A stretch of 62,662 nucleotides of DNA from a virus: positions 1 through 62,662 of the IMG/VR virus record IMGVR_UViG_3300032322_000475; one strand, given 5' to 3'. Numbering within the stretch: the stretch's first letter is position 1; every line of letters starts with the position of its first letter. The notes under the pieces were generated by a model. The model was not told where the DNA came from, did not search any database, and saw nothing but the letters and a program-made list of their open reading frames with translations. This document shows positions 1 to 62,662 of this stretch, in pieces. Position numbers and translations under genes: made by a program.

Positions 1-1
1 G

Positions 2-688
2 ACCGCACGATACAACCACGAAACCATCGCTCTGGGTTTCTCGCTGACCGAAGAGGCCATCGAAGATAACCTGTATGACAGCCTGTCGGCTCGTTATACC
101 AAGGCGCTGGCTCGTGCGATGTCGTACACCAAGCAGGTTAAGGCAGCAGCAGTACTGAACAATGGCTTCTCGTCTAACTACCCCGGTGGTGATGGCGTGG
201 CTCTGTTCAGCACAGCACACCCGCTGGTTAGCGGTGGCACCAACAGCAACACTCCGTCGACTCAAGTTGACCTCTCGGAAACCGCGTTGGAAAACGCAGT
301 TATCCAGATCGCAGCTTGGACTGACGAACGTGGTCTGCTGATCGCCGCACGCCCACGTAAACTGGTTGTGCCTCCAGCATTGCAGTTCGTGGCAACCCGA
401 CTGCTGGAAACGCAACTGCGTCCTGGTACCAATGACAACGACGTTAACGCGATCGTTAACAACGGTTCCATCCCAGAAGGCTATACGATCAACCACTTCT
501 TGACCGATACGAACGCATGGTTCCTGACCACTGATGTTCCTAACGGCATGAAGCACTTTGTTCGTACTCCGTTGCAGAACTCAATGGACGGCGACTTCGA
601 TACAGGTAACGTACGTTATAAGGCTCGTGAGCGTTATTCGTTCGGCTGGTCGGATCCGCTTGGCATGTTCGCATCGCAGGGCGCGTAA
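2..688 (+). CDS. major capsid protein, C-terminal part (5' truncated by window edge)
   Basis: An open frame runs from base 2, with no start in the window, to a TAA stop at 688, giving the last ~228 residues. It reads as the main part of an HK97-fold phage major capsid protein of the type found in uncultured aquatic podoviruses. Visible landmarks are TARYNHETIALGF near the start, WTDERGLLIAA in the middle and YKARERYSFGWSDPLG near the end. The protein would form the icosahedral shell. The matching N-terminus, MAISRAQLLKELLPG, is at the far right end of the window (62610). The gene therefore appears cut by the ends of a circular sequence. A strong terminator follows immediately. I am confident it is the capsid gene, less so of the exact subfamily. 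Confidence 0.85.
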   Translation, partial: TARYNHETIALGFSLTEEAIEDNLYDSLSARYTKALARAMSYTKQVKAAAVLNNGFSSNYPGGDGVALFSTAHPLVSGGTNSNTPSTQVDLSETALENAVIQIAAWTDERGLLIAARPRKLVVPPALQFVATRLLETQLRPGTNDNDVNAIVNNGSIPEGYTINHFLTDTNAWFLTTDVPNGMKHFVRTPLQNSMDGDFDTGNVRYKARERYSFGWSDPLGMFASQGA

Positions 689-693
689 TAGAA

Positions 694-719
694 GGGGGGG
701 TGATAAACCCCCCTTTTTT
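694..719 (+). terminator. Rho-independent terminator after the capsid gene
   Basis: A run of seven G (694-700), a short TGATAAA loop and six C (708-713) are followed by six T (714-719), a textbook intrinsic terminator. It lies 6 bases after the capsid stop and would separate abundant capsid mRNA from the downstream structural genes. Confidence 0.92.
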
Positions 720-729
720 CATAGATTTA

Positions 730-738
730 TGCTATAAC
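730..738 (+). promoter_or_regulatory. extended -10 promoter for the downstream structural genes
   Basis: TGCTATAAC is an extended -10 element (TGn plus TATAAC), placed just after the capsid terminator and about 90 bases before the next start codon. No good -35 is visible; extended -10 promoters often lack one. A small hairpin, CCGGGAATCCCGG, lies downstream at about 746-758 in the leader. The location makes sense as a restart point for transcription. Confidence 0.45.
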
Positions 739-828
739 GCAGTAACTCCGGGAATCCCGGGTGTGGCAAACAGTCCCGGCTGACGTCAAGCAGATTGCCA
801 TACCGAACTCGCTTGAGAGGACAATTCG

Positions 829-1296
829 ATGGCTGTATCTACTACCCAATCCATTTGGCGTTCGGGCGGCGGTGATAACACTCGCCAAGCCTATTGTGGC
901 ACCGGCGTCATGGCAGCAACCTTTTTCGTTGCTAACGCGGCAGTCTCTGGCAACGTTGTCGTTGCACAGGGTCAGACTGCTGAAGTCATTCTTCCTGCTA
1001 ACGCTGTTGTAACGCACGTCATGATTACCGATGCTTTGACTTCGGGCACCATGAACGTTGGCTACGTGACAGTTGACGGCGCAACCAACAATGCTTCTTA
1101 CCTTGCTGATGGCGCTTCTGCTGTGGCAACGATTACACCTGGCTCGACCGGCAACGGCGCTGGCCTTGGTCTCGTGATGAATGCTACCCAGAACGTCAAG
1201 ATCACAACTCAGAGCAAGAGTTCGGCTGTTGGCAACGTTGGCGGCATCATCCTCTACTACGTTACTGATCCCCTCTTTGGTCAGCAGAACAGCTAA
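829..1296 (+). CDS. predicted head decoration or minor structural protein
   Basis: A 155-residue protein with start ATG preceded by AGAGG at good distance. It is rich in Ala, Val, Thr, Asn and Gly with alternating hydrophobic beta-strand patterns, and has no membrane segment or catalytic motif. It starts MAVSTTQSIWRSGGGD and ends in YYVTDPLFGQ. Composition, size and position directly after the capsid gene suggest a capsid decoration or virion surface protein. It leads the next transcription unit and is followed 12 bases later by another beta-rich structural gene. The specific function is inferred from context only. Confidence 0.5.
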   Translation: MAVSTTQSIWRSGGGDNTRQAYCGTGVMAATFFVANAAVSGNVVVAQGQTAEVILPANAVVTHVMITDALTSGTMNVGYVTVDGATNNASYLADGASAVATITPGSTGNGAGLGLVMNATQNVKITTQSKSSAVGNVGGIILYYVTDPLFGQQNS

Positions 1297-1308
1297 TAGG
1301 GTGTCGCT

Positions 1309-1797
1309 ATGGCTATGCAAACAGACGTTTTTTCGTATCACGCAGTAAGCTCATCGCTTGCGTATGGCGCACGTTCACGTCTGAAGGGTGTGGTTATATC
1401 CCCCGTTACGTCCGTAACTTTCAACTCATGTGTAGTTGATACTGCTGGGGCGTTGACGGGGACATACGATATTCCCGGCTCGACAGTATGTACCGTCACC
1501 ATAGCTAATCATGGCCTGTCGAATGGCGCACGAGTTGGCTTCGACTTTACTACTGGTGCGGGAATAGATGATGCTTATGTTGTGTCGAATGCGACAACCA
1601 ACACGCTCACTATAACCACGGCCAATCTAACGACCAGTGGTAATGTGACGATGTACCCGAAGGTCCTTACTGAATTGGATTCCTCTTCAGGAACGGCTTT
1701 TTACACATTAATTCCCGGTGAGGGGATTCTTGCTTCAGAAGGGTTATTCTGTTTGCTGCCATCCGCCAACGTAACCATGACTATTTTCTACGGATAG
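1309..1797 (+). CDS. beta-rich virion protein, paralogue A
   Basis: A 162-residue protein. The start reads MAMQTDV, and the middle carries the motif NHGLSNGARVGFDFTTGAG followed by a T-rich beta region, then a C-terminal part ending TIFYG. The neighbour 1807-2301 has the same layout: MQTDV start, NHGF.TGQRV.LDFTSGAG and an ending TVFYG. They are therefore tandem duplicates that have diverged. The NHG..xGxRVxxDF module also occurs in tail-fibre and adhesin proteins of aquatic phages. Role is probably virion surface or head fibre, inferred. Confidence 0.55.
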   Translation: MAMQTDVFSYHAVSSSLAYGARSRLKGVVISPVTSVTFNSCVVDTAGALTGTYDIPGSTVCTVTIANHGLSNGARVGFDFTTGAGIDDAYVVSNATTNTLTITTANLTTSGNVTMYPKVLTELDSSSGTAFYTLIPGEGILASEGLFCLLPSANVTMTIFYG

Positions 1798-1806
1798 GAA
1801 TAGCTT

Positions 1807-2301
1807 GTGATGCAAACGGACGTTAAATCTGCGATTGCAAAAAATACAGGGCTGCTTGTAACCATGATCCCTGTACGCTTGAAATCTATCACGGTGACAA
1901 GCGCGACAGTATCGGCAAGAAATGTTTCCGTATGTGACCCAACGGCTCAGAAATCTGGCACGTATTCTCGTACAAACCCTAGCGCTACAATCACCGTCAC
2001 CATAACGAACCACGGTTTTGTTACTGGGCAACGAGTGTTTTTAGATTTTACCTCTGGCGCTGGTCGGGATGGTGCATACACGATTACGAAAACTGGCGAT
2101 GATACGTTTACCTGTGTCGATACTGGCGTAACTTCTACGACGAGCGGCGACGTTACAGCGTATAGCAAGATTTTGTTAGAGGTTGATACCTTCAATACAA
2201 TTGGCTTGCCTATTATGATTCCAGGCCAAGGTATTTACTGCCCTAACGGTATGTTTGTAGGATGTGGTGCGTCTGTAACGGCAACAGTTTTTTATGGCTA
2301 A
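1807..2301 (+). CDS. beta-rich virion protein, paralogue B
   Basis: A 164-residue sister of the preceding gene. It begins GTG ATG CAA (MMQTDV if the GTG at 1807 is used, or ATG at 1810); either start is possible because AGGA lies upstream. It carries NHGFVTGQRVFLDFTSGAG at about residues 78-96 and ends TATVFYG like its paralogue. The middle segment differs, so one copy could bind a different partner or receptor. Its last codons overlap the start of the next gene at 2294, which suggests translational coupling. Confidence 0.55.
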   Translation: MMQTDVKSAIAKNTGLLVTMIPVRLKSITVTSATVSARNVSVCDPTAQKSGTYSRTNPSATITVTITNHGFVTGQRVFLDFTSGAGRDGAYTITKTGDDTFTCVDTGVTSTTSGDVTAYSKILLEVDTFNTIGLPIMIPGQGIYCPNGMFVGCGASVTATVFYG

Positions 2302-2548
2302 GAAGACTCCATCCCTTGCTATCGGTCGCGGCGAAAAGCTGCCCGTATCCAAGGGCGCGGGTCTGACTGCCAAAGGCAGGGCGAAGTACAACAAAGCTAC
2401 CGGCAGCAATCTCAAGGCTCCGCAGCCAGAGGGTGGCGCTCGCAAGCGTTCCTTTTGCGCTCGGATGTCTGGAATGCCGGGACCTATGAAAGACGAGAAG
2501 GGTCGCCCAACAAGGAAGGCGGCATCTTTGAAAAGGTGGAAGTGTTAA
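2294..2548 (+). CDS. small basic protein, DUF6321-like
   Basis: An 84-residue, very basic protein. Recognisable features are TPSLAIGRGEKLP and SKGAGLTAKGRAKYN, then a linker and a C-terminal RKSFCARMSGM-like block (here RSFCARMSGMPGP) ending SLKRWKC. This arrangement matches the DUF6321 family known from phages and large viruses; the name is from memory and the function is unknown. Its start overlaps the previous stop by 8 bases. It opens a run of small Lys-rich genes embedded among virion genes, so a DNA-binding or head-internal role is plausible but unproven. Confidence 0.7.
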   Translation: MAKKTPSLAIGRGEKLPVSKGAGLTAKGRAKYNKATGSNLKAPQPEGGARKRSFCARMSGMPGPMKDEKGRPTRKAASLKRWKC

Positions 2549-2550
2549 CT

Positions 2551-2799
2551 GTGGACTTAGCATTTGTTTGGAATGGCGCTCTGTCGCTGTTTGTGGGCTT
2601 GTTTGCTTACATTGCCCATGAGAAGTTTTCCGAGCTGGCACGCATCACGATCTTGTTGAACAAGACCCGTGAGGAGATTGCGCGGGATAACGTGACAAAG
2701 GCAGAAGTGGATCGCATCACAGATCATATTGACCAGCGGTTTAATCGTCTTGAGACCAAGATAGATCAACTGATTGAGTCGCAACGGAGGGTGTTATGA
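2551..2799 (+). CDS. small membrane-anchored coiled-coil protein
   Basis: I choose GTG 2551, two bases after the previous stop, because AGGTGG lies ~11 bases upstream; GTG 2542 is an alternative. The 82-residue product has one hydrophobic segment (about residues 5-22, WNGALSLFVGLFAYIA) followed by a charged heptad-like helix to the end (DRITDHIDQRFNRLETKIDQ). Such short TM plus coiled-coil proteins are common in phage structural operons. Some act as holin or spanin helpers or stay virion-associated. No stronger assignment is possible. Confidence 0.55.
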   Translation: MDLAFVWNGALSLFVGLFAYIAHEKFSELARITILLNKTREEIARDNVTKAEVDRITDHIDQRFNRLETKIDQLIESQRRVL

Positions 2800-3368
2800 A
2801 GCGCAAGGTAAAACGTTACGCCGAAGGTGAAATGGTTGAGGGCGATGAAATCCCGATGGACATGGAGCCTCGTCGTTCGATTAAAGATTACATGACCAAC
2901 CCTGCCAAAGAAACTGAGGGTGGTTATACATCTCCAGTGCGGGAATACGCGCGAGAAGCAAAAGCGCCTGTAAGAAAACGCAAGCGCGTTCCAAAATATT
3001 CGGACGTTGTTAAAGCGTCGGAACTTGGTTCGCAAGACTTTTCTTCCAAGAAAGCTCCTGAAAAAAGTCGTGACATGAGCGCTGCTGCGTTGCTTGCTAT
3101 TCCAGCGGCTGCCGCCGCTGCTGCTGGTATGCGGCGCAATATCAGAACAGGTAGCCGTGCTGGCTCGCGTGTAGAGCCAACCATGTCTCGAGTTCGCACG
3201 CAAGAGATTGATCCGTTTGATCAGATGGCGATGGATCGTATGACGGGCGAAGGCGGACGCAAGAAGGGCGGCCACATCAAAGCCAAGAAAATGGCAAGCG
3301 GTGGCTCTGCATCATCTCGTGCCGATGGTATTGCCCAGCGAGGCAAGACTCGTGGGAGGATGTGCTGA
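2796..3368 (+). CDS. basic virion-cluster protein with RADG/RGKTRG C-terminal tag
   Basis: A 190-residue basic protein with ATG preceded by CGGAGGG. An Ala-rich hydrophobic patch (AALLAIPAAAAAAAG, about residues 96-110) splits two Lys/Arg-rich regions. The C-terminus reads KKGGHIKAKKMASGG then RADGIAQRGKTRGRMC. Two nearby genes (4001 and 4643) end in almost the same tag. The shared tail suggests a common targeting, processing or DNA-binding function. The family is seen only in uncultured-type phages as far as I recall; function unknown. Confidence 0.55.
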   Translation: MKRKVKRYAEGEMVEGDEIPMDMEPRRSIKDYMTNPAKETEGGYTSPVREYAREAKAPVRKRKRVPKYSDVVKASELGSQDFSSKKAPEKSRDMSAAALLAIPAAAAAAAGMRRNIRTGSRAGSRVEPTMSRVRTQEIDPFDQMAMDRMTGEGGRKKGGHIKAKKMASGGSASSRADGIAQRGKTRGRMC

Positions 3369-3988
3369 TGAGAAAGCGTCGGAAGTTTGCTGACGGTGGC
3401 GTCACCGGCGGCCAAGTGCAGCAGCCCACTTATCCGTTCTATGGCAACCAACCGCAGGCTGGCGGTCAGAGTGGCGGGATGAATCAGACGTTCAACATGC
3501 AGCCGCAAGCCATGTCTGGTCCGAACGATCAGATGACACAGCGCTTTGCCAAAGGTGGACAGGCTAAAGTTGGCAAGGTCATGAGTGAGTTCAAGTCTGG
3601 CAAGTTAAAGTCATCGTCAGGTCAGAAGGTAACCAACCCCAAGCAGGCCATCGCCATCGGTCTTTCCGAAGCTGGCCTTTCCAAAAAAGCCAAAGGAGGC
3701 GAAATGAAAGAGTCGAAAGCGATGGTTAAGAAGGAAGTGTCGTTCATGAAAAAGAAGGGCGCTCCTAAGTCGATGATCAAACATGAGGAAGCAGAGATGA
3801 CTGGCATGAAAAAAGGCGGCAAGGTTAAGAAGATGGCGATGGGTGGCATGGGTGCATCCAAGATGGGTTCAGTCAAAACTGCTGCTCCTAGCCGTGATGG
3901 CGTTGCTGTTAAAGGCAAGACTAAAGGCACCATGGTCAAGATGGCTAAAGGCGGCACGATGAAGAAAGCCTACGGCGGTAAGTGCTAA
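3368..3988 (+). CDS. Lys/Met/Gly-rich protein with repeated AKGG / KKGG motifs
   Basis: A 206-residue protein starting at ATG 3368, which overlaps the previous TGA (TGATG), with GGGAGG 8 bases upstream. It is packed with short repeats: FADGGVTGG at the N-terminus, AKGGQAKVGKV, AKGGEMKES, KKGGKVKKMAMGG, and a final MAKGGTMKKAYGGKC. A central stretch (VTNPKQAIAIGLSEAG) resembles the DUF6496-like region seen in other phages and bacteria, from memory and uncertain. Extremely basic and Met-rich; likely binds DNA or other virion proteins. Function unknown. Confidence 0.55.
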   Translation: MRKRRKFADGGVTGGQVQQPTYPFYGNQPQAGGQSGGMNQTFNMQPQAMSGPNDQMTQRFAKGGQAKVGKVMSEFKSGKLKSSSGQKVTNPKQAIAIGLSEAGLSKKAKGGEMKESKAMVKKEVSFMKKKGAPKSMIKHEEAEMTGMKKGGKVKKMAMGGMGASKMGSVKTAAPSRDGVAVKGKTKGTMVKMAKGGTMKKAYGGKC

Positions 3989-4000
3989 CTGGAGAACTCC

Positions 4001-4318
4001 ATGCGTGGTATGTCACCGAATGATGTAAGCGCCACACGAACTGGCCTTGATCTTGAGCGTGGACGTGAGCGAGAGATGGATTTAGCGGCAGCTCGTAGCC
4101 GTATGCCATCAACCATGGAAACGAACGTTCCGCGGATTCCAATGATTAGTCCGCCAACGCAACCGCCTGTTATGCCTGCTGCGATGCCAGCGGTACCACG
4201 AGTGCCGATGAAAAAAGGCGGCAAGGTAAAGAAGGCAAAAGGTAGTTCTGTGTCGTCTGCAAGCAAGCGGGCAGACGGCTGCGCCCAGCGCGGTAAAACC
4301 AGAGGGAAATTCGTGTGA
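4001..4318 (+). CDS. small protein with proline-rich middle and RADG/RGKTRG tag
   Basis: A 105-residue protein with ATG 13 bases after the previous stop and GGAGA upstream. The N-terminal half is Arg/Glu-rich (DLERGREREMDLAAARSR), the middle is Met/Pro-rich, and the C-terminus is MKKGGKVKKAKG then RADGCAQRGKTRGKFV. The tail is nearly the same as in the genes at 2796 and 4643. It overlaps the next start by four bases. Function unknown; part of the tagged small-protein cluster. Confidence 0.5.
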   Translation: MRGMSPNDVSATRTGLDLERGREREMDLAAARSRMPSTMETNVPRIPMISPPTQPPVMPAAMPAVPRVPMKKGGKVKKAKGSSVSSASKRADGCAQRGKTRGKFV

Positions 4319-4650
4319 GACCGTCACGCGGCATGGGGGATATCAACCCCAGAAAAATGCCCAAGGCGAAGGTAAAAGCTCGTCGGGACAATACTGACTT
4401 CACGGAATATGCCAAGGGCGGTTCCGTGCGGTTGGGTAAGCCGTCGGTGGAGGATGCTGTGCGTGGCGCTGCCAAGCGGTCAAAGGTCAACGCTGCTGGC
4501 AACTACACCAAGCCGGGTATGCGTAAGCGTATGTTTGAAAGCATCAAGGCATCTGCGGTGCAGGGTACGGCGGCAGGTCAGTGGTCAGCCCGCAAGGCAC
4601 AGCTACTGGCAAAGAGATACAAGGCGAAGGGCGGAGGTTATCGTGGCTGA
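4315..4650 (+). CDS. small basic protein with GNYTKPGMRKRMF motif
   Basis: A 111-residue basic protein from GTG 4315, which overlaps the previous stop (GTGTGA) with GAGGGA upstream; ATG 4333 is an alternative. It carries YAKGGSVRLGK near residue 36 and a conserved second half, AGNYTKPGMRKRMF then GQWSARKAQLLAKRYKAKGG. I recall this second half as a widespread block in aquatic phages and giant viruses, of unknown function. Strong positive charge suggests nucleic acid contact. It overlaps the next gene by 8 bases. Confidence 0.55.
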   Translation: MRPSRGMGDINPRKMPKAKVKARRDNTDFTEYAKGGSVRLGKPSVEDAVRGAAKRSKVNAAGNYTKPGMRKRMFESIKASAVQGTAAGQWSARKAQLLAKRYKAKGGGYRG

Positions 4651-4927
4651 GAAAAAAGAAACCAAGAAAGAACGCGCTACTTTTAAAACGGTTCGTAGTT
4701 ATCCATACGGTAGTGCGGAACTGAGCGGTAGTGAAGTGCTGCGCGATAATATTTCGACCGGCGTGCATTTTAAAGATGATGAAGGCGGGGAAAAGAAAGC
4801 TCGCGAATATGCTTCTGAAATGCAACGCGAAACTCGTGGCATGAAAAAAGGCGGTGCTGTGAAGTCAGCGTCAGCCCGTGCCGATGGTTGCGCCATGCGT
4901 GGTAAGACTCGTGGAAAGATAGTGTGA
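4643..4927 (+). CDS. small protein with RADG/RGKTRG C-terminal tag
   Basis: Start GTG 4643 (GCGGAGG upstream) gives 94 residues. The N-terminal part is charged (AEKKETKKERATFKTVRSY). The middle is short and mixed. The end is MKKGGAVK, then SASARADGCAMRGKTRGKIV, the third copy of the shared tail in this cluster. A longer frame start at 4409 lies inside the preceding gene and is not needed. Function unknown; translation is coupled to its neighbours by overlap. Confidence 0.5.
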   Translation: MAEKKETKKERATFKTVRSYPYGSAELSGSEVLRDNISTGVHFKDDEGGEKKAREYASEMQRETRGMKKGGAVKSASARADGCAMRGKTRGKIV

Positions 4928-4928
4928 G

Positions 4929-5162
4929 ATGAAAGCCCCGCAGCAAAGCCTTAAATCCTGGGGTGAGCAAAAGTGGCGAACGAAAAGCGGCAAGCCATCG
5001 TCAAAGACCGGAGAGCGTTATCTCCCGGAAAACGCGATCAAGGCTCTAAGCCCAGCCGAGTATGCCGCCACGACGAAGGCAAAGCGGGCAGGGAAGAAAG
5101 CAGGAAAGCAGTTTGTTAAACAGCCCAAGGGTATAGCACAGAAGACTGCGAGATTTAGGTAA
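4929..5162 (+). CDS. small basic protein, SL.SW..QKWRTKSGKPS family
   Basis: A 77-residue highly basic protein. The motifs QKWRTKSGKPSSKTGERYLP and IKALSPAEYAATTKAKRAG followed by GKQFVKQPKGIA are typical of a short family (I recall the name DUF5872) present in phages and some large eukaryotic viruses. Function is unknown; composition is like a nucleic-acid-binding or virion-internal protein. The stop shares one base with the start of the gp4-like gene at 5162. Confidence 0.6.
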   Translation: MKAPQQSLKSWGEQKWRTKSGKPSSKTGERYLPENAIKALSPAEYAATTKAKRAGKKAGKQFVKQPKGIAQKTARFR

Positions 5163-5902
5163 TGGCATACACCACTTCTACAACGACGTTCAATCCAACC
5201 GTCAACGAAATCTTCGAAGAAGCTTTCGAGCGTTGCGGTCTTGAGATGCGTACGGGCTACGATTTTCGTACCGCTCGGCGCAGCTTGAACTTGTTGCTGA
5301 CGGAGTGGGCAAACCGTGGCATCAATTTATGGACTATCGAGTCGGCAACGATTCCGCTTGTACAAGGGCAGATTACCTATGATCTACCTATTGACACCGT
5401 GGATCTTCTGGAACATGTTATTCGAACTAATCCCGGTCAGATTGGCACCCAGTCAGACATCAACATCAACCGAATCTCTGTCTCAACCTACGCGACGATC
5501 CCGAACAAGCTCACGCAAGGGCGTCCGATCCAAGTCTGGATAAACCGTCGTAGCGGCCAGACCACGGACGTGCCGGGCGCAACACCGCAGAACCCGCAGA
5601 TCAACGTTTGGCCGTCACCAGATCAGGGTACGGCACAGACTCCGTACTACTACTTCGTGTACTGGCGGCTGCGCAGGATGTTTGACGCGGGCAACGGTGT
5701 AAACGTTGAGGACATCCCATTCCGCTTTCAGGAAGCCATCATCTGCGGGTTGGCATACCGGTTGGCGATGAAGGTTCCTGGTGGTCTGGAGCGCATTCAG
5801 TTTCTGAAGGCGCAGTATGACGAGGCGTGGGAGATGGCGGCTGGCGAGGATCGGGAAAAGGCACCGGATAGACTGGTGCCACGCATGATCACATATAGGT
5901 GA
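5162..5902 (+). CDS. head completion / connector protein, P22 gp4-like
   Basis: A 246-residue protein. The N-terminal block (PTVNEIFEEAFERCG, DFRTARRSLNLLLTEWANRG, LWTIE) is characteristic of gp4-type head-completion proteins, which join the portal ring to the tail in P22-like podoviruses. Further landmarks are YDLP followed by a Pro/Asn-rich beta region, and a C-terminal helical part (FQEAIICGLAYRLAMKVPG...). It would dock under the portal (57459). Located at the start of the connector and tail gene set. Confidence 0.75.
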   Translation: MAYTTSTTTFNPTVNEIFEEAFERCGLEMRTGYDFRTARRSLNLLLTEWANRGINLWTIESATIPLVQGQITYDLPIDTVDLLEHVIRTNPGQIGTQSDININRISVSTYATIPNKLTQGRPIQVWINRRSGQTTDVPGATPQNPQINVWPSPDQGTAQTPYYYFVYWRLRRMFDAGNGVNVEDIPFRFQEAIICGLAYRLAMKVPGGLERIQFLKAQYDEAWEMAAGEDREKAPDRLVPRMITYR

Positions 5903-5905
5903 TGT

Positions 5906-6328
5906 ATGCCTAGCAAGTACGCTAGTGGTAAAAAGAGTATTGCAGAGTGTGACCGGTGTGGTTTCCGGTATCAGCTCAAAGTGTTAAAGACGCTGACGAT
6001 CAAGACGAAGAACGTCAAGATCAAGGTGTGTCCGACCTGCTGGGAACCTGACCAGCCGCAGTTGAGTCTTGGCCTATATCCGGTCAATGATCCGCAGGCG
6101 GTACGGGAGCCAAGGCCGGATTTGTCGTACTGGCAGTCTGGTATGACGGGGTTGCAGGCAGACTACAACTCTGGCACAAACATCTTGCAGGATGGATTCC
6201 CCGGTGGTGGTAGCCGGATCTTCCAGTGGGGTTGGGCACCGATAGGCGGGGCTAGGGCTAACGACGATGGATTAACGCCAAACAATCTTGTGGCGCAAAC
6301 GACGGTAGCAAACGTGACTATCAACTAG
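5906..6328 (+). CDS. virion protein with N-terminal zinc ribbon
   Basis: A 140-residue protein. Two CxxC pairs, CDRCGFRY (residues 11-18) and CPTCWEPD (~residue 42), form a likely structural zinc ribbon. The rest is Gly/Asn/Pro-rich with aromatic residues (SYWQSG, FQWGWAPIGG), as in virion or tail components. It sits three bases after the gp4-like gene and before two small KKGG proteins. Probably a connector accessory protein; the exact role is unknown. Confidence 0.5.
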   Translation: MPSKYASGKKSIAECDRCGFRYQLKVLKTLTIKTKNVKIKVCPTCWEPDQPQLSLGLYPVNDPQAVREPRPDLSYWQSGMTGLQADYNSGTNILQDGFPGGGSRIFQWGWAPIGGARANDDGLTPNNLVAQTTVANVTIN

Positions 6329-6337
6329 GAGTGAATG

Positions 6338-6487
6338 ATGGACAAGATGAAGCAGGTAGCCAAAGCCGAGGTGAAAGCGCATGAGAAGCGTATGCACAAA
6401 GGCATGAAAAAGGGTGGCGTAACCACCGCTGATCTGAAAAAATACGGGCGCAACGAGGCTCGCATTCAAAACCAGAAAACCAAGTGA
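6338..6487 (+). CDS. 49-residue Lys-rich protein with GMKKGGVTT motif
   Basis: A short gene from ATG 6338 with AGGAGTG just upstream, stop TGA 6485-6487. The product starts MDKMKQVAKAEVKAHEKR, then KGMKKGGVTTADLKKYG, and ends in a polar Asn/Gln/Lys tail. It carries the same KKGG core as the 2796-4927 cluster. Very basic and helical in pattern. Function unknown. Confidence 0.6.
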   Translation: MDKMKQVAKAEVKAHEKRMHKGMKKGGVTTADLKKYGRNEARIQNQKTK

Positions 6488-6494
6488 GGCTGAC

Positions 6495-6770
6495 ATGGCA
6501 AAGTACTCTATGAAAAAGGGCGGGAAAGAGGTTGGTCCCGCTTCCGTTTATGCCCCTCCTCACACGATGACTGGCAAGGCTGTGTCTGCCAAGCTGAAGA
6601 AGATGGAAGATCCCAACAACATCGCTGTTGACAAGCTAGGTCCACGCACGGCTGTGCAGCGCGTGTCTGCGGGCGATCCTGGTCGGGAAGACACCAAGAC
6701 CACGGGCATCAAGATTCGCGGTACTGGTGCTGCCACCAAGGGTGTAATGGCTAGAGGTCCGATGGCATGA
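6495..6770 (+). CDS. small basic protein starting MAKYSMKKGGKEVG
   Basis: A 91-residue protein. The KKGGKEVGPAS motif is at the N-terminus and a distinctive C-terminus reads TTGIKIRGTGAATKGVMARG. I recall very similar C-termini in other uncultured phages. No enzyme motif is visible. It overlaps the next adaptor gene by four bases (ATGA), so the two are probably co-translated. Another member of the tagged small-protein set, here inside the connector region. Confidence 0.55.
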   Translation: MAKYSMKKGGKEVGPASVYAPPHTMTGKAVSAKLKKMEDPNNIAVDKLGPRTAVQRVSAGDPGREDTKTTGIKIRGTGAATKGVMARGPMA

Positions 6771-7450
6771 CATACGCCGAGCTTGTTACCGCGATACAGG
6801 AGTACACGGAAAACTACGAACAGACGTTCGTAGATAACATCCCTGTTTTCCTGCGACAGACTGAAACCCGTGTGTACAACACGGTTCAGGTTCCTGCCCT
6901 GCGTGCTAACAAGACCGGCATCCTGTCCACCAACAACAAGTATCTATCTGCGCCCGGCGATTTCCTCGCGGTGTACTCCATGGCAGTGATTGAGAACTAT
7001 GGCACTGCCACCGAGGAATATCACTATCTGCTGAACAAGGATGTGAACTACATCCGTGCTGCTTACCCTACGCCAGCGGATACAGGATTGCCGCAGTACT
7101 ACGCGATCTTTGGGCCGACGACTACTAGCAATGTTGTGACGGACGAGCTGTCATTTATTTTGGGTCCGACGCCAGATGCGGCATACACAGTAGAGCTGCA
7201 TTACTACTATTACCCAGAGTCGATCACGACGGCACCAGATGGGCGCACATGGCTGGGTGATAACTATGATCCGATATTGCTGTACGGTGCTTTGCGCGAA
7301 GCATATTTGTTCATGAAGGGCGAGCAGGATTTGGTTGCCAACGTCGAGGCCAAGTACAACGAGGCTATGGGTCAACTGAAACGTCTGGGCGATGGCATGG
7401 AGCGTCAGGACGCATACCGTAGCGGTCAGGTTAGGGTGAGAGTCACATGA
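6767..7450 (+). CDS. phage head-tail adaptor-like protein
   Basis: A 227-residue protein. The N-terminus (MTYAELVTAIQEYTENYEQTF followed by VFLRQTETRVYNTVQVP) and the DFLAVYSM, LPQYYAI and YYYYPE blocks followed by an all-helical end are typical of a phage adaptor family in podoviruses (SU10-adaptor-like, from memory). It would form part of the ring between connector and tail. It overlaps its neighbours on both sides by four bases, indicating a coupled connector operon. Confidence 0.6.
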   Translation: MTYAELVTAIQEYTENYEQTFVDNIPVFLRQTETRVYNTVQVPALRANKTGILSTNNKYLSAPGDFLAVYSMAVIENYGTATEEYHYLLNKDVNYIRAAYPTPADTGLPQYYAIFGPTTTSNVVTDELSFILGPTPDAAYTVELHYYYYPESITTAPDGRTWLGDNYDPILLYGALREAYLFMKGEQDLVANVEAKYNEAMGQLKRLGDGMERQDAYRSGQVRVRVT

Positions 7451-7872
7451 CGATCTACCAAGGACTGACTACAAGCTTTAAGGTGGACATCCTGAATGGC
7501 CGCCAGAACATTGCGTCTGACACGCTGAAGATGGCGCTGTATGACGGCTATGTGGAACTGGATCAGAACACGACAGAGTACACATCAACGAATGAGATTA
7601 CTGGTGTTGGGTATTCGGCTGGTGGTCAGGCGTTAGCGAACGTGACCATCAACTCAACCAGCAATGGCATTGTGTACGTCAGTTTTGACAACGTGGTGTG
7701 GAACCCGGCACAGTTTGTAACTAGAGGGGCGTTGATATACAACTTCACTCGAGCAAATGCGTCGGTAGCCACTTTGGATTTTGGTAGTGACAAGACGCAG
7801 GCGGGTAACGGTACGTTCTCTGTAGTGTTGCCACCTGATACGGCGTCGAGTGCGCTGATACGTATTAATTGA
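7447..7872 (+). CDS. predicted tail or connector structural protein
   Basis: A 141-residue beta-rich protein beginning MTIYQGLTTSFKVDILNG, with ITGVGYSAGGQAL and NVVWNPAQF in the middle and a hydrophobic C-terminus ending SSALIRIN. The pattern of short beta strands with Thr/Asn turns resembles small phage tail components. It overlaps the adaptor gene (ATGA) and is followed by another structural gene. No specific function can be named. Confidence 0.5.
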   Translation: MTIYQGLTTSFKVDILNGRQNIASDTLKMALYDGYVELDQNTTEYTSTNEITGVGYSAGGQALANVTINSTSNGIVYVSFDNVVWNPAQFVTRGALIYNFTRANASVATLDFGSDKTQAGNGTFSVVLPPDTASSALIRIN

Positions 7873-7881
7873 GGAGTAGCT

Positions 7882-8457
7882 ATGAGCATCGAAACTTCTA
7901 AGTCAAGCGAAACCGTCAACGGCGCTGTCGCTCGTAAAACTGGCTTTGATGAAAAGCTGTCGGCTGGCGGCGTGTTTACCGTCACCTGCTATGACAGCGA
8001 AGGCAATCAGAAGTGGGTAGATATTTGCCCGAACCTTGTGGTCAATGTCGGCTTGCAGGACATGAACAACAAGTACTTCAGCGGCAGTACTTACACGGCT
8101 GCTTGGTACGTTGGCTTGGTGAATGGCACATCTGCTAGCACCACGTTCTCTGGCGGTGATACTTTGCCAACTCATCCGGGCTGGGATGAGAACACAAGCT
8201 ATACCGGCAACCGCAAGGCTGCGACCTTTGGTGCGGCAACGTTGGCGGATCCATCAAACATCAACAACGCATCCTCTACCGCGTCGTTCACGATGAACGC
8301 AAACGCGACGATTGCCGGTGCGTTCTTGGCGAACGTGGCAACGGGCACCTCTGGCATTCTGTTCTCGGTGTCTGACTTCCAAGCGCCGGGCGACCGCACG
8401 GTGGTTAGCGGTGACGTCTTGAACGTAACGTATTCCTTCAACCTAGACGCAACCTGA
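7882..8457 (+). CDS. predicted virion structural protein
   Basis: A 191-residue protein with a strong GAGGAG ribosome site. The N-terminus is polar. VTCYDSEGNQKWVD and PNLVVNVGLQDMNN then YVGLVNG mark a fold I have seen in phage tail-associated hypothetical proteins. The second half is Thr/Ser/Asn/Ala-rich with strand patterns and ends NVTYSFNLDAT. Likely on the tail or baseplate. The exact role is unknown. Confidence 0.5.
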   Translation: MSIETSKSSETVNGAVARKTGFDEKLSAGGVFTVTCYDSEGNQKWVDICPNLVVNVGLQDMNNKYFSGSTYTAAWYVGLVNGTSASTTFSGGDTLPTHPGWDENTSYTGNRKAATFGAATLADPSNINNASSTASFTMNANATIAGAFLANVATGTSGILFSVSDFQAPGDRTVVSGDVLNVTYSFNLDAT

Positions 8458-8469
8458 TAGGAGCTAAAC

Positions 8470-8643
8470 ATGTACAAGAAGGGTGACGTTGTAAAGCTCA
8501 AGGCTGCTGTACCGCAGGGTCCGATTGGGTCTATGCGTATGGATGAAGATGGCACCGTGTGGTGCCTGCTGGAATGGACTGGTGAAGATGGTCAGGTTCA
8601 TTCACGCTGGTTTAAGGATGAAGACTTGGTGTCTGCGGAGTAA
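8470..8643 (+). CDS. 57-residue YodC/DUF2158-like small protein
   Basis: A short gene from ATG 8470, preceded by AGGAG, to TAA 8641-8643. The product starts MYKKGDVVKLKAAVPQGPIG and ends with VHSRWFKDEDLVS, matching the KxGDVVxLKSGGP...M.V...W....F....L layout of the DUF2158 (YodC) family of small SH3-like proteins. Such proteins are found in bacteria and phages without known function. Its place between structural genes may be incidental. Confidence 0.6.
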   Translation: MYKKGDVVKLKAAVPQGPIGSMRMDEDGTVWCLLEWTGEDGQVHSRWFKDEDLVSAE

Positions 8644-8646
8644 TAT

Positions 8647-9618
8647 GTGGCGCAAGTTGATGGCGGCTTTGGTAGTGGCACATGGGCGGAGGCAGCGTGG
8701 GGCTGCTCTGTCTACTACCCTGTCATCTCAAACGGCGGTTGGGGTAATGGTCCCTGGGGAGCAGATGGCTGGGGACTTGGTAACGGCGGTTTTATCACCG
8801 CATCGGATAGTGTCAACGTAGCGGCGACACCGCCGATTGCAGCAACAGTATCAGAGTCGGTACAGATCGTAGATGTAGTAAGCGCTGGGGCAAACTTCTC
8901 AACGCAGGTAGTAGAAGCGGCAACCGGGGCTGATCAGGTATTTGGCGCTAGGACTGTATCTAGCGCGGTAAGCGAAACGGTTTTTGCAAACGATTCTGTC
9001 AACAGCTTGGTGGTGTTTACAAGCGTGGTGTCAGAGTCGGCAGTAGCAGCAGATTCGGTAGCATCGCAGGCAACGTTGGGCGCAGCGGTACGCGAGTCGG
9101 CAAATGCGAGTGACTCTGTTATCAGGGTTGTAACGTTTGCGGTACAGGTAAACGAGCGTGCCAACGTTTCAGAAACGGTAGCAGGCGGACTTGTATTTAC
9201 AAGCGTAGCAAGTGAAACTGCAAATGCGTCGGATGAAGTAAAGAGCGGATTTGGTATATCTGGTCTGATAAATGAGTCGGCTGCAATAGCAGATACGGCA
9301 AATGTTGTAAGGACTACGGTAGCGTCGATTGCGGAAGCTGTATCAACACAAGACCTGTTCAGCGCGTTGGCGCAGTTCATGGTCAAGATTACAGAGAACA
9401 CGACGGCGGCGGATGAAGATGGCGCAGAATCAGACAACGATGTCTTTACCCGAGAAAGCGCAAGAGCATCGGATGTTGTTAGTTGCAGGTATTTGTGGGA
9501 ATTGATAAATGACAGTCAAACGGCAGATTGGGTGGAGATTAACAACCCGCAGTCGGCAGGCTGGGCAACCGTGAGTACGACAGACAACGCAAGCTGGACG
9601 CTCATAAACACCATTTAG
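8647..9618 (+). CDS. tail fibre with exact 20-residue repeats
   Basis: A 323-residue protein from GTG 8647. After a Gly/Trp-rich head (WGNGPWGADGWGLGNGG) come 11 tandem units of exactly 20 residues. Each starts with Glu and usually has Asp at position 7 (pattern ExAxAxDxV). The C-terminus holds three 11-residue units with a conserved Trp (TADWVEI, SAGWATV, NASWTLI). The regular period without gaps suggests a beta-solenoid or fibrous shaft with a small tip domain. It starts the fibre gene block (8.6-14.1 kb). Confidence 0.6.
   Translation: MAQVDGGFGSGTWAEAAWGCSVYYPVISNGGWGNGPWGADGWGLGNGGFITASDSVNVAATPPIAATVSESVQIVDVVSAGANFSTQVVEAATGADQVFGARTVSSAVSETVFANDSVNSLVVFTSVVSESAVAADSVASQATLGAAVRESANASDSVIRVVTFAVQVNERANVSETVAGGLVFTSVASETANASDEVKSGFGISGLINESAAIADTANVVRTTVASIAEAVSTQDLFSALAQFMVKITENTTAADEDGAESDNDVFTRESARASDVVSCRYLWELINDSQTADWVEINNPQSAGWATVSTTDNASWTLINTI
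8854..9513 (+). repeat. 11 x 60-bp in-frame degenerate repeat (20-aa unit)
   Basis: Eleven uninterrupted 60-base units inside the fibre gene. Units begin at the Glu codon, e.g. ETVFANDSVNSLVVFTSVVS, ESAVAADSVASQATLGAAVR and ESANASDSVIRVVTFAVQVN. Protein similarity is stronger than DNA identity, so the array is old and under selection for the period rather than a recent expansion. Confidence 0.85.
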
Positions 9619-9630
9619 TAAGGAAAGATT

Positions 9631-10380
9631 ATGGCAAGTACATATTCCCAGCTAAAGATCGAGTTGATCGGCACTGGCGACCAAGCAGGTACGTGGGGTA
9701 CAACCACGAACGTCAACCTCGGGACTGCCTTAGAAGAAGCCATCACCGGTTCTGCCAACGTCACGTTTGCTAGTTCGAACGTGGCGATAGCGCTAACAGA
9801 TACGAACGCTAGCCAGGTTGCGCGTAACCTTGAGCTAAACCTAGTTGGCACGATTACCAACCGCCAGACGCTGTTTATCCCTGCGATAGAGAAGCAGTAC
9901 ATCATCGTTAACAGTCTGTCGAACTCGGTTGTCATCTCCAACGGATCAAATGCGTCGCCGACGGGTACTACGGTGACCGTTCCGAATGGCAGATCGATGG
10001 TGATATTTAACGACGGTGTAAATATTGCCGAGACTACAAATTACATTACCGAGCTTGCCGTTTCCAACGTCACGGTGACTAACACTGTAAACGTTGCCAC
10101 CGTCAGCGTTGCCAACGTGACAGTAACCAACACGGCAAACATAGCTACGCTGAATTTGACGAATGCTTTGGGCGTGCCAAGCGGTGGCACGGGCAGGGCA
10201 AACCTGACGCTGGGCAGCGTAGTGGTTGGCAACAACACCGGCACGGTAACGCTGGTTGCGCCGGGTACGGCAAACAATGTGCTAACAAGTAACGGAACGC
10301 ACTGGGTCAGCCAGACTCCTACTGCGTCTGGCATTACCACAGGCAAAGCAATCGCTATGAGCATGATCTTCGGATTTTAA
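9631..10380 (+). CDS. tail fibre protein
   Basis: A 249-residue protein. The N-terminus, MASTYSQLKIELIGTGDQAG followed by TWGTTTNVNLGTALEEAI, is a hallmark of tail-fibre proteins in marine and freshwater phages. The middle is beta-rich with NVTVTNT repeats, and near the end lies VPSGGTGRANLTLGSVVVGN, a fibre motif seen across many phages. It probably attaches to the tail via the N-terminus and carries a receptor-facing C-terminus ending SMIFGF. Confidence 0.7.
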   Translation: MASTYSQLKIELIGTGDQAGTWGTTTNVNLGTALEEAITGSANVTFASSNVAIALTDTNASQVARNLELNLVGTITNRQTLFIPAIEKQYIIVNSLSNSVVISNGSNASPTGTTVTVPNGRSMVIFNDGVNIAETTNYITELAVSNVTVTNTVNVATVSVANVTVTNTANIATLNLTNALGVPSGGTGRANLTLGSVVVGNNTGTVTLVAPGTANNVLTSNGTHWVSQTPTASGITTGKAIAMSMIFGF

Positions 10381-10392
10381 GGAGTTATTAAA

Positions 10393-10794
10393 ATGGCAAA
10401 CCCTAATATTGTTAACGTCACGCAGATCTACGGTCAGACCACATATCTGACGCCTGCAAACACGTCTAACTTTGTACTCGTTACCAACGCGGTCAACTCT
10501 GGCAACGTTTTCAAGCTAGATCAGATCGTGGCTGCAAACCAGACCAACACGGCGGCGAACTGCACGGTGATGATTTTCACCAGCGGCAACGTTGCGGCAG
10601 GTAACGCTGTGGTGGTGACATCGGCTAACGCGTTCCCGATTGCATCAAACATTTCTGTTCCTGCGTTTGCGTCGCTGATTGTGATGGACAAGACGACGGC
10701 CACTTATCTGCTGGAGGATAAGGCTGTCATCGTTGCCAGCGGCACGAACAACGCAATATCCTTCTCGGTAAGCTACGAACAGATCAGCTCGTAA
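10393..10794 (+). CDS. small virion structural protein (MANPNIVNVT family)
   Basis: A 133-residue beta-rich protein beginning MANPNIVNVTQIYGQT. Similar starts occur in small structural proteins of cyanophages and pelagiphages as I remember them. Alternating hydrophobic strands with Asn/Thr turns and no catalytic motif. It lies between the fibre gene and the glycine-rich proteins, so a tail-tip or fibre-associated role is likely. Confidence 0.55.
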   Translation: MANPNIVNVTQIYGQTTYLTPANTSNFVLVTNAVNSGNVFKLDQIVAANQTNTAANCTVMIFTSGNVAAGNAVVVTSANAFPIASNISVPAFASLIVMDKTTATYLLEDKAVIVASGTNNAISFSVSYEQISS

Positions 10795-10803
10795 GGAGCG
10801 GCG

Positions 10804-12432
10804 ATGGCGATTCACGGGTATCCCGGCAACATTATCAGCGCGTCTTCGCCGCTGTACACGCCCGGCTTTGCGTCCGGCATTTGGAATCTTGGCTCGTGGC
10901 CTAGAGGGGTAACTGTTATCCAGACGTTTCTAGCGTCTGGTACGTGGACTGCGCCTGCTGGTGTGACCGCGGTGGATTACCTGGTGGTTGCTGGTGGAGG
11001 TGGGGGTGGAAACGGTGGCGGCTTAGGTGGTGGCGGTGGTGCAGGTGGATTTAGAACGGGAACCGCTTTGCCTGTAACCCCCGGAGCAAGTTACTTAATC
11101 ACTATTGGCGCTGGTGGTGCCGCACAATCTGCTGCTAAGGGTGATAACGGTAGCAACTCAATTTTTTCCGCTATCACTTCAAATGGTGGCGGTGGTGGTG
11201 GTTATAGCGCAGGCTCTCCCGCACAGGCGGGTGGCTCTGGAGGTGGCGGTCAAGGTGATCCTGCTGGAACTGGTGCTGCTGGGAATACACCAAGCACATC
11301 TCCATCACAAGGAAACAACGGCGGAAACGGATCTGGCGGTGGATTTAGCTCAAGTGGTGGTGGCGGTGGTGGTGCAAATGCGATTGGAGTAAACGGGGTA
11401 ACAAGCGGCGCTGGTGGTAATGGCGGTAATGGAACTGCGTCAAGCATAAGCGGAACCAGCACTACTTATGCTGGTGGCGGCGGTGGTGGCGTCGCTGGTG
11501 GAAGAGCAGCAGGTTTGGGTGGAGCTGGTGGTGGTGGAAACGCGTCTAACTCAGGCAGTGTTGCTGCAAGTAATGGCACAGCTAATACCGGCGGCGGAGG
11601 AGGTGGTGGTGGCGCAACTGCACCTTCAACTTTTGGCGCAGGCGGCAACGGCGGCTCTGGCATTGTCATCCTACGCTACACAGCACCTAATCAGTCTATC
11701 TTTGTGTTCAACTCTACTGCCCAGTGGACTGCCCCTGTCGGCGTGACGAGCGTGGACTATCTGGTTGTTGCTGGCGGTGGTGGTGGCGGGAATAGTTCTT
11801 CTGCTGGTGGTGGCGGTGCTGGTGGTATGAGGACAGGAACCGGATTGTCTGTTACTGGTGGCACGGAATATACGATTACTGTTGGTGCTGGCGGCGGTGG
11901 AAACACAAATGGGAGTAATAGCGTATTTAGCACGATTACTTCTACTGGTGGCGGTAAAGGTGGTTCAGCCGGTGGTGGAAGTAATGGTGGTTCTGGCGGT
12001 GGTGGGTATGCGGGAAATCCGGGAGGAACAGGAAACACGCCCTCTACATCTCCTTCTCAAGGAAATAATGGTGGCGCAGGAGGCGCATTTTCTCCAGTTT
12101 ATTCATCTGGCGGCGGCGGCGGTGCTTCTGCTGCTGGTGGAGTAGGGAATAGTTCTGCTGGCACTTCTGGTAATGGAGGCGCAGGTACAGCCTCATCCAT
12201 TTCTGGAAGTTCCGTGACCTACGCCGGTGGTGGTGGTGGTGGTGCAAACACAGATTTTGGTGGCACTCGCGGAACAGGAGGAGCCGGAGGTGGTGGGGAT
12301 GGCGCACCAGTAAGTGGCAATCCGACTAATGGAACAGCAAATACAGGTGGCGGTGGCGGTGGTGCAGCAACTAGCCCGAACGCAGGTGGTTCTGGTGGTT
12401 CTGGTATTGTCATCATCAAGTGCAATCAATAA
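10804..12432 (+). CDS. glycine-rich tail protein 1 (two modules)
   Basis: A 542-residue protein made of a short N-terminal adaptor (residues 1-38) and two copies of a ~240-residue glycine-rich module. Each module starts with a W(T/C)APxGVTxVDYLVVAGGGGGG strand, continues FRTGT, ITVGAGG and FSxITSxGGG, has the fixed block GNTPSTSPSQGNNGG and ends GGSGIVILRY or GGSGIVIIKC. Dense GG(G)n runs resemble polyglycine-II sandwich adhesins at phage fibre tips. Likely receptor-binding. A second gene of the same design follows 8 bases later. Confidence 0.65.
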   Translation: MAIHGYPGNIISASSPLYTPGFASGIWNLGSWPRGVTVIQTFLASGTWTAPAGVTAVDYLVVAGGGGGGNGGGLGGGGGAGGFRTGTALPVTPGASYLITIGAGGAAQSAAKGDNGSNSIFSAITSNGGGGGGYSAGSPAQAGGSGGGGQGDPAGTGAAGNTPSTSPSQGNNGGNGSGGGFSSSGGGGGGANAIGVNGVTSGAGGNGGNGTASSISGTSTTYAGGGGGGVAGGRAAGLGGAGGGGNASNSGSVAASNGTANTGGGGGGGGATAPSTFGAGGNGGSGIVILRYTAPNQSIFVFNSTAQWTAPVGVTSVDYLVVAGGGGGGNSSSAGGGGAGGMRTGTGLSVTGGTEYTITVGAGGGGNTNGSNSVFSTITSTGGGKGGSAGGGSNGGSGGGGYAGNPGGTGNTPSTSPSQGNNGGAGGAFSPVYSSGGGGGASAAGGVGNSSAGTSGNGGAGTASSISGSSVTYAGGGGGGANTDFGGTRGTGGAGGGGDGAPVSGNPTNGTANTGGGGGGAATSPNAGGSGGSGIVIIKCNQ

Positions 12433-14082
12433 GGTAAGACATGAGTGATTATCCCGGCAGAATAATGACGCGTGCGCCGGTCATACCGAGCACGACGCAG
12501 GCATCTGGCATCTGGACGCTACAGCAGGCATTACAGGCTATAAAAGCAGGCGTGTGGCCGGGCATATCTACCAACACGGTGGTGCTGTCATTCACGGCTA
12601 CCAACTCGTGGACATGCCCTGACGGTGTGTCGCAGGTGGATTACCTAGTGGTGGCGGGTGGTGCTGGAGGTGGGACGGGATCTCCGGGTACTTACAACGG
12701 TGGCGGTGGCGGAGCAGGCGGATTCAGAACTGGCACATCACTTCCAGTCGTACCAGGAACTACTTATACAGTTACCGTTGGGTCTGGCGGTGCTGTAAAC
12801 ACAAACGGCGGCAATTCGATTTTTTCCACTTTAACAGCTAATGGCGGTGGTTTTGGCGCTGGCACTGGGGCAACTACTGGGCAAGCAGGAGGTTCTGGCG
12901 GTGGCGGCAGAACCAACACTGCTGGAGGTGCAGGAAACACACCGGTTACCACTCCAAGTCAAGGCAACAACGGGGGTGCGGGTGGTGGCACTTATGGCGG
13001 CGGTGGTGGTGGAGCAACAGAAGTTGGCAATGCTTCGGGCAATGGATATGGTGGAAACGGAACGGCTTCAACTTTGTCTGGCACTTCCACTACATACGGC
13101 GGTGGGGGTGGTGGTGCGGTTGACCCTAATGTTGGAATAGGTGGCACTGGTGGTGGCGGCAATGGTGGTAAGGCTGTTCCTCCTGTAATCAACTCAACAG
13201 CGGGCACAGCAAATACTGGCGGCGGCGGTGGTGGTGGCACATCAAGCGCCCCAAGCACGGCAAGTGCAGGCGGCAGCGGCATTGTCATTATTAGATACCT
13301 AGCCCCACAGACAGGCGTGCTGACGTTCCCAGCTTCCGGCTCGTGGACTTGTCCGCCGGGCGTGGTCAGTGTGGATTACCTAGTAGTAGCGGGTGGTGGT
13401 GGCGGTGCGAAAGACTTAGCTAATGGTGTCGGCAGTGGTGCTGGCGGCGCTGGTGGTTATCGGACTGGCACTAACCTGTCTGTTACTGCTGGAACCACAT
13501 ACGCAATCACTGTCGGTGGTGGTGGTGCTACTCAAACAACAAGTAGGACAAGCGGCAACAATGGTAGCGGTTCTACGTTTAGCACTATTACATCTGCGGG
13601 TGGTGGTGGTGGTGGTGCTTATTTAGGCGCTGGTCAAGCTGGCGGCTCTGGCGGCGGTGGCGGTGGTTTTGCAAACCCTGCATCTGTTGGAGGGGCTGGA
13701 AACACGCCCAACACATCTCCAAGCCAAGGCAACAATGGTGGGGCAGGAGGTACTATTCCTAACTCTGGAGGTGGTGGCGGCGGTGGGGCAAACGCAGTTG
13801 GGTCAAGCGCGTCATCTAATGTTGGTGGTAATGGCGGCAATGGTTCTGCTTCTTCAATATCTGGGCAATCTGTTACCTACGCAGGCGGTGGTGGCGGCGG
13901 TGGTCTTGTTGCTGCTGGTGGCACAGGTGGTACAGGAGGCGGTGGTGCGGGTGGTGGTAGCGCAGCAGCGGGTACTGCTGGCACAGCAAACACTGGGGGT
14001 GGCGGCGGAGGCGGCGGCACAAGCGGTGCGGCAGCAGGTGATGGCGGCGCAGGCGGTTCTGGAATTGTCATCCTCAAACTAA
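10939..14082 (+). repeat. four diverged copies of a ~0.7-kb glycine-rich module
   Basis: Each module spans from the WTxPxGV strand to the GSGIVI strand: about 10939-11690, 11725-12420, 12604-13300 and 13339-14082. Order of landmarks is constant: DYLVVAGG, FRTGT or YRTGT, TVG(A/S)GG, PSQGNNGG, TYAGGGGGG or TYGGGGGG, ANTGGGGGG, GSGIVI. DNA is also similar enough for recombination between copies. Confidence 0.75.
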
Positions 14083-14090
14083 ACTCATAA
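12441..14090 (+). CDS. glycine-rich tail protein 2 (two modules)
   Basis: A 549-residue paralogue of the gene at 10804, with the same layout: an adaptor (residues 1-45, different from its partner) plus two glycine-rich modules. Module ends are GGSGIVIIRY and GGSGIVILKLNS, and the NTPxTxPSQGNNGG block occurs once per module. Differences are concentrated in loop segments between glycine runs, as expected for host-range variation. Reverse-strand Pro-rich frames over this region are artefacts of the GGN codons. Confidence 0.65.
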   Translation: MSDYPGRIMTRAPVIPSTTQASGIWTLQQALQAIKAGVWPGISTNTVVLSFTATNSWTCPDGVSQVDYLVVAGGAGGGTGSPGTYNGGGGGAGGFRTGTSLPVVPGTTYTVTVGSGGAVNTNGGNSIFSTLTANGGGFGAGTGATTGQAGGSGGGGRTNTAGGAGNTPVTTPSQGNNGGAGGGTYGGGGGGATEVGNASGNGYGGNGTASTLSGTSTTYGGGGGGAVDPNVGIGGTGGGGNGGKAVPPVINSTAGTANTGGGGGGGTSSAPSTASAGGSGIVIIRYLAPQTGVLTFPASGSWTCPPGVVSVDYLVVAGGGGGAKDLANGVGSGAGGAGGYRTGTNLSVTAGTTYAITVGGGGATQTTSRTSGNNGSGSTFSTITSAGGGGGGAYLGAGQAGGSGGGGGGFANPASVGGAGNTPNTSPSQGNNGGAGGTIPNSGGGGGGGANAVGSSASSNVGGNGGNGSASSISGQSVTYAGGGGGGGLVAAGGTGGTGGGGAGGGSAAAGTAGTANTGGGGGGGGTSGAAAGDGGAGGSGIVILKLNS

Positions 14091-14098
14091 AAGGACTT

Positions 14099-14356
14099 AT
14101 GGACAGCAAAATCTACATGATGGTAGGGATTGATACAGCGATGCACCTGCTACGTCCGGGCGCTCGTTGGGAGATCACCAACAACTTCTTCAGCGTATGG
14201 GATGACCCACGCCCATGCCCGACGATGGAAGAAGTGCATGACACCATGGAAAAGATTAAAGCCTTCGAGGACAGCATCAACACCATCTGGACTGACGAGC
14301 AGATTGCGCAGATCACAGGTCAGCAGCGCGAGTACGACAAGGCGGTGAACGGATGA
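14099..14356 (+). CDS. predicted tail fibre assembly-type small protein
   Basis: An 85-residue protein: MDSKIYMMVGIDTAMHLLRP, then WEITNNFFSVWDDPRPCPTM and a helical end. The WDDPRPxPT block is like the region of tail-fibre assembly and fibre-tip helper proteins (DUF4376-type) in other phages. Directly downstream of the glycine-rich fibres and overlapping the oxygenase gene by four bases. Probably helps fibre folding or attachment; moderate to low certainty. Confidence 0.45.
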   Translation: MDSKIYMMVGIDTAMHLLRPGARWEITNNFFSVWDDPRPCPTMEEVHDTMEKIKAFEDSINTIWTDEQIAQITGQQREYDKAVNG

Positions 14357-14961
14357 ATATCCAGAACCTTTTTCCGCTGCCTATCGGGTTTGCCCGGCTC
14401 GGTCGTGATCTGACCAAGACAGAGCTGGACTTTATTCTCGGCCAAGAGCGCTACGCCAACGAAGGCAACGCCACTAGCGCCGACCGTAAGATATTGGTTG
14501 GCAAAGAGTTGACCGACATCCGCGATTTTATCGAAGACGCGATGTTGGAATACTTTAAGACCGTGCATGATCCTAAAGGTGACGTATCCCTGTACATCAC
14601 TCAGTCGTGGTCAAACTACACAGAGCCGGGACAGTATCACCACAAGCACGCGCACCCGAACAGCTTTATCAGCGGTGTGTTTTACCCGCAGGCTGACAGG
14701 CTGGTAGACAAGATTTACTTTTACAAAAGCGGCTACGAGCGTATCAAGCTACAGCCAGACACATGGAACCACTGGAACTCTGAAAGCTGGTGGTATGAAG
14801 TTGGCGCAGGTGATTTGATTCTATTCCCGTCGCACCTTGAGCACATGGTTCAGACCAAGGTTGGCAACGAGACCAGAGTCAGCATTGCATTTAATACCTT
14901 TCTCAAGGGACACATCGGTGTCGATGAGAGCTTAACTGGACTGCAATTAGGAGAAGAGTAA
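14353..14961 (+). CDS. 2OG-Fe(II) oxygenase
   Basis: A 202-residue protein. QSWSNYTEPGQYHHKHAHPN (residues 84-103) gives the first iron-binding His pair, FPSHLEHMV (158-166) the distal His, and RVSIAFN (175-181) the Arg that holds 2-oxoglutarate; SGVFY lies between. This is the pattern of the putative 2OG-Fe(II) oxygenase family common in marine phages. It would hydroxylate a protein, nucleotide or sugar; the substrate is unknown. Being between fibre and lysis genes, fibre modification is possible. A second, different 2OG oxygenase is at 56905. Confidence 0.75.
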   Translation: MNIQNLFPLPIGFARLGRDLTKTELDFILGQERYANEGNATSADRKILVGKELTDIRDFIEDAMLEYFKTVHDPKGDVSLYITQSWSNYTEPGQYHHKHAHPNSFISGVFYPQADRLVDKIYFYKSGYERIKLQPDTWNHWNSESWWYEVGAGDLILFPSHLEHMVQTKVGNETRVSIAFNTFLKGHIGVDESLTGLQLGEE

Positions 14962-15326
14962 TGGCACATTTCGCGGAACTGGGTCCGAATAACGAGGTTC
15001 TTCGCGTTATTGTCGTGGACAATCGTGACACTGCTGATGCTAGCGGCATTGAGAAAGAGCATATCGGTGCTGCTTTCTGCGAGCGTCTCTTGGGTGGCCG
15101 CTGGGTACAGACCAGCTACAACGGGAACAAGCGCAAGAACTACGCCGGTCAGGGCTACACATTTGACGAGCAACGTGATGCGTTCATCCCGCCCAAGCCG
15201 TTTGCAAGCTGGGTGTTGGTTGAAGAAACCTGCCAGTGGAAAGCGCCTGTCGATATGCCGACAGACGGCAAGATGTATTCATGGGATGAAGCTACGACTT
15301 CGTGGAAAGCACAAGAAACTGCTTGA
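14961..15326 (+). CDS. conserved phage tail-region protein (MAHFAEL family)
   Basis: A 121-residue protein that begins MAHFAELGPNNEVLRVIVVD, has GGRWVQTSYN and NYAGQGYTFD in the middle, and ends with FASWVLVEE then W-rich turns. This family is frequent in marine cyanophages and uncultured phages next to tail genes. No catalytic motif. It shares one base with the oxygenase gene stop. Function unknown, virion-associated by context. Confidence 0.6.
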   Translation: MAHFAELGPNNEVLRVIVVDNRDTADASGIEKEHIGAAFCERLLGGRWVQTSYNGNKRKNYAGQGYTFDEQRDAFIPPKPFASWVLVEETCQWKAPVDMPTDGKMYSWDEATTSWKAQETA

Positions 15327-15334
15327 GGTAAATC

Positions 15335-15745
15335 ATGGACGCTGAACTGCAAAAGGTAAAGCTGGAAGCAGAGGTTGAGCTTGCCAAGCTAGAAGCCACG
15401 TCACCTGCCAAAGAGGTGGCTGGTAAAGCTATCGGCAAGTTTGGGCTGGCTGCGATTGTGTCTATTGTGGTTATCGGCGTCGTGGCAAGCTTGTGGTTGG
15501 AAGAGTCCAAGATGGCGGCTGTTATGGGACTGCTGGGCGCTTCGTTGACTGCGTTAATTCAGATGTTAAACGGCATCGCTGGATCTGCGCCAAAGCAAGA
15601 CAAGCCAGAGTTTGAGGTAATGAAACAGTTGATTGACAAGCTAGACCGCCTCGACCGCAAGGAGCCATCTATGCAGGTGGATGTGGAAGATGGAAAAGTT
15701 ACCGTCAAGCGTGGCGATGACAAGGTTATTGCGGAGACTAAATGA
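15335..15745 (+). CDS. predicted holin-like or lysis-cassette membrane protein
   Basis: A 136-residue protein: charged N-terminal helix (AELQKVKLEAEVELAKLEA), two hydrophobic segments at about residues 36-52 (LAAIVSIVVIGVVASLW) and 60-82, then a charged cytoplasmic tail (KLDRLDRKEPSMQVDVEDG). It lies directly upstream of another membrane protein and an endolysin, so a holin or antiholin role is likely. Overlap of four bases with the next gene supports a lysis cassette. Confidence 0.5.
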   Translation: MDAELQKVKLEAEVELAKLEATSPAKEVAGKAIGKFGLAAIVSIVVIGVVASLWLEESKMAAVMGLLGASLTALIQMLNGIAGSAPKQDKPEFEVMKQLIDKLDRLDRKEPSMQVDVEDGKVTVKRGDDKVIAETK

Positions 15746-16236
15746 TTCCATTACTTGCACCGATTCTGACGCAGCTTGCAGGCGCTGGTTTGCAGAAAGT
15801 TGCCGACTCCGTTCTGGACAAAGGGCTAGAGCACGTTGAGGAAAAGCTCGGTATCAAGCTGGAGCCTAACGAGAACGGTGTGTTGGATGAGGGCAAGTTG
15901 GCAGAAATTCAGATGGCTGCCATGAAGCACGCAGAGTTTATGGCAGAGATTGATCTGAAGAACACGCAAGATGCGCGGGAGATGCAGGAAAAGGCTATGG
16001 AAAACGCAGATCCGTGGGTGCGTCGGTACGTGTACATCCTTGCCGGTTTTTGGTCTTTGTTTGCTACGAGCTACATCATTCTCATCACGGTAGCCGACAT
16101 TCCAGAGAAGAACATCCGGTTTGTGGATACTGTTCTTGGCTTCATCCTTGGCACGGTGGTGGCTACCATCCTGAACTTCTTCTTTGGTTCTAGCCAAAGC
16201 AGCAAGGACAAGACCAAGGAGCTGATGAAGAAATGA
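15742..16236 (+). CDS. GTA-type 3-TM holin-like protein
   Basis: A 164-residue protein: amphipathic N-terminal region, acidic middle (KLAEIQMAAMKHAEFMAEID), DPWVRRYV and two hydrophobic segments (about residues 97-117 and 130-151), ending FFFGSSQSSKDKTKELMKK. The DPWVRR region and FGSS-x-SSKDK tail are typical of the holin family first described in gene transfer agents. It would permeabilise the inner membrane for the endolysin at 16233, whose start it overlaps. Confidence 0.7.
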   Translation: MIPLLAPILTQLAGAGLQKVADSVLDKGLEHVEEKLGIKLEPNENGVLDEGKLAEIQMAAMKHAEFMAEIDLKNTQDAREMQEKAMENADPWVRRYVYILAGFWSLFATSYIILITVADIPEKNIRFVDTVLGFILGTVVATILNFFFGSSQSSKDKTKELMKK

Positions 16237-16694
16237 AGCTTTCGCCGAACTTCACGCTGGAGGAAATGACCGTCAGCGACTATGCGGCACGGCACGAGCT
16301 AGACAATACTCCGCAGAACGAGCACCTGCTGAATCTCAAGCGCTTGGCAGCTTTTTTGGAATCGTTGCGAGCGTTGCTGGGCAAGCCGATTAGCATCAAC
16401 TCTGCTTACCGCAGCCCGCAGGTTAATGCGGCAATTAAGGGGTCGAAGACTAGTCAACATTGCCACGGTACGGCAGCAGATATTCGTGTGTCTGGAATGA
16501 TCCCAGATCAGGTGGTAAAGCGTATCATTGCGTCAACGTTGCCATACGATCAGGTTATCCGTGAGTTTTCAGATCCGGTGCGTGGTGGTGGCTGGACGCA
16601 TGTCAGCATCCCGAACGCAACAGACGGAAAGCCTAGAAAAATGGCGCTGATCATCGACAAGAAGGGCACGCGCCCGTACAAGTCAGGTGGGTAA
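16233..16694 (+). CDS. peptidase M15 endolysin (D-Ala-D-Ala carboxypeptidase-like)
   Basis: A 153-residue protein. The zinc-binding pattern SxHxxGxAxD is SQHCHGTAAD (His76, Asp83), and the third ligand is His123 in GGGWTHVSIP. The N-terminal FTLEEMT and NLKRLAAFLE... regions, and INSAYRSPQVN, are typical of peptidase M15A proteins. It cuts peptide crosslinks of Gram-negative peptidoglycan. Paired with the holin just upstream (4-base overlap). Family assignment is firm. Confidence 0.85.
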   Translation: MKLSPNFTLEEMTVSDYAARHELDNTPQNEHLLNLKRLAAFLESLRALLGKPISINSAYRSPQVNAAIKGSKTSQHCHGTAADIRVSGMIPDQVVKRIIASTLPYDQVIREFSDPVRGGGWTHVSIPNATDGKPRKMALIIDKKGTRPYKSGG

Positions 16695-16696
16695 AA

Positions 16697-18832
16697 ATGC
16701 CGTTACAGCTTTTACAATTTCGCCCCGGCATCAACCGTGAGGGCACCACGCTTGCAAACGAAGGCGGCTGGTACGAGTGCGACAAGATACGGTTTCGTTC
16801 TGGCTATCCACAAAAGCTGGGCGGTTGGCAGCCAATCACGCCTAACACTTACCTCGGCGTTGCCCGTGGGTTAATCAACTGGGTCACACTCAAGGGCTAT
16901 AACCTGCTGGGTGTTGGCACGAACCTGAAGTACTACATTGAATCTGGTGGCGTTTACAACGACATCACGCCCGTCAGATCCACGGTTACGTTGACAGATC
17001 CGTTTACGACAGTCGCAAGCTCCAAGACTGTCACAGTAACGGATGCAGATCACGGTGCCATTACCGGCGACTTCGTGACTTTCTCCGGCGCAACAACGGT
17101 TGGCGGGTTGAATCTGAACGGTGAGTATCAGGTTACCTATATCAGCAACAGCCAGTACACCATCGAAGCCGATACGGCGGCAACATCGAGCGCGACCGGC
17201 GGCGGCACTGTTACAGCGGTGTATCAGATCAACACGGGTCTTGCTGTTTACAGCTACGTCACCGGCTGGGGCACGGGCTTGTGGGGCGGCTTTGTAACCG
17301 GTGCGCAGCAGACTACGTTGTCAGCGTCGTTGAACTCAAGCAACACCAATATTGCTGTGGTGTCTACTACTGGGTTCTCGAATGCCACCGGCACCATATT
17401 GATAGATCGAGAGCTTGCTACCTACACTGGCAACACGGCGGTGGTGTTTACCGGCGCAACACGCGGGGCGAACGGCACGGTAGCGACGTCGCACGCCAAT
17501 AGCACGGTGGTGTACAACGCCAACACATTTACCGGCTGGGGGCAGTCGTCCGCCAGTAGTATTGGCTTGCAGCTACGCTTGTGGTCACAGGCAAACTTCG
17601 GTGAATATCTGATCATCAGCCCGCGCAATGGTCCGCTGTACTTGTGGATACCGCAGTACACCGGCGCTAATGTGCTGCTGTTTAATGAGCCAGCCAAACT
17701 GCTGTCGCCCACGTCGTCTGGTGTGTATCAGACCGATGCAGACTGCCCTGTGGTTGCAGCGCAAGTTATGGTGTCGGACGCCTCACGGTTTGTGATTGCC
17801 ATGGGCGCTAATGATTACGGTAGTTCCGAGCAGAACCCGATGCTGATCCGCTGGTCAGATCAGGAAAGCTACAGCACTTGGACGCCTGCGATTACCAACC
17901 AGGCTGGCAGCTACCAACTATCCAGCGGTTCCACGATTGTGACCGCCATCCAAACACGGCAGGAGATTTTAGTCCTGACAGATGCGGCGGCATATTCCAT
18001 GCAGTATCTGGGTCCACCGTTTGTCTGGGGCTTCAACATCCTGTCCAACAACATTTCGATCATTGGTCCGAACGCTATCGGTGCGGCGAACAATATCGTG
18101 TACTGGATGGGTCTGGACAAGTTCTACGTTTACACAGGCCGAGTGGAAACGTTGCCATGCGCCCTGCGGCAGTACGTGTACGGCGACATCAACCTAGAGC
18201 AGAGCTACCAAGTGTTCTGCGGCAGCAACGAGGGTTACAGCGAAATCTGGTGGTTCTACTGCTCTGCCGACAGCACGACGGTCAACCGGTACGTGATCTT
18301 CAATTATCTGGACAAGGTCTGGTACTACGGCACGCTGGATCGCAGCGCTTGGCTGGATAGCCCGCTACGCAATTACCCGATGGCAGCTACCTACAATCAC
18401 ACCATCGTGTTCCATGAGAATGGTAATGATGACGTTGAGGTTAACGGCACCATCAATCCGATAGATTCATACATCCAGTCGTCAGACTTTGATATTGGCA
18501 ACGGCCACAACTTTGGTTTCGTGTGGCGCATGATTCCTGATATTACGTTTGACGGATCTGACAGTGCTGCGCCTGCCAAGCCAGAGGTTACGTTTAGCGT
18601 AAGGCCGCGACAGAACCCTGGTGCGCCGTATGGCGTAGCGGCTTCGCCCACCGTTCAGTCTGCGCAGTCTTACGCTGCCCAGCGGAACTACACGGTGCAG
18701 GAGTTCACGGAGATTGTGTACACCCGGATTCGCGGGCGGCAGATGGCATTCAAGGTCAGCTCTAACCAGATTGGCTGTGCATGGCAGCTAGGCGCTCCTA
18801 GAATTGATGTGCGTGCTGATGGCCGGAGGTAA
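16697..18832 (+). CDS. tail tube / packaged-DNA stabilisation-type protein
   Basis: A 711-residue protein. It begins MPLQLLQFRPGINREGT, typical for large podoviral tail proteins (P22 gp10-like in architecture), and ends QIGCAWQLGAPRIDVRADG. Residues ~110-180 contain an inserted NHG-type beta module (VTDADHGAITGDFVTFSG), also present in the early paralogous virion proteins, and a second inserted repeat-rich domain (~210-280, ATRGANGTVATSH). The remaining part is a beta-propeller-like core (e.g. YSTWTPAITNQAG). Likely plugs or stabilises the connector end. Confidence 0.6.
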   Translation: MPLQLLQFRPGINREGTTLANEGGWYECDKIRFRSGYPQKLGGWQPITPNTYLGVARGLINWVTLKGYNLLGVGTNLKYYIESGGVYNDITPVRSTVTLTDPFTTVASSKTVTVTDADHGAITGDFVTFSGATTVGGLNLNGEYQVTYISNSQYTIEADTAATSSATGGGTVTAVYQINTGLAVYSYVTGWGTGLWGGFVTGAQQTTLSASLNSSNTNIAVVSTTGFSNATGTILIDRELATYTGNTAVVFTGATRGANGTVATSHANSTVVYNANTFTGWGQSSASSIGLQLRLWSQANFGEYLIISPRNGPLYLWIPQYTGANVLLFNEPAKLLSPTSSGVYQTDADCPVVAAQVMVSDASRFVIAMGANDYGSSEQNPMLIRWSDQESYSTWTPAITNQAGSYQLSSGSTIVTAIQTRQEILVLTDAAAYSMQYLGPPFVWGFNILSNNISIIGPNAIGAANNIVYWMGLDKFYVYTGRVETLPCALRQYVYGDINLEQSYQVFCGSNEGYSEIWWFYCSADSTTVNRYVIFNYLDKVWYYGTLDRSAWLDSPLRNYPMAATYNHTIVFHENGNDDVEVNGTINPIDSYIQSSDFDIGNGHNFGFVWRMIPDITFDGSDSAAPAKPEVTFSVRPRQNPGAPYGVAASPTVQSAQSYAAQRNYTVQEFTEIVYTRIRGRQMAFKVSSNQIGCAWQLGAPRIDVRADGRR

Positions 18833-18834
18833 AC

Positions 18835-19149
18835 ATGTCAACCGGTACCACAAAATCCCCAGCATTACCAGTCGCTCCGGTAGAATACAGTCGTGCTTAT
18901 CAGGATCAGTTAAACAACGTTTTGCGGTTGTATTTTTCGCAATTGGACAATGCCGGTCCGAGCGCAGGATCTGTACAGAGAACGGGAAATACTGTTGTTG
19001 CTGCGTTAAATTTTAGTGCCATTGATCCAACTAGCGGTAACTCCGTTGTTAGTTTTGCTACCAGCATGGATGAGTCGGCAGGCAAGTTGCGAATCGGCGA
19101 TGTGTACTATGACGTTGCCACAAACGTATTAAAAATAAAGGTGTCTTAA
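18835..19149 (+). CDS. small tail protein (LPVAPVEYSRAYQDQLNNVLRL family)
   Basis: A 104-residue protein with conserved N-terminal block PVEYSRAYQDQLNNVLRLYF and a short beta C-terminus. The block is common in small tail proteins of uncultured phages, where it follows the large tail protein as here. Probably an adaptor on the tail or between tail and ejection proteins; no enzyme features. Confidence 0.55.
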   Translation: MSTGTTKSPALPVAPVEYSRAYQDQLNNVLRLYFSQLDNAGPSAGSVQRTGNTVVAALNFSAIDPTSGNSVVSFATSMDESAGKLRIGDVYYDVATNVLKIKVS

Positions 19150-19150
19150 T

Positions 19151-22100
19151 ATGAGCCTCCATACCCTAGCCCAACATCTGCAAAGCGCCGGTAGGGGCGA
19201 CGATACCGTCCTCGTTCACATGACTCCCGGCGAGGTTAGCGGCTTGCAGTCATTGGCGATGGCGCACGGCGGAAGTCTGACAATTAACCCAGAAACTGGC
19301 TTGCCGGAAGCTGGGTTCTTGCGTGCGATTCTGCCCATGGTGGCGGGCGCATTCTTGGGTCCAGCCGGTATTGGGCTTGCGTCTAGCGCGCTTCAAGCTG
19401 GACTGATGGTGGGTGCAGTTGGCACGGCGGCTACAGGCAGTCTGGGCAAGGGCTTGATGATGGGCTTGGGTGCCTATGGCGGCGCAGGCTTGGCGGAAGG
19501 TCTAATCGGTGCAGGCGCTGCAAGTACTGCGAAAGCCGGTGCTGGGGCAGGAATGTCTGCATATACAAACCCAGCAGCATTCGCGGGCAGCGTCACTCCC
19601 GCAGTAGGCACGGCAGGTACAGCAGGTGCAGCAGGTGCGGCAGGAACAGCAGGAGTTAATGTGCCGCCGGGATTGCAAGCGGCAACTACTACAGGTTATG
19701 CAACGCCGACAACATCTACATTAGCACCGGCTGGTGCTGTCACCAATCCAGCATCAGGCCAGCTCATCGCTGGAAATATAAATTACGGCGGTCAAGGCAT
19801 GGTGAACCCAGTGCCGTATGGCGGCGCTGCGCCACCCCCTCCTCCTAGCGTATTGAGTTCCGTTAAAGAAGGCGTGTCTGGCGCTTACGACCGCGCATCA
19901 AACACGCTTGGCAAATTGTTTAGCGGATCAAAAGAAGACGAAGCGTTTAGAAAAGAGTGGCTAGAAAAGTACAAAAACCCGCTGATTGCTGGCGGCGTAG
20001 GCACACTTGCCATGTACAAGCCAAAGCAGCCGGGCGCACCGGAAGAAGCGCCTTACGAATACACGCCGTTTGACTATGTGCGTCCCTACAACCCAAGCGC
20101 CATAGAGCCGGGCAGCTCAAAAGAACGTGGCTATTTTCGCGCAGCAGACGGCGGGTTGGCAACGTTGCCAGTAGAAAATATGTCGCGGCAGAACGCGCTG
20201 ATGGACAACAACAGATATCCGATGGCGTTCCAGCAGACACCAACTTACGCCAACCCATCAGAGCGCCCTATAGCGCAGAACGTCATCTATCCATCAACAG
20301 ATGCGTCGGTTTCTCCGTACAGCGGCACACCTGGCATGGCAAGCGGCGGTGTGGTGGCGTTAGCAAATGGTGGTCCGACCCCACAGCAGATTGCTGCTGG
20401 ACAGACAGCCTACGCGGCACAAGAAAAACTAATCAACAGTACGGTCAAACCTTACAATATTGACAGTATTGCTGAACCAAAAGGTGGTTGGACGAATACA
20501 AACGTTTACGCCACTTACGCGCCGTTGCTAACAAAAGAGCGGAACGAACTGATGGCGTTGCGAGGACAACTGCCACAGTATTTGGACGCCAAGGGCGAGC
20601 CAAAACCGGGATTCGAGGATGTTGTTGGCCTGCTGCAAAATGCTATCGCGGGTCAAACTGATGACCTGACGCAAGCGGTTGAAACTGTCTACGGCAAAAT
20701 TCCGAGAACAGATCCTAACTTCGAAGATCCGAAAAAAGCGGCAGCAATAACCGCTGCACAAACCAACGAAGAAGCGCAGATAAATGCGCTGTTGGCAAAC
20801 TTCGTTAACAACGTGCCCACTGTTCCCGGCATACCAGGCTTGGCAGGCTCAGAGTTTGCAAAGGAAATCAAAGCTAGGCTGGATGCTGAAACTGCGCAGA
20901 AGCAAGAAGCAGCGATATTCCAGAACAACATCGTTCCTGTGCTGACCGGCGTGACCGGCCAACCAAAACCGGCTGACTCTATTAAGTTGGTGAACGCGAT
21001 GGTAGCGGCTGGCCTGATTGACAAAGAAGGCAAGACGACTGCCAAGGGCGAACAGTTTTCTGGAGTAGCAGGTTTTGCCAAAGACACGTTACAGGCGTAT
21101 CAAGAGGGTGAGAAGTCATTAGCTCGTTCTAGAGAAACATCTGCGGCAAGATTGCCAACGTTTGAAATGCCGCGAGAAGGACTTGAAATACTTGCGGATA
21201 AATTAAAGGAAATTCATTCAGGAAAAACACCTGCACCTAAAATTGGTGCGGTAACAAATGCCACCCAAGGTTGGAACACCACGGCTAGAAATTTGACTGC
21301 TGCCGATGTAACGGCGGTATTTGAAGAAGTTGTTGGCCGTAAACCAACAGCAGCCGAACTACAGCAGTACGTAGGTAATCGCGCTAGCCTTCAAGATTTT
21401 GCAGCGGGCATCGGCGCAGCGCCACTAGACCACTTAACTGCACGCAGCAAGCCATTTACCGCAGATGAAATACAAGCACAGGCCAAGTACTACTGGGGCC
21501 GCGAGATGGATGACGGCGAACTTGCGGGTTTTATAAAGGGAGCTAACGCTGGTTCATATCCTACATTTGCTCACCTTCGTAATGCCTTAACTGCACACAC
21601 TGATCGAGCTGGCAAAAATTCATATCAGCTTAACCTGCAAAATCAAGTAGATCTTGCAATTAAACCGCCTCCAGTTGGACCTACACCAGTTGAGATTGCT
21701 GACGTTTACAACGACGTACTTGGGCGCAAGCCAACCAAGGCTGAATACGATGCTGCTGTATCTGGAAAAACGCCTGTTGCTGCGCTGCGCACCAACCTGC
21801 TGAACAGCACGGAGTATCTTGAGAAGCGTATTTATCAGCCAGAAGACCGACCTTCGGGCGTAGGTGGATCTGGTTTTGCCGTACAACAGCCGGGTGCAGG
21901 TGCGCCAAGCACTACGACTGGCATCGGCACGCTGCCCGGCACAACGCCTATTTCTGGCGGCACTGGATTTACGTCAGCGCCGACAGCGCCGCGAGTAAAG
22001 ACGCCGGAAGAGATTGCTGCTGATCAGGCATACATGCAGGCTTATACTAGTTACACCCCAACTGGTGGCGGCATCGCACGGCCTGTTATGGATGAGAAAA

Positions 22101-22828
22101 TGCAACAAGATATTGCGACCGTTGCAGGCAATATCTATCGTCCGCAATTCTTGCCAGCAGCGGAAACGCCGGATATCCGCTTCATCCGTGACGTCACGGG
22201 TCAAGCGTTCCCGTACCGTGATCCAAACAAAGAGCTGGGGCTGACAGGACTGTACTCGCAGTTATCGCAGAAGATGCCTGACCTGCGACAGGGGCTAACG
22301 TTTACACCTAGCCAAGGAGCCGTGTTGGCTGCGCCGTTCTCGAACGTGACGCCGGGCTTGATCACCTTGCAGTCTGCTGCTGCGCCACAAGCGTACACAC
22401 CGCCAACACCGGTGTTGGCGGGCACAACTACGCAGACGGTTGCGCTGACACCAGAAGAGCAGATGTTGATGGCGCAGGCGCAGAATCTGCAACAGAACCG
22501 CACAGCAACTATGGCAGCCGGTGGTTACGCTGGCGGCGGGTATCACTTGGGCGATTACTCTGATGGTGGACGTTTACTGAAAGGGCCGGGCGATGGAGTA
22601 TCTGATTCTATCCCTGCTTCTATTGGCAACAGGCAGCCTGCTCGTCTTGCTGATGGTGAGTTTGTGATTCCAGCGCGAATCGTGTCAGAACTTGGCAACG
22701 GTTCCACAGACGCAGGAGCGCGGCAGTTGTACGCCATGATGGAAAGGATTCAGAAACGCAGGGGCAAGACCGTAGGAAAGGGCAAGGTGGCTGTGGATAG
22801 TAAATCTCGTAGTCTCCTGCCTGCATGA
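19151..22828 (+). CDS. large internal virion / ejection protein with DUF4214-like repeats
   Basis: A 1225-residue protein. The N-terminus (LAQHLQSAGRGDDTVLVHM and SGLQSLAMAHGG) is a known start for such proteins. A hydrophobic Gly/Ala-rich stretch (residues ~60-135) could insert in membranes. Low-complexity Ala/Thr/Pro follows. Three DUF4214-like units (VFEEVVGRKPTAAELQQYVG, YYWGREMDDGELAGFI, VYNDVLGRKPTKAEYD) lie at about 716-890. Glycine tags (GVVALANGG, AGGYAGGG) and LADGEFVIPARIVSELG lie towards the end. Probably delivered into the host with the DNA. Confidence 0.55.
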   Translation: MSLHTLAQHLQSAGRGDDTVLVHMTPGEVSGLQSLAMAHGGSLTINPETGLPEAGFLRAILPMVAGAFLGPAGIGLASSALQAGLMVGAVGTAATGSLGKGLMMGLGAYGGAGLAEGLIGAGAASTAKAGAGAGMSAYTNPAAFAGSVTPAVGTAGTAGAAGAAGTAGVNVPPGLQAATTTGYATPTTSTLAPAGAVTNPASGQLIAGNINYGGQGMVNPVPYGGAAPPPPPSVLSSVKEGVSGAYDRASNTLGKLFSGSKEDEAFRKEWLEKYKNPLIAGGVGTLAMYKPKQPGAPEEAPYEYTPFDYVRPYNPSAIEPGSSKERGYFRAADGGLATLPVENMSRQNALMDNNRYPMAFQQTPTYANPSERPIAQNVIYPSTDASVSPYSGTPGMASGGVVALANGGPTPQQIAAGQTAYAAQEKLINSTVKPYNIDSIAEPKGGWTNTNVYATYAPLLTKERNELMALRGQLPQYLDAKGEPKPGFEDVVGLLQNAIAGQTDDLTQAVETVYGKIPRTDPNFEDPKKAAAITAAQTNEEAQINALLANFVNNVPTVPGIPGLAGSEFAKEIKARLDAETAQKQEAAIFQNNIVPVLTGVTGQPKPADSIKLVNAMVAAGLIDKEGKTTAKGEQFSGVAGFAKDTLQAYQEGEKSLARSRETSAARLPTFEMPREGLEILADKLKEIHSGKTPAPKIGAVTNATQGWNTTARNLTAADVTAVFEEVVGRKPTAAELQQYVGNRASLQDFAAGIGAAPLDHLTARSKPFTADEIQAQAKYYWGREMDDGELAGFIKGANAGSYPTFAHLRNALTAHTDRAGKNSYQLNLQNQVDLAIKPPPVGPTPVEIADVYNDVLGRKPTKAEYDAAVSGKTPVAALRTNLLNSTEYLEKRIYQPEDRPSGVGGSGFAVQQPGAGAPSTTTGIGTLPGTTPISGGTGFTSAPTAPRVKTPEEIAADQAYMQAYTSYTPTGGGIARPVMDEKMQQDIATVAGNIYRPQFLPAAETPDIRFIRDVTGQAFPYRDPNKELGLTGLYSQLSQKMPDLRQGLTFTPSQGAVLAAPFSNVTPGLITLQSAAAPQAYTPPTPVLAGTTTQTVALTPEEQMLMAQAQNLQQNRTATMAAGGYAGGGYHLGDYSDGGRLLKGPGDGVSDSIPASIGNRQPARLADGEFVIPARIVSELGNGSTDAGARQLYAMMERIQKRRGKTVGKGKVAVDSKSRSLLPA

Positions 22829-23283
22829 GTGAGATAACGTACAAAGCAGTTAACCCGTTCGAGTTTGCAAAACAACTGGAGGAAATATTTCCAGCTCACT
22901 ACGATGAGTTGTGCGTAACCAAGGATTTTCCGATGGCACCGGATTACGACCGGTACGCACAAATGGCACAGATGGGTTGGTTGATATGTATCAACTGCAT
23001 GGATGGTGATGAGTTAATTGGGTACATCATTTTTATTATCCAGCCGCACTTGCATTACAAAACTTGCATAACCGCATTTGAAGATATTTATTATTTGAAA
23101 CCGGAGTACCGCAAAGGGCGCATCGGAATCAAGATGTTTAAGTACGCGGAAGAAGTCTTGAAAGAGATTGGTGTGGACAGAATCATCATGCACACCAAGA
23201 TACATCTGGACAATTCACGTTTGTTTGAATATCTGGGTTACAAGCACACTGATAAGCTGTACACAAAGATATTGCAGAGGTAG
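22825..23283 (+). CDS. GNAT-type acetyltransferase-like internal virion protein (T7 gp13-like)
   Basis: A 152-residue protein with a GNAT-type core: IGYIIFIIQPH (beta 4), YYLKPEYRKGRIGIKMFKYA (residues 89-108, the R/Q-x-x-G-x-G/A acetyl-CoA loop) and LFEYLGYKHTDKLYTKIL at the end. Similar proteins include T7 gp13, needed for internal core assembly. It overlaps the large ejection protein stop by four bases (ATGA). It may acetylate a partner or be a structural derivative; the loop appears intact. Confidence 0.65.
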   Translation: MSEITYKAVNPFEFAKQLEEIFPAHYDELCVTKDFPMAPDYDRYAQMAQMGWLICINCMDGDELIGYIIFIIQPHLHYKTCITAFEDIYYLKPEYRKGRIGIKMFKYAEEVLKEIGVDRIIMHTKIHLDNSRLFEYLGYKHTDKLYTKILQR

Positions 23284-23285
23284 TT

Positions 23286-24422
23286 ATGAACTATTCGCGC
23301 AGAGCACTTGAAGCATTTGGCGAACCGTTTGGTGAGAGCGCAACCCGATTAAAAGTGGGTGGGCGCATCTATGGCGGGGGTGGATCACCTGCGCCTGGAC
23401 CACCTGCTAACACTACCAACATTCAATACACCTACCCGCCTGAAGTGCGGGGTGATGTTATTGATCTTGCCAAGAACGCCATGCGTGCGTCCAAGTCGGA
23501 GTACCAGCCGTACACGCGGGAGCGCATAGCTGGATTCGATCCGTTCCAAGTTACCGCGCAGCAGGCGGTTGCTAACCTTGGACCAGCGCAACAGCTTGGT
23601 GCTGCTACGCAGTTTGCTGGTGCTGCTGGCTTGCGGGCGGGCGACATCAATTACATCCCTAGTCAGTTCCAGACTGGCTCGTTCACACAGCCTGGTGCGG
23701 CAGAAACGTACATGTCGCCGTACTACCAGAACGTGGTGGACATACAGGCGCGTGAAGCAAGGCGTCAGTCTGACATTGAGCGCACAAAACAGCAGGCACA
23801 GGCGGTCGGTGCTGGTGCGTTTGGTGGTAGTCGGCAGGCTATTCTGGAAGCAGAGCGTCAGCGCAATCTTGGTACGCAGATAGGTGACATACAAGCGCGT
23901 GGTGCGCAGGCTGCTTACGAGCAGGCGCAGAACTTGTACCAAGCAGAGCAGCAGCGAGCGCTGGAAGCACAGCGGCAGACAGAAGCATCACGGCAATACG
24001 GTGCAGGACTTGCTCTGCAAGGATTGCAGCAACAGCTAGCAGCAGCACAGCAACTGGGCGGCTTGGGTCAGGCGCAGTTTGGGCAGCAAAAAGACATCAT
24101 CAACGCGCTGCAAAGTGTTGGTCAGCAGTATCAAGCGCTGGAACAGCAGCGGCTTACGCAGCAGTACGAAGACTTCCTGCGGCAGAAGAAGTATCCGTAC
24201 GAGCAGTTAGCGTTTGCCAAGGAGATGATTGCTGGTATTCCAACGCAGACTACACAGGCTGTCTATCAAGCGCCGCCGTCTACGACTGCGCAGTTAGCGG
24301 GCATAGGCACAGCGTTGTATGGGGCAAGCAAGTTGTTTGGCAGCAAAGAGGGTGGTCTGATGTCTAGCTACGCAGGCGGCGGATTAGCTGACCTAGCGAT
24401 TGATCATCTGTCGAGGGGTTAA
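23286..24422 (+). CDS. Gln/Ala-rich coiled-coil internal virion protein
   Basis: A 378-residue protein. N-terminus contains VGGRIYGGGGSP; residues ~130-300 are a long Gln/Ala/Arg helical region (e.g. EQQRALEAQRQTEASRQYG). Then YPYEQLAFAKEM, a small Gly/Ala-rich patch, and a glycine tag EGGLMSSYAGGGLADL at the C-terminus. Same gene set and tag as its neighbours. Likely one of the ejection-core proteins forming a tube or rod. Function inferred from context. Confidence 0.5.
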   Translation: MNYSRRALEAFGEPFGESATRLKVGGRIYGGGGSPAPGPPANTTNIQYTYPPEVRGDVIDLAKNAMRASKSEYQPYTRERIAGFDPFQVTAQQAVANLGPAQQLGAATQFAGAAGLRAGDINYIPSQFQTGSFTQPGAAETYMSPYYQNVVDIQAREARRQSDIERTKQQAQAVGAGAFGGSRQAILEAERQRNLGTQIGDIQARGAQAAYEQAQNLYQAEQQRALEAQRQTEASRQYGAGLALQGLQQQLAAAQQLGGLGQAQFGQQKDIINALQSVGQQYQALEQQRLTQQYEDFLRQKKYPYEQLAFAKEMIAGIPTQTTQAVYQAPPSTTAQLAGIGTALYGASKLFGSKEGGLMSSYAGGGLADLAIDHLSRG

Positions 24423-24424
24423 GG

Positions 24425-26191
24425 ATGAAGCGCGATGACTTTGGTGTGCGGATAGACGAGATCCGCGAGCTGGCAACCAAGTACAGCAAGCCTGACTTGG
24501 CGCGTATGGTGCAGATGGGCATGTTGGAACCACAACGTGCGCTGATGGCGGGCATGATGATTGACCGCATCACCAAGTCTGCTATGCAGCCGCCACAGAC
24601 TACAGTTGTAGAAGACGTGCTTTCTCCGCAGCCGCCTACAACCGCACAGGGTCAGATGCCGCCGGGCATTATGGCAGCAGCGGGTGCGCCTGCGCCTAGT
24701 GCGGGCGTGGCAGCGTTGCCAAGCGGGATGCGACAGATGGCAGGTGGTGGCATCGTGGCATTTGCTGACGGTGGCGATACCGAAGACTATGCTGATGGCG
24801 GCGTAATTGCTATGGCTGGTGGCGGGATGGAGGACTTTAGACGTGATCCGGCTAGTCGGGTAAACCCGCGTGTGCAAGCACAAAGAGATCAAGAGCGTCA
24901 GCGTATTTTGATGGAAGAGTTGGCGGATGCCCGTGCAAGGCTCGCCCGTGGTGACCCGCGTGCGCAAGGCGATGTTGATGCTTTAACTCGCGAACTGCGT
25001 AGGGCAATACCGAAACCAAGTGCTGATGCTGGTGTTACATCACTATTCCCGTCCGCACAGGCGGCTGAACCTATGGCTGCTCGTGCTCCGGTTACTTCTG
25101 CACCAGTAGAGGATGAGGCTATTTATGATCCGATGACTGGTGTCAAAATATCCGGTCCAGAGCCGACGGCGTATTCGCCACAAGTAAAGCCTGGTACTCG
25201 ATATGAGCCAAATATAATTAAAGACATCTTGCAGGGTTCACCCGGTGGTGCAAGACCGGCACCTGCTCCTGCGGCTCCTCCGAGCAAAGAGCCGCCTCCG
25301 CCAGCAGTGGTTGAACGACGGCCTGCTGAAGAAAAGGCTGCACCTGCTGTGCCAGCAGAACCAGAGATCAAAAGGCCAAAAGCTATTGAAGCACAACAGC
25401 TTGAGGTGCCAAAAGAACGCACTCTCAAAGAAGAGGCTGCTGATATCAAGGCGGCGTATCAAGAGCTGGGCGTTGATGTAGACATGTACAAGAACCAAAT
25501 GAGAGAGCTAGAGGGCAAGAAGGCTAGTTTTGCACAGAGAAAAGAGAAGGCTCTTGGTGCTGCTCTGATGGCTTTTGGTTTCGACTTGGCTAGTGCTCGT
25601 GAGGGGCAGGTCTTCCAGCAATTAAACAAGGGCGGCCAGAGGGCGCTTGGCATGTACGTGAATGACATGGACAAGATTGCCGAGAACGAAGACCGCATCG
25701 ACATGTTGAATCGTCAGCTTCAGATGGCAGAGAACAACTTCCGTCGCACGGGAGCAGACTCCGCTCTGACGCAAATGCGGGCTAGGCGTGAACGCATAGA
25801 ACAGGTGCAGGCCAAGAACGTTGAATTAAAGCAGCGTGCGGCAGAAGCCACAGCAAATCTTGAGGCAAGCGTTTACCAGACCGATGTGGGTGCTAAAGCA
25901 AGAAAAGACGTGGCTGATGCACAGGCTGCGGCAAAAGCAGCCGTGGCTGGCCGAGCAGGTGCGTTGACGCAGAAGCAGCGGTTTGATATTGAGCAACAAC
26001 TGCGTGTTGAGCTTGAGCCAAAGCTACGAGAGCAATACAAAAATCATCCCAACCCTGACAAGAAAGTTGCAGAAGAGTTGCAGAAACAAATTAGAGCAAG
26101 GATTTCAGAACTCGAATCACGGCAATCTGGTTACGGTGGCAACGTTCCCGCCCAAGATATGTTTGCAGAATGGTCTGTTGAGGGTATGTAA
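24425..26191 (+). CDS. ejection-type virion protein with AGGGIVAFADGG tags
   Basis: A 588-residue protein. N-terminal helix (DEIRELATKYSKPDLARMVQ), then Pro/Ala-rich linkers around several glycine tags (MAGGGIVAFADGG, YADGGVIAMAGGG at about residues 103-137). The second half is a long coiled coil (residues ~340-560) with AFGFDLASAREGQVFQQLNKG inside. The tag-linker-coil layout matches the other ejected proteins here. It may link DNA or membrane to the core. No catalytic motif seen. Confidence 0.5.
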   Translation: MKRDDFGVRIDEIRELATKYSKPDLARMVQMGMLEPQRALMAGMMIDRITKSAMQPPQTTVVEDVLSPQPPTTAQGQMPPGIMAAAGAPAPSAGVAALPSGMRQMAGGGIVAFADGGDTEDYADGGVIAMAGGGMEDFRRDPASRVNPRVQAQRDQERQRILMEELADARARLARGDPRAQGDVDALTRELRRAIPKPSADAGVTSLFPSAQAAEPMAARAPVTSAPVEDEAIYDPMTGVKISGPEPTAYSPQVKPGTRYEPNIIKDILQGSPGGARPAPAPAAPPSKEPPPPAVVERRPAEEKAAPAVPAEPEIKRPKAIEAQQLEVPKERTLKEEAADIKAAYQELGVDVDMYKNQMRELEGKKASFAQRKEKALGAALMAFGFDLASAREGQVFQQLNKGGQRALGMYVNDMDKIAENEDRIDMLNRQLQMAENNFRRTGADSALTQMRARRERIEQVQAKNVELKQRAAEATANLEASVYQTDVGAKARKDVADAQAAAKAAVAGRAGALTQKQRFDIEQQLRVELEPKLREQYKNHPNPDKKVAEELQKQIRARISELESRQSGYGGNVPAQDMFAEWSVEGM

Positions 26192-29100
26192 ATGGCTCAA
26201 TACAAGGTCACCAGCCCCGAAGGCAAGCAGTACGTTGTTAACGGTCCGGCTGGTGCTAGCCGTGAGCAAGTACTAGAAGTTCTCAAATATAAGCTTGAGG
26301 CGGAGGAACGTCCCGAGCGTTCGCTTGGGCAAGAAATAACTGCTGGATTTGCTCGAGGCAAAGAACGTCTGAAATCTGCGCTAGGTGATGTGTTGCCTGC
26401 GATGGTGGCAAGTGGTCTTGGTTTTGAAGATTACGCCAAGAAGCAAATGGCAGAGGCCGCTCAGTCAGAGCGCGACATAGCAGAATTTAATCCACCATCA
26501 TTCCGATCCTACAAAGACGTTACCGGTCCAAGGTCTGCGCTGGGCTACGTTGCTGAGACGCTGAGTGAAACAGCGCCTGACATCCTTGCATCTTTACTTC
26601 CCGGTGGTGTTGGTGGCGCTGCGGCTCGTCGTATAGGCACCGCTGGACTGCGAGAGTTGGGTGCTGCTGGTGCGGAGCAAATCGCTCGTCGCGGCGCTAT
26701 GGGTGAGGCTGCTGGTGTGTACTTGGGCAGCTATGCACAGAACGCACCCGAGGTATTCCAGAGTATCTACAACGAGACAGGTCAGCTAGAGCCGGGCGTG
26801 GCTGCGATATTTGGCTCTGTCAGCGCTGGGCTAGACTCTATCCTACCGGCGTCTATCCTGCGATCCATGTCAGCGCCTGTTAAGGTGGGCGTGGTGGAGA
26901 AGATCCTTGAGCGGTCAGGCATGGAGCCTAGCCTGCTGCGCAAGGTTGTGGCGCAGGTTCCTGGGAATGCGGCAAGAGAAGGTCTGACAGAAGCGGCGCA
27001 GGAAGCAATCAATATCACAGCAGAGGACTTCGTCAAGAAGACGGACAGGATCTGGGACAGTGAGGATTGGAACCGAATCGTTGAATCTGGTATCCGCGGC
27101 AGTATTGCTGGCGGCGCTTTTGGCGTTCCCGGTTCCGTGGCCGAGCGCGTACGTGAGCGTGCGGCAGAGCCAGAGCGGTTGGCACAAGACATCGCTACAG
27201 AGGAAGAGCGGCTGGCACAGATTGTGCCGGAAGCCCCTTTGGAAACGTTGCCACCGCCGATGGTCAAGATTGACCGGAATGATCTGCTACAGGCAGGTCT
27301 GAAGCCGCAGTCTGTCTACGTGCGGGAGCTGACTGGCAAGGATCCGTCTATCCCAGAAGAGGCTAGCCAGATAGAGGCCACGCTAGCAAAGATGCGCAAG
27401 AACTCGAAGATGGATCCAGAAGTACTGGCGTCCGTCGAGAACGTAATTGAGGCGTACAAGGCACGGCCAGCAGAAGATACTGTTGCAGCAGAACAGCCAA
27501 CCCCTGCGTTGTTTAGCCGTACGCCAAAGACATCCCCTGTCAAAACTTACAAAACGGCTGATGGTTATACGTTTTACGAATTGCCTACCGGAGAAGTTGT
27601 TGACAACTTAAATCCAAATCTTGTTGATATATCTTGGCCTTCAAAAGAACAGTTCTTTCAAGACACCGAAGGTACTGCATACGAGGTAGATGATGAGCTT
27701 GGCAAAAGAAGAGCTGCTATAGAAAGTGTAGGCAGCGCAAAACCAATTCCAGAAAGACTTGCCACGTTTTTCCCAGATGATGCACAAGCGCAATTCTTAA
27801 GAGCTAGAAACAAACAACTTGCGGAGCAAGAAGCCAAGGATAGGCGCTCACAACTGCGCTTGGTTTCTGATGATGAGACATCAACTAAATCTTTGTTCAG
27901 TGCAGAGCGCAAGAAAACCAAAGAACGTATCCCAGAGCTGGAAGAGTTAGCGCAAGGCGTTATTGAAGGCAGAGTTACCAAAGAGCAATACGACGAAGGC
28001 GTCAAGGCATTTAAGCCTGTAACGCCGTACACAGAAATTCCTGCGCCTGCTACCTCGGCAGACTTGGAGCGGTCGCTTTCTACGGATAAACGAGAGCGCA
28101 TCTACTCTCCGCGGGAGGAGCTGGAAGAGGGCTACCCAGTTGGGTTGCGGCTGGACATTCCTGCTTACACCAACCATGGCGTGTGGGCTATCTCCGTCCA
28201 CGAGCAGCAGAAGAATTTTAATGCCGGTAAGTCTATTGGATATGATTCTGTGGCAGCCATCACAGAGCCTACGTTTGGTGCTGTAGAAAAAGCTGCACTG
28301 TCGATTGCTGCTGGCAAAGCCAAGTCCACCATTGCTGTGGTCAAGGGTAAGTGGAAGCCGTTGACAGAGAAGGAAGCGGTTGCGCAGGCGAAGGCAGCGC
28401 TAAAAGATAAGAATTGGGCGCAGGTGGGGATGGATCCTACCCGACATGCTTACTTCTATGATCGCAAGACAGGCGAGCCGGTTGTTTCTGGCGATGAAGC
28501 AATCATGGTGGGTCCGCTGGTGCTGGTGAAGAACCCAGTCTACGCGCCTAAAGATCAGTTCTTGTTTAGCAGTTCTCCGTTAGTTAACGCGCCGCCCAAC
28601 GAGCGTGGTATGTCTAGGGATGCTGTTGAAAATGTTGTCCAGACTATCAAACGTACGTGGACAAATGCTCCTGCGCACGTAACCGTACAGAGCGTCAGCG
28701 ATTTGCCCAAAGCTCTCCGCGAGCAAGCAGAGCGGGATGGTGTTAATCCGCGCGGGGTGTATGAGCCAGATAGTCAAATTGTGTACTTGGTCGCAGACAA
28801 TATACCGAACCAGGCACAGGCGGCCATCACCCTAGCGCACGAAGCCCTCGGCCACTTTGGTTTGCGTGTGGTGCTGGGCAAGAACTTCAACAGAATGATG
28901 GACGACCTGTACCGCACGAACAAGATGGTTCGTGACCGGGCAGACGAGAAGATCAAAGAGGGTGACGACCAGCGTACGGCTGTTGAAGAAGTTTTGGCAG
29001 AGATGGCGCAAGAGGTGTACGACACCAGAGTGCCAGAGAACAAGAACAAGATATCCGCTTTGCAGAAGGTCATCAACGCGATTAAGCAGTTCCTGCGCAA

Positions 29101-31846
29101 TCTTGGTGTACCTGTTGGTCGCATCAAGGATGAGGAGGTAATTGGCTTAATTGCCAACGCCCGCAAGTCTGTGGTGCGGGGTCCTGTTAAAGCGGCTATA
29201 TCAGCCAAGGAACAGGCCAAGTACAGCAAGCGGTCGGCCAACATCTTCAAAGGTCTGAACGAGCAGGTAAACAATCTGCCGGGCATGGACTCCCAGCTAG
29301 CTGAAGACTTCAAGAATTCTATGTCCAACCTGCCGGACAAGATTCGTGGTGCAGCGTTGGGCTTCTTGACCATGCCGCAGATAGAAGAGGTCTACGGCAC
29401 TCAACTGCCGTCGTTGAAAAAGCTGACGTCCGCGCTTGAGTCTCGGGCTGCTGACATGATGCGCCGTCGGCAGAACATCTCGAAGAATATTCAGGACTGG
29501 TACAAGATAGCTAACAAGCACAAGGCGCTACTGCCACGGTTCTTTGCGATTGCTAACCGCACGACGTTGGATCAGATCGACGTGCTTGATCCGGCAGAGG
29601 CAGACAACCCGCTGACCAAAGAGTTCAAGAAGTTGCCGCAGGATTTGCAGAACGTCTACAAGCAACTGCGCGAGGACTACAAGAAGTCGTCCGATGAATA
29701 CATGTCTTTGCTGCTATCGAACCTGAAGCAGAGTAAGGCATCGGAAATCAGGCTGAAGATGGAAGCCAAGCGGATGAAGGTGTACCTGCCGCTCTTCCGT
29801 ATGGGTGACTACTGGGTGTCGTACAACGATCAGAACGGCGAGCGTGTGTCTATGGCGTTCGAGAGCGTGCGTGAAGCCAAGCAGGCGGCTGACAAGGCGC
29901 GGGCTGACGGCATGGACGATGTCAAGGAATTCACCCGTCTTCAGCAGATTACCTATCGCTCCGCCCCACCGACCGGCTTCATGGGATCTGTGGTCAAGCA
30001 GCTAGAGGATCAGGGCGTCAAGCCGGAAGTGATTGACGGCATCTACCAGACTTACCTGTCGCTGTTCCCAGCGCAGTCTGTACGCCAGCAGTTCCGCAAG
30101 CGTGAGGGCAGACTTGGTTTCCGTGAGGATGTGTTCCAAGTGTACGCAAACGTGGCTACACGCATGGCAAATCAGCTTGCCAACATGAAGAACGCAGAGC
30201 CGCTGGAGTCCGCTGTTACTGGCGTACGTGAGGAGTTCGAACAGAACCCGACGATGGAACTGCGTGATGTTGTGGACAACATGCAGAAGCAGTTGGACTT
30301 TATCCGCAACCCGGTCAACGGCGATCTGGTGAACAAGGCTAGCTACTTCAGCTATATGTGGTTCATCGCTGGCAACGTTTCCAGTGCGCTTGTCAACCTG
30401 ACTCAAATGCCGATTGTGGTCTACCCGCTTTTGGGTGGTAAGTATGGATTTGGCCGAGCAGCAGATGCCATGCGCTTGGCGACGGCGCAATACTGGAAGG
30501 GCGGCAAGGATGACAACAGCGAGTTCCTGCCTGACTGGACATTTGGTGCCAACGCCAAGGGTGAGTTGAAGCAACTGTACGACAGGGCTGTACAGTCTCA
30601 AGCGATCAGGCGCTCTACCGGCTACGAGATTACAGAAGCACGCAAGGTGAAGGTGGAAGACTTTACAGGCAAGCGTGCAAAGATCGAACACGGGCTAGGC
30701 TGGATCTTCCAGAACTCGGAACGCGCCAACCGTGAGATTACGCTGATAGCCGCATTCAACCTAGCGCGAGAGGGTGTCAAGGGCAAGCCTGGGATGTCGG
30801 TGGATGACGCCATCGACTACGCTCTGTCCGTGGTGAATGACGCACACGGCGCAGCGCTGGCAGAGATTGGTCCACGATACTTCCAGCAAGGTATCGGCAA
30901 GGTAGCCTTTACCTTCAAGCGGTTTGCCCAAGCGCAGATCTATCTGCTCGGTCGTCTATTTCATCAGGCATTCAAGGGCGTAGACAAGGACACCCGCGAT
31001 CTAGCTCGCAAGCAGCTACTGGGTATTGCCGGTATGTCCTACATCTTTGCTGGTATCCAAGGTATGCCGCTGTACGGCGCGGTGTCTGTACTGGCTAACA
31101 TGTTGGCTGACGATGATGACGAGCCGTTTGACATGGACGCTACTGTCCGCGGAGCCTTTGGTGACATCGGATACAAGGGTCCGGTCAACGCCCTGCTAGC
31201 TGTGGATATCGCTAGCCGTACGGGCTTTAACGGATTGTTGTGGCGCGATGACCCCAAGCGGTTGGCAGAGATAGGTCCTACGCTGTACGCCATCGAACAA
31301 GCTGCTGGCCCAGCCTACGGCGCGTTCAGGAATGCAGAGCGTGGATTGAAGCTGGTGCAAGAAGGCGAGTGGCAGCGTGGTATGGAAGCGTTGTCACCCA
31401 GTTTTGTACGCAACGGCTTGAAGGCTTTCCGTCTGGGCACGGAGGGGGCGATGACCAAAGATGGTGTGCCGATTACTGATGACATCGGGGCGTACAACAC
31501 CTTCATGCAGATCTTTGGGTTTAACCCTGCGGCGCTTGCAGAAGCACAGGCTCGAGCTGGTGCAGAGAAACGTGCGGAACGAGCCATCATGGATCGTCGG
31601 GCGGCTCTGCTTGAGAAGGCGTTCTTGGCACGGCAGGAAGGTGACTCTGACGGTTTGTCAGACGTCATGGAAACCATCGGCAAGTTTAACGAAAAGAATC
31701 CAGAGGTTCCTATTACTGCCAAAAGTCTGCGGGCATCTGCTCTATCTAGGCAGCGCAAAATGGCAGAGAGTACTGGCGGTGTGTACTTGAATCCTAAGTT
31801 GCGCAACCGCCTGATGGAAACTTACGGCGGCGGTGAAGAAGACTAA
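26192..31846 (+). CDS. giant polyvalent protein with PLxRFG-type and metallopeptidase-like domains
   Basis: An 1884-residue protein, by far the largest. N-terminus MAQYKVTSPEGKQYVVNGP is a common start for polyvalent proteins. Around residue 885 is LAHEALGHFGLR, the HExxGH-type motif of the polyvalent-associated metallopeptidase. Around 1198-1208 is YLPLFRMGDYWV, a PLxRFG-like motif. Helical, membrane-capable regions lie at ~105-220 and ~1385-1410. Such proteins are injected with phage DNA and may protect it or modify the host cell. It converges tail-to-tail with the leftward arm, stop codons sharing CTAA. Confidence 0.65.
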   Translation: MAQYKVTSPEGKQYVVNGPAGASREQVLEVLKYKLEAEERPERSLGQEITAGFARGKERLKSALGDVLPAMVASGLGFEDYAKKQMAEAAQSERDIAEFNPPSFRSYKDVTGPRSALGYVAETLSETAPDILASLLPGGVGGAAARRIGTAGLRELGAAGAEQIARRGAMGEAAGVYLGSYAQNAPEVFQSIYNETGQLEPGVAAIFGSVSAGLDSILPASILRSMSAPVKVGVVEKILERSGMEPSLLRKVVAQVPGNAAREGLTEAAQEAINITAEDFVKKTDRIWDSEDWNRIVESGIRGSIAGGAFGVPGSVAERVRERAAEPERLAQDIATEEERLAQIVPEAPLETLPPPMVKIDRNDLLQAGLKPQSVYVRELTGKDPSIPEEASQIEATLAKMRKNSKMDPEVLASVENVIEAYKARPAEDTVAAEQPTPALFSRTPKTSPVKTYKTADGYTFYELPTGEVVDNLNPNLVDISWPSKEQFFQDTEGTAYEVDDELGKRRAAIESVGSAKPIPERLATFFPDDAQAQFLRARNKQLAEQEAKDRRSQLRLVSDDETSTKSLFSAERKKTKERIPELEELAQGVIEGRVTKEQYDEGVKAFKPVTPYTEIPAPATSADLERSLSTDKRERIYSPREELEEGYPVGLRLDIPAYTNHGVWAISVHEQQKNFNAGKSIGYDSVAAITEPTFGAVEKAALSIAAGKAKSTIAVVKGKWKPLTEKEAVAQAKAALKDKNWAQVGMDPTRHAYFYDRKTGEPVVSGDEAIMVGPLVLVKNPVYAPKDQFLFSSSPLVNAPPNERGMSRDAVENVVQTIKRTWTNAPAHVTVQSVSDLPKALREQAERDGVNPRGVYEPDSQIVYLVADNIPNQAQAAITLAHEALGHFGLRVVLGKNFNRMMDDLYRTNKMVRDRADEKIKEGDDQRTAVEEVLAEMAQEVYDTRVPENKNKISALQKVINAIKQFLRNLGVPVGRIKDEEVIGLIANARKSVVRGPVKAAISAKEQAKYSKRSANIFKGLNEQVNNLPGMDSQLAEDFKNSMSNLPDKIRGAALGFLTMPQIEEVYGTQLPSLKKLTSALESRAADMMRRRQNISKNIQDWYKIANKHKALLPRFFAIANRTTLDQIDVLDPAEADNPLTKEFKKLPQDLQNVYKQLREDYKKSSDEYMSLLLSNLKQSKASEIRLKMEAKRMKVYLPLFRMGDYWVSYNDQNGERVSMAFESVREAKQAADKARADGMDDVKEFTRLQQITYRSAPPTGFMGSVVKQLEDQGVKPEVIDGIYQTYLSLFPAQSVRQQFRKREGRLGFREDVFQVYANVATRMANQLANMKNAEPLESAVTGVREEFEQNPTMELRDVVDNMQKQLDFIRNPVNGDLVNKASYFSYMWFIAGNVSSALVNLTQMPIVVYPLLGGKYGFGRAADAMRLATAQYWKGGKDDNSEFLPDWTFGANAKGELKQLYDRAVQSQAIRRSTGYEITEARKVKVEDFTGKRAKIEHGLGWIFQNSERANREITLIAAFNLAREGVKGKPGMSVDDAIDYALSVVNDAHGAALAEIGPRYFQQGIGKVAFTFKRFAQAQIYLLGRLFHQAFKGVDKDTRDLARKQLLGIAGMSYIFAGIQGMPLYGAVSVLANMLADDDDEPFDMDATVRGAFGDIGYKGPVNALLAVDIASRTGFNGLLWRDDPKRLAEIGPTLYAIEQAAGPAYGAFRNAERGLKLVQEGEWQRGMEALSPSFVRNGLKAFRLGTEGAMTKDGVPITDDIGAYNTFMQIFGFNPAALAEAQARAGAEKRAERAIMDRRAALLEKAFLARQEGDSDGLSDVMETIGKFNEKNPEVPITAKSLRASALSRQRKMAESTGGVYLNPKLRNRLMETYGGGEED

Positions 31847-32124
31847 CTGTTATGGTGACGCTCTATGGTCATCGCCATCAGATCCCATTCGGTAAGCTTG
31901 TACCGTGTATAAAAGCCTTTGCTTCCTAACCCGTGGTAGCCAGACTGCCCCTGATGGTGCTCTGGACAAAGCGGAATCACAAGCCAGTCAGAAGCCCGCT
32001 GCGCCCCGCCCACCGCATCCCGCGGGTGGTGCAGGTGAGCAGGCGTATGACCGTAGCCAAGGTGATGGCAGAGTACGCAGCCAATGTTGGCTACTTCGTT
32101 CATGTACTGCTTAATCGTTTTCAA
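31843..32124 (-). CDS. Ref-like HNH nuclease (RecA-dependent nuclease family)
   Basis: A 93-residue protein. CVLCHHLGYGHTPAHLHHPR (residues 16-35) followed by SDWLVIPLCPEHH and SGYHGLGSKGF gives the His/Cys-rich HNH layout of the RecA-dependent nuclease family (P1 Ref type). It would cut DNA held in RecA-made D-loops and stimulate recombination. Last gene of the leftward arm. Its TAG overlaps the TAA of the giant gene on the other strand. It overlaps the zinc-ribbon gene upstream by 14 bases. Confidence 0.75.
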   Translation of the reverse strand: MKTIKQYMNEVANIGCVLCHHLGYGHTPAHLHHPRDAVGGAQRASDWLVIPLCPEHHQGQSGYHGLGSKGFYTRYKLTEWDLMAMTIERHHNS

Positions 32125-32314
32125 TCTGCTCTGCCTCTAGGTTCGGGTCATAGTGCCGTTCCCATACTTCCTGCGGTATTTCAATTGACTGAAAGCGCTG
32201 CTTGCACTCGCGGCAAATCCGCTGGCGTTGCACAAAGTCGAAGGTACGGGAAACGTCTTGATACTTGCGGGTGTCGATTACTTGGGTAGGTTTGTCACAT
32301 GTCGGGCACCACAT
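32111..32314 (-). CDS. NrdR-like zinc-ribbon protein without ATP-cone
   Basis: A 67-residue protein: CPTCDKPTQVIDTR (residues 3-16), then FVQRQRICRECKQRFQSIE with the second CxxC. This matches the N-terminal zinc ribbon of NrdR, the ribonucleotide reductase repressor, but the ATP-cone is missing. It may bind DNA or act with the neighbouring nuclease. Its ATG lies inside the end of another zinc-ribbon frame (32295-32456). Function unknown; the fold is well supported by the four cysteines. Confidence 0.65.
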   Translation of the reverse strand: MWCPTCDKPTQVIDTRKYQDVSRTFDFVQRQRICRECKQRFQSIEIPQEVWERHYDPNLEAEQIEND

Positions 32315-32456
32315 TTTTTGGCCTTATTTTTGAGTAGCATTCTTTACACATCCACTGCCGACGCTTACCTACTATTTTGAAGTAGCCCCCTGGCGTGCGC
32401 CTGAAGCTATAGCAGTACACGCACCAGCGATCACTTGAGGAGTTTGTCTGCTGCAA
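32295..32456 (-). CDS. 53-residue zinc-ribbon protein (TTG start)
   Basis: This short frame fills the gap between the sugar reductase and the NrdR-like gene. From TTG 32456, with GGAG 10 bases upstream, it reads 53 residues to TGA at 32295. The product has CVYCYSF (Cys12/15) and CKECYSK (Cys37/40) around GYFKIVGKRRQWM, i.e. C-x2-C, 21 residues, C-x2-C, a clear zinc ribbon. It overlaps the end of the upstream gene by 26 bases and the next start by 20. A GTG start just before the second Tyr is possible but would lose Cys12. Confidence 0.5.
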   Translation of the reverse strand: MQQTNSSSDRWCVYCYSFRRTPGGYFKIVGKRRQWMCKECYSKIRPKNVVPDM

Positions 32457-33342
32457 GATAGATCGTCTCCAAAGAACTTAGCGTCGGTCTATATCCCAGC
32501 GCGTACGCGGCTGTGTTCGTAGAATAATAGTTCTCTTTGATGCCAGTTGCAGGAATGCCTGCCGGGACATTAACAATCTCATACTGCATCCCGTACCGTT
32601 TACTCATACAGTCCAGCAGCATTTGTTTTGTCACCGGCTGACGGCTGTAGCAGTCAATAGCGGTATTGAGATCCTGTCCTAGCAGGACGTTGATCATCTG
32701 GAAGAAGTCGAGTGAGCCGACGTAATCCCGCACGATTGGCGTTCTGTCTGCGCGGAACACGGTGCCTTCCTTCACCGCCCGAATCATGTCGTTGATCATG
32801 AACCGACTGTTCAGGTCAGCGGTGTGGCTGAAGTAATTGTAGATTCGTAGATCCATGATGCAGCCCGGTGTCACGCGGTGGCGCGTCTCTGCGGCTAGCT
32901 TTGCCAGCCCGTAATAGTGGTGCGGCTGGATGTTGTTGATAGGGTAGGTGGCACACTTGTGTGCGTCGGCAGGCGTGTTGAAGTTGTCGCCGAACACAGC
33001 ACCGCTACTGATAAAGATGTACTTGCAGTCGCGGTTCTCGACCAGATAGTCCAGCGCCATCTTGTCGAACGTCTCTGTGATCTGGAAGATATTGCTGCCC
33101 ATCTTCCTGATGCGCTCTGGGTTGCCTGCGCCGACGAAGTTGATGATGACGTCTGCGTTCTTAGCCATGGACGGAAAGTCGAAGTACGTCCGGGAAAAGA
33201 AGTTCTTCAGGTTGTGCTCGACCATCCACCGGCTCATGGCACTAGCGTCGCGGGAGAACAGTTCTAGGAAATGCTCGTCGCTGAAGGACGTAATTAGGTC
33301 ACGGGCAAGGTGGCTACTTGCCCCCATGATGATGATCTTCAC
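32431..33342 (-). CDS. NAD(P)-dependent sugar reductase / epimerase family (YerF-like candidate)
   Basis: A 303-residue extended SDR protein. The N-terminal nucleotide-binding loop is GASSHLARDL (res 7-16). INFVGAGN and FISSGAVFGDN follow, and the active-site pair is YYGLAK (Tyr-x3-Lys). The C-terminal half binds a nucleotide sugar in the family. Downstream of the dehydrase and ThDP enzyme genes, it would reduce the side-chain ketone or a ring ketone of the sugar made by them, as YerF does in yersiniose synthesis. The SDR assignment is firm; the substrate is inferred. Confidence 0.65.
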   Translation of the reverse strand: MKIIIMGASSHLARDLITSFSDEHFLELFSRDASAMSRWMVEHNLKNFFSRTYFDFPSMAKNADVIINFVGAGNPERIRKMGSNIFQITETFDKMALDYLVENRDCKYIFISSGAVFGDNFNTPADAHKCATYPINNIQPHHYYGLAKLAAETRHRVTPGCIMDLRIYNYFSHTADLNSRFMINDMIRAVKEGTVFRADRTPIVRDYVGSLDFFQMINVLLGQDLNTAIDCYSRQPVTKQMLLDCMSKRYGMQYEIVNVPAGIPATGIKENYYSTNTAAYALGYRPTLSSLETIYLAADKLLK

Positions 33343-33350
33343 GTCGCCTC

Positions 33351-35132
33351 CTAGTCCATTAAGTCGATAAACATCAGGTTGCGCAACTCTTCCCTGTCCA
33401 CCAGCGGCACCATATCTTCGAGTGGCCGCGATGACATTGTGCCGTCCGAGCGCATGTACGAACCGATGGTTGGTTCCGTCGGCTTGTGCGGGTCAAGGAT
33501 GACCTCGATGATCTCTGGCTCGTTCGTGGTCAGCACGTTGGCGATCAGAGTTTTGATCTGCACGTTGCTGTGTAGCTTGCGATACCGCAGGCCGTAGCAG
33601 TTGGCAACGTTGGAGAACGACGGGATGTGGACGCCGGTATGCTCGGTAGATCCAACGTATCTACTGTCGAAGTACTTCTCCTGCGTAATCCTGATGGCGT
33701 GATACCCAGCGTTGTTGAACACGAATATCTTGATGGGCAGGTTATGGTGCTTGATGATGGCAAGTTCTTGCAGGTTGAGCTGTATGCCGCCGTCGCCTGT
33801 CACGCAGATGATCTGCTTGCCTGTTGCCATGTGCGCCCCGATAGCTGACGGCAGGCAGGATCCCATCATGGCTAGGTTCTTGGCACCGAACATCCGGGTG
33901 GAATCTTTTATCTTCAGCACCTGATGGCCGATGATGAATGCCTGTCCTGATCCTGTCGGCGTCAGCACGGCGTCATCCGGCAACTGGTCGCCCAGTTCGG
34001 CGTAGAAGTAGTACGGATCCACGTAGTGATCATCACGCACCGCCTGCATGGCAGGTGCAACAGGGAACCTGTCCTTGACCTTCTGGCAGTAGTCCAGCCA
34101 ATTCTTGTTGGCTCGTACCAGCCCTTGTTTCAGCAGTTCTTCTATCAGCTTCTTGGCGCAGACTCGTGAGTGCCTGCCGACATTCAGCCCCGGCTTGTTT
34201 GCCTCTGCTGGGTCAAGGTCAATCATGTCAACGAATGCCTGCCGGGCAAAGGTCTCAATGTTGTGGCTTGTATGCTGCACACCCAGTCGCGCCCCGATAG
34301 ACAGGATGTAGTCGGCGTTCTGGATGATGATGTTGGGGTAGCGTGGTCCGAACGAATTAGATCGCCCGAAGTAGTTGGGATAGCTGTCCGGGATCAGGTC
34401 TACTGCACCCCAAGTTGTCTGCACCGGGACGTTGAACTTCTGGGCTAACTGTCTAGCGGCATCCTTGCCACCGCTGGTGTAGGTGCCGTTGCCAAAGAGG
34501 ATCAGCGGACGAGCGGCTGTATGCAGCTTGTGCATGATGGACTGCACCAGCTCTGGTGTCGGTGCGGCGTTGGAACTAAAGCCGGTGAAACCTTCCTGCA
34601 AATCATGGCTGATGTCAGCGCACTGCACGTCCAGCGGGATGTCCAGCCAGACAGGTCCGGGGCGTCCGTCGTTGGCGATGAAGACGGCCTTCTCTAGTTC
34701 TCGCCTGACATCCTGTGGGGAGCTGATGAACTTGGCGTACTTGGTGATGGGTTTCACCACCTCGACGATATCCAGTTCTTGGAAGCCCCTGATACGCAAG
34801 TTCAGTCCGTGTGCCGAGAAGGTCTGGGTGATGTTGCCGGAGATGATCAGCATGGGTACGCTGTCTGCAAACGCTGACGCCACGGCGGTGATGGCATTCG
34901 TGCCGCCGGGACCAGAGGTGACAAACAGGACGCCCGTCGAGTTGACCGTCCTGCCGTAAGCGTAGGCTGCGAATCCACAGGACTGCTCGTGGTGCAGGTG
35001 CATGTACTTCAGGCCATCCGTTTTGCCCACGCTGTCCAGCAGGTGCATCATGCCTCCGCCGGACAGTAGGAATACGGTGTCCGTCCCTGTTAGCTCCTTG
35101 ATCCTCGAGCAGATGTAGTCAGAAGCCTTCAT
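33351..35132 (-). CDS. ThDP-dependent carboligase / acetolactate synthase-like (YerE-like candidate)
   Basis: A 593-residue enzyme. ATG 35132 is chosen because it overlaps the upstream stop (ATGA); an upstream in-frame start would only extend into the dehydrase gene. The N-terminal domain has LHHEQSCGFAAYAYGR with catalytic Glu49. The C-terminal ThDP motif is TGDGG (446-449) with NN at 473-474. Such enzymes join a two-carbon unit from pyruvate to an acceptor. Next to an E1-type dehydrase it is best explained as YerE-like, adding acetaldehyde to C4 of a 3,6-dideoxy-4-ketohexose. Ordinary acetolactate synthase is less likely. Confidence 0.7.
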   Translation of the reverse strand: MKASDYICSRIKELTGTDTVFLLSGGGMMHLLDSVGKTDGLKYMHLHHEQSCGFAAYAYGRTVNSTGVLFVTSGPGGTNAITAVASAFADSVPMLIISGNITQTFSAHGLNLRIRGFQELDIVEVVKPITKYAKFISSPQDVRRELEKAVFIANDGRPGPVWLDIPLDVQCADISHDLQEGFTGFSSNAAPTPELVQSIMHKLHTAARPLILFGNGTYTSGGKDAARQLAQKFNVPVQTTWGAVDLIPDSYPNYFGRSNSFGPRYPNIIIQNADYILSIGARLGVQHTSHNIETFARQAFVDMIDLDPAEANKPGLNVGRHSRVCAKKLIEELLKQGLVRANKNWLDYCQKVKDRFPVAPAMQAVRDDHYVDPYYFYAELGDQLPDDAVLTPTGSGQAFIIGHQVLKIKDSTRMFGAKNLAMMGSCLPSAIGAHMATGKQIICVTGDGGIQLNLQELAIIKHHNLPIKIFVFNNAGYHAIRITQEKYFDSRYVGSTEHTGVHIPSFSNVANCYGLRYRKLHSNVQIKTLIANVLTTNEPEIIEVILDPHKPTEPTIGSYMRSDGTMSSRPLEDMVPLVDREELRNLMFIDLMD

Positions 35133-36361
35133 CCGTTTTCCTTTATAAACTCGTCGATGGTGTCGCAGACATAGGCCAGCATCTCCTCTGTCAGTGCAGG
35201 CTGTACGCCCAGCCAGAACGTGTTGTTCATCACGTAGTCCGTGTTCTCCAGCGTGCCGTGGACGCGGTAGTTCTGTCCCTGCAAGAACGGCTGCTTGGTC
35301 GCGTTGCCAGCAAACAGCAGGCGGCATCCGATCTGACGGCTCTCAAGGAACTGGGTCAGCGCATCTCGCGTGAACTTGGCAGTCGGCGATATCGTGATGG
35401 GAAACCCGAACCAACTAGGCGACGCATCCGGGTAGACGGTTGGGAACCAGAACTGATCGTAGGCATCCAGCCGCTGCCGCAGGTATCCGTAGTTGCTCTT
35501 GCGGGTAGAGATGAACTGGTACAGCTTCTCAAGCTGTGCCACGCCGCAGGCAGCCTGCATCTCGGTGATCCGCAGGTTGTAGCCCAGATGGGTGTAGACG
35601 TACTTGTGATCGTAGCCGTAGGGCAGTTCGCCAAACTGTTGATCGAACCGGCGCTTGCAGGTGTTGTTCTTACCTGGTTCGCACCAGCAGTCCCTGCCCC
35701 AGTCGCGGAAGGACTCGACCAGTCGGGACAGCTTGGTGTTGTTGATGATGACCGCCCCGCCTTCTCCCGTGGTGATGTGGTGCGCCGGGAAGAAAGACAG
35801 GGTGGCAAGATCACCAAACGTGCCGACGTTCTGATGACGCCAGCGGGCACCTAGCGCGTCGCAGCAGTCCTCGATAACCCACAGACCGTACCTGTCTGCC
35901 ACATCCATGATGGCATCCACGTTGAACGGATTGCCCAGCGTGTGCGCGATCATGATGGCTTTGGTCTTGCTGGTGATGGCTTGCTCCAGCGTACGGGTGT
36001 CGATGTTCAGGGTGCTGTTGACATCCAAGAACACCGGCACCGCACCGAACTGAATGATCGGCGCGATGGTGGTGGGAAAGCCGCAGGCAACGCTGATCAC
36101 CTCATCGCCCTTCTGGATTGCCCGCTTGCCTAGCGACGGGCTAGTCAGGGCAGAGAAGGCCAGCAGGTTGGCAGAGCTGCCAGAGCTGGTAGTCCTCACG
36201 GCCTTGCAGCCTAAGAACTTGGTCAGCCCTTCTTCCAGTTGCCGGTTGAATGCACCTGCCGTCAACCAGCCACGGTCGACAGCTTCGTGCATCAGCTCCT
36301 TCTCGCGGTCGCCTACCACCTGCCCGGAGGCAGGGATATAAGTCTGTCCGGCTGTAAACAT
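35129..36361 (-). CDS. rfbH: CDP-4-dehydro-6-deoxyglucose 3-dehydrase, E1 / RfbH-like
   Basis: A 410-residue DegT/DnrJ-fold enzyme. The usual PLP lysine is replaced by His194 in FFPAHHITTGEGG, the hallmark of C3-dehydrases. It also keeps the [2Fe-2S] ligand spacing C-x57-C-x-C-x7-C: Cys167, Cys225, Cys227 and Cys235 (RDCWCEPGKNNTC). Thus it looks like the iron-sulfur E1 enzyme (RfbH/AscC) and not the cluster-free ColD type. It removes the C3 hydroxyl, making a 3,6-dideoxy-4-ketohexose with a reductase partner (E3). That partner is not visible in the window. GAGG precedes ATG. Confidence 0.85.
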   Translation of the reverse strand: MFTAGQTYIPASGQVVGDREKELMHEAVDRGWLTAGAFNRQLEEGLTKFLGCKAVRTTSSGSSANLLAFSALTSPSLGKRAIQKGDEVISVACGFPTTIAPIIQFGAVPVFLDVNSTLNIDTRTLEQAITSKTKAIMIAHTLGNPFNVDAIMDVADRYGLWVIEDCCDALGARWRHQNVGTFGDLATLSFFPAHHITTGEGGAVIINNTKLSRLVESFRDWGRDCWCEPGKNNTCKRRFDQQFGELPYGYDHKYVYTHLGYNLRITEMQAACGVAQLEKLYQFISTRKSNYGYLRQRLDAYDQFWFPTVYPDASPSWFGFPITISPTAKFTRDALTQFLESRQIGCRLLFAGNATKQPFLQGQNYRVHGTLENTDYVMNNTFWLGVQPALTEEMLAYVCDTIDEFIKENG

Positions 36362-37126
36362 TTACACCTCTTGTGGTTTAGGAGCCTGTGGCTTCTCTGT
36401 CAGGATGCCGTCGAACTTGTGGGTGCCGATGTGTGCAAGTTGCGCCCACGGTGCTGCCCAGACTGTGCCGCCGCAATGGTCGCGCCAGATTTTGCAGAAG
36501 TGGTAGTCCTCGGATAGCAGGCGTTCGCCCATCGGCTCAATGCTGGTGGCAAAGAACTCATGGATACGCTCGTTGCCCATGTTGCCGCCAAGATCGTTGG
36601 TGTCGTTGACATAGGTGGGTACGTGTTCCTTGAGCTGCTCGAAGACCTCGCGCTTGATCATCATGAAGCCCGTGCCACCGTTCCAAATCTCTACCGGCTT
36701 GTCCAGTTCTACGCGCTGCTCGTTCTGGTAGTTGACGAGATTGACCACGAACGAACCGCTGTACTTGCGCAGATCCTGTGGAGGTACGCCTGCCAGCGCG
36801 GCTGCATGGACGTTCGACCAGTTGATTTCCTTCTTGGGATAGATGCCGCAGATGATCGGCTTGTCAGACAGCAGCATGGGCAGCACGTCCTTGGGATCGA
36901 AGTGGATGTCCGCATCAATGAACATCATGTGCGTGAAGTCTGTCTTCAGGAAGCCATGGACTAGCGCGTTGCGGGCGCGTTGGATGAGCGACTCGTTGAA
37001 CAGAAAGCTGCACGCCATGTCTACGCGGTTCTCGCGCAGCATGTTTTGCAAGGTCATGATTGACTGTGCAAAGTAGCCAAAGCACTGGCCGCCGTACATC
37101 GGGGTCGCCACAAAAAGTTTTGCCAT
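36362..37126 (-). CDS. GT-A type glycosyltransferase, paralogue of 39241-40011
   Basis: A 254-residue protein. ATPMYGG at the start, MMFIDADIHF with Asp71-Ala-Asp73 (metal/nucleotide-sugar DxD), CGIYPKK, GGTGFMMI and LLSEDYHFC define a GT-A family seen in phages and bacteria. The other gene in this arm (39241) has the same motifs in the same order. It sits directly upstream of the dehydrase gene: its last codons and TAA supply the E1 ribosome site. Probably adds the cassette's sugar to a surface or virion glycan. Confidence 0.7.
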   Translation of the reverse strand: MAKLFVATPMYGGQCFGYFAQSIMTLQNMLRENRVDMACSFLFNESLIQRARNALVHGFLKTDFTHMMFIDADIHFDPKDVLPMLLSDKPIICGIYPKKEINWSNVHAAALAGVPPQDLRKYSGSFVVNLVNYQNEQRVELDKPVEIWNGGTGFMMIKREVFEQLKEHVPTYVNDTNDLGGNMGNERIHEFFATSIEPMGERLLSEDYHFCKIWRDHCGGTVWAAPWAQLAHIGTHKFDGILTEKPQAPKPQEV

Positions 37127-37135
37127 TCCATTCTC

Positions 37136-37849
37136 CTAGAAGTTAAAGATCTGCTTTTTTGTCCATTCAAAGCCTGGACGATGCTGTGCCATCCACTCGT
37201 TGTTGCCGAGGAATTTCTCTTTGGTCATGCCACCGCTGCCGTCGCTAGACAGGCGGTAGCTGACACTGTGTTTGCCGGTAGTGCCGCACTTGATCTTGGC
37301 CTGCATCAGCGCAGCTTGGAACGAGCGGTCAGATACGATGGGCACGTACCACGCATGGCTGTGCTGGCGGGCGTGTTCTGTACGCACGGCGTAACATGAG
37401 TTGTCCACCAAGTAATGCCCGTGTGAGTTCCGATGGCAGCCGAGAGACTCGCAGTTGTCCTCGCAGACTGGGTTGCCGTCGTTGTCCACGATCTTGCGCA
37501 GGCTGTACGCCCAGCCAAGTTCATGCTGCTCCATCAGGTTGACGATGGATTCGATATGGTCAGGGTCATAGAAGTTGTCGTCGTCGAGGTAGAAGATCAG
37601 GTCTTCACCGACCAAGTAAGGAGCAGCAGCGTAAACAGGAGCCATAGCATAACCCCCGCCCCCGTTGGCAACTGGAAGATAAACAACATCAACGTCACTG
37701 CCCGCTGTAGCTGCCGCCGTAGCGTCCCAACAATCTTTACCGTGTGCGAAGACATAGTGTCTAGCCTTTATGGTTTGCGCCTTCACGCTGTCTATAGCCT
37801 GCCGGATCGTCTCGCGGCCTCGTGTGCTAGTGACTACGGCGATGTTCAT
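37136..37849 (-). CDS. glycosyltransferase family 2-like
   Basis: A 237-residue protein: MNIAVVTSTRGRETIRQAID at the N-terminus and FYLDDDNFYDP with Asp89-Asp90-Asp91 (DxD). A Cys/His-rich middle (CEDNCESLGCHRNSHGH) is unusual and might bind a metal. WVPIVSDRSF then helices follow. No membrane segment is seen. It overlaps the GT10-type gene by four bases and continues the leftward glycan cassette. A GT2-like fold is likely; donor and acceptor are unknown. Confidence 0.65.
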   Translation of the reverse strand: MNIAVVTSTRGRETIRQAIDSVKAQTIKARHYVFAHGKDCWDATAAATAGSDVDVVYLPVANGGGGYAMAPVYAAAPYLVGEDLIFYLDDDNFYDPDHIESIVNLMEQHELGWAYSLRKIVDNDGNPVCEDNCESLGCHRNSHGHYLVDNSCYAVRTEHARQHSHAWYVPIVSDRSFQAALMQAKIKCGTTGKHSVSYRLSSDGSGGMTKEKFLGNNEWMAQHRPGFEWTKKQIFNF

Positions 37850-38796
37850 CTGTTCCTCTCTATCAGTCGGTACAGTTGTTTGACTTCATGCTCGTTGCTA
37901 AATTGATTAGCCTTGTCTGACAGGATGAATCCGTCGATGGCCTCGAGGTATTCGGCATAGCGGGCGTAGTCCATGTTGGTGAGGTAGCCGTGTAAATCTT
38001 GCCAGCCACCAAACTCCCGCATGTCAATGAAGCACTCGGGCGGGATGTGGTCGGTGACGTTGGGCGCACCCCAGTACACCGGCACGATGCCTGCCATGAA
38101 GGCGTCTAGGATCTTCTCGCTGATATAGCCGACGGCGTTGTCGCAGTTCTCGAACGTCAGGGCGAACCGGTAGTTGCTGTACGTCTTCAGCTTGTTCTCT
38201 GTCTTGCCCTTGTAGCAGTGGAAGTTTTTGATATTCCACCCGTAGCCGTGCAGGTCAAACTGGAACATGTCGTTCTGCTGGAACCAGAGGATGGCTTCAA
38301 TCCGCTTGGTGTACAGGCTGCCGGGGAACTGCATGTTCTTGGCCGACTGAATGATGGTCAGCAGCTTGCGGGCGCGGAAATCTTCCTCCGTCATGTGGCA
38401 ACGTTGCCGGGCTTCCCAGTCCACGGTGAAGTTGTGCTTCTCGTAGATGCCCTTGCCTGCAAGCTCGTCGTTCCATGTCAGCACTTGGGAGAATTGGTCA
38501 TGGTAGGCGGGATCCCAGTTGTCCGGCAGGATGGCTGGCGGCTCGTACAGCACCAGTGCTTTGCGGGCGTTGCCGATGTCCGGCTCGACACGCGGGCGGT
38601 CCATGTAGATTACGAAGTCCAGTTCTCGTGGATCCACCTGGTCAAGTGTGTACAGGTCGATACCGGTCAGCTTGCACATGTTGTGCAGCTCCATCCACGG
38701 ACGCAGCAGGTTGTGGCCTACGTCACTGTTCTCGTTCTTGAATAGGTATCCGTCGCGGGTGATGAACTCATAATGATTATGGATGCCTACCTTCAT
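37846..38796 (-). CDS. glycosyltransferase family 10 (fucosyltransferase-like)
   Basis: A 316-residue protein. The C-terminal signature YISEKILDAFMAGIVPVYWG (res 224-243) followed by PECFIDMREF, and YRFALTFEN (209-217), match the GDP-fucose-binding part of family 10 alpha-1,3/4-fucosyltransferases. The N-terminal half (HNHYEFITRDG, YMDRPRVEP) is the variable acceptor domain. It would transfer a 6-deoxy sugar, fucose or a related sugar. It lies upstream of the dideoxysugar genes and is translationally coupled (ATGA) to both neighbours. Confidence 0.75.
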   Translation of the reverse strand: MKVGIHNHYEFITRDGYLFKNENSDVGHNLLRPWMELHNMCKLTGIDLYTLDQVDPRELDFVIYMDRPRVEPDIGNARKALVLYEPPAILPDNWDPAYHDQFSQVLTWNDELAGKGIYEKHNFTVDWEARQRCHMTEEDFRARKLLTIIQSAKNMQFPGSLYTKRIEAILWFQQNDMFQFDLHGYGWNIKNFHCYKGKTENKLKTYSNYRFALTFENCDNAVGYISEKILDAFMAGIVPVYWGAPNVTDHIPPECFIDMREFGGWQDLHGYLTNMDYARYAEYLEAIDGFILSDKANQFSNEHEVKQLYRLIERNR

Positions 38797-38993
38797 TCTT
38801 CTCCCCTTCTGATTGCTTCTGCGGCCTGCGTGTATCCCAGATCCTCACAAAGCGCGGCGCAGCGTTCCCGTTCTGTCAGCGTGACCATCTTCGAGAACTT
38901 CCGCATCCACGCCATAGCGGCAGCGTCCGGCGCGTAGATCAGGTCTTCACCCTCTGCGGCTTCGTTTGCCATCTGAAATAACCTTCGGCTCAT
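38793..38993 (-). CDS. 66-residue phage protein, unknown
   Basis: A small protein: MSRRLFQMANEAAEGED, then a helical end with RERCAALCEDLGYTQAAEAI. The (E)RERCAALCE motif is common in small phage proteins of unknown role. It couples by ATGA overlaps to the membrane protein upstream and the fucosyltransferase-like gene downstream. No further function can be read from the sequence. Confidence 0.5.
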   Translation of the reverse strand: MSRRLFQMANEAAEGEDLIYAPDAAAMAWMRKFSKMVTLTERERCAALCEDLGYTQAAEAIRRGEE

Positions 38994-39232
38994 CCAAACA
39001 ACAGGTGAAACAACTCGCGCAGGACGGCAACGACGAGGGCGAGTCCCACGTACATCAGAATCATGATTGCGCCAACGTCAAACGAGGAGATGTTCTTGCG
39101 GTAGAACGCTTCCCATTTGTTCTCGCTTTCTATCGCGCCGCTTCTTTCCTGCACCGTCTGGTAGAACTGCGGCACATAGTGGCTGCCAATTTTTGGCGGT
39201 GGCTCCTTGATGAACTGTCCATCTCGTAACAT
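38990..39232 (-). CDS. 80-residue C-tail-anchored membrane protein
   Basis: A small protein with a polar N-terminal part (FIKEPPPKIGSHYVPQFYQT) and one strong hydrophobic segment near the end (AIMILMYVGLALVVAVL, res ~55-71), then LFHLLFG. It sits between two glycosyltransferase genes; it could anchor one of them at the inner membrane. That is inference. No known family recognised. Confidence 0.5.
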   Translation of the reverse strand: MLRDGQFIKEPPPKIGSHYVPQFYQTVQERSGAIESENKWEAFYRKNISSFDVGAIMILMYVGLALVVAVLRELFHLLFG

Positions 39233-39240
39233 GTTTCCTC

Positions 39241-40011
39241 CTAAGTGTTATTTCTTCCAGCCCGCATGAGATCACCCGCGAAGACATGCTGTCCTACGTG
39301 GCGTAGCTCAATAGTGGGATCGGCGTATATTCTGCCACTCTCTTTTTTCCACAGCTCACAGAAGTGATAGTCCTCTGACAACAGCAGTCCTAGCTCTGTG
39401 ATGCTGGTGCCGAAGAACTCGCGGGTGAGCGGTGCAAGGAACTGGCCGTTCGCTGGGTTGGTGATCAGGCTGGTGCGGTAGGTAGGCACCTTGAATCGCA
39501 GCGCCTTGAACACGCTTCTGTGGATCAGCATGAACCCTGTGCCGCCGTGCATAACTTCTATCAGGCCGTCTGGTCCAAGCGGTACTTTGTCTGGATCACC
39601 CTGATCGTCCACGGCGTTCAGCACATACGAGCAGCCGAACTTGTCGATGTCCTGCTCTCCCCGCAACGCTGCCTGCCGGATGCGATCCCAGAACAGAAAC
39701 TTCTTGGGATAGATACCGCACACCATCTCTTTGTTGTGCTGGAGTAGTTTGTAGATTCCGTCTGTCGGGAACCAGATATCGGCGTCAACAAACATCAGGT
39801 AATCGTCTTGGGTTTCATCCAAGAAATACCGAGCGATCTCGTTGCGGGCGCGAGTGATCAGCGCCTCTTTGTTCATGAACTGCCAGCGTGTCTTGATGCC
39901 CTTGCTCTCAAGGAAGCTGACGTTGCGCAGCATACTGTCTACGTATTCCATGAACATGGCACCGCCGTAAGCAGGCGTGCCAATCATGATGGTGGGCTTG
40001 CCGTCGATCAT
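39241..40011 (-). CDS. GT-A type glycosyltransferase, paralogue of 36362-37126
   Basis: A 256-residue protein: GTPAYGG (res 11-17), FVDADIWF with Asp76-Ala-Asp78, CGIYPKK, GGTGFMLIHRS, LLLSEDYHFC and HVGQHVF. All motifs are shared in order with 36362-37126. The pair arose by duplication, and each may handle a different sugar of one glycan. First gene of the glycan cassette, following the recombination genes with a four-base overlap. Confidence 0.7.
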   Translation of the reverse strand: MIDGKPTIMIGTPAYGGAMFMEYVDSMLRNVSFLESKGIKTRWQFMNKEALITRARNEIARYFLDETQDDYLMFVDADIWFPTDGIYKLLQHNKEMVCGIYPKKFLFWDRIRQAALRGEQDIDKFGCSYVLNAVDDQGDPDKVPLGPDGLIEVMHGGTGFMLIHRSVFKALRFKVPTYRTSLITNPANGQFLAPLTREFFGTSITELGLLLSEDYHFCELWKKESGRIYADPTIELRHVGQHVFAGDLMRAGRNNT

Positions 40012-40265
40012 GGCGCATTCCTTTCGCGGCCTTCAATAAATTCCTTTACATGCCCCAGCGCGTAGTCGTAGCCATCAGAAAACATAGCGTTGCGATATTG
40101 TTCAGCGCCTGTTAGTTCATTCACTGTTTCAAGTATTGCTTTGTGCTCTGCTGCTGCGACTAGCTTGGCGAAGCGTTCAATCTCTGGCATGAAGTCACGG
40201 AATATTCCCCAGTCATCGCCGCCAGCTTCCCGCGCCATGCGGATGATGTCATCTCTGTTCATCAA
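40008..40265 (-). CDS. small conserved phage protein (MNRDDIIRMAREAG family)
   Basis: An 85-residue protein beginning MMNRDDIIRMAREAGGDDW, with IERFAKLVAAAEHKAI in the middle. The start block is very common in small phage proteins of uncertain function. It is placed between the RHH-type gene and the first glycosyltransferase, overlapping both. Helical and soluble. Confidence 0.55.
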   Translation of the reverse strand: MMNRDDIIRMAREAGGDDWGIFRDFMPEIERFAKLVAAAEHKAILETVNELTGAEQYRNAMFSDGYDYALGHVKEFIEGRERNAP

Positions 40266-40539
40266 TCAGTCCCTCGATCTGGTCGATCAAATGATCTGCG
40301 ATCTTGCGGTCATGAACAGCCACGGTACTAGCTAAGTCATCCTTGTGAATGATGTCCATAGCATCACGCAGTCCCTGCTTGTAGCCAGACGAGAACTGAT
40401 CGCTGCCTTCGAGGATCATGGTGATGGCATCGCGCACGACCTTGCTGGCCTGTCTGTTACGAGCCTTCTCCTTCAGCGCGGTGTGAACCTCCTCCGATAG
40501 ATAGACGGAGTACGGAATCAGTCTGCTCGATTTTTCCAC
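40249..40539 (-). CDS. ribbon-helix-helix-like regulatory protein
   Basis: I prefer GTG 40539, which has AGGAG eight bases upstream and gives 96 residues; an ATG at 40638 would overlap the upstream gene by 121 bases. The segment RLIPYSVYLSEEVHTALKEK then ASKVVRDAITMIL is a ribbon-helix-helix pattern, a DNA-binding dimer fold. The C-terminal half is helical. It may regulate the leftward arm. Its target is unknown. Confidence 0.5.
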   Translation of the reverse strand: MEKSSRLIPYSVYLSEEVHTALKEKARNRQASKVVRDAITMILEGSDQFSSGYKQGLRDAMDIIHKDDLASTVAVHDRKIADHLIDQIEGLIDEQR

Positions 40540-40940
40540 GACACGAACTCCTGCTTGATCCCCAGCATCTTTTCCACCGCCTGCTGACTTTTTGAAATGT
40601 CGGCGCGGCTTTCTACCTTCAGATACGCTTTCAACCATGATGTTGCCTCCTTCTCTGATCTCTCAATAATCTGGTCGGACTCCTGCAAGAACTGCCAGAA
40701 CCCTGGATCCCGGCACAGCATTCCAGAAATGCGTACCATGTCTCTTGCCAACTCCTGCTCGCGGTTCATAGGCCGCTCTTCCTCGTTCAGCCGCACCATC
40801 ACCGTCAGGTACCGGCTGCCAACGAAGTCGCGCATGATCTCTTCCGGCAGCTCGTCCGGGTGTATGCGCAAGGTCAGGATGTAGCCGGAGTTGTCCTGCT
40901 TTATTCCAACCTTGACTGCTTCAAACTGGCTAGTCTCCAT
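40518..40940 (-). CDS. 140-residue protein of recombination cluster, unknown
   Basis: A soluble protein with N-terminal beta region (VGIKQDNSGYILTLRIHPDE) and YLTVMVRLNEEERPM, then helices to the end. It lies between the nuclease-like gene and the RHH gene. The same general layout occurs in phage operons carrying ERF, but I do not recognise a named family. Possibly a recombination or replication accessory factor. Confidence 0.45.
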   Translation of the reverse strand: METSQFEAVKVGIKQDNSGYILTLRIHPDELPEEIMRDFVGSRYLTVMVRLNEEERPMNREQELARDMVRISGMLCRDPGFWQFLQESDQIIERSEKEATSWLKAYLKVESRADISKSQQAVEKMLGIKQEFVSWKNRAD

Positions 40941-41263
40941 TAACTAATATCCTCCACTCTCAAGGCGTACTTGCCGTTAGCCCGCTTCGTCCAGCCGTGG
41001 ACCTCCACACGAATGCCAGCTTCGCGCACCCGCAGGATGGTGTCCGACTCTTGTATCTTCTTGATCCTTGCCGCAACGCCAGATGCTGTTACCTGTACGG
41101 CCAGCACTTCATCCCGACGGATCGCCAAGATGTCGCACCAGCCCCACAGGTCCTGACGTACGCGGCTCCACGGGTTCCACTTCTCCACCACCTCGCAGTG
41201 ATAGCCAAGCTCCCGCAGATACTCGAGGCTGCGCTGCGTCGGTGACTTAGACGCCATACGCAA
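40940..41263 (-). CDS. PD-(D/E)XK / VRR-NUC-like small nuclease
   Basis: A 107-residue protein. LGYHCEVVEKWNPWSRVRQD then WCDILAIRRDEVLAVQVT gives an Asp and the Q-x-T strand of a restriction-endonuclease-like fold; a catalytic Lys is not obvious (Gln in place), as in some small phage relatives. I recall many similar proteins annotated VRR-NUC-like in marine phages. Probably a Holliday-junction or flap nuclease supporting the ERF system. It overlaps the HTH gene by 17 bases. Confidence 0.55.
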   Translation of the reverse strand: MRMASKSPTQRSLEYLRELGYHCEVVEKWNPWSRVRQDLWGWCDILAIRRDEVLAVQVTASGVAARIKKIQESDTILRVREAGIRVEVHGWTKRANGKYALRVEDIS

Positions 41264-41450
41264 TCCGTTTGATATTCGCTATCGACATACCAAACGTATC
41301 GTGAATGCGCAAAATCATCGTGGCCTGTAACGGCGTACGACCGTGCCGCAGCTTCGAGATTGTTGGTGGATGAACCTGCAACAAACGCGCAAGCGCTGCG
41401 TCATTGCGGATGTTGTACTCACTCAACAGGTAATCAATCAGATGATCCAT
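41247..41450 (-). CDS. Cro/CI-type helix-turn-helix regulator
   Basis: ATG 41450 with GAGGT upstream gives 67 residues. The segment NDAALARLLQVHPPTISKLR is a classic XRE-type helix-turn-helix, followed by a second helix and a short hydrophobic end. Size and form are like Cro repressors. It is a good candidate for binding the repeated CTAGATGTAG elements at the two divergent promoters 2 kb away. A longer upstream start would overlap the SSB-like gene and is not needed. Confidence 0.7.
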   Translation of the reverse strand: MDHLIDYLLSEYNIRNDAALARLLQVHPPTISKLRHGRTPLQATMILRIHDTFGMSIANIKRIAYGV

Positions 41451-41457
41451 AGCTACC

Positions 41458-41754
41458 TCAGAAGGGGACGTCACTGTCATCAGCCGGTGGTTCTGGCATG
41501 GGCTTCGGTGGTGGTGTGGCAGCGTTGCCATCCTGCTTCTTCCAAGTGTTGATCTTGAGAGAGAAGTAGGTGCCGTACTGACCATCGTTCTGCCAGGCAT
41601 CCAGCTTGATAAGGATCTCATCCTCATCCGTTGCTTCCAGCAGACTCTTGAGATACTGACGCTCCAGTACCAAATCGCCGTACATATCTGGTGACTTGGG
41701 GTGAAGTTTCTTCTGGCTGTAATTCAACCTGCCGGTGTTAGGTTTGCTTGCCAT
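41458..41754 (-). CDS. SSB-like protein with acidic DDSDVPF tail
   Basis: ATG 41754 overlaps the ERF gene by 17 bases and gives 98 residues. A beta-rich core (ATDEDEILIKLDAWQNDG then YGTYFSLKINTWKK) suggests an OB-fold. The Pro-rich linker and the C-terminus PPADDSDVPF match the acidic tip by which bacterial SSB recruits partners. Next to ERF, it likely coats single strands for annealing. The family is not certain, but the tail is telling. Confidence 0.6.
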   Translation of the reverse strand: MASKPNTGRLNYSQKKLHPKSPDMYGDLVLERQYLKSLLEATDEDEILIKLDAWQNDGQYGTYFSLKINTWKKQDGNAATPPPKPMPEPPADDSDVPF

Positions 41755-42433
41755 CGGGGAATGCCTCCTTGTATGCGCCGAATGTTTGGAGCAACTCATT
41801 GTAGGCAGCGATGTCCTGCTGCTTGATAAGCTCGTAGATGTTGTTGTTCGTACGCCAGATGTCCATCACCTGCTGACGCGACTCTGCTGTGTCGAGCGCT
41901 GTAACTGAAGCCGCGACTACGACGGCAAGCCAGTCTTCAAAGTTCGTGTCAGGCTGTGCCGAGACCTTGAGCTGCCACTCGCTATCCTTGCCCGACACCT
42001 TTTTTGGCACCGCAGGCGCAGGCTTCGGCGCTGCTTTAGGAGCCGCTTGCGGCGGCGTAGTCTTTGCTGCTTCGGTTCCATCATCATCCTCCGGGGCAAT
42101 GCCGCAGGCTGCCATCAGTGAATACCGGCGGGCGTAGGTCAAGGCCGATCCGAATCCTTGTGCGTTGTGCTTGTCTGCCGGAACATACAGGGAACCAGAT
42201 GACATTTGCTCACCCGACTCGTGAATGAAGATGGTCTGAACGCAGATGCCGTTCTCGCGTTCTTCATTCAGTTGCATCAGGTAGATGCCATTGTTGTTGA
42301 GTGCATCAATCACTGCCTCCACGCAGGCCGACAGGTCAGCGTAGCGCGTACGGAAGTGTGGGTTATTGCTAGTCTTCAGCGCAGGTCCAAATTCTTTCTG
42401 CGCCTTGACGAGTGCGGAAGCGATGGCTTTCAT
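41738..42433 (-). CDS. erf: ERF-family single-strand annealing protein
   Basis: A 231-residue protein. The N-terminal domain has KAQKEFGPALKTSNNPHF, YADLSACVEAVIDALNNNG and GSALTYARRYSLMAACGI, the diagnostic ERF core. An Ala/Pro/Lys linker (res ~130-150) separates a helical C-terminal domain. It anneals homologous strands in phage recombination and may circularise the genome. It works with the PD-(D/E)XK nuclease and SSB-like protein in this operon. Start ATG has GGAG upstream. Confidence 0.85.
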   Translation of the reverse strand: MKAIASALVKAQKEFGPALKTSNNPHFRTRYADLSACVEAVIDALNNNGIYLMQLNEERENGICVQTIFIHESGEQMSSGSLYVPADKHNAQGFGSALTYARRYSLMAACGIAPEDDDGTEAAKTTPPQAAPKAAPKPAPAVPKKVSGKDSEWQLKVSAQPDTNFEDWLAVVVAASVTALDTAESRQQVMDIWRTNNNIYELIKQQDIAAYNELLQTFGAYKEAFPDGKQT

Positions 42434-42445
42434 TTGTTCTCCTTA

Positions 42446-42595
42446 TTAGCTGCAAGTGGTGGTGCATGAACCGCCATAGCAACACGTTGTGCAGAATGTG
42501 CAGCGACCGCGGTTGTCGCAGTAGTTGTGTGTGGTGCAGCTTGCCCAGACCATGCCAGCGGTGGTCAGCGCCCAGATAGCGATCAGGTATTTCAT
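42446..42595 (-). CDS. 49-residue cysteine-rich secreted peptide
   Basis: A short gene starting within the ATGA overlap with the nuclease stop (ATG 42595, TGA 42592). The product starts MKYLIAIWALTTAGMVWA, a clean signal peptide, and continues with a mature part of only ~31 residues holding eight or nine Cys (CTFCTTCCYGG, SCTTTCS). It ends at TAA 42446, just before the ERF ribosome site. Cleavage after VWA is likely, or lipid attachment at Cys20. Possibly a periplasmic disulfide-bonded or metal-binding peptide; function unknown. Confidence 0.6.
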   Translation of the reverse strand: MKYLIAIWALTTAGMVWASCTTHNYCDNRGRCTFCTTCCYGGSCTTTCS

Positions 42596-43467
42596 GGATT
42601 CTCCTTGCGGTAGTGTTTGTACTGCTCACAGAATGGGGAGACCTGACAAAAGCTTTCGCATCTTGTCCTGCCGCCCTGCCTTACCTCGACCTTATGGTCG
42701 GGAAACTTGGTTACTATCAAATGCTCTGCCTCTTCTGCCGTGGCGCAGACCTTCTTCGCACGGACGCCACCATCTTTCATGATGGCGTAGGTTGTCTGCT
42801 TCTCCCACATCTCTTCCGGCGTACACGCTGGCATGGTGCCGCTGACTGCCGAGAAGTTAGCTTCGTTGTGCAGGGCTAGTCTGTCGCGCACGAACTGCTC
42901 GCGTGTCTCGAAGTCCCACAGCGGGATGTCGATGGTGACGATAGGTGCTTGCGGGTAACTGTCTTTGATGGCCGCTTCTCTGCGGCTCCAATCACGCACG
43001 ATGCCGATGATCCGCAGGCCAGTGACAGGCGTACTCTTCACGCGCTCGACTAGCCATGCGTACAGGTTGAGCTGATCTACCCACTCTGTCTTCTCTTGCT
43101 GTACTACCCAGGCGCTGGTGACTTTGTAATCGCTGATGATGACGCTGCCGTCAGCCTGGAATTCTTGCAGGTCAATAGCACCAGAGATGCGCCAGCTATT
43201 GAACTGTGTGAACAGCCGCTCTTCGACGATATGATTGTCGTCTTTGCCGTGCTGAAGAATGTTGTGGCAGGCGGATCCGAACAGGGACCACACTTGGTCG
43301 GCTGCGTCTACTTCGATCTCGTCGGCATGACGGCGTCGCAGTTGCACTAGCTGCGGTGGAGATAGGATCTCTGTCACGCTGATCTCGCTATCGCCGCGGC
43401 TATAAGTAGGCCGCGTGATAACGTTGACGAAGGTCTGTGGCAAGTTGTGCTTATTGGTTAGTTTCAT
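42592..43467 (-). CDS. RecB/Cas4-like PD-(D/E)XK nuclease with Fe-S cysteines
   Basis: A 291-residue protein, first gene of the leftward arm, with AGGAGG upstream of ATG. Catalytic pattern: His68 (GSACHNI), Asp99 (ISGAIDL), Asp113 and Lys115 (ISDYKVTSAW), i.e. H-D-D-x-K. Four cysteines, one in MPACTPEE and three in RCESFCQVSPFC, make a likely [4Fe-4S] site as in Cas4 and AddB. It would resect double-strand ends 5' to 3' and supply substrate for ERF. No other Cas proteins are nearby, so this is a recombination exonuclease. Confidence 0.75.
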   Translation of the reverse strand: MKLTNKHNLPQTFVNVITRPTYSRGDSEISVTEILSPPQLVQLRRRHADEIEVDAADQVWSLFGSACHNILQHGKDDNHIVEERLFTQFNSWRISGAIDLQEFQADGSVIISDYKVTSAWVVQQEKTEWVDQLNLYAWLVERVKSTPVTGLRIIGIVRDWSRREAAIKDSYPQAPIVTIDIPLWDFETREQFVRDRLALHNEANFSAVSGTMPACTPEEMWEKQTTYAIMKDGGVRAKKVCATAEEAEHLIVTKFPDHKVEVRQGGRTRCESFCQVSPFCEQYKHYRKENP

Positions 43468-43482
43468 TTTTTGTCCTCCTGC

Positions 43483-43506
43483 CCTAGACTGTAGTCCTAG
43501 ATGTAG
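43483..43506. promoter_or_regulatory. tandem operator copies at leftward promoter
   Basis: CCTAGACTGTAG (43483-43494) is followed without gap by TCCTAGATGTAG (43495-43506). The second is identical in 12 bases to the element at the rightward promoter (44164). The CTA..AT.TAG form is partly palindromic. Position over -10 and spacer implies repression. A Cro-like protein from 41247 is the likely binder (inference). Confidence 0.6.
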
Positions 43507-43516
43507 GCCATGTCAA
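43488..43516 (-). promoter_or_regulatory. leftward early promoter
   Basis: On the minus strand a perfect -35 TTGACA (43516-43511), a 17-base spacer and -10 TACAGT (43493-43488) precede the nuclease gene, with a short leader to AGGAGG and ATG 43467. Two copies of the CCTAGA-TGTAG element overlap the spacer and the -10. Well placed to drive the whole leftward arm. Confidence 0.75.
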
Positions 43517-43559
43517 TAGGTTTATGCAGACAGGAACCATGTGTTGCCAAGCTGGTCAA

Positions 43560-43575
43560 GTGTAAACGTTTACGC
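43560..43575. promoter_or_regulatory. near-palindromic GTGTAAACGTTTACGC site
   Basis: One mismatch from the perfect 16-bp palindrome GTGTAAACGTTTACAC found at 54903 before the LexA-like gene. The two noncoding occurrences suggest a shared regulator acting both at the central control region and at the packaging region. Confidence 0.5.
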
Positions 43576-43662
43576 ACTCAAATTGATAACATTGCAGGGC
43601 TGGCTGGGAGGTGGTATTGTTTCACCACTTTCTTCGCGGAAGTGATTGGCAAGCTGTTGTTG

Positions 43663-43694
43663 ACCCCGGTACCTCCCCTTCCGGGGTTTTTTTT
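43663..43694 (+). terminator. intrinsic terminator, rightward
   Basis: ACCCCGG (43663-43669) pairs with CCGGGGT (43681-43687) around an 11-base loop, followed by a run of eight T. The T-run is only on the plus strand side, so it acts on rightward RNA. No protein gene reads into it from the left. Confidence 0.85.
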
Positions 43695-43697
43695 CTG

Positions 43698-43726
43698 TTG
43701 CAAACAATATCGTCCTGTCCTACACT
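43698..43726 (+). promoter_or_regulatory. candidate promoter of a small RNA
   Basis: TTGCAA (43698-43703), exactly 17 bases, then TACACT (43721-43726). Both boxes are good sigma70 matches. Transcription would begin at about 43733 and meet the terminator ending at 43833, with no open frame between. Confidence 0.5.
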
Positions 43727-43732
43727 GTGCGC

Positions 43733-43833
43733 GTCACTGTGACGGCAGAGACAAAACTGAAGCCCTCAAGCTTTGGTTCTCACCCTTCGGGGAACGTGCC
43801 GTCACACGGAGAACCAAGCCTTGAGGGTTTTTT
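43733..43833 (+). ncRNA. candidate ~100-nt small RNA
   Basis: The segment between the promoter at 43698 and the long terminator hairpin contains no convincing reading frame. It begins with a small hairpin, CGTCACTGTGACG (about 43732-43744), then an A-rich single-stranded piece, then the long stem 43763-43827. The size and modular form resemble bacterial and phage regulatory RNAs. No protein evidence exists; the start site is inferred from promoter boxes. Confidence 0.4.
43763..43833 (+). terminator. long-stem intrinsic terminator
   Basis: The 19-base arms CCCTCAAGCTTTGGTTCTC (43763-43781) and GAGAACCAAGCCTTGAGGG (43809-43827) pair with only a small internal mismatch. A nested CCC-TTCG-GGG hairpin lies in the loop, and six T follow (43828-43833). 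It acts rightward, after the candidate small RNA. Confidence 0.8.
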
Positions 43834-44138
43834 CATTTCCGGCTAGTGACCGCACCGACCGCGTAGCAGAGAGCCTGCATGGGCTGCCGTCGAGAATACA
43901 CTGGCCGAGGTCTCACCCGCCTGCGAGCCACGCCACCTGTCAGCGAGGGATGGCACAAGAGGGGGAAGCCAGTGGTGATAGACATCTTCCCCATCGAGAT
44001 AATCGCTGCCTTCTGGGATTGCTAGGATCAGCTCATCATTGCTGGTCTGGGCAGGGAGGATAACCCCGAGTGTGCTCCGCAAGGAGGGGGGCTATCACCC
44101 ATGGGGAACCTAAACGCTGATCACACAATAGATGCGTG
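43834..44138. other. control-region stretch with no supported gene
   Basis: About 300 bases between the second terminator and the rightward promoter. A minus-strand frame (43843-44082) and a plus-strand frame exist, but neither has a ribosome site or a recognisable protein pattern. I see several GC-rich inverted segments but no tRNA shape. Confidence 0.5.
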
Positions 44139-44167
44139 TTGACAAGAACCATGTGTGGTATTATCCT
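44139..44167 (+). promoter_or_regulatory. rightward early promoter
   Basis: Perfect -35 TTGACA (44139-44144), 17-base spacer, -10 TATCCT (44162-44167). It lies 43 bases before ATG 44210. The spacer shares GAACCATGTGT with a stretch behind the leftward promoter (43533-43543), hinting at common origin. An operator copy overlaps the -10. Confidence 0.75.
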
Positions 44168-44199
44168 AGATGTAGTGGTACAGTATTCACTAGATATAG
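44164..44199. promoter_or_regulatory. operator copies at rightward promoter
   Basis: TCCTAGATGTAG (44164-44175) overlaps the -10 box and CACTAGATATAG (44188-44199) lies just downstream of the likely start point, right before the ribosome site. The first is a 12-base exact match to 43495-43506. Four related copies at two divergent promoters form a probable genetic switch. Confidence 0.6.
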
Positions 44200-44209
44200 G
44201 GAGGTTGAG

Positions 44210-44443
44210 ATGACGGATGGGGATGTGATTCGGTTGTTTCACAAGGCTAATCGCTGGGATGTGCGCGGGTTGAAAACCTTTATGCACGACCTGCAACAGT
44301 TTGCTGTGGCAGTACAGGAGGAAGAGCGGGAGCGGGCGGCGATGATCTGTCACGCCTGCAAGGATATGGAATATGCCAGCGAGGAGATTGCTCGCCGGAT
44401 CATTGGTCAAGCACAAGGAGGAAAAGATGGAAGCAATATTTGA
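44210..44443 (+). CDS. first rightward early gene, 77 residues, unknown
   Basis: ATG 44210 follows GGGAGG at ideal distance and lies just after the promoter; an in-frame upstream ATG at 44132 lies before the promoter and is not used. The product is MTDGDVIRLFHKANRWDVRG... with a helical middle and RERAAMICHACKDMEYASEE near the end, a motif frequent in small phage proteins. Its tail overlaps the next gene. Function unknown; first in the operon, so made early. Confidence 0.6.
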   Translation: MTDGDVIRLFHKANRWDVRGLKTFMHDLQQFAVAVQEEERERAAMICHACKDMEYASEEIARRIIGQAQGGKDGSNI

Positions 44444-44822
44444 AAAGATGTTGAAGGTCACGCTGTCGAACCTTCGGCAGCTAGAAGCCAAGGGGTACAT
44501 CGAATACAAGGTCATCCATGGCAAGGAAGAGCATGGCAACCTAGTTGTAGGCATTCCAAAAGTGAAGCGAGCTTCCCCGCTGAATTTACCGAGGGGGGAT
44601 ATGCGCGAGTACGTCTTGCCGTGGGTTGTCAACATGCAGCCCGGTGACTTGGTTGAAATCCCTTACGGCCAGTATCCGCCCGAGAATGTCAGAGCCAACG
44701 CTGGCGCGTGGGCTTCTGGCAAGTGGGGCAGTGGCACTTACACATCAACGATTAACCGCAAGTCAGGGTTCGTAGAGCTGTACAGGTATCCGCTCGAAGA
44801 GCTACAGGAAAGAACATCATGA
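44427..44822 (+). CDS. early protein of 131 residues, unknown
   Basis: ATG 44427 with AAGGAGG upstream. The product begins MEAIFEKMLKVTLSNLRQLE, a helical part, then a beta-rich half with GDLVEIPYGQYPPENVRAN and GSGTYTSTINRKSGFVELYR. The C-terminal region looks like a small beta-barrel. It overlaps the fucosyltransferase-like gene by four bases. No known family recognised. Confidence 0.5.
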   Translation: MEAIFEKMLKVTLSNLRQLEAKGYIEYKVIHGKEEHGNLVVGIPKVKRASPLNLPRGDMREYVLPWVVNMQPGDLVEIPYGQYPPENVRANAGAWASGKWGSGTYTSTINRKSGFVELYRYPLEELQERTS

Positions 44823-45940
44823 TCCAATTCCACAGATACCGGCTGCCGCATGAGCCGACAGACTTCGGCATGGATGTCAGTTCGTTAGTCCAGTCGATGA
44901 CGCGCGGCCTTGCTACGCAGCCGTTGGCAGGCATAGATCAGGTGCTGGAGATGGGCAGGAAGTATGGTCCACGCGACAGGCTGGCTGCTATTGCTGCACG
45001 CATGGCGTTCTGGGGTTGCTTCGAGTGGGATGAGATTGACTTCATGTTGCCAGGCGCTTTGCCAGCAAACTTCCTGCTGAAGCAAGAGATCGTCGGCTGC
45101 ATGGGGTTCGAGCGTGCCAACCGACGGTATTTCATTGAGGAGGATGCGTATTACCTATACACCGGCTTTGCCCGTGAATGTATAACACCCGGTGGCAGGG
45201 CTTTCCACGGCCATGTCAGCTATCAGCCACGCAACAGCGGCCTGTTCTCCATCATAGAGAACATCGTTGCCGCGGCCATCGATGCCGAGTTAAAGGGCTA
45301 TCGACTGCGGGTCGATCTGTCCGGCAACTGGTGGTCGTATGACGAGCCGTTCGAGGAAATCTTTGCCGATGTCTTTGAGTTCACCAAAGGCGACGTGCCA
45401 ATGCTTCGGTTTGAGGATATGCGGGATCGGATGCTGCACCCATCATCGGAAGTGGCAAGCGAGATTGCCTGCCTGAAAGAAGGCTGGTACATGGAAATTA
45501 ACTTTGCCATCAACCAGTACGTTGACACGGGCTACTCTGCCGAGCCAGATGTCGGCACGATCTTCATGCGTGGTGGGGACAAGCTGCAAACGGAAACGAT
45601 CATGCCGCCTGCTGGCCTGATATGGCGGGAGCTTAACTGGATGAGCCGGTTCGTGCGGCGCAGGCACCTGCTGTCAGATGATCCGACCATCGGCAACATG
45701 ATCTCAAGCGGCGACCCGACCGTAATAGATCGGTCAGACCAACTCGAGGGCGGGTATCATCATCTGCCCAACCGCAAGCTGTCCTGTATCCCCATCCTCC
45801 AGAACTATCTGGCGATGACCGAGGCCAAGGTCAACTTCTCCTGCCCGTCTGCCAACCTGGTTAACGCGGCGCAGTGGAGTCGGGGCGATACAGACAACAT
45901 GAGCCTTGCCAACCCTGTGTACAGGTACTTGCTGATATGA
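44819..45940 (+). CDS. NodZ / O-fucosyltransferase-like glycosyltransferase (putative)
   Basis: A 373-residue protein. GLFSIIENIVAAAIDAELKG and RVDLSGNWWSYDEPF (res ~141-178), then TIFMRGGDKLQTET (Arg251, Asp254, Lys255) and LLSDDPTIG (~284-292). The R-x-G-D-K plus later (S/T)DD is the nucleotide-binding arrangement of the NodZ / alpha-1,6-fucosyltransferase superfamily. Its early rightward location, apart from the main glycan cassette, is odd. Could glycosylate a host component early in infection. Moderate certainty. Confidence 0.45.
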   Translation: MIQFHRYRLPHEPTDFGMDVSSLVQSMTRGLATQPLAGIDQVLEMGRKYGPRDRLAAIAARMAFWGCFEWDEIDFMLPGALPANFLLKQEIVGCMGFERANRRYFIEEDAYYLYTGFARECITPGGRAFHGHVSYQPRNSGLFSIIENIVAAAIDAELKGYRLRVDLSGNWWSYDEPFEEIFADVFEFTKGDVPMLRFEDMRDRMLHPSSEVASEIACLKEGWYMEINFAINQYVDTGYSAEPDVGTIFMRGGDKLQTETIMPPAGLIWRELNWMSRFVRRRHLLSDDPTIGNMISSGDPTVIDRSDQLEGGYHHLPNRKLSCIPILQNYLAMTEAKVNFSCPSANLVNAAQWSRGDTDNMSLANPVYRYLLI

Positions 45941-46053
45941 CAGATTGGACCATGCACATACCGCTAGCGGCGGGCGTACTAATCGGGATGGGATTGATGT
46001 TGTTAATCGCATTGGTCGCATTGATAGCTTTTTTCTGGGGAGATTGGGAATGA
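45937..46053 (+). CDS. 38-residue single-TM peptide
   Basis: ATG 45937 overlaps the upstream stop (ATGA), and its TGA 46051-46053 overlaps the ATG of the ParB-like gene. The product is MTDWTMHIPL then a long hydrophobic helix (AAGVLIGMGLMLLIALVALI) and the tail AFFWGDWE. Perfect coupling on both sides argues that it is real. Could be a tiny inner-membrane effector; function unknown. Confidence 0.6.
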   Translation: MTDWTMHIPLAAGVLIGMGLMLLIALVALIAFFWGDWE

Positions 46054-46838
46054 ATTTAAGTTTAGAAAAGATCCGCCTTGATGGCGGCACGCAGTCACGG
46101 GTCAAGATCGACGACAACCTAGTCGCCGAGTACGCGGAGATGATGCAGGCGGGTGTCGAATTTCCGCCAGTTGTAGTGTTTTACGACGGTACTGACTACT
46201 GGCTTTCCGACGGTTTCCACCGATACCTAGCACGCAAGCGGATCAAAGCGCCGGGTATCAAGACTGATCAGCGCGACGGCACGGTGCGTGACGCAATCCT
46301 GTTTGGCATTAGCGCCAACAACAATCACGGCAAGCGGCCAACCAATGAGGATAAACGCAAGGGTGTGATCACTATCCTGACAGATATTGAGTGGCAGGAT
46401 ATGTCTGATCGACAGATCGCTCTGATTTGCGGCGTGTCCCACACCTACATTGGACAGTTACGCAAAGAGCTGAAGGGTGGCAACGTTTACACTAAGCAAA
46501 AGCCGAGCCAGCCCAAGCAGCAGAAGCCTGCCGATCCGGTGGCCGAGTTTGACGAGCGTGAGCTACAGCGCGAGACCATGCAAGCGGCGGTGGATCAGTT
46601 GCGCGAAGAGAACGAGGAGTTGCAGGACAAGCTGGCTGTTGCGATGGCGGCAAGTACAGACGACATACAGAAAGAGAAAGCCGAGTCAATCATCAAAGAC
46701 CTTCGTTCGCAGATCAGGGTGTTGGAAATAGAACTGAAGGCTGTGAAGAGTAGCCGTGATCAGTTTCAGGCAGAGAACGCGCAGCTCATGAAGCAGGTTG
46801 CCATGCTCCAGAAGAAGCTGAAGAAGATTGAGGGATGA
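46050..46838 (+). CDS. ParB-like (ParB/Srx fold) protein with HTH and coiled coil
   Basis: ATG 46050 gives 262 residues. N-terminal ParB/Srx-type region: FPPVVVFYDGTDYWLSDGFH with Gly55-Phe-His57-Arg58 as the nucleotide-binding motif. The central HTH is MSDRQIALICGVSHTYIGQL. The C-terminal ~95 residues are a coiled coil (REENEELQDKLAVAMAA...). Such genes often stand next to DNA methylases in phages, as here (overlap of 4 bases). Likely a CTP- or DNA-dependent regulator or nuclease. No ParA partner is visible. Confidence 0.7.
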   Translation: MNLSLEKIRLDGGTQSRVKIDDNLVAEYAEMMQAGVEFPPVVVFYDGTDYWLSDGFHRYLARKRIKAPGIKTDQRDGTVRDAILFGISANNNHGKRPTNEDKRKGVITILTDIEWQDMSDRQIALICGVSHTYIGQLRKELKGGNVYTKQKPSQPKQQKPADPVAEFDERELQRETMQAAVDQLREENEELQDKLAVAMAASTDDIQKEKAESIIKDLRSQIRVLEIELKAVKSSRDQFQAENAQLMKQVAMLQKKLKKIEG

Positions 46839-48022
46839 GATACCTGTCGGTATGCTCCGGCATCGAGGCTGCAACGGTAGCGTGGCACCCACTTGGCTGG
46901 CAGCCGGTGGGCTTCTCCGAGATCGAAGCCTTTCCCTCGGCTGTACTTGCGCATCATTACCCGGACGTGCGCAACTACGGTGACATGACTAAGTATAAGG
47001 AGTGGGATCTTGAATCAATTGACCTTCTGGTCGGTGGAACCCCTTGCCAATCTTTTTCCGTTGCCGGACTCCGGCGTGGACTCGAAGACCCCCGAGGGAA
47101 CCTTGCCCTCACCTATGTCGGAATTCTTGACAGGCTTAGACCCCAGTGGTGCGTATGGGAAAACGTGCCGGGTGTCCTTAGTTCAAACGGTGGACGGGAC
47201 TTTGGTTCCTTCCTTGGGGCGTTGGCAGAACTCGGGTATGGGTTCGCATACAGAGTGCTTGACGCTCAGTACTTCGGAGTGGCCCAGCGACGCCGCCGTG
47301 TGTTCGTTGTCGGATACCTTGGAGACTGGCGACCTGCCGCCGAGGTTCTTTTTGAGCGCGAAAGCGTGCGCGGGGATCCTGCGCCGAGCAGAGAAGCGCG
47401 GCAAGAAATTGCCGGAACTCTTAAGGGCGGCTCTGGCAGCCGTGGCTACCCAGACCCCAGCGACGGAAACGGTGGAATGCTGACGCTTCACCAGCCTTAC
47501 CCAGTTGCCAACTGTCTGACACAGCGAATGCACAAGGGCATCAACACCACGCTTGATGAAGGACAGACACCTATCTTGCAGGCAATACCTATTCATGACC
47601 AAGCCACAAGATTTGCAGGTAAGCGTGGACACAATCAAGACGGCAAAGGTAATGGGTTGGGCGTGGGTAGGCCGGGAGATCCTGCGCCTACGCTTACCAA
47701 GGGCGACAAGCACGCTGTAGCGCTGCCGATGGCTCCGACTTTGACCGCCACCAACGATCCTAGCCGTAGTCCGCAGTCAACAGAAATCACTAATCAGGTG
47801 GCTGCCGTACACGCTGCAAGCATGGCCGTACGTCGATTGACTCCGGTGGAATGTGAGAGGCTGCAAGGATTCCCAGATAACTACACCAACATACCGTGGC
47901 GCAAGGCAATAGATTCTCCTGATGGTCCACGCTACAAAGCATTAGGAAATTCAATGGCTGTGCCGGTGATGAAATGGATCGGTGAAAGATTAGAATTACA
48001 GATGCCCAAGCCAGCGGGCTAG
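46835..48022 (+). CDS. DNA cytosine-5 methyltransferase
   Basis: A 395-residue enzyme with full motif set: SAM site VCSGIEAA (res 6-13), catalytic GGTPCQSFSVAG with Cys71, VWENVPG, GVAQRRRRVF, and C-terminal VECERLQGFPDNYT and YKALGNSMAVPV. The target recognition region is ~200-330, with a Gly/Pro-rich stretch. No partner restriction enzyme is seen, so this is an orphan methylase that protects phage DNA or regulates genes. Overlaps the ParB-like gene stop by four bases. Confidence 0.9.
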   Translation: MRYLSVCSGIEAATVAWHPLGWQPVGFSEIEAFPSAVLAHHYPDVRNYGDMTKYKEWDLESIDLLVGGTPCQSFSVAGLRRGLEDPRGNLALTYVGILDRLRPQWCVWENVPGVLSSNGGRDFGSFLGALAELGYGFAYRVLDAQYFGVAQRRRRVFVVGYLGDWRPAAEVLFERESVRGDPAPSREARQEIAGTLKGGSGSRGYPDPSDGNGGMLTLHQPYPVANCLTQRMHKGINTTLDEGQTPILQAIPIHDQATRFAGKRGHNQDGKGNGLGVGRPGDPAPTLTKGDKHAVALPMAPTLTATNDPSRSPQSTEITNQVAAVHAASMAVRRLTPVECERLQGFPDNYTNIPWRKAIDSPDGPRYKALGNSMAVPVMKWIGERLELQMPKPAG

Positions 48023-48041
48023 TGCTGGCAGCGAAGGGGAA

Positions 48042-49520
48042 ATGATGGGACTAAATCTCCGCTCTTATCAAGAGCAGACGTTAGAAGCTTTACGCCAAGG
48101 ATTTGCACAGGGTAAGCGAGCGCAGATTCTTTATGCTCCGACGGGCGCAGGCAAAACAGAGATGGCAATCGAGCTGATGCGAGCGACGAAAGCCAAGGGC
48201 AACAAAGCAGCCATGCTACTTGATCGTGTTGTCCTCTGTGATCAAACATCCAAGCGGCTAGAAAAATACAGCATCGACCACGGCGTGATGCAGGCTGGTC
48301 ATTGGCGCTATCGGCCATACGAAAACATCCAAGTGTGTTCCGCGCAGACGCTTGAGCGCCGCGGCTCGTTTCCTGGTTTGAATCTGCTGATCGTGGATGA
48401 AGCGCACCAGACACGCGAACAGACGATGGAGTTCATCAAGAACAATCCAGAGATCAGAGTTATCGGGTTGACTGCCACGCCGTTTACGAAAGGCTTGGGT
48501 AAGGTGTATGACAACGTGGTCAGCACCGTTACCACCAAGCAGCTAGTCGACGAGAAGATTCTTGTACCGCTGCGTGTGTTTATCGCAAAAGAAATTGATA
48601 TGTCTGGCGCGAAGAAGGTAGCGGGCGAGTGGAGTCAGGCCGAGGCATCCGAGCGCGGCATGAAGATCACCGGTGATGTTGTTTCAGAATGGATTGCGAA
48701 GACCTATCAGATCTTTGGCAAGCCGGTGAAGACTATCGTGTTTGCTTCGGGTGTAGACCACGGCACACACTTGGCACGCAAGTTTCAGGCAGAGGGTCAT
48801 AACTTTATCTGCATCAGTTATCGGGATGATGACGAGTGGAAGAAGCAGGTCATCGAGGACTTCAGCAAGCCAGACACCAAGATCACCGGCTTAATAGCAA
48901 CGGACATCTTGACCAAGGGATTTGATGTGCCTGATGTGCTGATCGGTGTGTCGGCGCGGCCATTCTCGAAGAGCCTGTCATCCCACATCCAACAGATGGG
49001 CAGGGTCATGCGCGGCTGCGAGGGCAAGGAATTTGCAGTATGGCTGGACCATGGCGGCAACTACCTGCGGTTCCGCGAGGATTGGGATGAAGTATTCGAA
49101 CAGGGTGTCGACCAGCTAGACGAGGGCAAAGAGAAAGCCAAGCGCGAACCTACAGACAAGATCAAAGAAGCAAGCAAGTGCCCGAAGTGCAGCGCGTTGT
49201 GGCCGTCTAACAGTGACACCTGCTACAACTGCGGCCATGTGCGGGAGCGCAAGAACAAAGTAGTCGCCGTCCAGGGTGAGATGGTGGAGCTGACAGGCAC
49301 GGCATCCAAGGAAAACAAGCAGGCGTTCTGGAACCAGATGCAGTACTTGATCCGGTATGAAAACTGGAGCAAGGGCAGAGCTGCGCACACATACAAGGAC
49401 CGTTTCGGTGTCTGGCCGCGGGGTTTGATCGACAACCATCCGCAAGAACCATCAATGGACACGCGCAAATTTGTGAACAAGAAGCTTAAAGCTTTTCTTC
49501 GATCAATCGGGAGAGGGTAA
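48042..49520 (+). CDS. SF2 DNA helicase with C-terminal zinc ribbon
   Basis: A 492-residue protein. Walker A is APTGAGKT (32-39), motif II DEAH (119-122), motif III GLTATPF, motif VI QQMGRVMRG. After the second RecA domain there is CPKCSALW ... CYNCGHV (~376-395), a zinc ribbon. Architecture is like phage DEAD/DEAH helicases used in replication or branch migration. Ribosome site AAGGGGAA precedes ATG. Shares one base with the next gene. Confidence 0.85.
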   Translation: MMGLNLRSYQEQTLEALRQGFAQGKRAQILYAPTGAGKTEMAIELMRATKAKGNKAAMLLDRVVLCDQTSKRLEKYSIDHGVMQAGHWRYRPYENIQVCSAQTLERRGSFPGLNLLIVDEAHQTREQTMEFIKNNPEIRVIGLTATPFTKGLGKVYDNVVSTVTTKQLVDEKILVPLRVFIAKEIDMSGAKKVAGEWSQAEASERGMKITGDVVSEWIAKTYQIFGKPVKTIVFASGVDHGTHLARKFQAEGHNFICISYRDDDEWKKQVIEDFSKPDTKITGLIATDILTKGFDVPDVLIGVSARPFSKSLSSHIQQMGRVMRGCEGKEFAVWLDHGGNYLRFREDWDEVFEQGVDQLDEGKEKAKREPTDKIKEASKCPKCSALWPSNSDTCYNCGHVRERKNKVVAVQGEMVELTGTASKENKQAFWNQMQYLIRYENWSKGRAAHTYKDRFGVWPRGLIDNHPQEPSMDTRKFVNKKLKAFLRSIGRG

Positions 49521-50353
49521 TGCGGGATCCATTTATTATCGACGAGCCAACCTGCATCTCATTCTCTGGAGGTAGGACTAGTGCGTACCTGCTGTGGCGC
49601 GTGCTGCAATCCAACGGTGGCTTGCCTGATCAGGCCATTGTTTGCTTCGCAAATACAGGCAAGGAGGAGGAAGCTACGCTCGAGTTTGTGCGTGACTGCG
49701 GGGTCAACTGGGGCGTCAAGATCCATTGGCTTGAGTATCAAGATGCAGAGAAAACCAAGGACAGATTCAAGGTGGTTGACTTTGAAACAGCTAGCCGTAA
49801 CGGGGAACCGTTTGAGCAGCTAATCATCAAGAAAAAATATCTGCCAAACCCAGTTACTAGATTCTGCACCATTGAATTAAAGATCCGGACTATCCACAGG
49901 TATCTAAAATCAATTGGCTGGAGTGACCACAACGAAACGCAGGACTGGATGGGTATCCGTGCGGATGAAATGCGTAGAGCTGCGAAAGTAGATCGGAGCA
50001 GGGTTCCCCTAGTAACCGCGGGCATCACGGCGGCAGACGTTGGGCGGTTCTGGAAAGAACATTCATTCGATCTAAGGTTGTCCAACATTGGCGGCAAGAC
50101 CCTGCATGGTAACTGTGACCTATGCTTTTTAAAGGGTGGCAACATCATCTTAAGCTTGATTGCGGAGAAGCCAGACCGCGCAGTGTGGTGGGCAAAGATG
50201 GAAACTATGGTGCAGTCAAGCAAGCTTGCAACGGGTGACGGTAGCAGGTTTCGAAACGACAGGCCATCCTACGCAGCGATGGCAAAGTTTACAGACGAAC
50301 AGGCCACGCTCTTCACCGATGAAGAGTCTATCGCTTGTTTTTGTGGAGACTGA
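49520..50353 (+). CDS. PAPS-reductase / adenine nucleotide alpha hydrolase-like protein
   Basis: A 277-residue protein. PP-loop SFSGGRTSAY (res 14-23), ANTGKEEEATLEFVRD, FCTIELKIRTIHRYLKSIG and MGIRADE are typical of the phage branch of PAPS reductase / DndC-like proteins. Cys pairs in HGNCDLCFLKGG and a final CFCGD suggest an iron-sulfur site. Possible roles include DNA sulfur modification, nucleotide activation or sulfur metabolism. Surrounded by methylase, helicase and primase genes. Confidence 0.75.
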   Translation: MRDPFIIDEPTCISFSGGRTSAYLLWRVLQSNGGLPDQAIVCFANTGKEEEATLEFVRDCGVNWGVKIHWLEYQDAEKTKDRFKVVDFETASRNGEPFEQLIIKKKYLPNPVTRFCTIELKIRTIHRYLKSIGWSDHNETQDWMGIRADEMRRAAKVDRSRVPLVTAGITAADVGRFWKEHSFDLRLSNIGGKTLHGNCDLCFLKGGNIILSLIAEKPDRAVWWAKMETMVQSSKLATGDGSRFRNDRPSYAAMAKFTDEQATLFTDEESIACFCGD

Positions 50354-50354
50354 C

Positions 50355-51206
50355 ATGGACTTTATAGATTTCTGCCGTGGTCACGGCATCATTATCAATG
50401 ACCTGCCGCCTGTCGGATCGTGGAAGCGTTACCCAACAGAGGATCACCCGAAGAAGCGCAACGGCGCGGTCAAATACATGGGTGACCACGGCTTTGTCCA
50501 GAACCATGCGACATCCACCGTTGTCAGTCTGTGGAAGCCGGAGCCTGGTAGCCGAGTGAACATTCCAGATATGCGATCAATCATCATTAGCCAAGCGAAG
50601 GCCGACCAGGAGCGCAAGAAGTTGGCAACCGAAGCGGTGAGCAAAGCAGTCCGTATGCTGAATGAATCTGGCTACCGCAGCCATGCGTACTTGGAAAGCA
50701 AGGGGTTTCCCGATGAGCAGGGTTCGGTCTTGAACATTGAGAATAAGCCGGTGTTGCTGATCCCGATGCGCGTAGGCAAATCGTTGGTCGGCTTGCAGCA
50801 GATTTGGGAGGACGGAACAAAGAAGTTTTTGTACGGTCAGCGTACAGCCGGTGCGGCCTTCAGCTTTGACAATAAGGGAATCAACATTGTCTGCGAGGGC
50901 TACGCCACGGCGCTGTCCGTTCGGGCGGCCATGAAACAGATGAAGCATCGGTACACAATCCACTGCTGTTTTTCAGCGGGGAACATGGTCCGGGTGGCCG
51001 CAGGACTCGAGCAGGGATTGGTGATTGCTGACAATGACAAAAGCGGCACGGGACAACAGGCCGCAGCCGATATCGGATGGCCGGTCTGGATGTCGGATCT
51101 TGAGGGTGAGGATGCCAACGATTATCACCGGCGCGTAGGGCTGTTCGCTTTTAGCCAGAGCTTGCAGGCATCAATGCTCAGTCTCGCTGCGCGTTGGCAT
51201 GGCTAG
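50355..51206 (+). CDS. TOPRIM primase-like protein
   Basis: ATG 50355 directly after the previous TGA gives 283 residues. N-terminal part is a primase-type adaptor region (FCRGHGIIINDLPPVG). TOPRIM domain: NIVCEGYATALSVRAAM with Glu at the first motif and LVIADNDKSGTGQQAA with the DxD. IPMRVGKSLVGLQ precedes. It probably acts with the helicase upstream as a primase in phage replication. The tail overlaps the leftward gene at 51171 by 36 bases on the other strand. Confidence 0.7.
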   Translation: MDFIDFCRGHGIIINDLPPVGSWKRYPTEDHPKKRNGAVKYMGDHGFVQNHATSTVVSLWKPEPGSRVNIPDMRSIIISQAKADQERKKLATEAVSKAVRMLNESGYRSHAYLESKGFPDEQGSVLNIENKPVLLIPMRVGKSLVGLQQIWEDGTKKFLYGQRTAGAAFSFDNKGINIVCEGYATALSVRAAMKQMKHRYTIHCCFSAGNMVRVAAGLEQGLVIADNDKSGTGQQAAADIGWPVWMSDLEGEDANDYHRRVGLFAFSQSLQASMLSLAARWHG

Positions 51207-51371
51207 CGTTAAATCGCCGTGCGTGAAGGGCTGGATTGTGGCAAGGGATTGCATGATTTCAACGCCCAGGGCAAGACAGCGATCACCCTCGCCGCTGTAG
51301 TCGGAAATCACCCTGACCTGACCGTCAGCATTCTCGATCAGGTACAGGGTGAACATTTTGCGTTCAGTCAT
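51171..51371 (-). CDS. 66-residue protein at the end of leftward accessory operon
   Basis: A small protein: MTERKMFTLYLIENADGQVR, VISDYSGEG..., ending in a polar tail. Its 3' end overlaps the primase-like gene on the opposite strand. Upstream lies TATCCT ~5 bases before ATG, so a near-leaderless transcript is possible. No family recognised. Confidence 0.5.
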   Translation of the reverse strand: MTERKMFTLYLIENADGQVRVISDYSGEGDRCLALGVEIMQSLATIQPFTHGDLTLAMPTRSETEH

Positions 51372-51389
51372 CGGCGCAGGATAGCATCT

Positions 51390-51755
51390 TTAGTTTGTGT
51401 CAATTTCAACGTGACCTATGCGGATCACGCCATCATCTGATTCGACGGTGAAGTCGTCGTCGAATTCAATGAAGTGCCCCCATGATGAATCGTCCTGATA
51501 TTCGGGCGATAAGTCCGACACTTTGACGCAGCCAATAGATCCCGAGTCCACCAAGTAATTGCCGCCGCACGATCCCTCGTAGACACCGTCACCATAGGCT
51601 GTTTGGAACATGGCAAACCGCCGCCCGTCTGGCAATTCGAATTCACCGTCAAGCGGCTGATAACCTGCGAACCGCAGATCACACAGCCGATCCCATGTAT
51701 AGCTGTCAAGGACATAGCAAAGATCCCCAACGTAGTATTCACCCTTTTTCATCAT
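51390..51755 (-). CDS. acidic accessory protein (YYVGDLCYVL family)
   Basis: ATG 51755 follows AGGGG; the product is 121 residues. The start MMKKGEYYVGDLCYVLDSYT with W then Cys, TAYGDGVYEG and DSGSIGCV near the middle is a pattern I recall in small phage and plasmid proteins. The C-terminus is very acidic (EFDDDFTVESDDG). Overlaps the previous gene by 17 bases. Function unknown. Confidence 0.6.
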   Translation of the reverse strand: MMKKGEYYVGDLCYVLDSYTWDRLCDLRFAGYQPLDGEFELPDGRRFAMFQTAYGDGVYEGSCGGNYLVDSGSIGCVKVSDLSPEYQDDSSWGHFIEFDDDFTVESDDGVIRIGHVEIDTN

Positions 51756-51921
51756 AGCAATCCCCTTCAATAAATTTAATCAGCTTCTGCCCTTTAAATA
51801 CTAAGTCGTCGATTTCGTTGAACCGCATCAGCGCCTGCCATTCACTATCGGCGGCAATGCATAGCCGTCCGAACCGGTTTACGGACGGCTCGAAAAAGTA
51901 AAATTCATACACTTCAAGCAT
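51739..51921 (-). CDS. 60-residue accessory protein
   Basis: Starts MLEVYEFYFFEPSVNRFGRL and continues with a helical acidic half (ADSEWQALMRFNEIDDL). The leader AAGGGGATTGAC directly before ATG is the same as in its neighbours. Unknown function; short and coupled. Confidence 0.55.
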   Translation of the reverse strand: MLEVYEFYFFEPSVNRFGRLCIAADSEWQALMRFNEIDDLVFKGQKLIKFIEGDCYDEKG

Positions 51922-51931
51922 GTCAATCCCC

Positions 51932-52300
51932 TTATTTAATACGCACGATGAAGTGTTCGCCGCAACCGTCCGATAAATCTAACTTGTCTCCCACTTCCAT
52001 GTCGCGCAGCTTGACCCGATTCTCGGGCGTGTAGTTGCGGTCGGCGGTAAACCAAGACAGCGACAAGCTTTCGCACTTCGGCTCACCGTAACCTATACCC
52101 CAATAAGCGGAGTACACCGGCTCGGGTTTTGATAGCCAGACCATGCCCTCGGAATCGCCGTCGAGCCATTCTTGCCAACTCCGATAGACAACAACGGCTT
52201 CGTCATTGATGCCGACAACGCGCCCATCTTTTAGGTGAACGAAGTCGACAGTACAGCCGCCGCCCGAATTCATTGTTTCAACTTTGTTGATGTAGTCCAT
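51932..52300 (-). CDS. 122-residue accessory protein
   Basis: A beta-rich, acidic protein: MDYINKVETMNSGGGCTVDF, HLKDGRVVGINDEAVVVY and a C-terminal DLSDGCGEHFIVRIK. N-terminal GGGCTVDFVHLKDG is typical of small plasmid or phage proteins of unknown role. Leader AAAGGGGATTGAC before ATG. No catalytic pattern. Confidence 0.55.
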   Translation of the reverse strand: MDYINKVETMNSGGGCTVDFVHLKDGRVVGINDEAVVVYRSWQEWLDGDSEGMVWLSKPEPVYSAYWGIGYGEPKCESLSLSWFTADRNYTPENRVKLRDMEVGDKLDLSDGCGEHFIVRIK

Positions 52301-52331
52301 GTCAATCCCCTTTCACAATTCGTGTGTTGTA

Positions 52332-52565
52332 TCAATAGACGCGCAAAACGTAGTGTTCTTGCGTTGGATGCGATAAATCAGCCGATTCGCTTATCAGTAG
52401 GTTGGCTAGTGTTTCGATATCGGCTTCGCTGTAGCCGTTGTCTGGCTTAAAAAAATCAGCGCCGTGAATTTCCGTGACGTGCTCGTCGACGCCGGTGCGC
52501 CAATAGCACACGAATTTTTCATGCCCGAATAGTTCGGTTTCCCGCAGGTTTCGTGGATCAGTCAT
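52332..52565 (-). CDS. 77-residue accessory protein
   Basis: ATG 52565 overlaps the upstream stop by eight bases. Product MTDPRNLRETELFGHEKFVC, IHGADFFKPDNGYSEADIET and an end HYVLRVY. Acidic, helix plus beta. An antirestriction-like size and charge, but no clear family. Confidence 0.5.
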   Translation of the reverse strand: MTDPRNLRETELFGHEKFVCYWRTGVDEHVTEIHGADFFKPDNGYSEADIETLANLLISESADLSHPTQEHYVLRVY

Positions 52566-52746
52566 TGTCAATTCCCCCTTTAAATTGTCCCGATCGGATT
52601 TCTTCCCTGTAAGCAGTCTTTATATCGTCCATTGTTTCGTAAAATTCACTCCAGATTTCGCTGTCTGTCGAGTCGAAGTAATGCACCACAAAGCCGTCCA
52701 TGTCTTCGGTGATATAGAACGTGATATCGTTTTGGGTAGTATTCAT
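52558..52746 (-). CDS. 62-residue acidic accessory protein
   Basis: ATG 52746, two bases after the gp88-family stop; an upstream TTG would add two residues. Product MNTTQNDITFYITEDMDGFV, then VHYFDSTDSEIWSEFYETM; strongly acidic. Small acidic proteins in phage accessory operons often mimic DNA or block host enzymes; no proof here. Confidence 0.55.
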   Translation of the reverse strand: MNTTQNDITFYITEDMDGFVVHYFDSTDSEIWSEFYETMDDIKTAYREEIRSGQFKGGIDND

Positions 52747-52748
52747 TA

Positions 52749-53501
52749 TCAATAGTCCCTTCCCTTGATTTGCACGAAGCCGCTTGTATCGGCTTTGGCT
52801 TTCCCCTTTGCGTAAAGCGCAACGACAACCGAGCGCGGCTCAATATGCCGCACGTCCGTGTCATCACCGTCGACAACCGACCAACCGCGGAACTCGGAAG
52901 GGATATCGGAGCGGTTCAGGAAAACGACAGCCGTCCGCTGATTTGCGGTATTTGAAAGACCCTTGATTGATATCGTTTTCGGAGTAAGCGCCGAGAATGA
53001 ATAAGTTAAATCGTAATTACCGGCGGTTTTTCCCTCAAGCTTGCGGCTTGGATGCTTGGTGTAATCGTAGAATTGAACGTCCGCAAAGATTTGAAAAATC
53101 GTCCGTCCGTCGATTTGGATATTCTCGAAAGGGATATCGCTTGTACCGTTAGGACGTACAAGCGGTATCAATCCAAGCTTTTCAGCGCGGCGCTTGTGCG
53201 TCCAGATATCCGCGCAAAGCGAGAGCATGAAAGCGCGGTTGCTCTGGCGGAAAAATTCGGTTTTCGCGGCTCGGGCTTTTTGTGTGCTATTGAAAGCGCC
53301 CCTTCCGGCTGTATTCAGACAGCCGTCGAAACAACCGGCAAGCTTCGCGAAGGGGCAAAGCTTCTCGTCCGGTACTAGGTAACATATGGCCGTCAAGTAG
53401 CCGATTTTTTCACCCTTGACGGTTTTGGCGCTTGATTCACCGAGTATCGGACGGTATGGCAATCCCTCGGCTTGCAATTGTGCTTTGAACGGGTTTTTCA
53501 T
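52749..53501 (-). CDS. gp88-family protein
   Basis: A 250-residue protein. CPFAKLAGCFDGCLNTAGRG (Cys-rich, res ~49-68), ARAAKTEFFRQ, VRPNGTSDIPFE and DVQFYDYTKHP are the signature blocks of the gene-product-88 family known from mycobacteriophages and many other phages and plasmids. Cysteines and the DVQFYDYTK block suggest a metal or radical-type site, but its biochemistry is unknown. Largest gene of the leftward accessory operon. Confidence 0.8.
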   Translation of the reverse strand: MKNPFKAQLQAEGLPYRPILGESSAKTVKGEKIGYLTAICYLVPDEKLCPFAKLAGCFDGCLNTAGRGAFNSTQKARAAKTEFFRQSNRAFMLSLCADIWTHKRRAEKLGLIPLVRPNGTSDIPFENIQIDGRTIFQIFADVQFYDYTKHPSRKLEGKTAGNYDLTYSFSALTPKTISIKGLSNTANQRTAVVFLNRSDIPSEFRGWSVVDGDDTDVRHIEPRSVVVALYAKGKAKADTSGFVQIKGRDY

Positions 53502-53511
53502 TTGTTTCCCC

Positions 53512-53685
53512 TTAGATTGACGGAGCCTTGACGGTGACGGTATAGCCGAGCGCTTTAATCGTTTCGAGCGCCGATCGGGTTAGGGTTTTGGTATTGGCTA
53601 GCCGTGCGAGAAGCTTGGCGGTTTCGCAAGCCGGATAGATTGTCGGAATTCCGTAGATATCGCGGACGGTAACGGTGATTGTCAT
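53512..53685 (-). CDS. 57-residue accessory protein (MTITVTVRDIYG family)
   Basis: ATG 53685 with AAGGGGAAATT upstream, stop TAA 53512. Product starts MTITVTVRDIYGIPTIYPAC and ends ALGYTVTVKAPSI, with AKLLARLANTKTLTRSAL between. Similar small proteins occur on proteobacterial plasmids and integrative elements, as I remember them. Ten bases before the gp88-family start. Function unknown. Confidence 0.65.
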   Translation of the reverse strand: MTITVTVRDIYGIPTIYPACETAKLLARLANTKTLTRSALETIKALGYTVTVKAPSI

Positions 53686-53703
53686 AATTTCCCCTTATGA
53701 TTG

Positions 53704-53724
53704 AAAAGCCGGAAGCGCTCCGGC
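53704..53724 (-). terminator. weak intrinsic terminator / attenuator, leftward
   Basis: Read leftward, GCCGGA-GCGCT-TCCGGC forms a 6-bp stem followed by TTTT. It lies between the first and second genes of the leftward operon, so it may attenuate rather than end transcription. It also holds one GAAGCGCT copy. Confidence 0.45.
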
Positions 53725-53730
53725 AAGCGG

Positions 53731-53931
53731 TTAAATTTCGGTTTTGGCGTAGTCATACATTGACCAATTGTCCCGATTTGCCCAATGCGCGAGTTCTTCC
53801 GGATCGGCAACAATTTGCCCAACGATTTGCAGAATCCGGCCGTTATGCTCGGCCTCTCGCGGGAATTGGTAATTAATCCACTTGTCGAAGAAAGCCATGT
53901 ATTCGCCGAATGTCATAAAAGCTTTGTTCAT
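53731..53931 (-). CDS. 66-residue accessory protein, first of leftward operon
   Basis: Product MNKAFMTFGEYMAFFDKWIN, YQFPREAEHNGRILQIVGQI, ending DYAKTEI. AGGGGAACCAA precedes ATG. The layout resembles small plasmid-borne proteins. A plausible leftward promoter (TTGATT, 17 bases, TATGCA; about 54054-54026) lies ~100 bases upstream, overlapping the 33-bp inverted repeat at 54000. Confidence 0.55.
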   Translation of the reverse strand: MNKAFMTFGEYMAFFDKWINYQFPREAEHNGRILQIVGQIVADPEELAHWANRDNWSMYDYAKTEI

Positions 53932-53999
53932 TTGGTTCCCCTAGTGATGCGCTCCGGAGTGAAGCGCTTGGACAAATCCTCTCACGAAATCCGGTATCG

Positions 54000-54032
54000 A
54001 TGCAATAGGTTTGAAGCGCTTATCTATTGCAT
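54000..54032. repeat. inverted repeat ATGCAATAG-15-CTATTGCAT
   Basis: Nine-base perfect arms (54000-54008 and 54024-54032) around a loop that itself contains GAAGCGCTT. The whole is centred between the leftward accessory operon and the packaging operon. Could be an operator for the leftward promoter or part of the packaging signal. Confidence 0.55.
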
Positions 54033-54087
54033 AGTGTGATTGTATTTATCAATCAAGCGCCTGGAAGCGATAGGCTGGCTATCAGTT

Positions 54088-54116
54088 TTGACCGGGTGAT
54101 TGATTTTCTGTATTTG
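54088..54116 (+). promoter_or_regulatory. candidate promoter for packaging/head genes
   Basis: TTGACC (54088-54093), 17 bases, TATTTG (54111-54116); a shifted pair TTGATT-17-TATCGT lies just downstream. About 60 bases before the small terminase start. The -35 is strong, the -10 weak, which fits a regulated late promoter. Confidence 0.4.
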
Positions 54117-54171
54117 TTCCGGTATCGTGCGCCCGAAGCGCTCAAGTGAGCGAAGCGAACATCGGCTCAGA

Positions 54172-54888
54172 ATGAAGACACCCACTAGAAAGCAACTAAG
54201 GGAAGCTATAGAGGACAAAGGGATAGCTTCCGTCCTCAGAGTTCCCCGCCAAGCCCTCACACACAAGCAAAGAAAGTTTGCTGAAGCGCTTGTACTGGAT
54301 GAGATGACGGGCGCAGATGCTTATAGAGCCGCTTATACAGCTACCGGTAAAAAGAAAACACACGGTGATAACGCTAGTAGACTGAAAGCCGATAGCAGAA
54401 TCCAAGCTGAGATAGCCGCGCTCGAACAGGCTAAACAGGTAGCGGCATGGCATTCCGCCGAAGCTTTGCGCTCACTTGTAATTTCAACGCTCACTTCGAC
54501 CATCATTGATCCGGAAACAAAACCGGCTACGCGTATCACCGCGGCAAAAATACTTGGCACGGTGACGGAAGTAGCAGCATTCACCGAGCGCAAAGAAGTC
54601 ACGCACGTGCAAGACAGCGGAGCGATACGCGATCAGATACTCGGTCAATTGAAATCAATGATGCTCGGCTCCGATGATGCAATCGATGTCGACGCAAACG
54701 CGCTACTCACAGAATTGACCGCGGATGGTCCCCACCCTGGGGGCATACCCCCAAATGCAGAACGGGACTCCGACGCGACTGTGCATACTAATCCACTCGA
54801 ACCATCCCAACTAGAATCCAGCGAAGACCCCCCCTTGTCTCCAGAAACGCCTACCCCCCAGGGGGATATTTTTGGCCAAAAACCCTAG
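54172..54888 (+). CDS. terS: terminase small subunit
   Basis: ATG 54172 gives 238 residues. N-terminal HTH block: LTHKQRKFAEALVLDEM then TGADAYRAAYTATG (res ~24-55), typical of small terminases. A central helical part follows (KILGTVTEVAAFTERKEV). The C-terminus is Pro/Ser/Glu-rich and unordered (SEDPPLSPETPTPQGD). It recognises phage DNA and loads the large terminase. No strong ribosome site. Upstream repeats may be its binding sites. The large terminase lies two genes downstream. Confidence 0.8.
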   Translation: MKTPTRKQLREAIEDKGIASVLRVPRQALTHKQRKFAEALVLDEMTGADAYRAAYTATGKKKTHGDNASRLKADSRIQAEIAALEQAKQVAAWHSAEALRSLVISTLTSTIIDPETKPATRITAAKILGTVTEVAAFTERKEVTHVQDSGAIRDQILGQLKSMMLGSDDAIDVDANALLTELTADGPHPGGIPPNAERDSDATVHTNPLEPSQLESSEDPPLSPETPTPQGDIFGQKP

Positions 54889-54902
54889 TTGCCATTTTGA
54901 TA

Positions 54903-54918
54903 GTGTAAACGTTTACAC
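54903..54918. promoter_or_regulatory. perfect 16-bp palindrome GTGTAAACGTTTACAC
   Basis: Located 12 bases before the ATG of the LexA-like winged-helix gene and just after the small terminase stop. Perfect symmetry and position strongly suggest an operator, probably autoregulatory. A one-mismatch copy lies in the central control region (43560). Confidence 0.7.
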
Positions 54919-54930
54919 ACAGCAAGTTTT

Positions 54931-55233
54931 ATGCCAGATGTTTTGATAAATAGAGAAATGGTAATGCGTCGGCGGGAGAGGACGTATGAGGAGTGTATGG
55001 AGGTCGGGATGACGCCGGTGCAGAAGGAAGTGTTTTTGGTGATAGATGAGTGGTGGCGGAGGTATGGGTTTGGGCCGTCGATCCGGGATATATGCCGGAT
55101 ACGAGGGAAGGGTGGGATGGGGAATACGAGTGAGATTATTGAGCGGCTGGTGAAGTTGGGGGTGGTGAAGCGGTTGAAGGGAAGTGGGAGAAGTGTTCGG
55201 CCGGTGTATATACAGTTTAGGAATCTGGAATGA
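54931..55233 (+). CDS. LexA-type winged-helix DNA-binding protein
   Basis: A 100-residue protein. MTPVQKEVFLVIDEWWRRYG, FGPSIRDICRIRG, then TSEIIERLVKLGVVKR match the N-terminal winged helix of LexA (LT..Q..VL..I......G..PS.REI). The peptidase half is missing, so it cannot self-cleave. The perfect palindrome just upstream is its likely target. Codons in this gene and the next strongly prefer G or T at third positions, unlike neighbours, hinting at separate origin. Confidence 0.65.
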   Translation: MPDVLINREMVMRRRERTYEECMEVGMTPVQKEVFLVIDEWWRRYGFGPSIRDICRIRGKGGMGNTSEIIERLVKLGVVKRLKGSGRSVRPVYIQFRNLE

Positions 55234-55436
55234 ATAGAGACGAGCAGTTGTTGTTGGAGGCGTTCCAGATGCTCTACCAGGTGTATAAGGAGCAAAAGGC
55301 TGGCCGGAAATATTTTCGGCCGGTGAGTATTTATCCTGTATTGGCGAAGATACAGAAGCGGTTGGATAAGCCTGTGCGGCAGGAGGCGATGTCGATAGTG
55401 GCGATGCGAGAGAAGGCGAACTGTCCGTGGACTTGA
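55230..55436 (+). CDS. 68-residue protein before the large terminase
   Basis: Small soluble protein MNRDEQLLLEAFQMLYQVYK, EQKAGRKYFRPVSIYPVLAK, mostly helical. Four-base overlap with the LexA-like gene and ten-base overlap with the terminase start. Same unusual G-rich codon use. Function unknown. Confidence 0.5.
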   Translation: MNRDEQLLLEAFQMLYQVYKEQKAGRKYFRPVSIYPVLAKIQKRLDKPVRQEAMSIVAMREKANCPWT

Positions 55437-56902
55437 GTGAGTTGATAGGCAAGTTGCCTGCGGCGGAGCAGGAGAAACTGCTGGAGCAGGTGGGGCAGTA
55501 TCGAGATGCGCTCGTGCGGGAGAAGGCGCAGCAGTCGTTCATGGCATTTGTGAAAGAGATGTGGCCGGGGTTTATACATGGCCGACATCATGCGTTGATG
55601 GCTAAGAAGTTTGAAGAGATCGCGCAGGGGAAGTTGAAGCGGCTGATCATCAACATGCCGCCGCGACATACGAAAAGTGAGTTTGCCTCTTACCTGTTGC
55701 CTGCGTGGTTCTTGGGTAAGAACCCACAGAAGAAGGTCATCCAGACGTCGAACACGGCCGAACTGGCGGTGGGGTTTGGTCGGAAGGTCAGGAACCTGGT
55801 GGATAGCGAGCAGTACGGGAAAATCTTCCCGAATGTTGGACTGCGAGTGGATTCGAAAGCGGCTGGCCGGTGGGCGACGAGCCACGGCGGGGACTACTTT
55901 GCAATTGGTGTCGGCGGTACCGTCACTGGTAAGGGCGCGGATCTACTGATTATTGATGACCCGCACTCGGAACAAGAGGCGAGACTAGCGCAAGGCGATC
56001 CGACGGTCTTTGATTCTGTGTATGAATGGTACACGTCAGGTCCACGGCAACGTTTACAGCCGGGCGGGGCGATTATTGTGGTGATGACGCGCTGGTCAGA
56101 CAAGGATTTGACCGGGCGAGTGCTGAAATCTGACTCAACAGAGTGGGAAGTGATTGAGTTACCGGCCATTTTGCCGTCGGGAAATAGCCTCTGGCCTGAG
56201 TTCTGGTCGCTAGACGAGCTGTTGGCGCTGAAAGAAGAGCTTCCTGTCTACAAATGGAACGCTCAGTACCAGCAAAAGCCCACGGGTGAAGAGGGTGCGC
56301 TGGTAAAAAGGGACTGGTGGCAGCTATACGAAGGGGATAGAGCGCCGCCGTGCGAGTTCATCATCCAAAGTTGGGACACTGCGTACACAAAAAACCAGCG
56401 GAGTGACTATTCTGCGTGTACGACATGGGGCGTCTTTCACAAAGACGAGGATGAAAACGATGTGAACATCATTTTGCTGGACGCTTGGAAGGGAAAGGTG
56501 GAGTTTCCTGACTTAAAAGCGAAGGCAAAGGAGCTGTATGACGAGTGGGAGCCGGATTCCTGCATTATTGAAGCAAAAGCGGCGGGGGCACCGCTGATAT
56601 TTGAGCTAAGACGGATGGGTGTGATGGTTTCTGACTTCACGCCGACCCGTGGCAACGATAAGTTCGTGCGTTTGAACAGCGTTACAGACCTATTTTCTTC
56701 CGGTAAAGTGTGGGCACCAGATACCCGGTGGGCGTCGGAGGTGATCGAGGAGTTTGCGAGGTTCCCGAACGCCGAACACGATGACTTAGTGGACTCCGGG
56801 GTACAGGCATTGATGAGATTTCGACAGGGCGGCTTCCTGCGTCTGGGTTCGGACGAGGAAGATGAGCCTATGGGCTTGCAGCGCAAGCGGGTTTACTACT
56901 AA
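55427..56902 (+). CDS. terL: terminase large subunit
   Basis: GTG 55427 gives 491 residues. ATPase: MPPRHTKSE (Walker A-like, res 77-85), LLIIDDPHSE (Walker B, 173-182), MTRWSDKD (coupling motif, 220-227). Nuclease: SWDTAY (Asp317), IIEAKAAG (Glu382) and HDDLVD (451-456). It cuts concatemers and pumps DNA through the portal. The PPRHTKS form and WSDKD block are like terminases of headful or direct-repeat podo- and siphoviruses, so the end type cannot be told from motifs alone. Confidence 0.92.
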   Translation: MDLSELIGKLPAAEQEKLLEQVGQYRDALVREKAQQSFMAFVKEMWPGFIHGRHHALMAKKFEEIAQGKLKRLIINMPPRHTKSEFASYLLPAWFLGKNPQKKVIQTSNTAELAVGFGRKVRNLVDSEQYGKIFPNVGLRVDSKAAGRWATSHGGDYFAIGVGGTVTGKGADLLIIDDPHSEQEARLAQGDPTVFDSVYEWYTSGPRQRLQPGGAIIVVMTRWSDKDLTGRVLKSDSTEWEVIELPAILPSGNSLWPEFWSLDELLALKEELPVYKWNAQYQQKPTGEEGALVKRDWWQLYEGDRAPPCEFIIQSWDTAYTKNQRSDYSACTTWGVFHKDEDENDVNIILLDAWKGKVEFPDLKAKAKELYDEWEPDSCIIEAKAAGAPLIFELRRMGVMVSDFTPTRGNDKFVRLNSVTDLFSSGKVWAPDTRWASEVIEEFARFPNAEHDDLVDSGVQALMRFRQGGFLRLGSDEEDEPMGLQRKRVYY

Positions 56903-56904
56903 AC

Positions 56905-57450
56905 ATGACGAACATTTTGGTCATGAAGCAATTGCCGCCGGAAGTAGTCGATCTGGCGAACCAAGAATTGGATTTGCTTGATGTATATGACGGCGAAGTA
57001 TTCAGAGAAGGCAAGCCGGTAGCCAATTACAAGTACCGCAACAGCAGTTTGCGCTGGGCTGAGTATGGGCATTGGTTTAGCGGGGTGTTGTACCAGTTTG
57101 GCGTGATTGCCAACGAAAACTGGGGCTTTAATATTGACGGGCACCAAGCGATGCAGGTGGCGGATTACACGAAGGGGCAGCATTTTGACTGGCATCCCGA
57201 CCTGATTCCGTTTTCAGGGCCGACAGACAGAAAAGTAAGCGTGGTGTGTTTGATGAGCGACCCGGCTGACTATGAAGGCGGGGAGTTCAAGATACGAGAT
57301 TATCGGGAAGAGACGCAGGTACACGCAGTGCCACTACAAAAGGGAACGGTTATAGCTTTCCCGTCCGCGGTGTGGCATACGGTAACCCCTGTAGTTAGCG
57401 GCGTTCGACGCTCAACAACTTTGTGGCTAACAGGCCCATGTTTTAGATAG
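56905..57450 (+). CDS. 2OG-Fe(II) oxygenase (PKHD-type hydroxylase-like)
   Basis: A 181-residue protein. YTKGQHFDWHPD (His97, Asp99), EGGEFKI, and VWHTVTPVVSGVRRSTTLWL with His158 and Arg168 give the full H-x-D...H plus 2-oxoglutarate Arg set of prolyl-4-hydroxylase-like enzymes. Such genes are common in marine phages. Lying between large terminase and portal is unusual; it might hydroxylate a head protein or act on DNA or tRNA. Substrate unknown. Confidence 0.8.
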   Translation: MTNILVMKQLPPEVVDLANQELDLLDVYDGEVFREGKPVANYKYRNSSLRWAEYGHWFSGVLYQFGVIANENWGFNIDGHQAMQVADYTKGQHFDWHPDLIPFSGPTDRKVSVVCLMSDPADYEGGEFKIRDYREETQVHAVPLQKGTVIAFPSAVWHTVTPVVSGVRRSTTLWLTGPCFR

Positions 57451-57458
57451 GAAAGACC

Positions 57459-59924
57459 ATGGCTATTGATAAAGCAGTTAACCGCGCACCGCTAGGCTTG
57501 AGCGATATGGATCTACTCGACACAGGCGAACCTGCGGTAGAGATTGAGATCGAAGATCCAGAGTCGGTGTCTATCGGCATCGGCGGCATAGAGCTTGAGA
57601 TTGAGTCAGAAAAGATGGATGACGAGTTCAGCGCTAACTTGGCTGAAGAGATGGTGGAGTCAGAGCTGCAAAGTCTAGCTGGCGATCTGCTGGGCGACTT
57701 CCAGGATGATATCGACGCCAGAAAAGACTGGATGAAGACGTATGTAGACGGTCTCGAGCTGCTCGGCATGAAGATCGAAGAGCGATCAGAGCCGTGGGAA
57801 GGTGCTTGCGGCGTGTACCACCCGCTGCTGTCAGAAGCGCTGGTGAAGTTCCAAGCCGAGACGATCATGGAAACGTTTCCGGCCAGCGGCCCTGTCAAGA
57901 CCAAGATCATCGGGAAAGAAACGCCGGAGAAGCGGGACTCTGCCGAGCGCGTTCGGGACGATATGAACTACCAGTTGACGGAAGTCATGACCGAATACCG
58001 GCCTGAACATGAGCGCATGTTATGGGGTTTGGGTCTAGCAGGTAATGCGTTCAAGAAGGTGTACTACGACCCATCGCTTGCTCGGCAGGTATCGGTATTC
58101 GTACCGGCTGAAGATGTGGTGGTGCCCTACGGCGCAAGCAATCTGGAGTCATCCCCGCGTGTGACGCATGTCATGCGCAAGACTAAGAATGATCTGCGTC
58201 GGCTGATGGTGGCTGGCTTCTACCGTGATATCGACCTGCCCGAGCCAGAGAATGCGCTGGACGATATTGAGAAAGAGATTGCGGAGAAGATGGGATTCCG
58301 CGCTACCACGGATGATCGGTACAAGATTCTTGAAATGCAGGTGTATTTGGATCTGCCGGGGTACGAGGATGAGGACGAAGATGGCGAGAAGACGGGGATC
58401 GGACTGCCATACATTGTAACTATCGAAAAAACTTCGCAAGAGGTTTTAGCTATTAGGCGCAACTGGCGGCCAGACGACGACACGTACCAGAAGAGGAATC
58501 ACTTTGTTCACTACCCGTATATACCCGGCTTTGGATTCTATGCCTTCGGCCTTATTCACCTTATCGGCGCTTTTGCTAAGTCTGGTACTTCTATTATTAG
58601 GCAGCTTGTTGATGCTGGGACTTTATCGAACCTTCCGGGCGGTCTTAAGACTAAGGGAATGCGGGTCAAAGGAGATGACACTCCAATTGCACCCGGCGAG
58701 TTCCGAGATGTGGACGTCGCCGCCGGTACGATCCGGGACAACATCCTCCCACTTCCGTATAAAGAGCCGAGCCAAGTTCTTCTTGGATTGATGAATCAGA
58801 TCGTTGAGGAAGGTCGCCGATTTGCTGCGGCGGCAGACCTCAAGATCGCAGACATGTCGGCCAACTCTCCGGTCGGCACGACGCTGGCTATTCTGGAGCG
58901 CACGCTCAAGGTCATGTCGGCAGTGCAGGCGCGTATCCACTACGCGATGAAGCAGGAGCTAAAGCTGCTGAAAGACATCATCCGCGACTACACGCCGGAC
59001 GAGTACGACTATACGCCGGTGGAGGGTACGCCGCGTGCCAAGAAGTCGGACTACGACGACATAGATGTGATCCCGGTGTCCGATCCAAACTCGGCCACGA
59101 TGGCACAGAAGGTTGTGCAGTACCAGGCTGTGATGCAGATGGCGCAGGCCAACCCGCAGATCTACGACATGGTGGAGCTGAACCGGCAGATGCTGGAAGT
59201 GCTGGGCATTAAGAATGTGGGCAAGCTGGTGCCGAGCGCGGAGGATCAGAAGCCGCGGGATCCGGTGACGGAGAACATGAATGTGTTGAACGGCAAGCCG
59301 GTCAAGGCGTTTATCTATCAGGATCACGAAGCACATATTGCTGTCCACCGTGCGGCTATGCAGGATCCAAAGATTGCCGCGTTAGTCGGTCAGAACCCGA
59401 AAGCGCAGATGATCATGGCGGCTGCGATGGCGCATATCAACGAGCATGTGGCCTTCCAGTACCGGATTGAGATTGAAAAGCAGTTGGGTGTACCGCTGCC
59501 GGATATGGAAAAGCAGTTGCCGGAAGAAGTGGAAGTCGAGGTTTCTCGCATGATGGCTGCGGCGGCAAGCAAGTTGTTGCAGAAGGATCAGGCAGAAGTT
59601 GCTCAACAGCAGGCGCAGGCAGCGGCACAAGACCCGCTGGTGCAAATGCAGCAGCAGGAGTTGCAGCTCAAAGCGGCAGAAGTCGAGATCAAGCGTCAAA
59701 AGCTTGCTATCGAAGCGGCTGCCAAAGAAGACCAAATGGAAATCGAACGGGCGCGACTCGAAGCGCAGGAGCGGATTGCAGGCGTTCAGGCTGGCGTCAA
59801 AGCGGCAGCAGAGAAGGCAAGGCTCGATGCAGAGATGGAAGCCAAAGGGTTCGACATTGGCAGCAGAATTGCCAAAGACAGGTTAGAGCTACAGAAACCG
59901 CAGTCACCCAAGAAGAAGGGTTAA
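57459..59924 (+). CDS. portal protein (P22-like)
   Basis: An 821-residue protein. RKDWMKTYVDGLELLGMKIE, WEGACGVYHPLLSEALVKFQ and LWGLGLAGNAFKKVYYDPS are typical of P22-type portals. GFGFYAFGLIHLIGAF and NSPVGTTLAILERTLKVMSA form the core helices. From ~690 on there is a long coiled coil (QQQAQAAAQDPLVQMQQQEL...) like the P22 barrel. An acidic N-terminus (EIEIEDPESVSIGIGG) precedes. The dodecamer forms the DNA channel. Follows the oxygenase by 8 bases. Confidence 0.88.
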   Translation: MAIDKAVNRAPLGLSDMDLLDTGEPAVEIEIEDPESVSIGIGGIELEIESEKMDDEFSANLAEEMVESELQSLAGDLLGDFQDDIDARKDWMKTYVDGLELLGMKIEERSEPWEGACGVYHPLLSEALVKFQAETIMETFPASGPVKTKIIGKETPEKRDSAERVRDDMNYQLTEVMTEYRPEHERMLWGLGLAGNAFKKVYYDPSLARQVSVFVPAEDVVVPYGASNLESSPRVTHVMRKTKNDLRRLMVAGFYRDIDLPEPENALDDIEKEIAEKMGFRATTDDRYKILEMQVYLDLPGYEDEDEDGEKTGIGLPYIVTIEKTSQEVLAIRRNWRPDDDTYQKRNHFVHYPYIPGFGFYAFGLIHLIGAFAKSGTSIIRQLVDAGTLSNLPGGLKTKGMRVKGDDTPIAPGEFRDVDVAAGTIRDNILPLPYKEPSQVLLGLMNQIVEEGRRFAAAADLKIADMSANSPVGTTLAILERTLKVMSAVQARIHYAMKQELKLLKDIIRDYTPDEYDYTPVEGTPRAKKSDYDDIDVIPVSDPNSATMAQKVVQYQAVMQMAQANPQIYDMVELNRQMLEVLGIKNVGKLVPSAEDQKPRDPVTENMNVLNGKPVKAFIYQDHEAHIAVHRAAMQDPKIAALVGQNPKAQMIMAAAMAHINEHVAFQYRIEIEKQLGVPLPDMEKQLPEEVEVEVSRMMAAAASKLLQKDQAEVAQQQAQAAAQDPLVQMQQQELQLKAAEVEIKRQKLAIEAAAKEDQMEIERARLEAQERIAGVQAGVKAAAEKARLDAEMEAKGFDIGSRIAKDRLELQKPQSPKKKG

Positions 59925-59927
59925 CAC

Positions 59928-60119
59928 ATGGAAAAAGCGTTTGAAATTATTCTCAAACAGGTACGTGACAAGCGCGAACAGATAGTAGAAGCGGTGGCTA
60001 ACAACGCGGCCAAAGACTTCGCGGACTATCAAAAACTTTGCGGCGAGATCCGAGGTCTATCGCTAGCGGAGGGTTTTATCTTGGACCTTGCAAAAAAAAT
60101 GGAGTATTCGGATGAGTGA
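59928..60119 (+). CDS. 63-residue helical protein between portal and co-chaperonin
   Basis: Product MEKAFEIILKQVRDKREQIV, then KDFADYQKLCGEIRGLSLAE, fully helical. Similar small proteins follow portal genes in marine phages. Its stop overlaps the GroES-like start by 8 bases. Probably a head assembly helper; unknown. Confidence 0.55.
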   Translation: MEKAFEIILKQVRDKREQIVEAVANNAAKDFADYQKLCGEIRGLSLAEGFILDLAKKMEYSDE

Positions 60120-60513
60120 ACTATTAATCGCCAGTCAAGATGGCGAGACTTCAACGCTGCCAGAAACAGCCGAGGAGAAAGCAAAGCAACTGCCGGAGCC
60201 AACTGGGTATCACATCCTAGTAGCGCTTCCGCCTGCCGAGGAAAAGTTTGACAGTGGCCTCGTTAAAGCAGACCAAACCATGTACGAGGAAAAGGTACTG
60301 GCAACTGTCTTTTTCGTTCTGAAGATGGGACCAGACTGCTACAAGGATGAAAAACGGTTTCCCAACGGCCCATGGTGCAAGGAAGGGGATTTCATTCTCG
60401 CCCGTCCGAACACCGGCACCCGACTAAAAATTCACGGTCAAGAGTTCAGGCTCATCAATGACGACGTGGTCGAGGCGGTAGTGCAGGATCCTCGCGGCAT
60501 CAGTCGCGCTTAA
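60112..60513 (+). CDS. GroES-like co-chaperonin
   Basis: ATG 60112 with GGAG upstream gives 133 residues. The core reads GYHILVALPPAEEKFDSGLV (mobile-loop type region), KMGPDCYKDEKRFPNG, CKEGDFILARPNTGTRLKI and EFRLINDDVVEAVV, the beta-barrel pattern of GroES/Cpn10 (VxVLxxG, GD.V......G). Phage co-chaperonins such as T4 gp31 retarget host GroEL to fold the capsid protein. It lies in the head operon five genes before the capsid gene, fitting that role. Confidence 0.75.
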   Translation: MSELLIASQDGETSTLPETAEEKAKQLPEPTGYHILVALPPAEEKFDSGLVKADQTMYEEKVLATVFFVLKMGPDCYKDEKRFPNGPWCKEGDFILARPNTGTRLKIHGQEFRLINDDVVEAVVQDPRGISRA

Positions 60514-60527
60514 CAAAGGAGAAACAA

Positions 60528-61475
60528 ATGGCAGAACAAGATCGTGAAGATTTCAAGTTCCCTGATGAGCAAGAGGACAAAAAAGCCGAGGCTCAGTCGG
60601 AGGAATTTGAGTTCGAGATAGAGGACGATACCCCGCCGGAGGATCGAGGCCGTGAGCCGATGCCGAAGGAGATCGTCCAGGAGCTAGACAGCGACGAGTT
60701 GGAAGAGTATTCCGAAAACGTCAAGCTGCGCCTGAAGCAGATGAAGAAGGTGTGGCACGACGAGCGCCGGGAAAAAGAAACCGCGTTGCGTGAACAGCAA
60801 CAGGCTCTGGCTTACGCCCAGCGTTTGATGGAAGAAAACAACGCGCTCAAAGGCCGGTTGAACCAAGGCGAGCAAGTCTTTGTTGAGACGGTCAAGAATG
60901 CGGCAGAGCTGGAGCTGGATGCGGCCAAGAAGGCTTACAAAGAAGCCTACGACTTGGGCGATGCTGACCAGTTGATTGAGGCGCAGACCCGATTGAATCA
61001 GGCGCAGTTCAAGTTGCAGCGGGCAAATGAGTTCGTGCCCACTAGACATGAGCCGCAAACTGCGGTACAACCCGCACAAAATCCAGTCCCCCGTCCTGAC
61101 CAAAGAGCCGTTGAGTGGCAAGAGCGCAACGAATGGTTTGGTAAGGACGAGGAAATGACCAGCTTGGCTCTGGGCTTGCATCAGAAGTTGGTCGGTCAGT
61201 ATGGGACGTCATATCCGTCTACTGACGAGTACTGGAAAAAGGTTGACGACACGATGCGTCGTCGATTCCCAGAGTATTTTGCAGATCGGGACGAAGCCCC
61301 TGCGCAGGAGACAAAACCCCAGCGCGAGAAACCCGCCCCTGTAGTGGCTCCTGCAACGCGCAGCACTGGCTCCAAAAAAGTCAAAGTAGCGCAGTCGGCA
61401 GTCAACACAGCCAAACGACTGGGTGTGCCGTTGGAGAAATACGTACAGGAAATGATGAAACTGGAGGGTAGATAA
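60528..61475 (+). CDS. capsid scaffolding protein
   Basis: A 315-residue protein, strongly acidic N-terminus (EFEFEIEDDTPPEDRGREP), long coiled coil (res ~60-170, KQMKKVWHDERREKETALRE...), Pro-rich linker, and a basic C-terminal end (STGSKKVKVAQSAVN) that would touch the capsid subunits. This is the classical podoviral scaffold layout. Placed between portal and capsid genes. Strong ribosome site AAAGGAGAAA. Confidence 0.75.
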   Translation: MAEQDREDFKFPDEQEDKKAEAQSEEFEFEIEDDTPPEDRGREPMPKEIVQELDSDELEEYSENVKLRLKQMKKVWHDERREKETALREQQQALAYAQRLMEENNALKGRLNQGEQVFVETVKNAAELELDAAKKAYKEAYDLGDADQLIEAQTRLNQAQFKLQRANEFVPTRHEPQTAVQPAQNPVPRPDQRAVEWQERNEWFGKDEEMTSLALGLHQKLVGQYGTSYPSTDEYWKKVDDTMRRRFPEYFADRDEAPAQETKPQREKPAPVVAPATRSTGSKKVKVAQSAVNTAKRLGVPLEKYVQEMMKLEGR

Positions 61476-61925
61476 ATGGCCGAGAACCGTATGCCACGTA
61501 GTACAGAAAACCGTAACCAAACGCAGCGCCCCCAGCAGTGGGCACCGCCGGAGCTTCTGCCAGAACCAGATAAGCAGCCGGGTTACAAATACCGTTGGAT
61601 TCGCGTGACGCTTGGAGGCCAGTCCGACGCTCGCAACATCTCTACCAAAATCAGAGAAGGTTGGGAGCCAGTCAAGGTCGAAGAGCAACCGCAATATTCA
61701 CTGCTAGTCAACGGCGAGGGACGGTGGAAAGACTGTGTCCAAGTCGGCGACGTGATGTTGTGCAAGACGCCAGAGGAGTTGGCCGAGCAGCGTAACCAAC
61801 ATTACCTGCAACAGTCGGAACAGCAAATCAAGGCGGTGGACAACAACCTTATGCGGCAAAATGACCCACGTATGCCGCTCTTCAAGGAGTCGAATTCATC
61901 GACTTCGAGAGGTGGCGGTACTTAA
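61476..61925 (+). CDS. head-associated protein, unknown
   Basis: A 149-residue protein. Basic and polar N-terminus, GYKYRWIRVTLGGQSDARNI and WEPVKVEEQPQY in the middle, then a helical Gln/Asn-rich tail. I recall this family between scaffold and capsid genes in uncultured phages. It starts immediately after the scaffold stop. No enzyme motif. Head minor protein by context. Confidence 0.6.
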   Translation: MAENRMPRSTENRNQTQRPQQWAPPELLPEPDKQPGYKYRWIRVTLGGQSDARNISTKIREGWEPVKVEEQPQYSLLVNGEGRWKDCVQVGDVMLCKTPEELAEQRNQHYLQQSEQQIKAVDNNLMRQNDPRMPLFKESNSSTSRGGGT

Positions 61926-61942
61926 ACTTTTTGGAGTAAACG

Positions 61943-62599
61943 ATGGCATATCCTACTGTATCGAAGCCTTATGGGCTTCAGCCGGTCAATTTGATCGGCG
62001 GGCAGGTGTACGCCGGTTCCACTCGTCTGTTCCGTATCGCGGCTAATTACAACACCAGCATTTACTATGGTGATGTGGTCAAGCTGGCCTCTGACGGTAC
62101 TATCGTCAAAGATACGGGCACAACGACTGCGACTCCGGTTGGCATCTTCTTGGGTTGCACTTATACCAACCCATCAACCAAGCAGAAACTGTACTATCAG
62201 TCGTACACGGCCAGCACTAACGCCGATGACATCCAGGCGTACGTAGTGGATGACCCGGACGTTCTGTTCAAGGTTGCTGCTGTTTCTTCCGGTACTACCG
62301 TGGCTTTCTACAGCTCGGAGCAGATCGGTCTGAACGCAGCGCTGGTGCAGAACAACGGTTCTAACACCACTGGTGATTCGCAAGTTGCAATTCTTGGCAC
62401 TTCGTTTGCCGTTACTGCATCGTTGCCAATCCGCGTTGTTGATATTGTTCCTGATACTTCGAATAGCGCTAACGGCTATTGCGAGTTCATTTGCAAATTC
62501 AACGCACCGTACATTGTTTCCACGTTCACCAATACGTCTAACCTCGTTACCTCGACGGTAACTGGCGGTCATGCGTATCTGAACCCGACTGGTGTTTAA
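61943..62599 (+). CDS. head decoration / capsid-associated protein
   Basis: A 218-residue protein beginning MAYPTVSKPYGLQPVNLIGG then QVYAGSTRLFRIA, a start typical of the decoration-like protein before the capsid gene in uncultured marine and freshwater phages. VGIFLGCTYTNPSTKQKLYY and DDPDVLFKV follow. Beta-rich, with a variable C-terminus. It probably binds the outside of the capsid shell in equal copies. Next gene is the capsid. Confidence 0.65.
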   Translation: MAYPTVSKPYGLQPVNLIGGQVYAGSTRLFRIAANYNTSIYYGDVVKLASDGTIVKDTGTTTATPVGIFLGCTYTNPSTKQKLYYQSYTASTNADDIQAYVVDDPDVLFKVAAVSSGTTVAFYSSEQIGLNAALVQNNGSNTTGDSQVAILGTSFAVTASLPIRVVDIVPDTSNSANGYCEFICKFNAPYIVSTFTNTSNLVTSTVTGGHAYLNPTGV

Positions 62600-62609
62600 G
62601 GAGTAAGAC

Positions 62610-62662
62610 ATGGCTATTTCACGCGCACAACTACTGAAAGAGCTACTGCCTGGCCTGAACGC
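62610..62662 (+). CDS. major capsid protein, N-terminal part (3' truncated by window edge)
   Basis: ATG 62610 preceded by AAGGAGTAAG reads MAISRAQLLKELLPGLNA to the window end. This start is the known N-terminus of the capsid family whose C-terminal part is at 2-688. The missing middle should be around 55-60 residues, judged from related proteins as I remember them. Joining the ends would give one capsid gene of usual length. Confidence 0.8.
   Translation, partial: MAISRAQLLKELLPGLN

Follow-up and report, generated by a model that had tools for sequence, protein, structure and literature searches.

The window analysed here is IMG/VR virus record IMGVR_UViG_3300032322_000475 at its full length (62,662 bases), and it carries on its minus strand three consecutive genes that read in the order E1-type 3-dehydrase, thiamine diphosphate (ThDP) enzyme, and short-chain dehydrogenase/reductase (SDR; Table 1). 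As the first-pass annotation had described, the three are coupled: the ATG of the ThDP gene overlaps the E1 stop codon as ATGA, and 8 bp separate the ThDP stop codon from the SDR start. The record is that of a freshwater-type virus of bacteria, and since it also encodes a terminase, a portal, a DNA ejection protein, tail-fibre-assembly-like proteins, a helicase, and an exonuclease, it can be recognised as a genuine phage, podovirus-like and of lytic type. The closest named relatives of its large terminase subunit (TerL) belong to the Pelagibacter phages HTVC027P/023P, phage 023Pt_psg01, and phage DSL-LC04 (52-58%).

Table 1. Position and assignment of the sugar cluster and of two phage marker genes in the window.
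Feature	Position	Strand	Length	Basis
Extended SDR, probably an NAD(P)H-dependent reductase acting on the acyl branch	32431..33342	-	303 aa	Pfam Epimerase, model, neighbours
YerE-like ThDP-dependent carboligase	33351..35132	-	593 aa	JanthE best match, tree, AU test
E1-type (RfbH) CDP-4-keto-6-deoxyhexose 3-dehydrase	35129..36361	-	410 aa	RfbH score, PDB matches, Cys spacing
Glycosyltransferase-like (phrog_1574), DxD motif DADIHF	36362..37126	-	254 aa	phrog_1574 1e-44
GT2 family glycosyltransferase	37136..37849	-	237 aa	Pfam PF00535 3.6e-7
GT10 (fucosyltransferase-type) glycosyltransferase	37846..38796	-	316 aa	Pfam PF00852 4.1e-16
Small cluster protein	38990..39232	-	80 aa	No Pfam/PHROG match; kept in syntenic relatives
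Second phrog_1574 glycosyltransferase-like	39241..40011	-	256 aa	phrog_1574 4.7e-31; GT2 3.6e-4
Terminase large subunit	55427-56902
Portal	57459-59924

Relatives of the phage carry the cluster as well, and where dS could be estimated, the dN/dS values between the window and these relatives were low, at 0.09-0.18 in E1, 0.10-0.12 in the carboligase gene, and 0.12-0.31 in the SDR gene. All three genes are intact and, by these ratios, under purifying selection, working rather than decaying. Chance cannot account for the trio: its genes are long and uninterrupted, two of them (those of E1 and the ThDP enzyme) match their families over the full length, all three recur in independent contigs, and dN/dS is low. 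Two near-complete-sized relatives with TerL 87-88% identical to that of the window are devoid of E1 and the ThDP gene, one of them also of every glycosyltransferase of the set, while the other has a reduced set; the sugar cluster is thus an accessory, variable locus.

Elsewhere in the window, two tandem paralogous neighbours of 542 and 549 aa (phrog_2295, positions 10804-14090) are tail-fibre-assembly-like, and an auxiliary gene at 49520-50353 resembles phosphoadenosine phosphosulfate reductase (phrog_424). Furthermore, 2 genes for 2OG-Fe(II) oxygenases were found, one beside the tail genes (14353-14961) and one between terminase and portal (56905-57450).

Assignment of the three enzymes

The E1 protein scored 636.2 bits against the NCBIfam model for RfbH (curated cut-off 423), and among PDB entries it is closest to two E1 structures, 3bcx and 3bb8 (E about 1e-155). 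His194, which had been read from the sequence as the replacement of the pyridoxal phosphate (PLP)-binding lysine, indeed occupies that position and aligns with the wild-type His of 3bcx, the same column being Lys in 3bb8. The proposed iron-sulfur ligands are likewise exact, with Cys167, Cys225, Cys227, and Cys235 in the spacing C-x57-C-x-C-x7-C. The enzyme is predicted to 3-dehydrate CDP-4-keto-6-deoxyglucose together with an E3-type partner.

The mechanically called open reading frame of the ThDP gene (658 aa from 35327) is over-extended, and translation almost certainly begins at position 35132, with the ATG that overlaps the E1 stop codon, which yields the 593-aa protein. In this protein, the catalytic Glu49 and the GDG...NN motif claimed at the outset were located, with GDG at residues 446-448 and NN at 473-474. 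The best PDB match is 8rph (JanthE, 370 bits), followed by 5ahk, which we take to be PpYerE (245 bits), and then by acetolactate synthases at about 200 bits. JanthE, from Janthinobacterium sp. HH01, is the closest solved relative and is a YerE-like, ketone-accepting enzyme (PMC12188165); structures of both PpYerE and JanthE exist (PMC12247030). In a quick tree of 61 rows, in which many within-clade placements are weakly supported, the phage enzyme falls into the JanthE clade, with Escherichia coli IlvB and IlvI beyond a branch of 100% SH-aLRT support; 5ahk lies outside the JanthE clade, yet on the same side of the split from acetolactate synthases (AHAS). Forcing the phage enzyme together with IlvB/IlvI was rejected by the AU test (p 2.6e-4), which places it apart from the anabolic acetolactate synthases, with which the first-pass annotation had not expected it to cluster. 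The top NCBIfam match is the acetolactate synthase large subunit, at 327.5 bits and thus under the cut-off of 538.

The phage protein is thus YerE-like, with a putative aldehyde-ketone cross-coupling activity on a 4-ketosugar. It differs from JanthE in having GDG in place of CDG, and the acceptor-pocket residues Y268, P293, Y297, and K567 of JanthE are replaced by F, Q, H, and T, respectively. With identities of no more than 33% to JanthE and 41% to its best bacterial homolog, the phage enzyme may also differ in donor and acceptor. The Arg of the AHAS acceptor site (RFDDR) is Gln in the phage enzyme; this residue was dropped as a discriminator between AHAS and YerE, as the bacterial E1-linked homologs and 5ahk retain the Arg. 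Among the INPHARED phages, there was neither a DNA match to the sugar cluster nor a YerE-like match above 30% identity; the matches obtained were ordinary acetolactate-type genes, many of them in records resembling bacterial DNA deposited as phage.

The SDR starts with GTG and was found only weakly by sequence searches (Pfam Epimerase, 1.7e-7), with no match among PDB sequences. Its structural model (pLDDT 90) has the extended SDR fold proposed for the third gene, with the corresponding Ser-Tyr-Lys residues conserved as SSG (S112/S113) and Y144-x3-K148. The best fold match is the Campylobacter jejuni NADP-dependent reductase of CDP-glucitol synthesis (TM 0.84), although extended SDRs differ little in this respect. 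The protein belongs to an SDR family of its own, phage- and YerE-linked, and close cellular homologs directly adjoin YerE-like genes in an Altiarchaeales contig (L087) and in an Elusimicrobia contig that also encodes E1 (L152), which supports a role after the carboligase. It is therefore probable that the SDR reduces the side-chain ketone of the acyl branch, as a candidate YerF-type enzyme; alternatively, it could be an epimerase. In one relative (L019:12956-13948), a 330-aa protein with no Pfam match takes the place of the SDR downstream of E1 and a split YerE-like pair.

YerE-like genes are linked to 3-dehydrases in viruses and bacteria

A scan for viral YerE-like genes that made no reference to E1 yielded 78 loci, which are contigs, some near-identical, rather than independent lineages. 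Of these loci, 70 also encode a homolog of the His-type 3-dehydrase, always on the same strand, and 60 of the 70 linked dehydrases have all four iron-sulfur cysteines, while the other 10 are without some or all of them. Terminase_6N was recognised in only 13 of 50 other viral contigs tested, for which reason these loci are described as viral and not all as belonging to phages, and a search for NCLDV capsid genes in other viral contigs, run without a positive control, found none. Six contigs with a YerE-like gene (L190:4183-5325 and, similarly, L167, L169, L176, L193, and L205) encode dehydrase homologs that have the active-site His and are without the iron-sulfur cysteines; by sequence, these are nearest to E1, then to ColD.

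The same association is seen in bacteria, where the nearest relatives of the ThDP enzyme lie in rfbF-rfbG-rfbH clusters. Within 8 kb of the best 80 bacterial ThDP homologs (at most 41% identity), rfbF was found for 51, rfbG for 47, and a DegT/E1 homolog for 48, with His and all four Cys present in 38 of these 48.

Related phages exchange the carboligase

The position between E1 and the SDR was compared across 24 related contigs including the window, of which a few (L012, L044) are fragmentary or poorly assembled and L019 lacks the SDR. While the surroundings are largely conserved, the ThDP gene differs. A single-chain YerE-like enzyme (79-87% identical) is present in 6 contigs including the window, whereas 14 contigs have a YerE-like enzyme in two pieces of about 340 + 243 aa, which shares about 28-35% identity with that of the window. 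The remaining 4 (L018, L006, L010, and L017) carry a split transketolase of about 253-286 + 283 aa that matches Pfam Transketolase_N and Transket_pyr and has a split-chain transketolase component as its top PDB match. In each of the 24 core contigs E1 is followed by a ThDP enzyme, so that exchange has refilled the slot and not emptied it. The AU test rejected a sister relationship of the whole-chain and split YerE-like enzymes (p 2e-10).

The exchange is most clearly seen between the window and L018, the DNA of which is 96.9% identical from position 40012 to 35139, within the last codons of E1. After 35139 the similarity breaks, and it resumes at 33341, the start of the SDR; between these points, L018 has its transketolase genes. 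In the E1 tree, the slot type changes at least 5 times, and well-supported pairs of mixed type include the window (YerE-like) with L018 (transketolase) as well as L020 with L006. Assembly chimeras are an unlikely cause, because every slot type is found in several contigs in an unchanged gene order.

A further variant occurs in a viral contig (L028:9995-13138), in which E1 is followed by a PDH-E1-alpha-like protein of 192 aa, an E1-beta-like protein of 172 aa, and then an SDR; in this unchanged gene order, the pair may be a minimal carboligase of the alphaKADH2 type. The YerE-like, transketolase, and PDH-E1-like slot types thus correspond to the three ThDP superfamilies (DC, TK, and alphaKADH2) for which ketosugar branching is known or has been proposed (PMC12247030).

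Several contigs depart from these arrangements. An additional gene for a 172-aa protein lies between E1 and the split carboligase in L011 (11227-11745). The YerE-like enzyme is distributed over three open reading frames (PYR, middle, and PP) in L045 (7404-9012) and L046, consists of PYR and PP without the middle domain in L043 (9154-10190), and is split at other domain borders in the viral contigs L056, L053, L024, and L032, in each case next to or near E1.

Glycosyltransferases and precursor supply

Upstream of E1 and on the same strand, the cluster continues with two phrog_1574 glycosyltransferase-like genes, one GT2 gene, and one GT10 gene. The phrog_1574 protein adjoining E1 has a weakly GT-A-like fold and is 99% identical in amino acid sequence in L018. 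Four relatives (G002, G003, G004, and G006) contain an additional NDP-sugar epimerase/dehydratase-like gene of 332-361 aa between GT10 and GT2, so other sugars of the glycan may vary too.

Searches of the window and of 17 related records turned up neither rfbF nor an E3-type NAD-binding domain; rfbG was likewise not found in related records of the lineage, and none was recognised among the window genes scanned. This agrees with the initial expectation that the precursor enzymes and the E3 reductase are absent, and it implies that the host must supply CDP-4-keto-6-deoxyglucose as well as electrons; host supply of this sugar nucleotide is assumed in what follows. Outside the lineage of the window, two viral contigs (G021, G022) encode rfbF and rfbG together with E1. 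In a simple hydropathy scan of the whole window, no protein had more than 2 predicted membrane segments; with no polytopic membrane protein, the window encodes no flippase, O-antigen ligase, or Gtr-type set.

A candidate branched-sugar pathway and its alternatives

We consider it probable that the trio, encoded by the phage, extends the CDP-3,6-dideoxyhexose pathway by a branch that makes C-branched 3,6-dideoxysugars. This supports the branched-dideoxysugar reading of the first-pass annotation, with pyruvate as a candidate donor and yersiniose as a candidate product; the upstream glycosyltransferase genes and the exchange of the carboligase among relatives had escaped that annotation. Gene identities, catalytic residues, gene order, purifying selection, and the linkage to 3-dehydrases across viruses and bacteria are read from sequence, and each reaction step, along with the donor, stereochemistry, nucleotide, and glycan target, is predicted. 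During infection, the host would provide CDP-4-keto-6-deoxy-D-glucose and a reductase for the iron-sulfur centre of E1, and the phage E1 would remove the C3 oxygen together with this reductase, giving CDP-4-keto-3,6-dideoxyglucose. The ThDP enzyme would then decarboxylate pyruvate or a longer alpha-keto acid and transfer the acyl unit to the C4 ketone, which would become a tertiary alcohol, and the SDR would reduce the new side-chain ketone. The first of these steps follow the established RfbH/E1 and YerE-type pathways. The resulting CDP-branched octose (or longer sugar) would be passed on to the phage glycosyltransferases of the same cluster. The most likely target would be a virion protein, modified in the cytoplasm, and a change of host surface glycans is less likely; the former is preferred, the cluster being cytosolic and equipped with glycosyltransferases of its own, as in chloroviruses.

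The same chemistry could instead deliver the sugar into host lipopolysaccharide or capsule, leading to receptor change or superinfection exclusion, a use that we regard as possible, though doubtful. In line with it, the known YerE-type sugars in a recent review are those of bacterial surface polysaccharides (PMC12247030), the CDP-sugar precursor must already be made by the host, and phage glycosyltransferases could still act on lipid-linked O-units of the host in the cytoplasm. Against it stand the lack of a polytopic membrane protein in the window, hence of a flippase, ligase, or Gtr-type set, and the nature of the phage, which is lytic-type and has glycosyltransferases of its own.

That the sugar is attached to bases of the phage DNA, as a hypermodification against restriction, appears improbable. 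Phage-encoded sugar synthesis combined with soluble glycosyltransferases is known from DNA glycosylation, and the window contains a DNA methyltransferase-like gene; however, neither a dCMP hydroxymethylase nor another base-hydroxylating enzyme was recognised among the genes scanned, both 2OG-oxygenases match general families, and four glycosyltransferase-like genes rather suggest an oligosaccharide. We hold it similarly improbable that E1 and the SDR make an ordinary unbranched 3,6-dideoxyhexose while the ThDP enzyme has a different substrate. By itself, E1 opens the routes to abequose, paratose, tyvelose, and ascarylose, and 17 of 64 viral E1 loci lack a recognised ThDP gene on the contig DNA examined, but this reading is opposed by the constant presence and refilling of the carboligase slot in the core contigs and by the SDR family, which adjoins YerE-like genes in bacteria and archaea as well. 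Finally, an ordinary acetolactate synthase, an auxiliary gene of branched-chain amino acid synthesis beside E1 by chance, would account for the best NCBIfam match and for the classification of ilvB-type genes under amino-acid metabolism in viral auxiliary gene lists (PMC8226683), but is very improbable given the score far below the cut-off, the rejected IlvB/IlvI grouping, the ATGA junction with E1, the 3-dehydrase linkage of the viral homologs, and the transketolase-type replacement in relatives, which an acetolactate role does not predict.

Relation to known systems and implications

The predicted sequence of steps in the branched-sugar pathway proposed here (3-dehydrase, ThDP carboligase acting on the C4 ketone, and side-chain reductase) has the same order as in the yersiniose A pathway of Yersinia pseudotuberculosis O:6. 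In contrast to the latter, the trio is phage-borne and not accompanied by rfbF, rfbG, or E3, its SDR belongs to a distinct subfamily known mainly from these phages, and its carboligase is exchanged among relatives. The transketolase cassette has a counterpart in the split transketolases of miharamycin and amipurimycin synthesis, for which two genes and a C2 addition to a keto sugar have been proposed (PMC12247030); those enzymes are described only from Streptomyces, whereas the equally split phage cassette adjoins an E1 dehydrase. As for the target, parts of one account of chlorovirus PBCV-1 (PMC5408694) describe virus-encoded nucleotide-sugar enzymes and glycosyltransferases and a cytoplasmic glycosylation of the capsid; PBCV-1 is, however, a eukaryotic virus, and these parts refer to fucose and rhamnose and to no branched deoxysugar pathway.

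Genes for rfbH, rfbG, ilvB-type enzymes, and transketolases have been catalogued separately as viral auxiliary genes (PMC8226683; PMC11295528; PMC5454428), and in the open-licence literature searched, we found no description of a viral branched-sugar pathway. The type of pathway is an established one; new, as far as we searched, are its occurrence in a phage and the replacement of one carboligase class by another. A 2025 review of ketone-accepting ThDP enzymes considered viruses unexplored and the branching of keto sugars by transketolases unproven (PMC12247030). The phage locus bears on both gaps, as a viral YerE-like pathway and as a natural swap of a YerE-like enzyme and a transketolase within a near-identical cluster.

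Whether phages swap unrelated ThDP enzymes as a cassette, such that near-identical phages bear differently branched glycans, is in our estimation evenly balanced. If they do, enzyme swapping would be a source of structural variation in viral glycans, and split transketolases would indeed add branches to keto sugars, an activity yet to be proven for any organism. The exchange of carboligases between close relatives suggests that these viruses diversify their own sugar coats. Moreover, viral ilvB and transketolase genes, regarded as auxiliary genes of amino-acid and pentose-phosphate metabolism, respectively, may sometimes belong to glycan synthesis, and the locus suggests that phage particles or infected hosts carry rare branched sugars.
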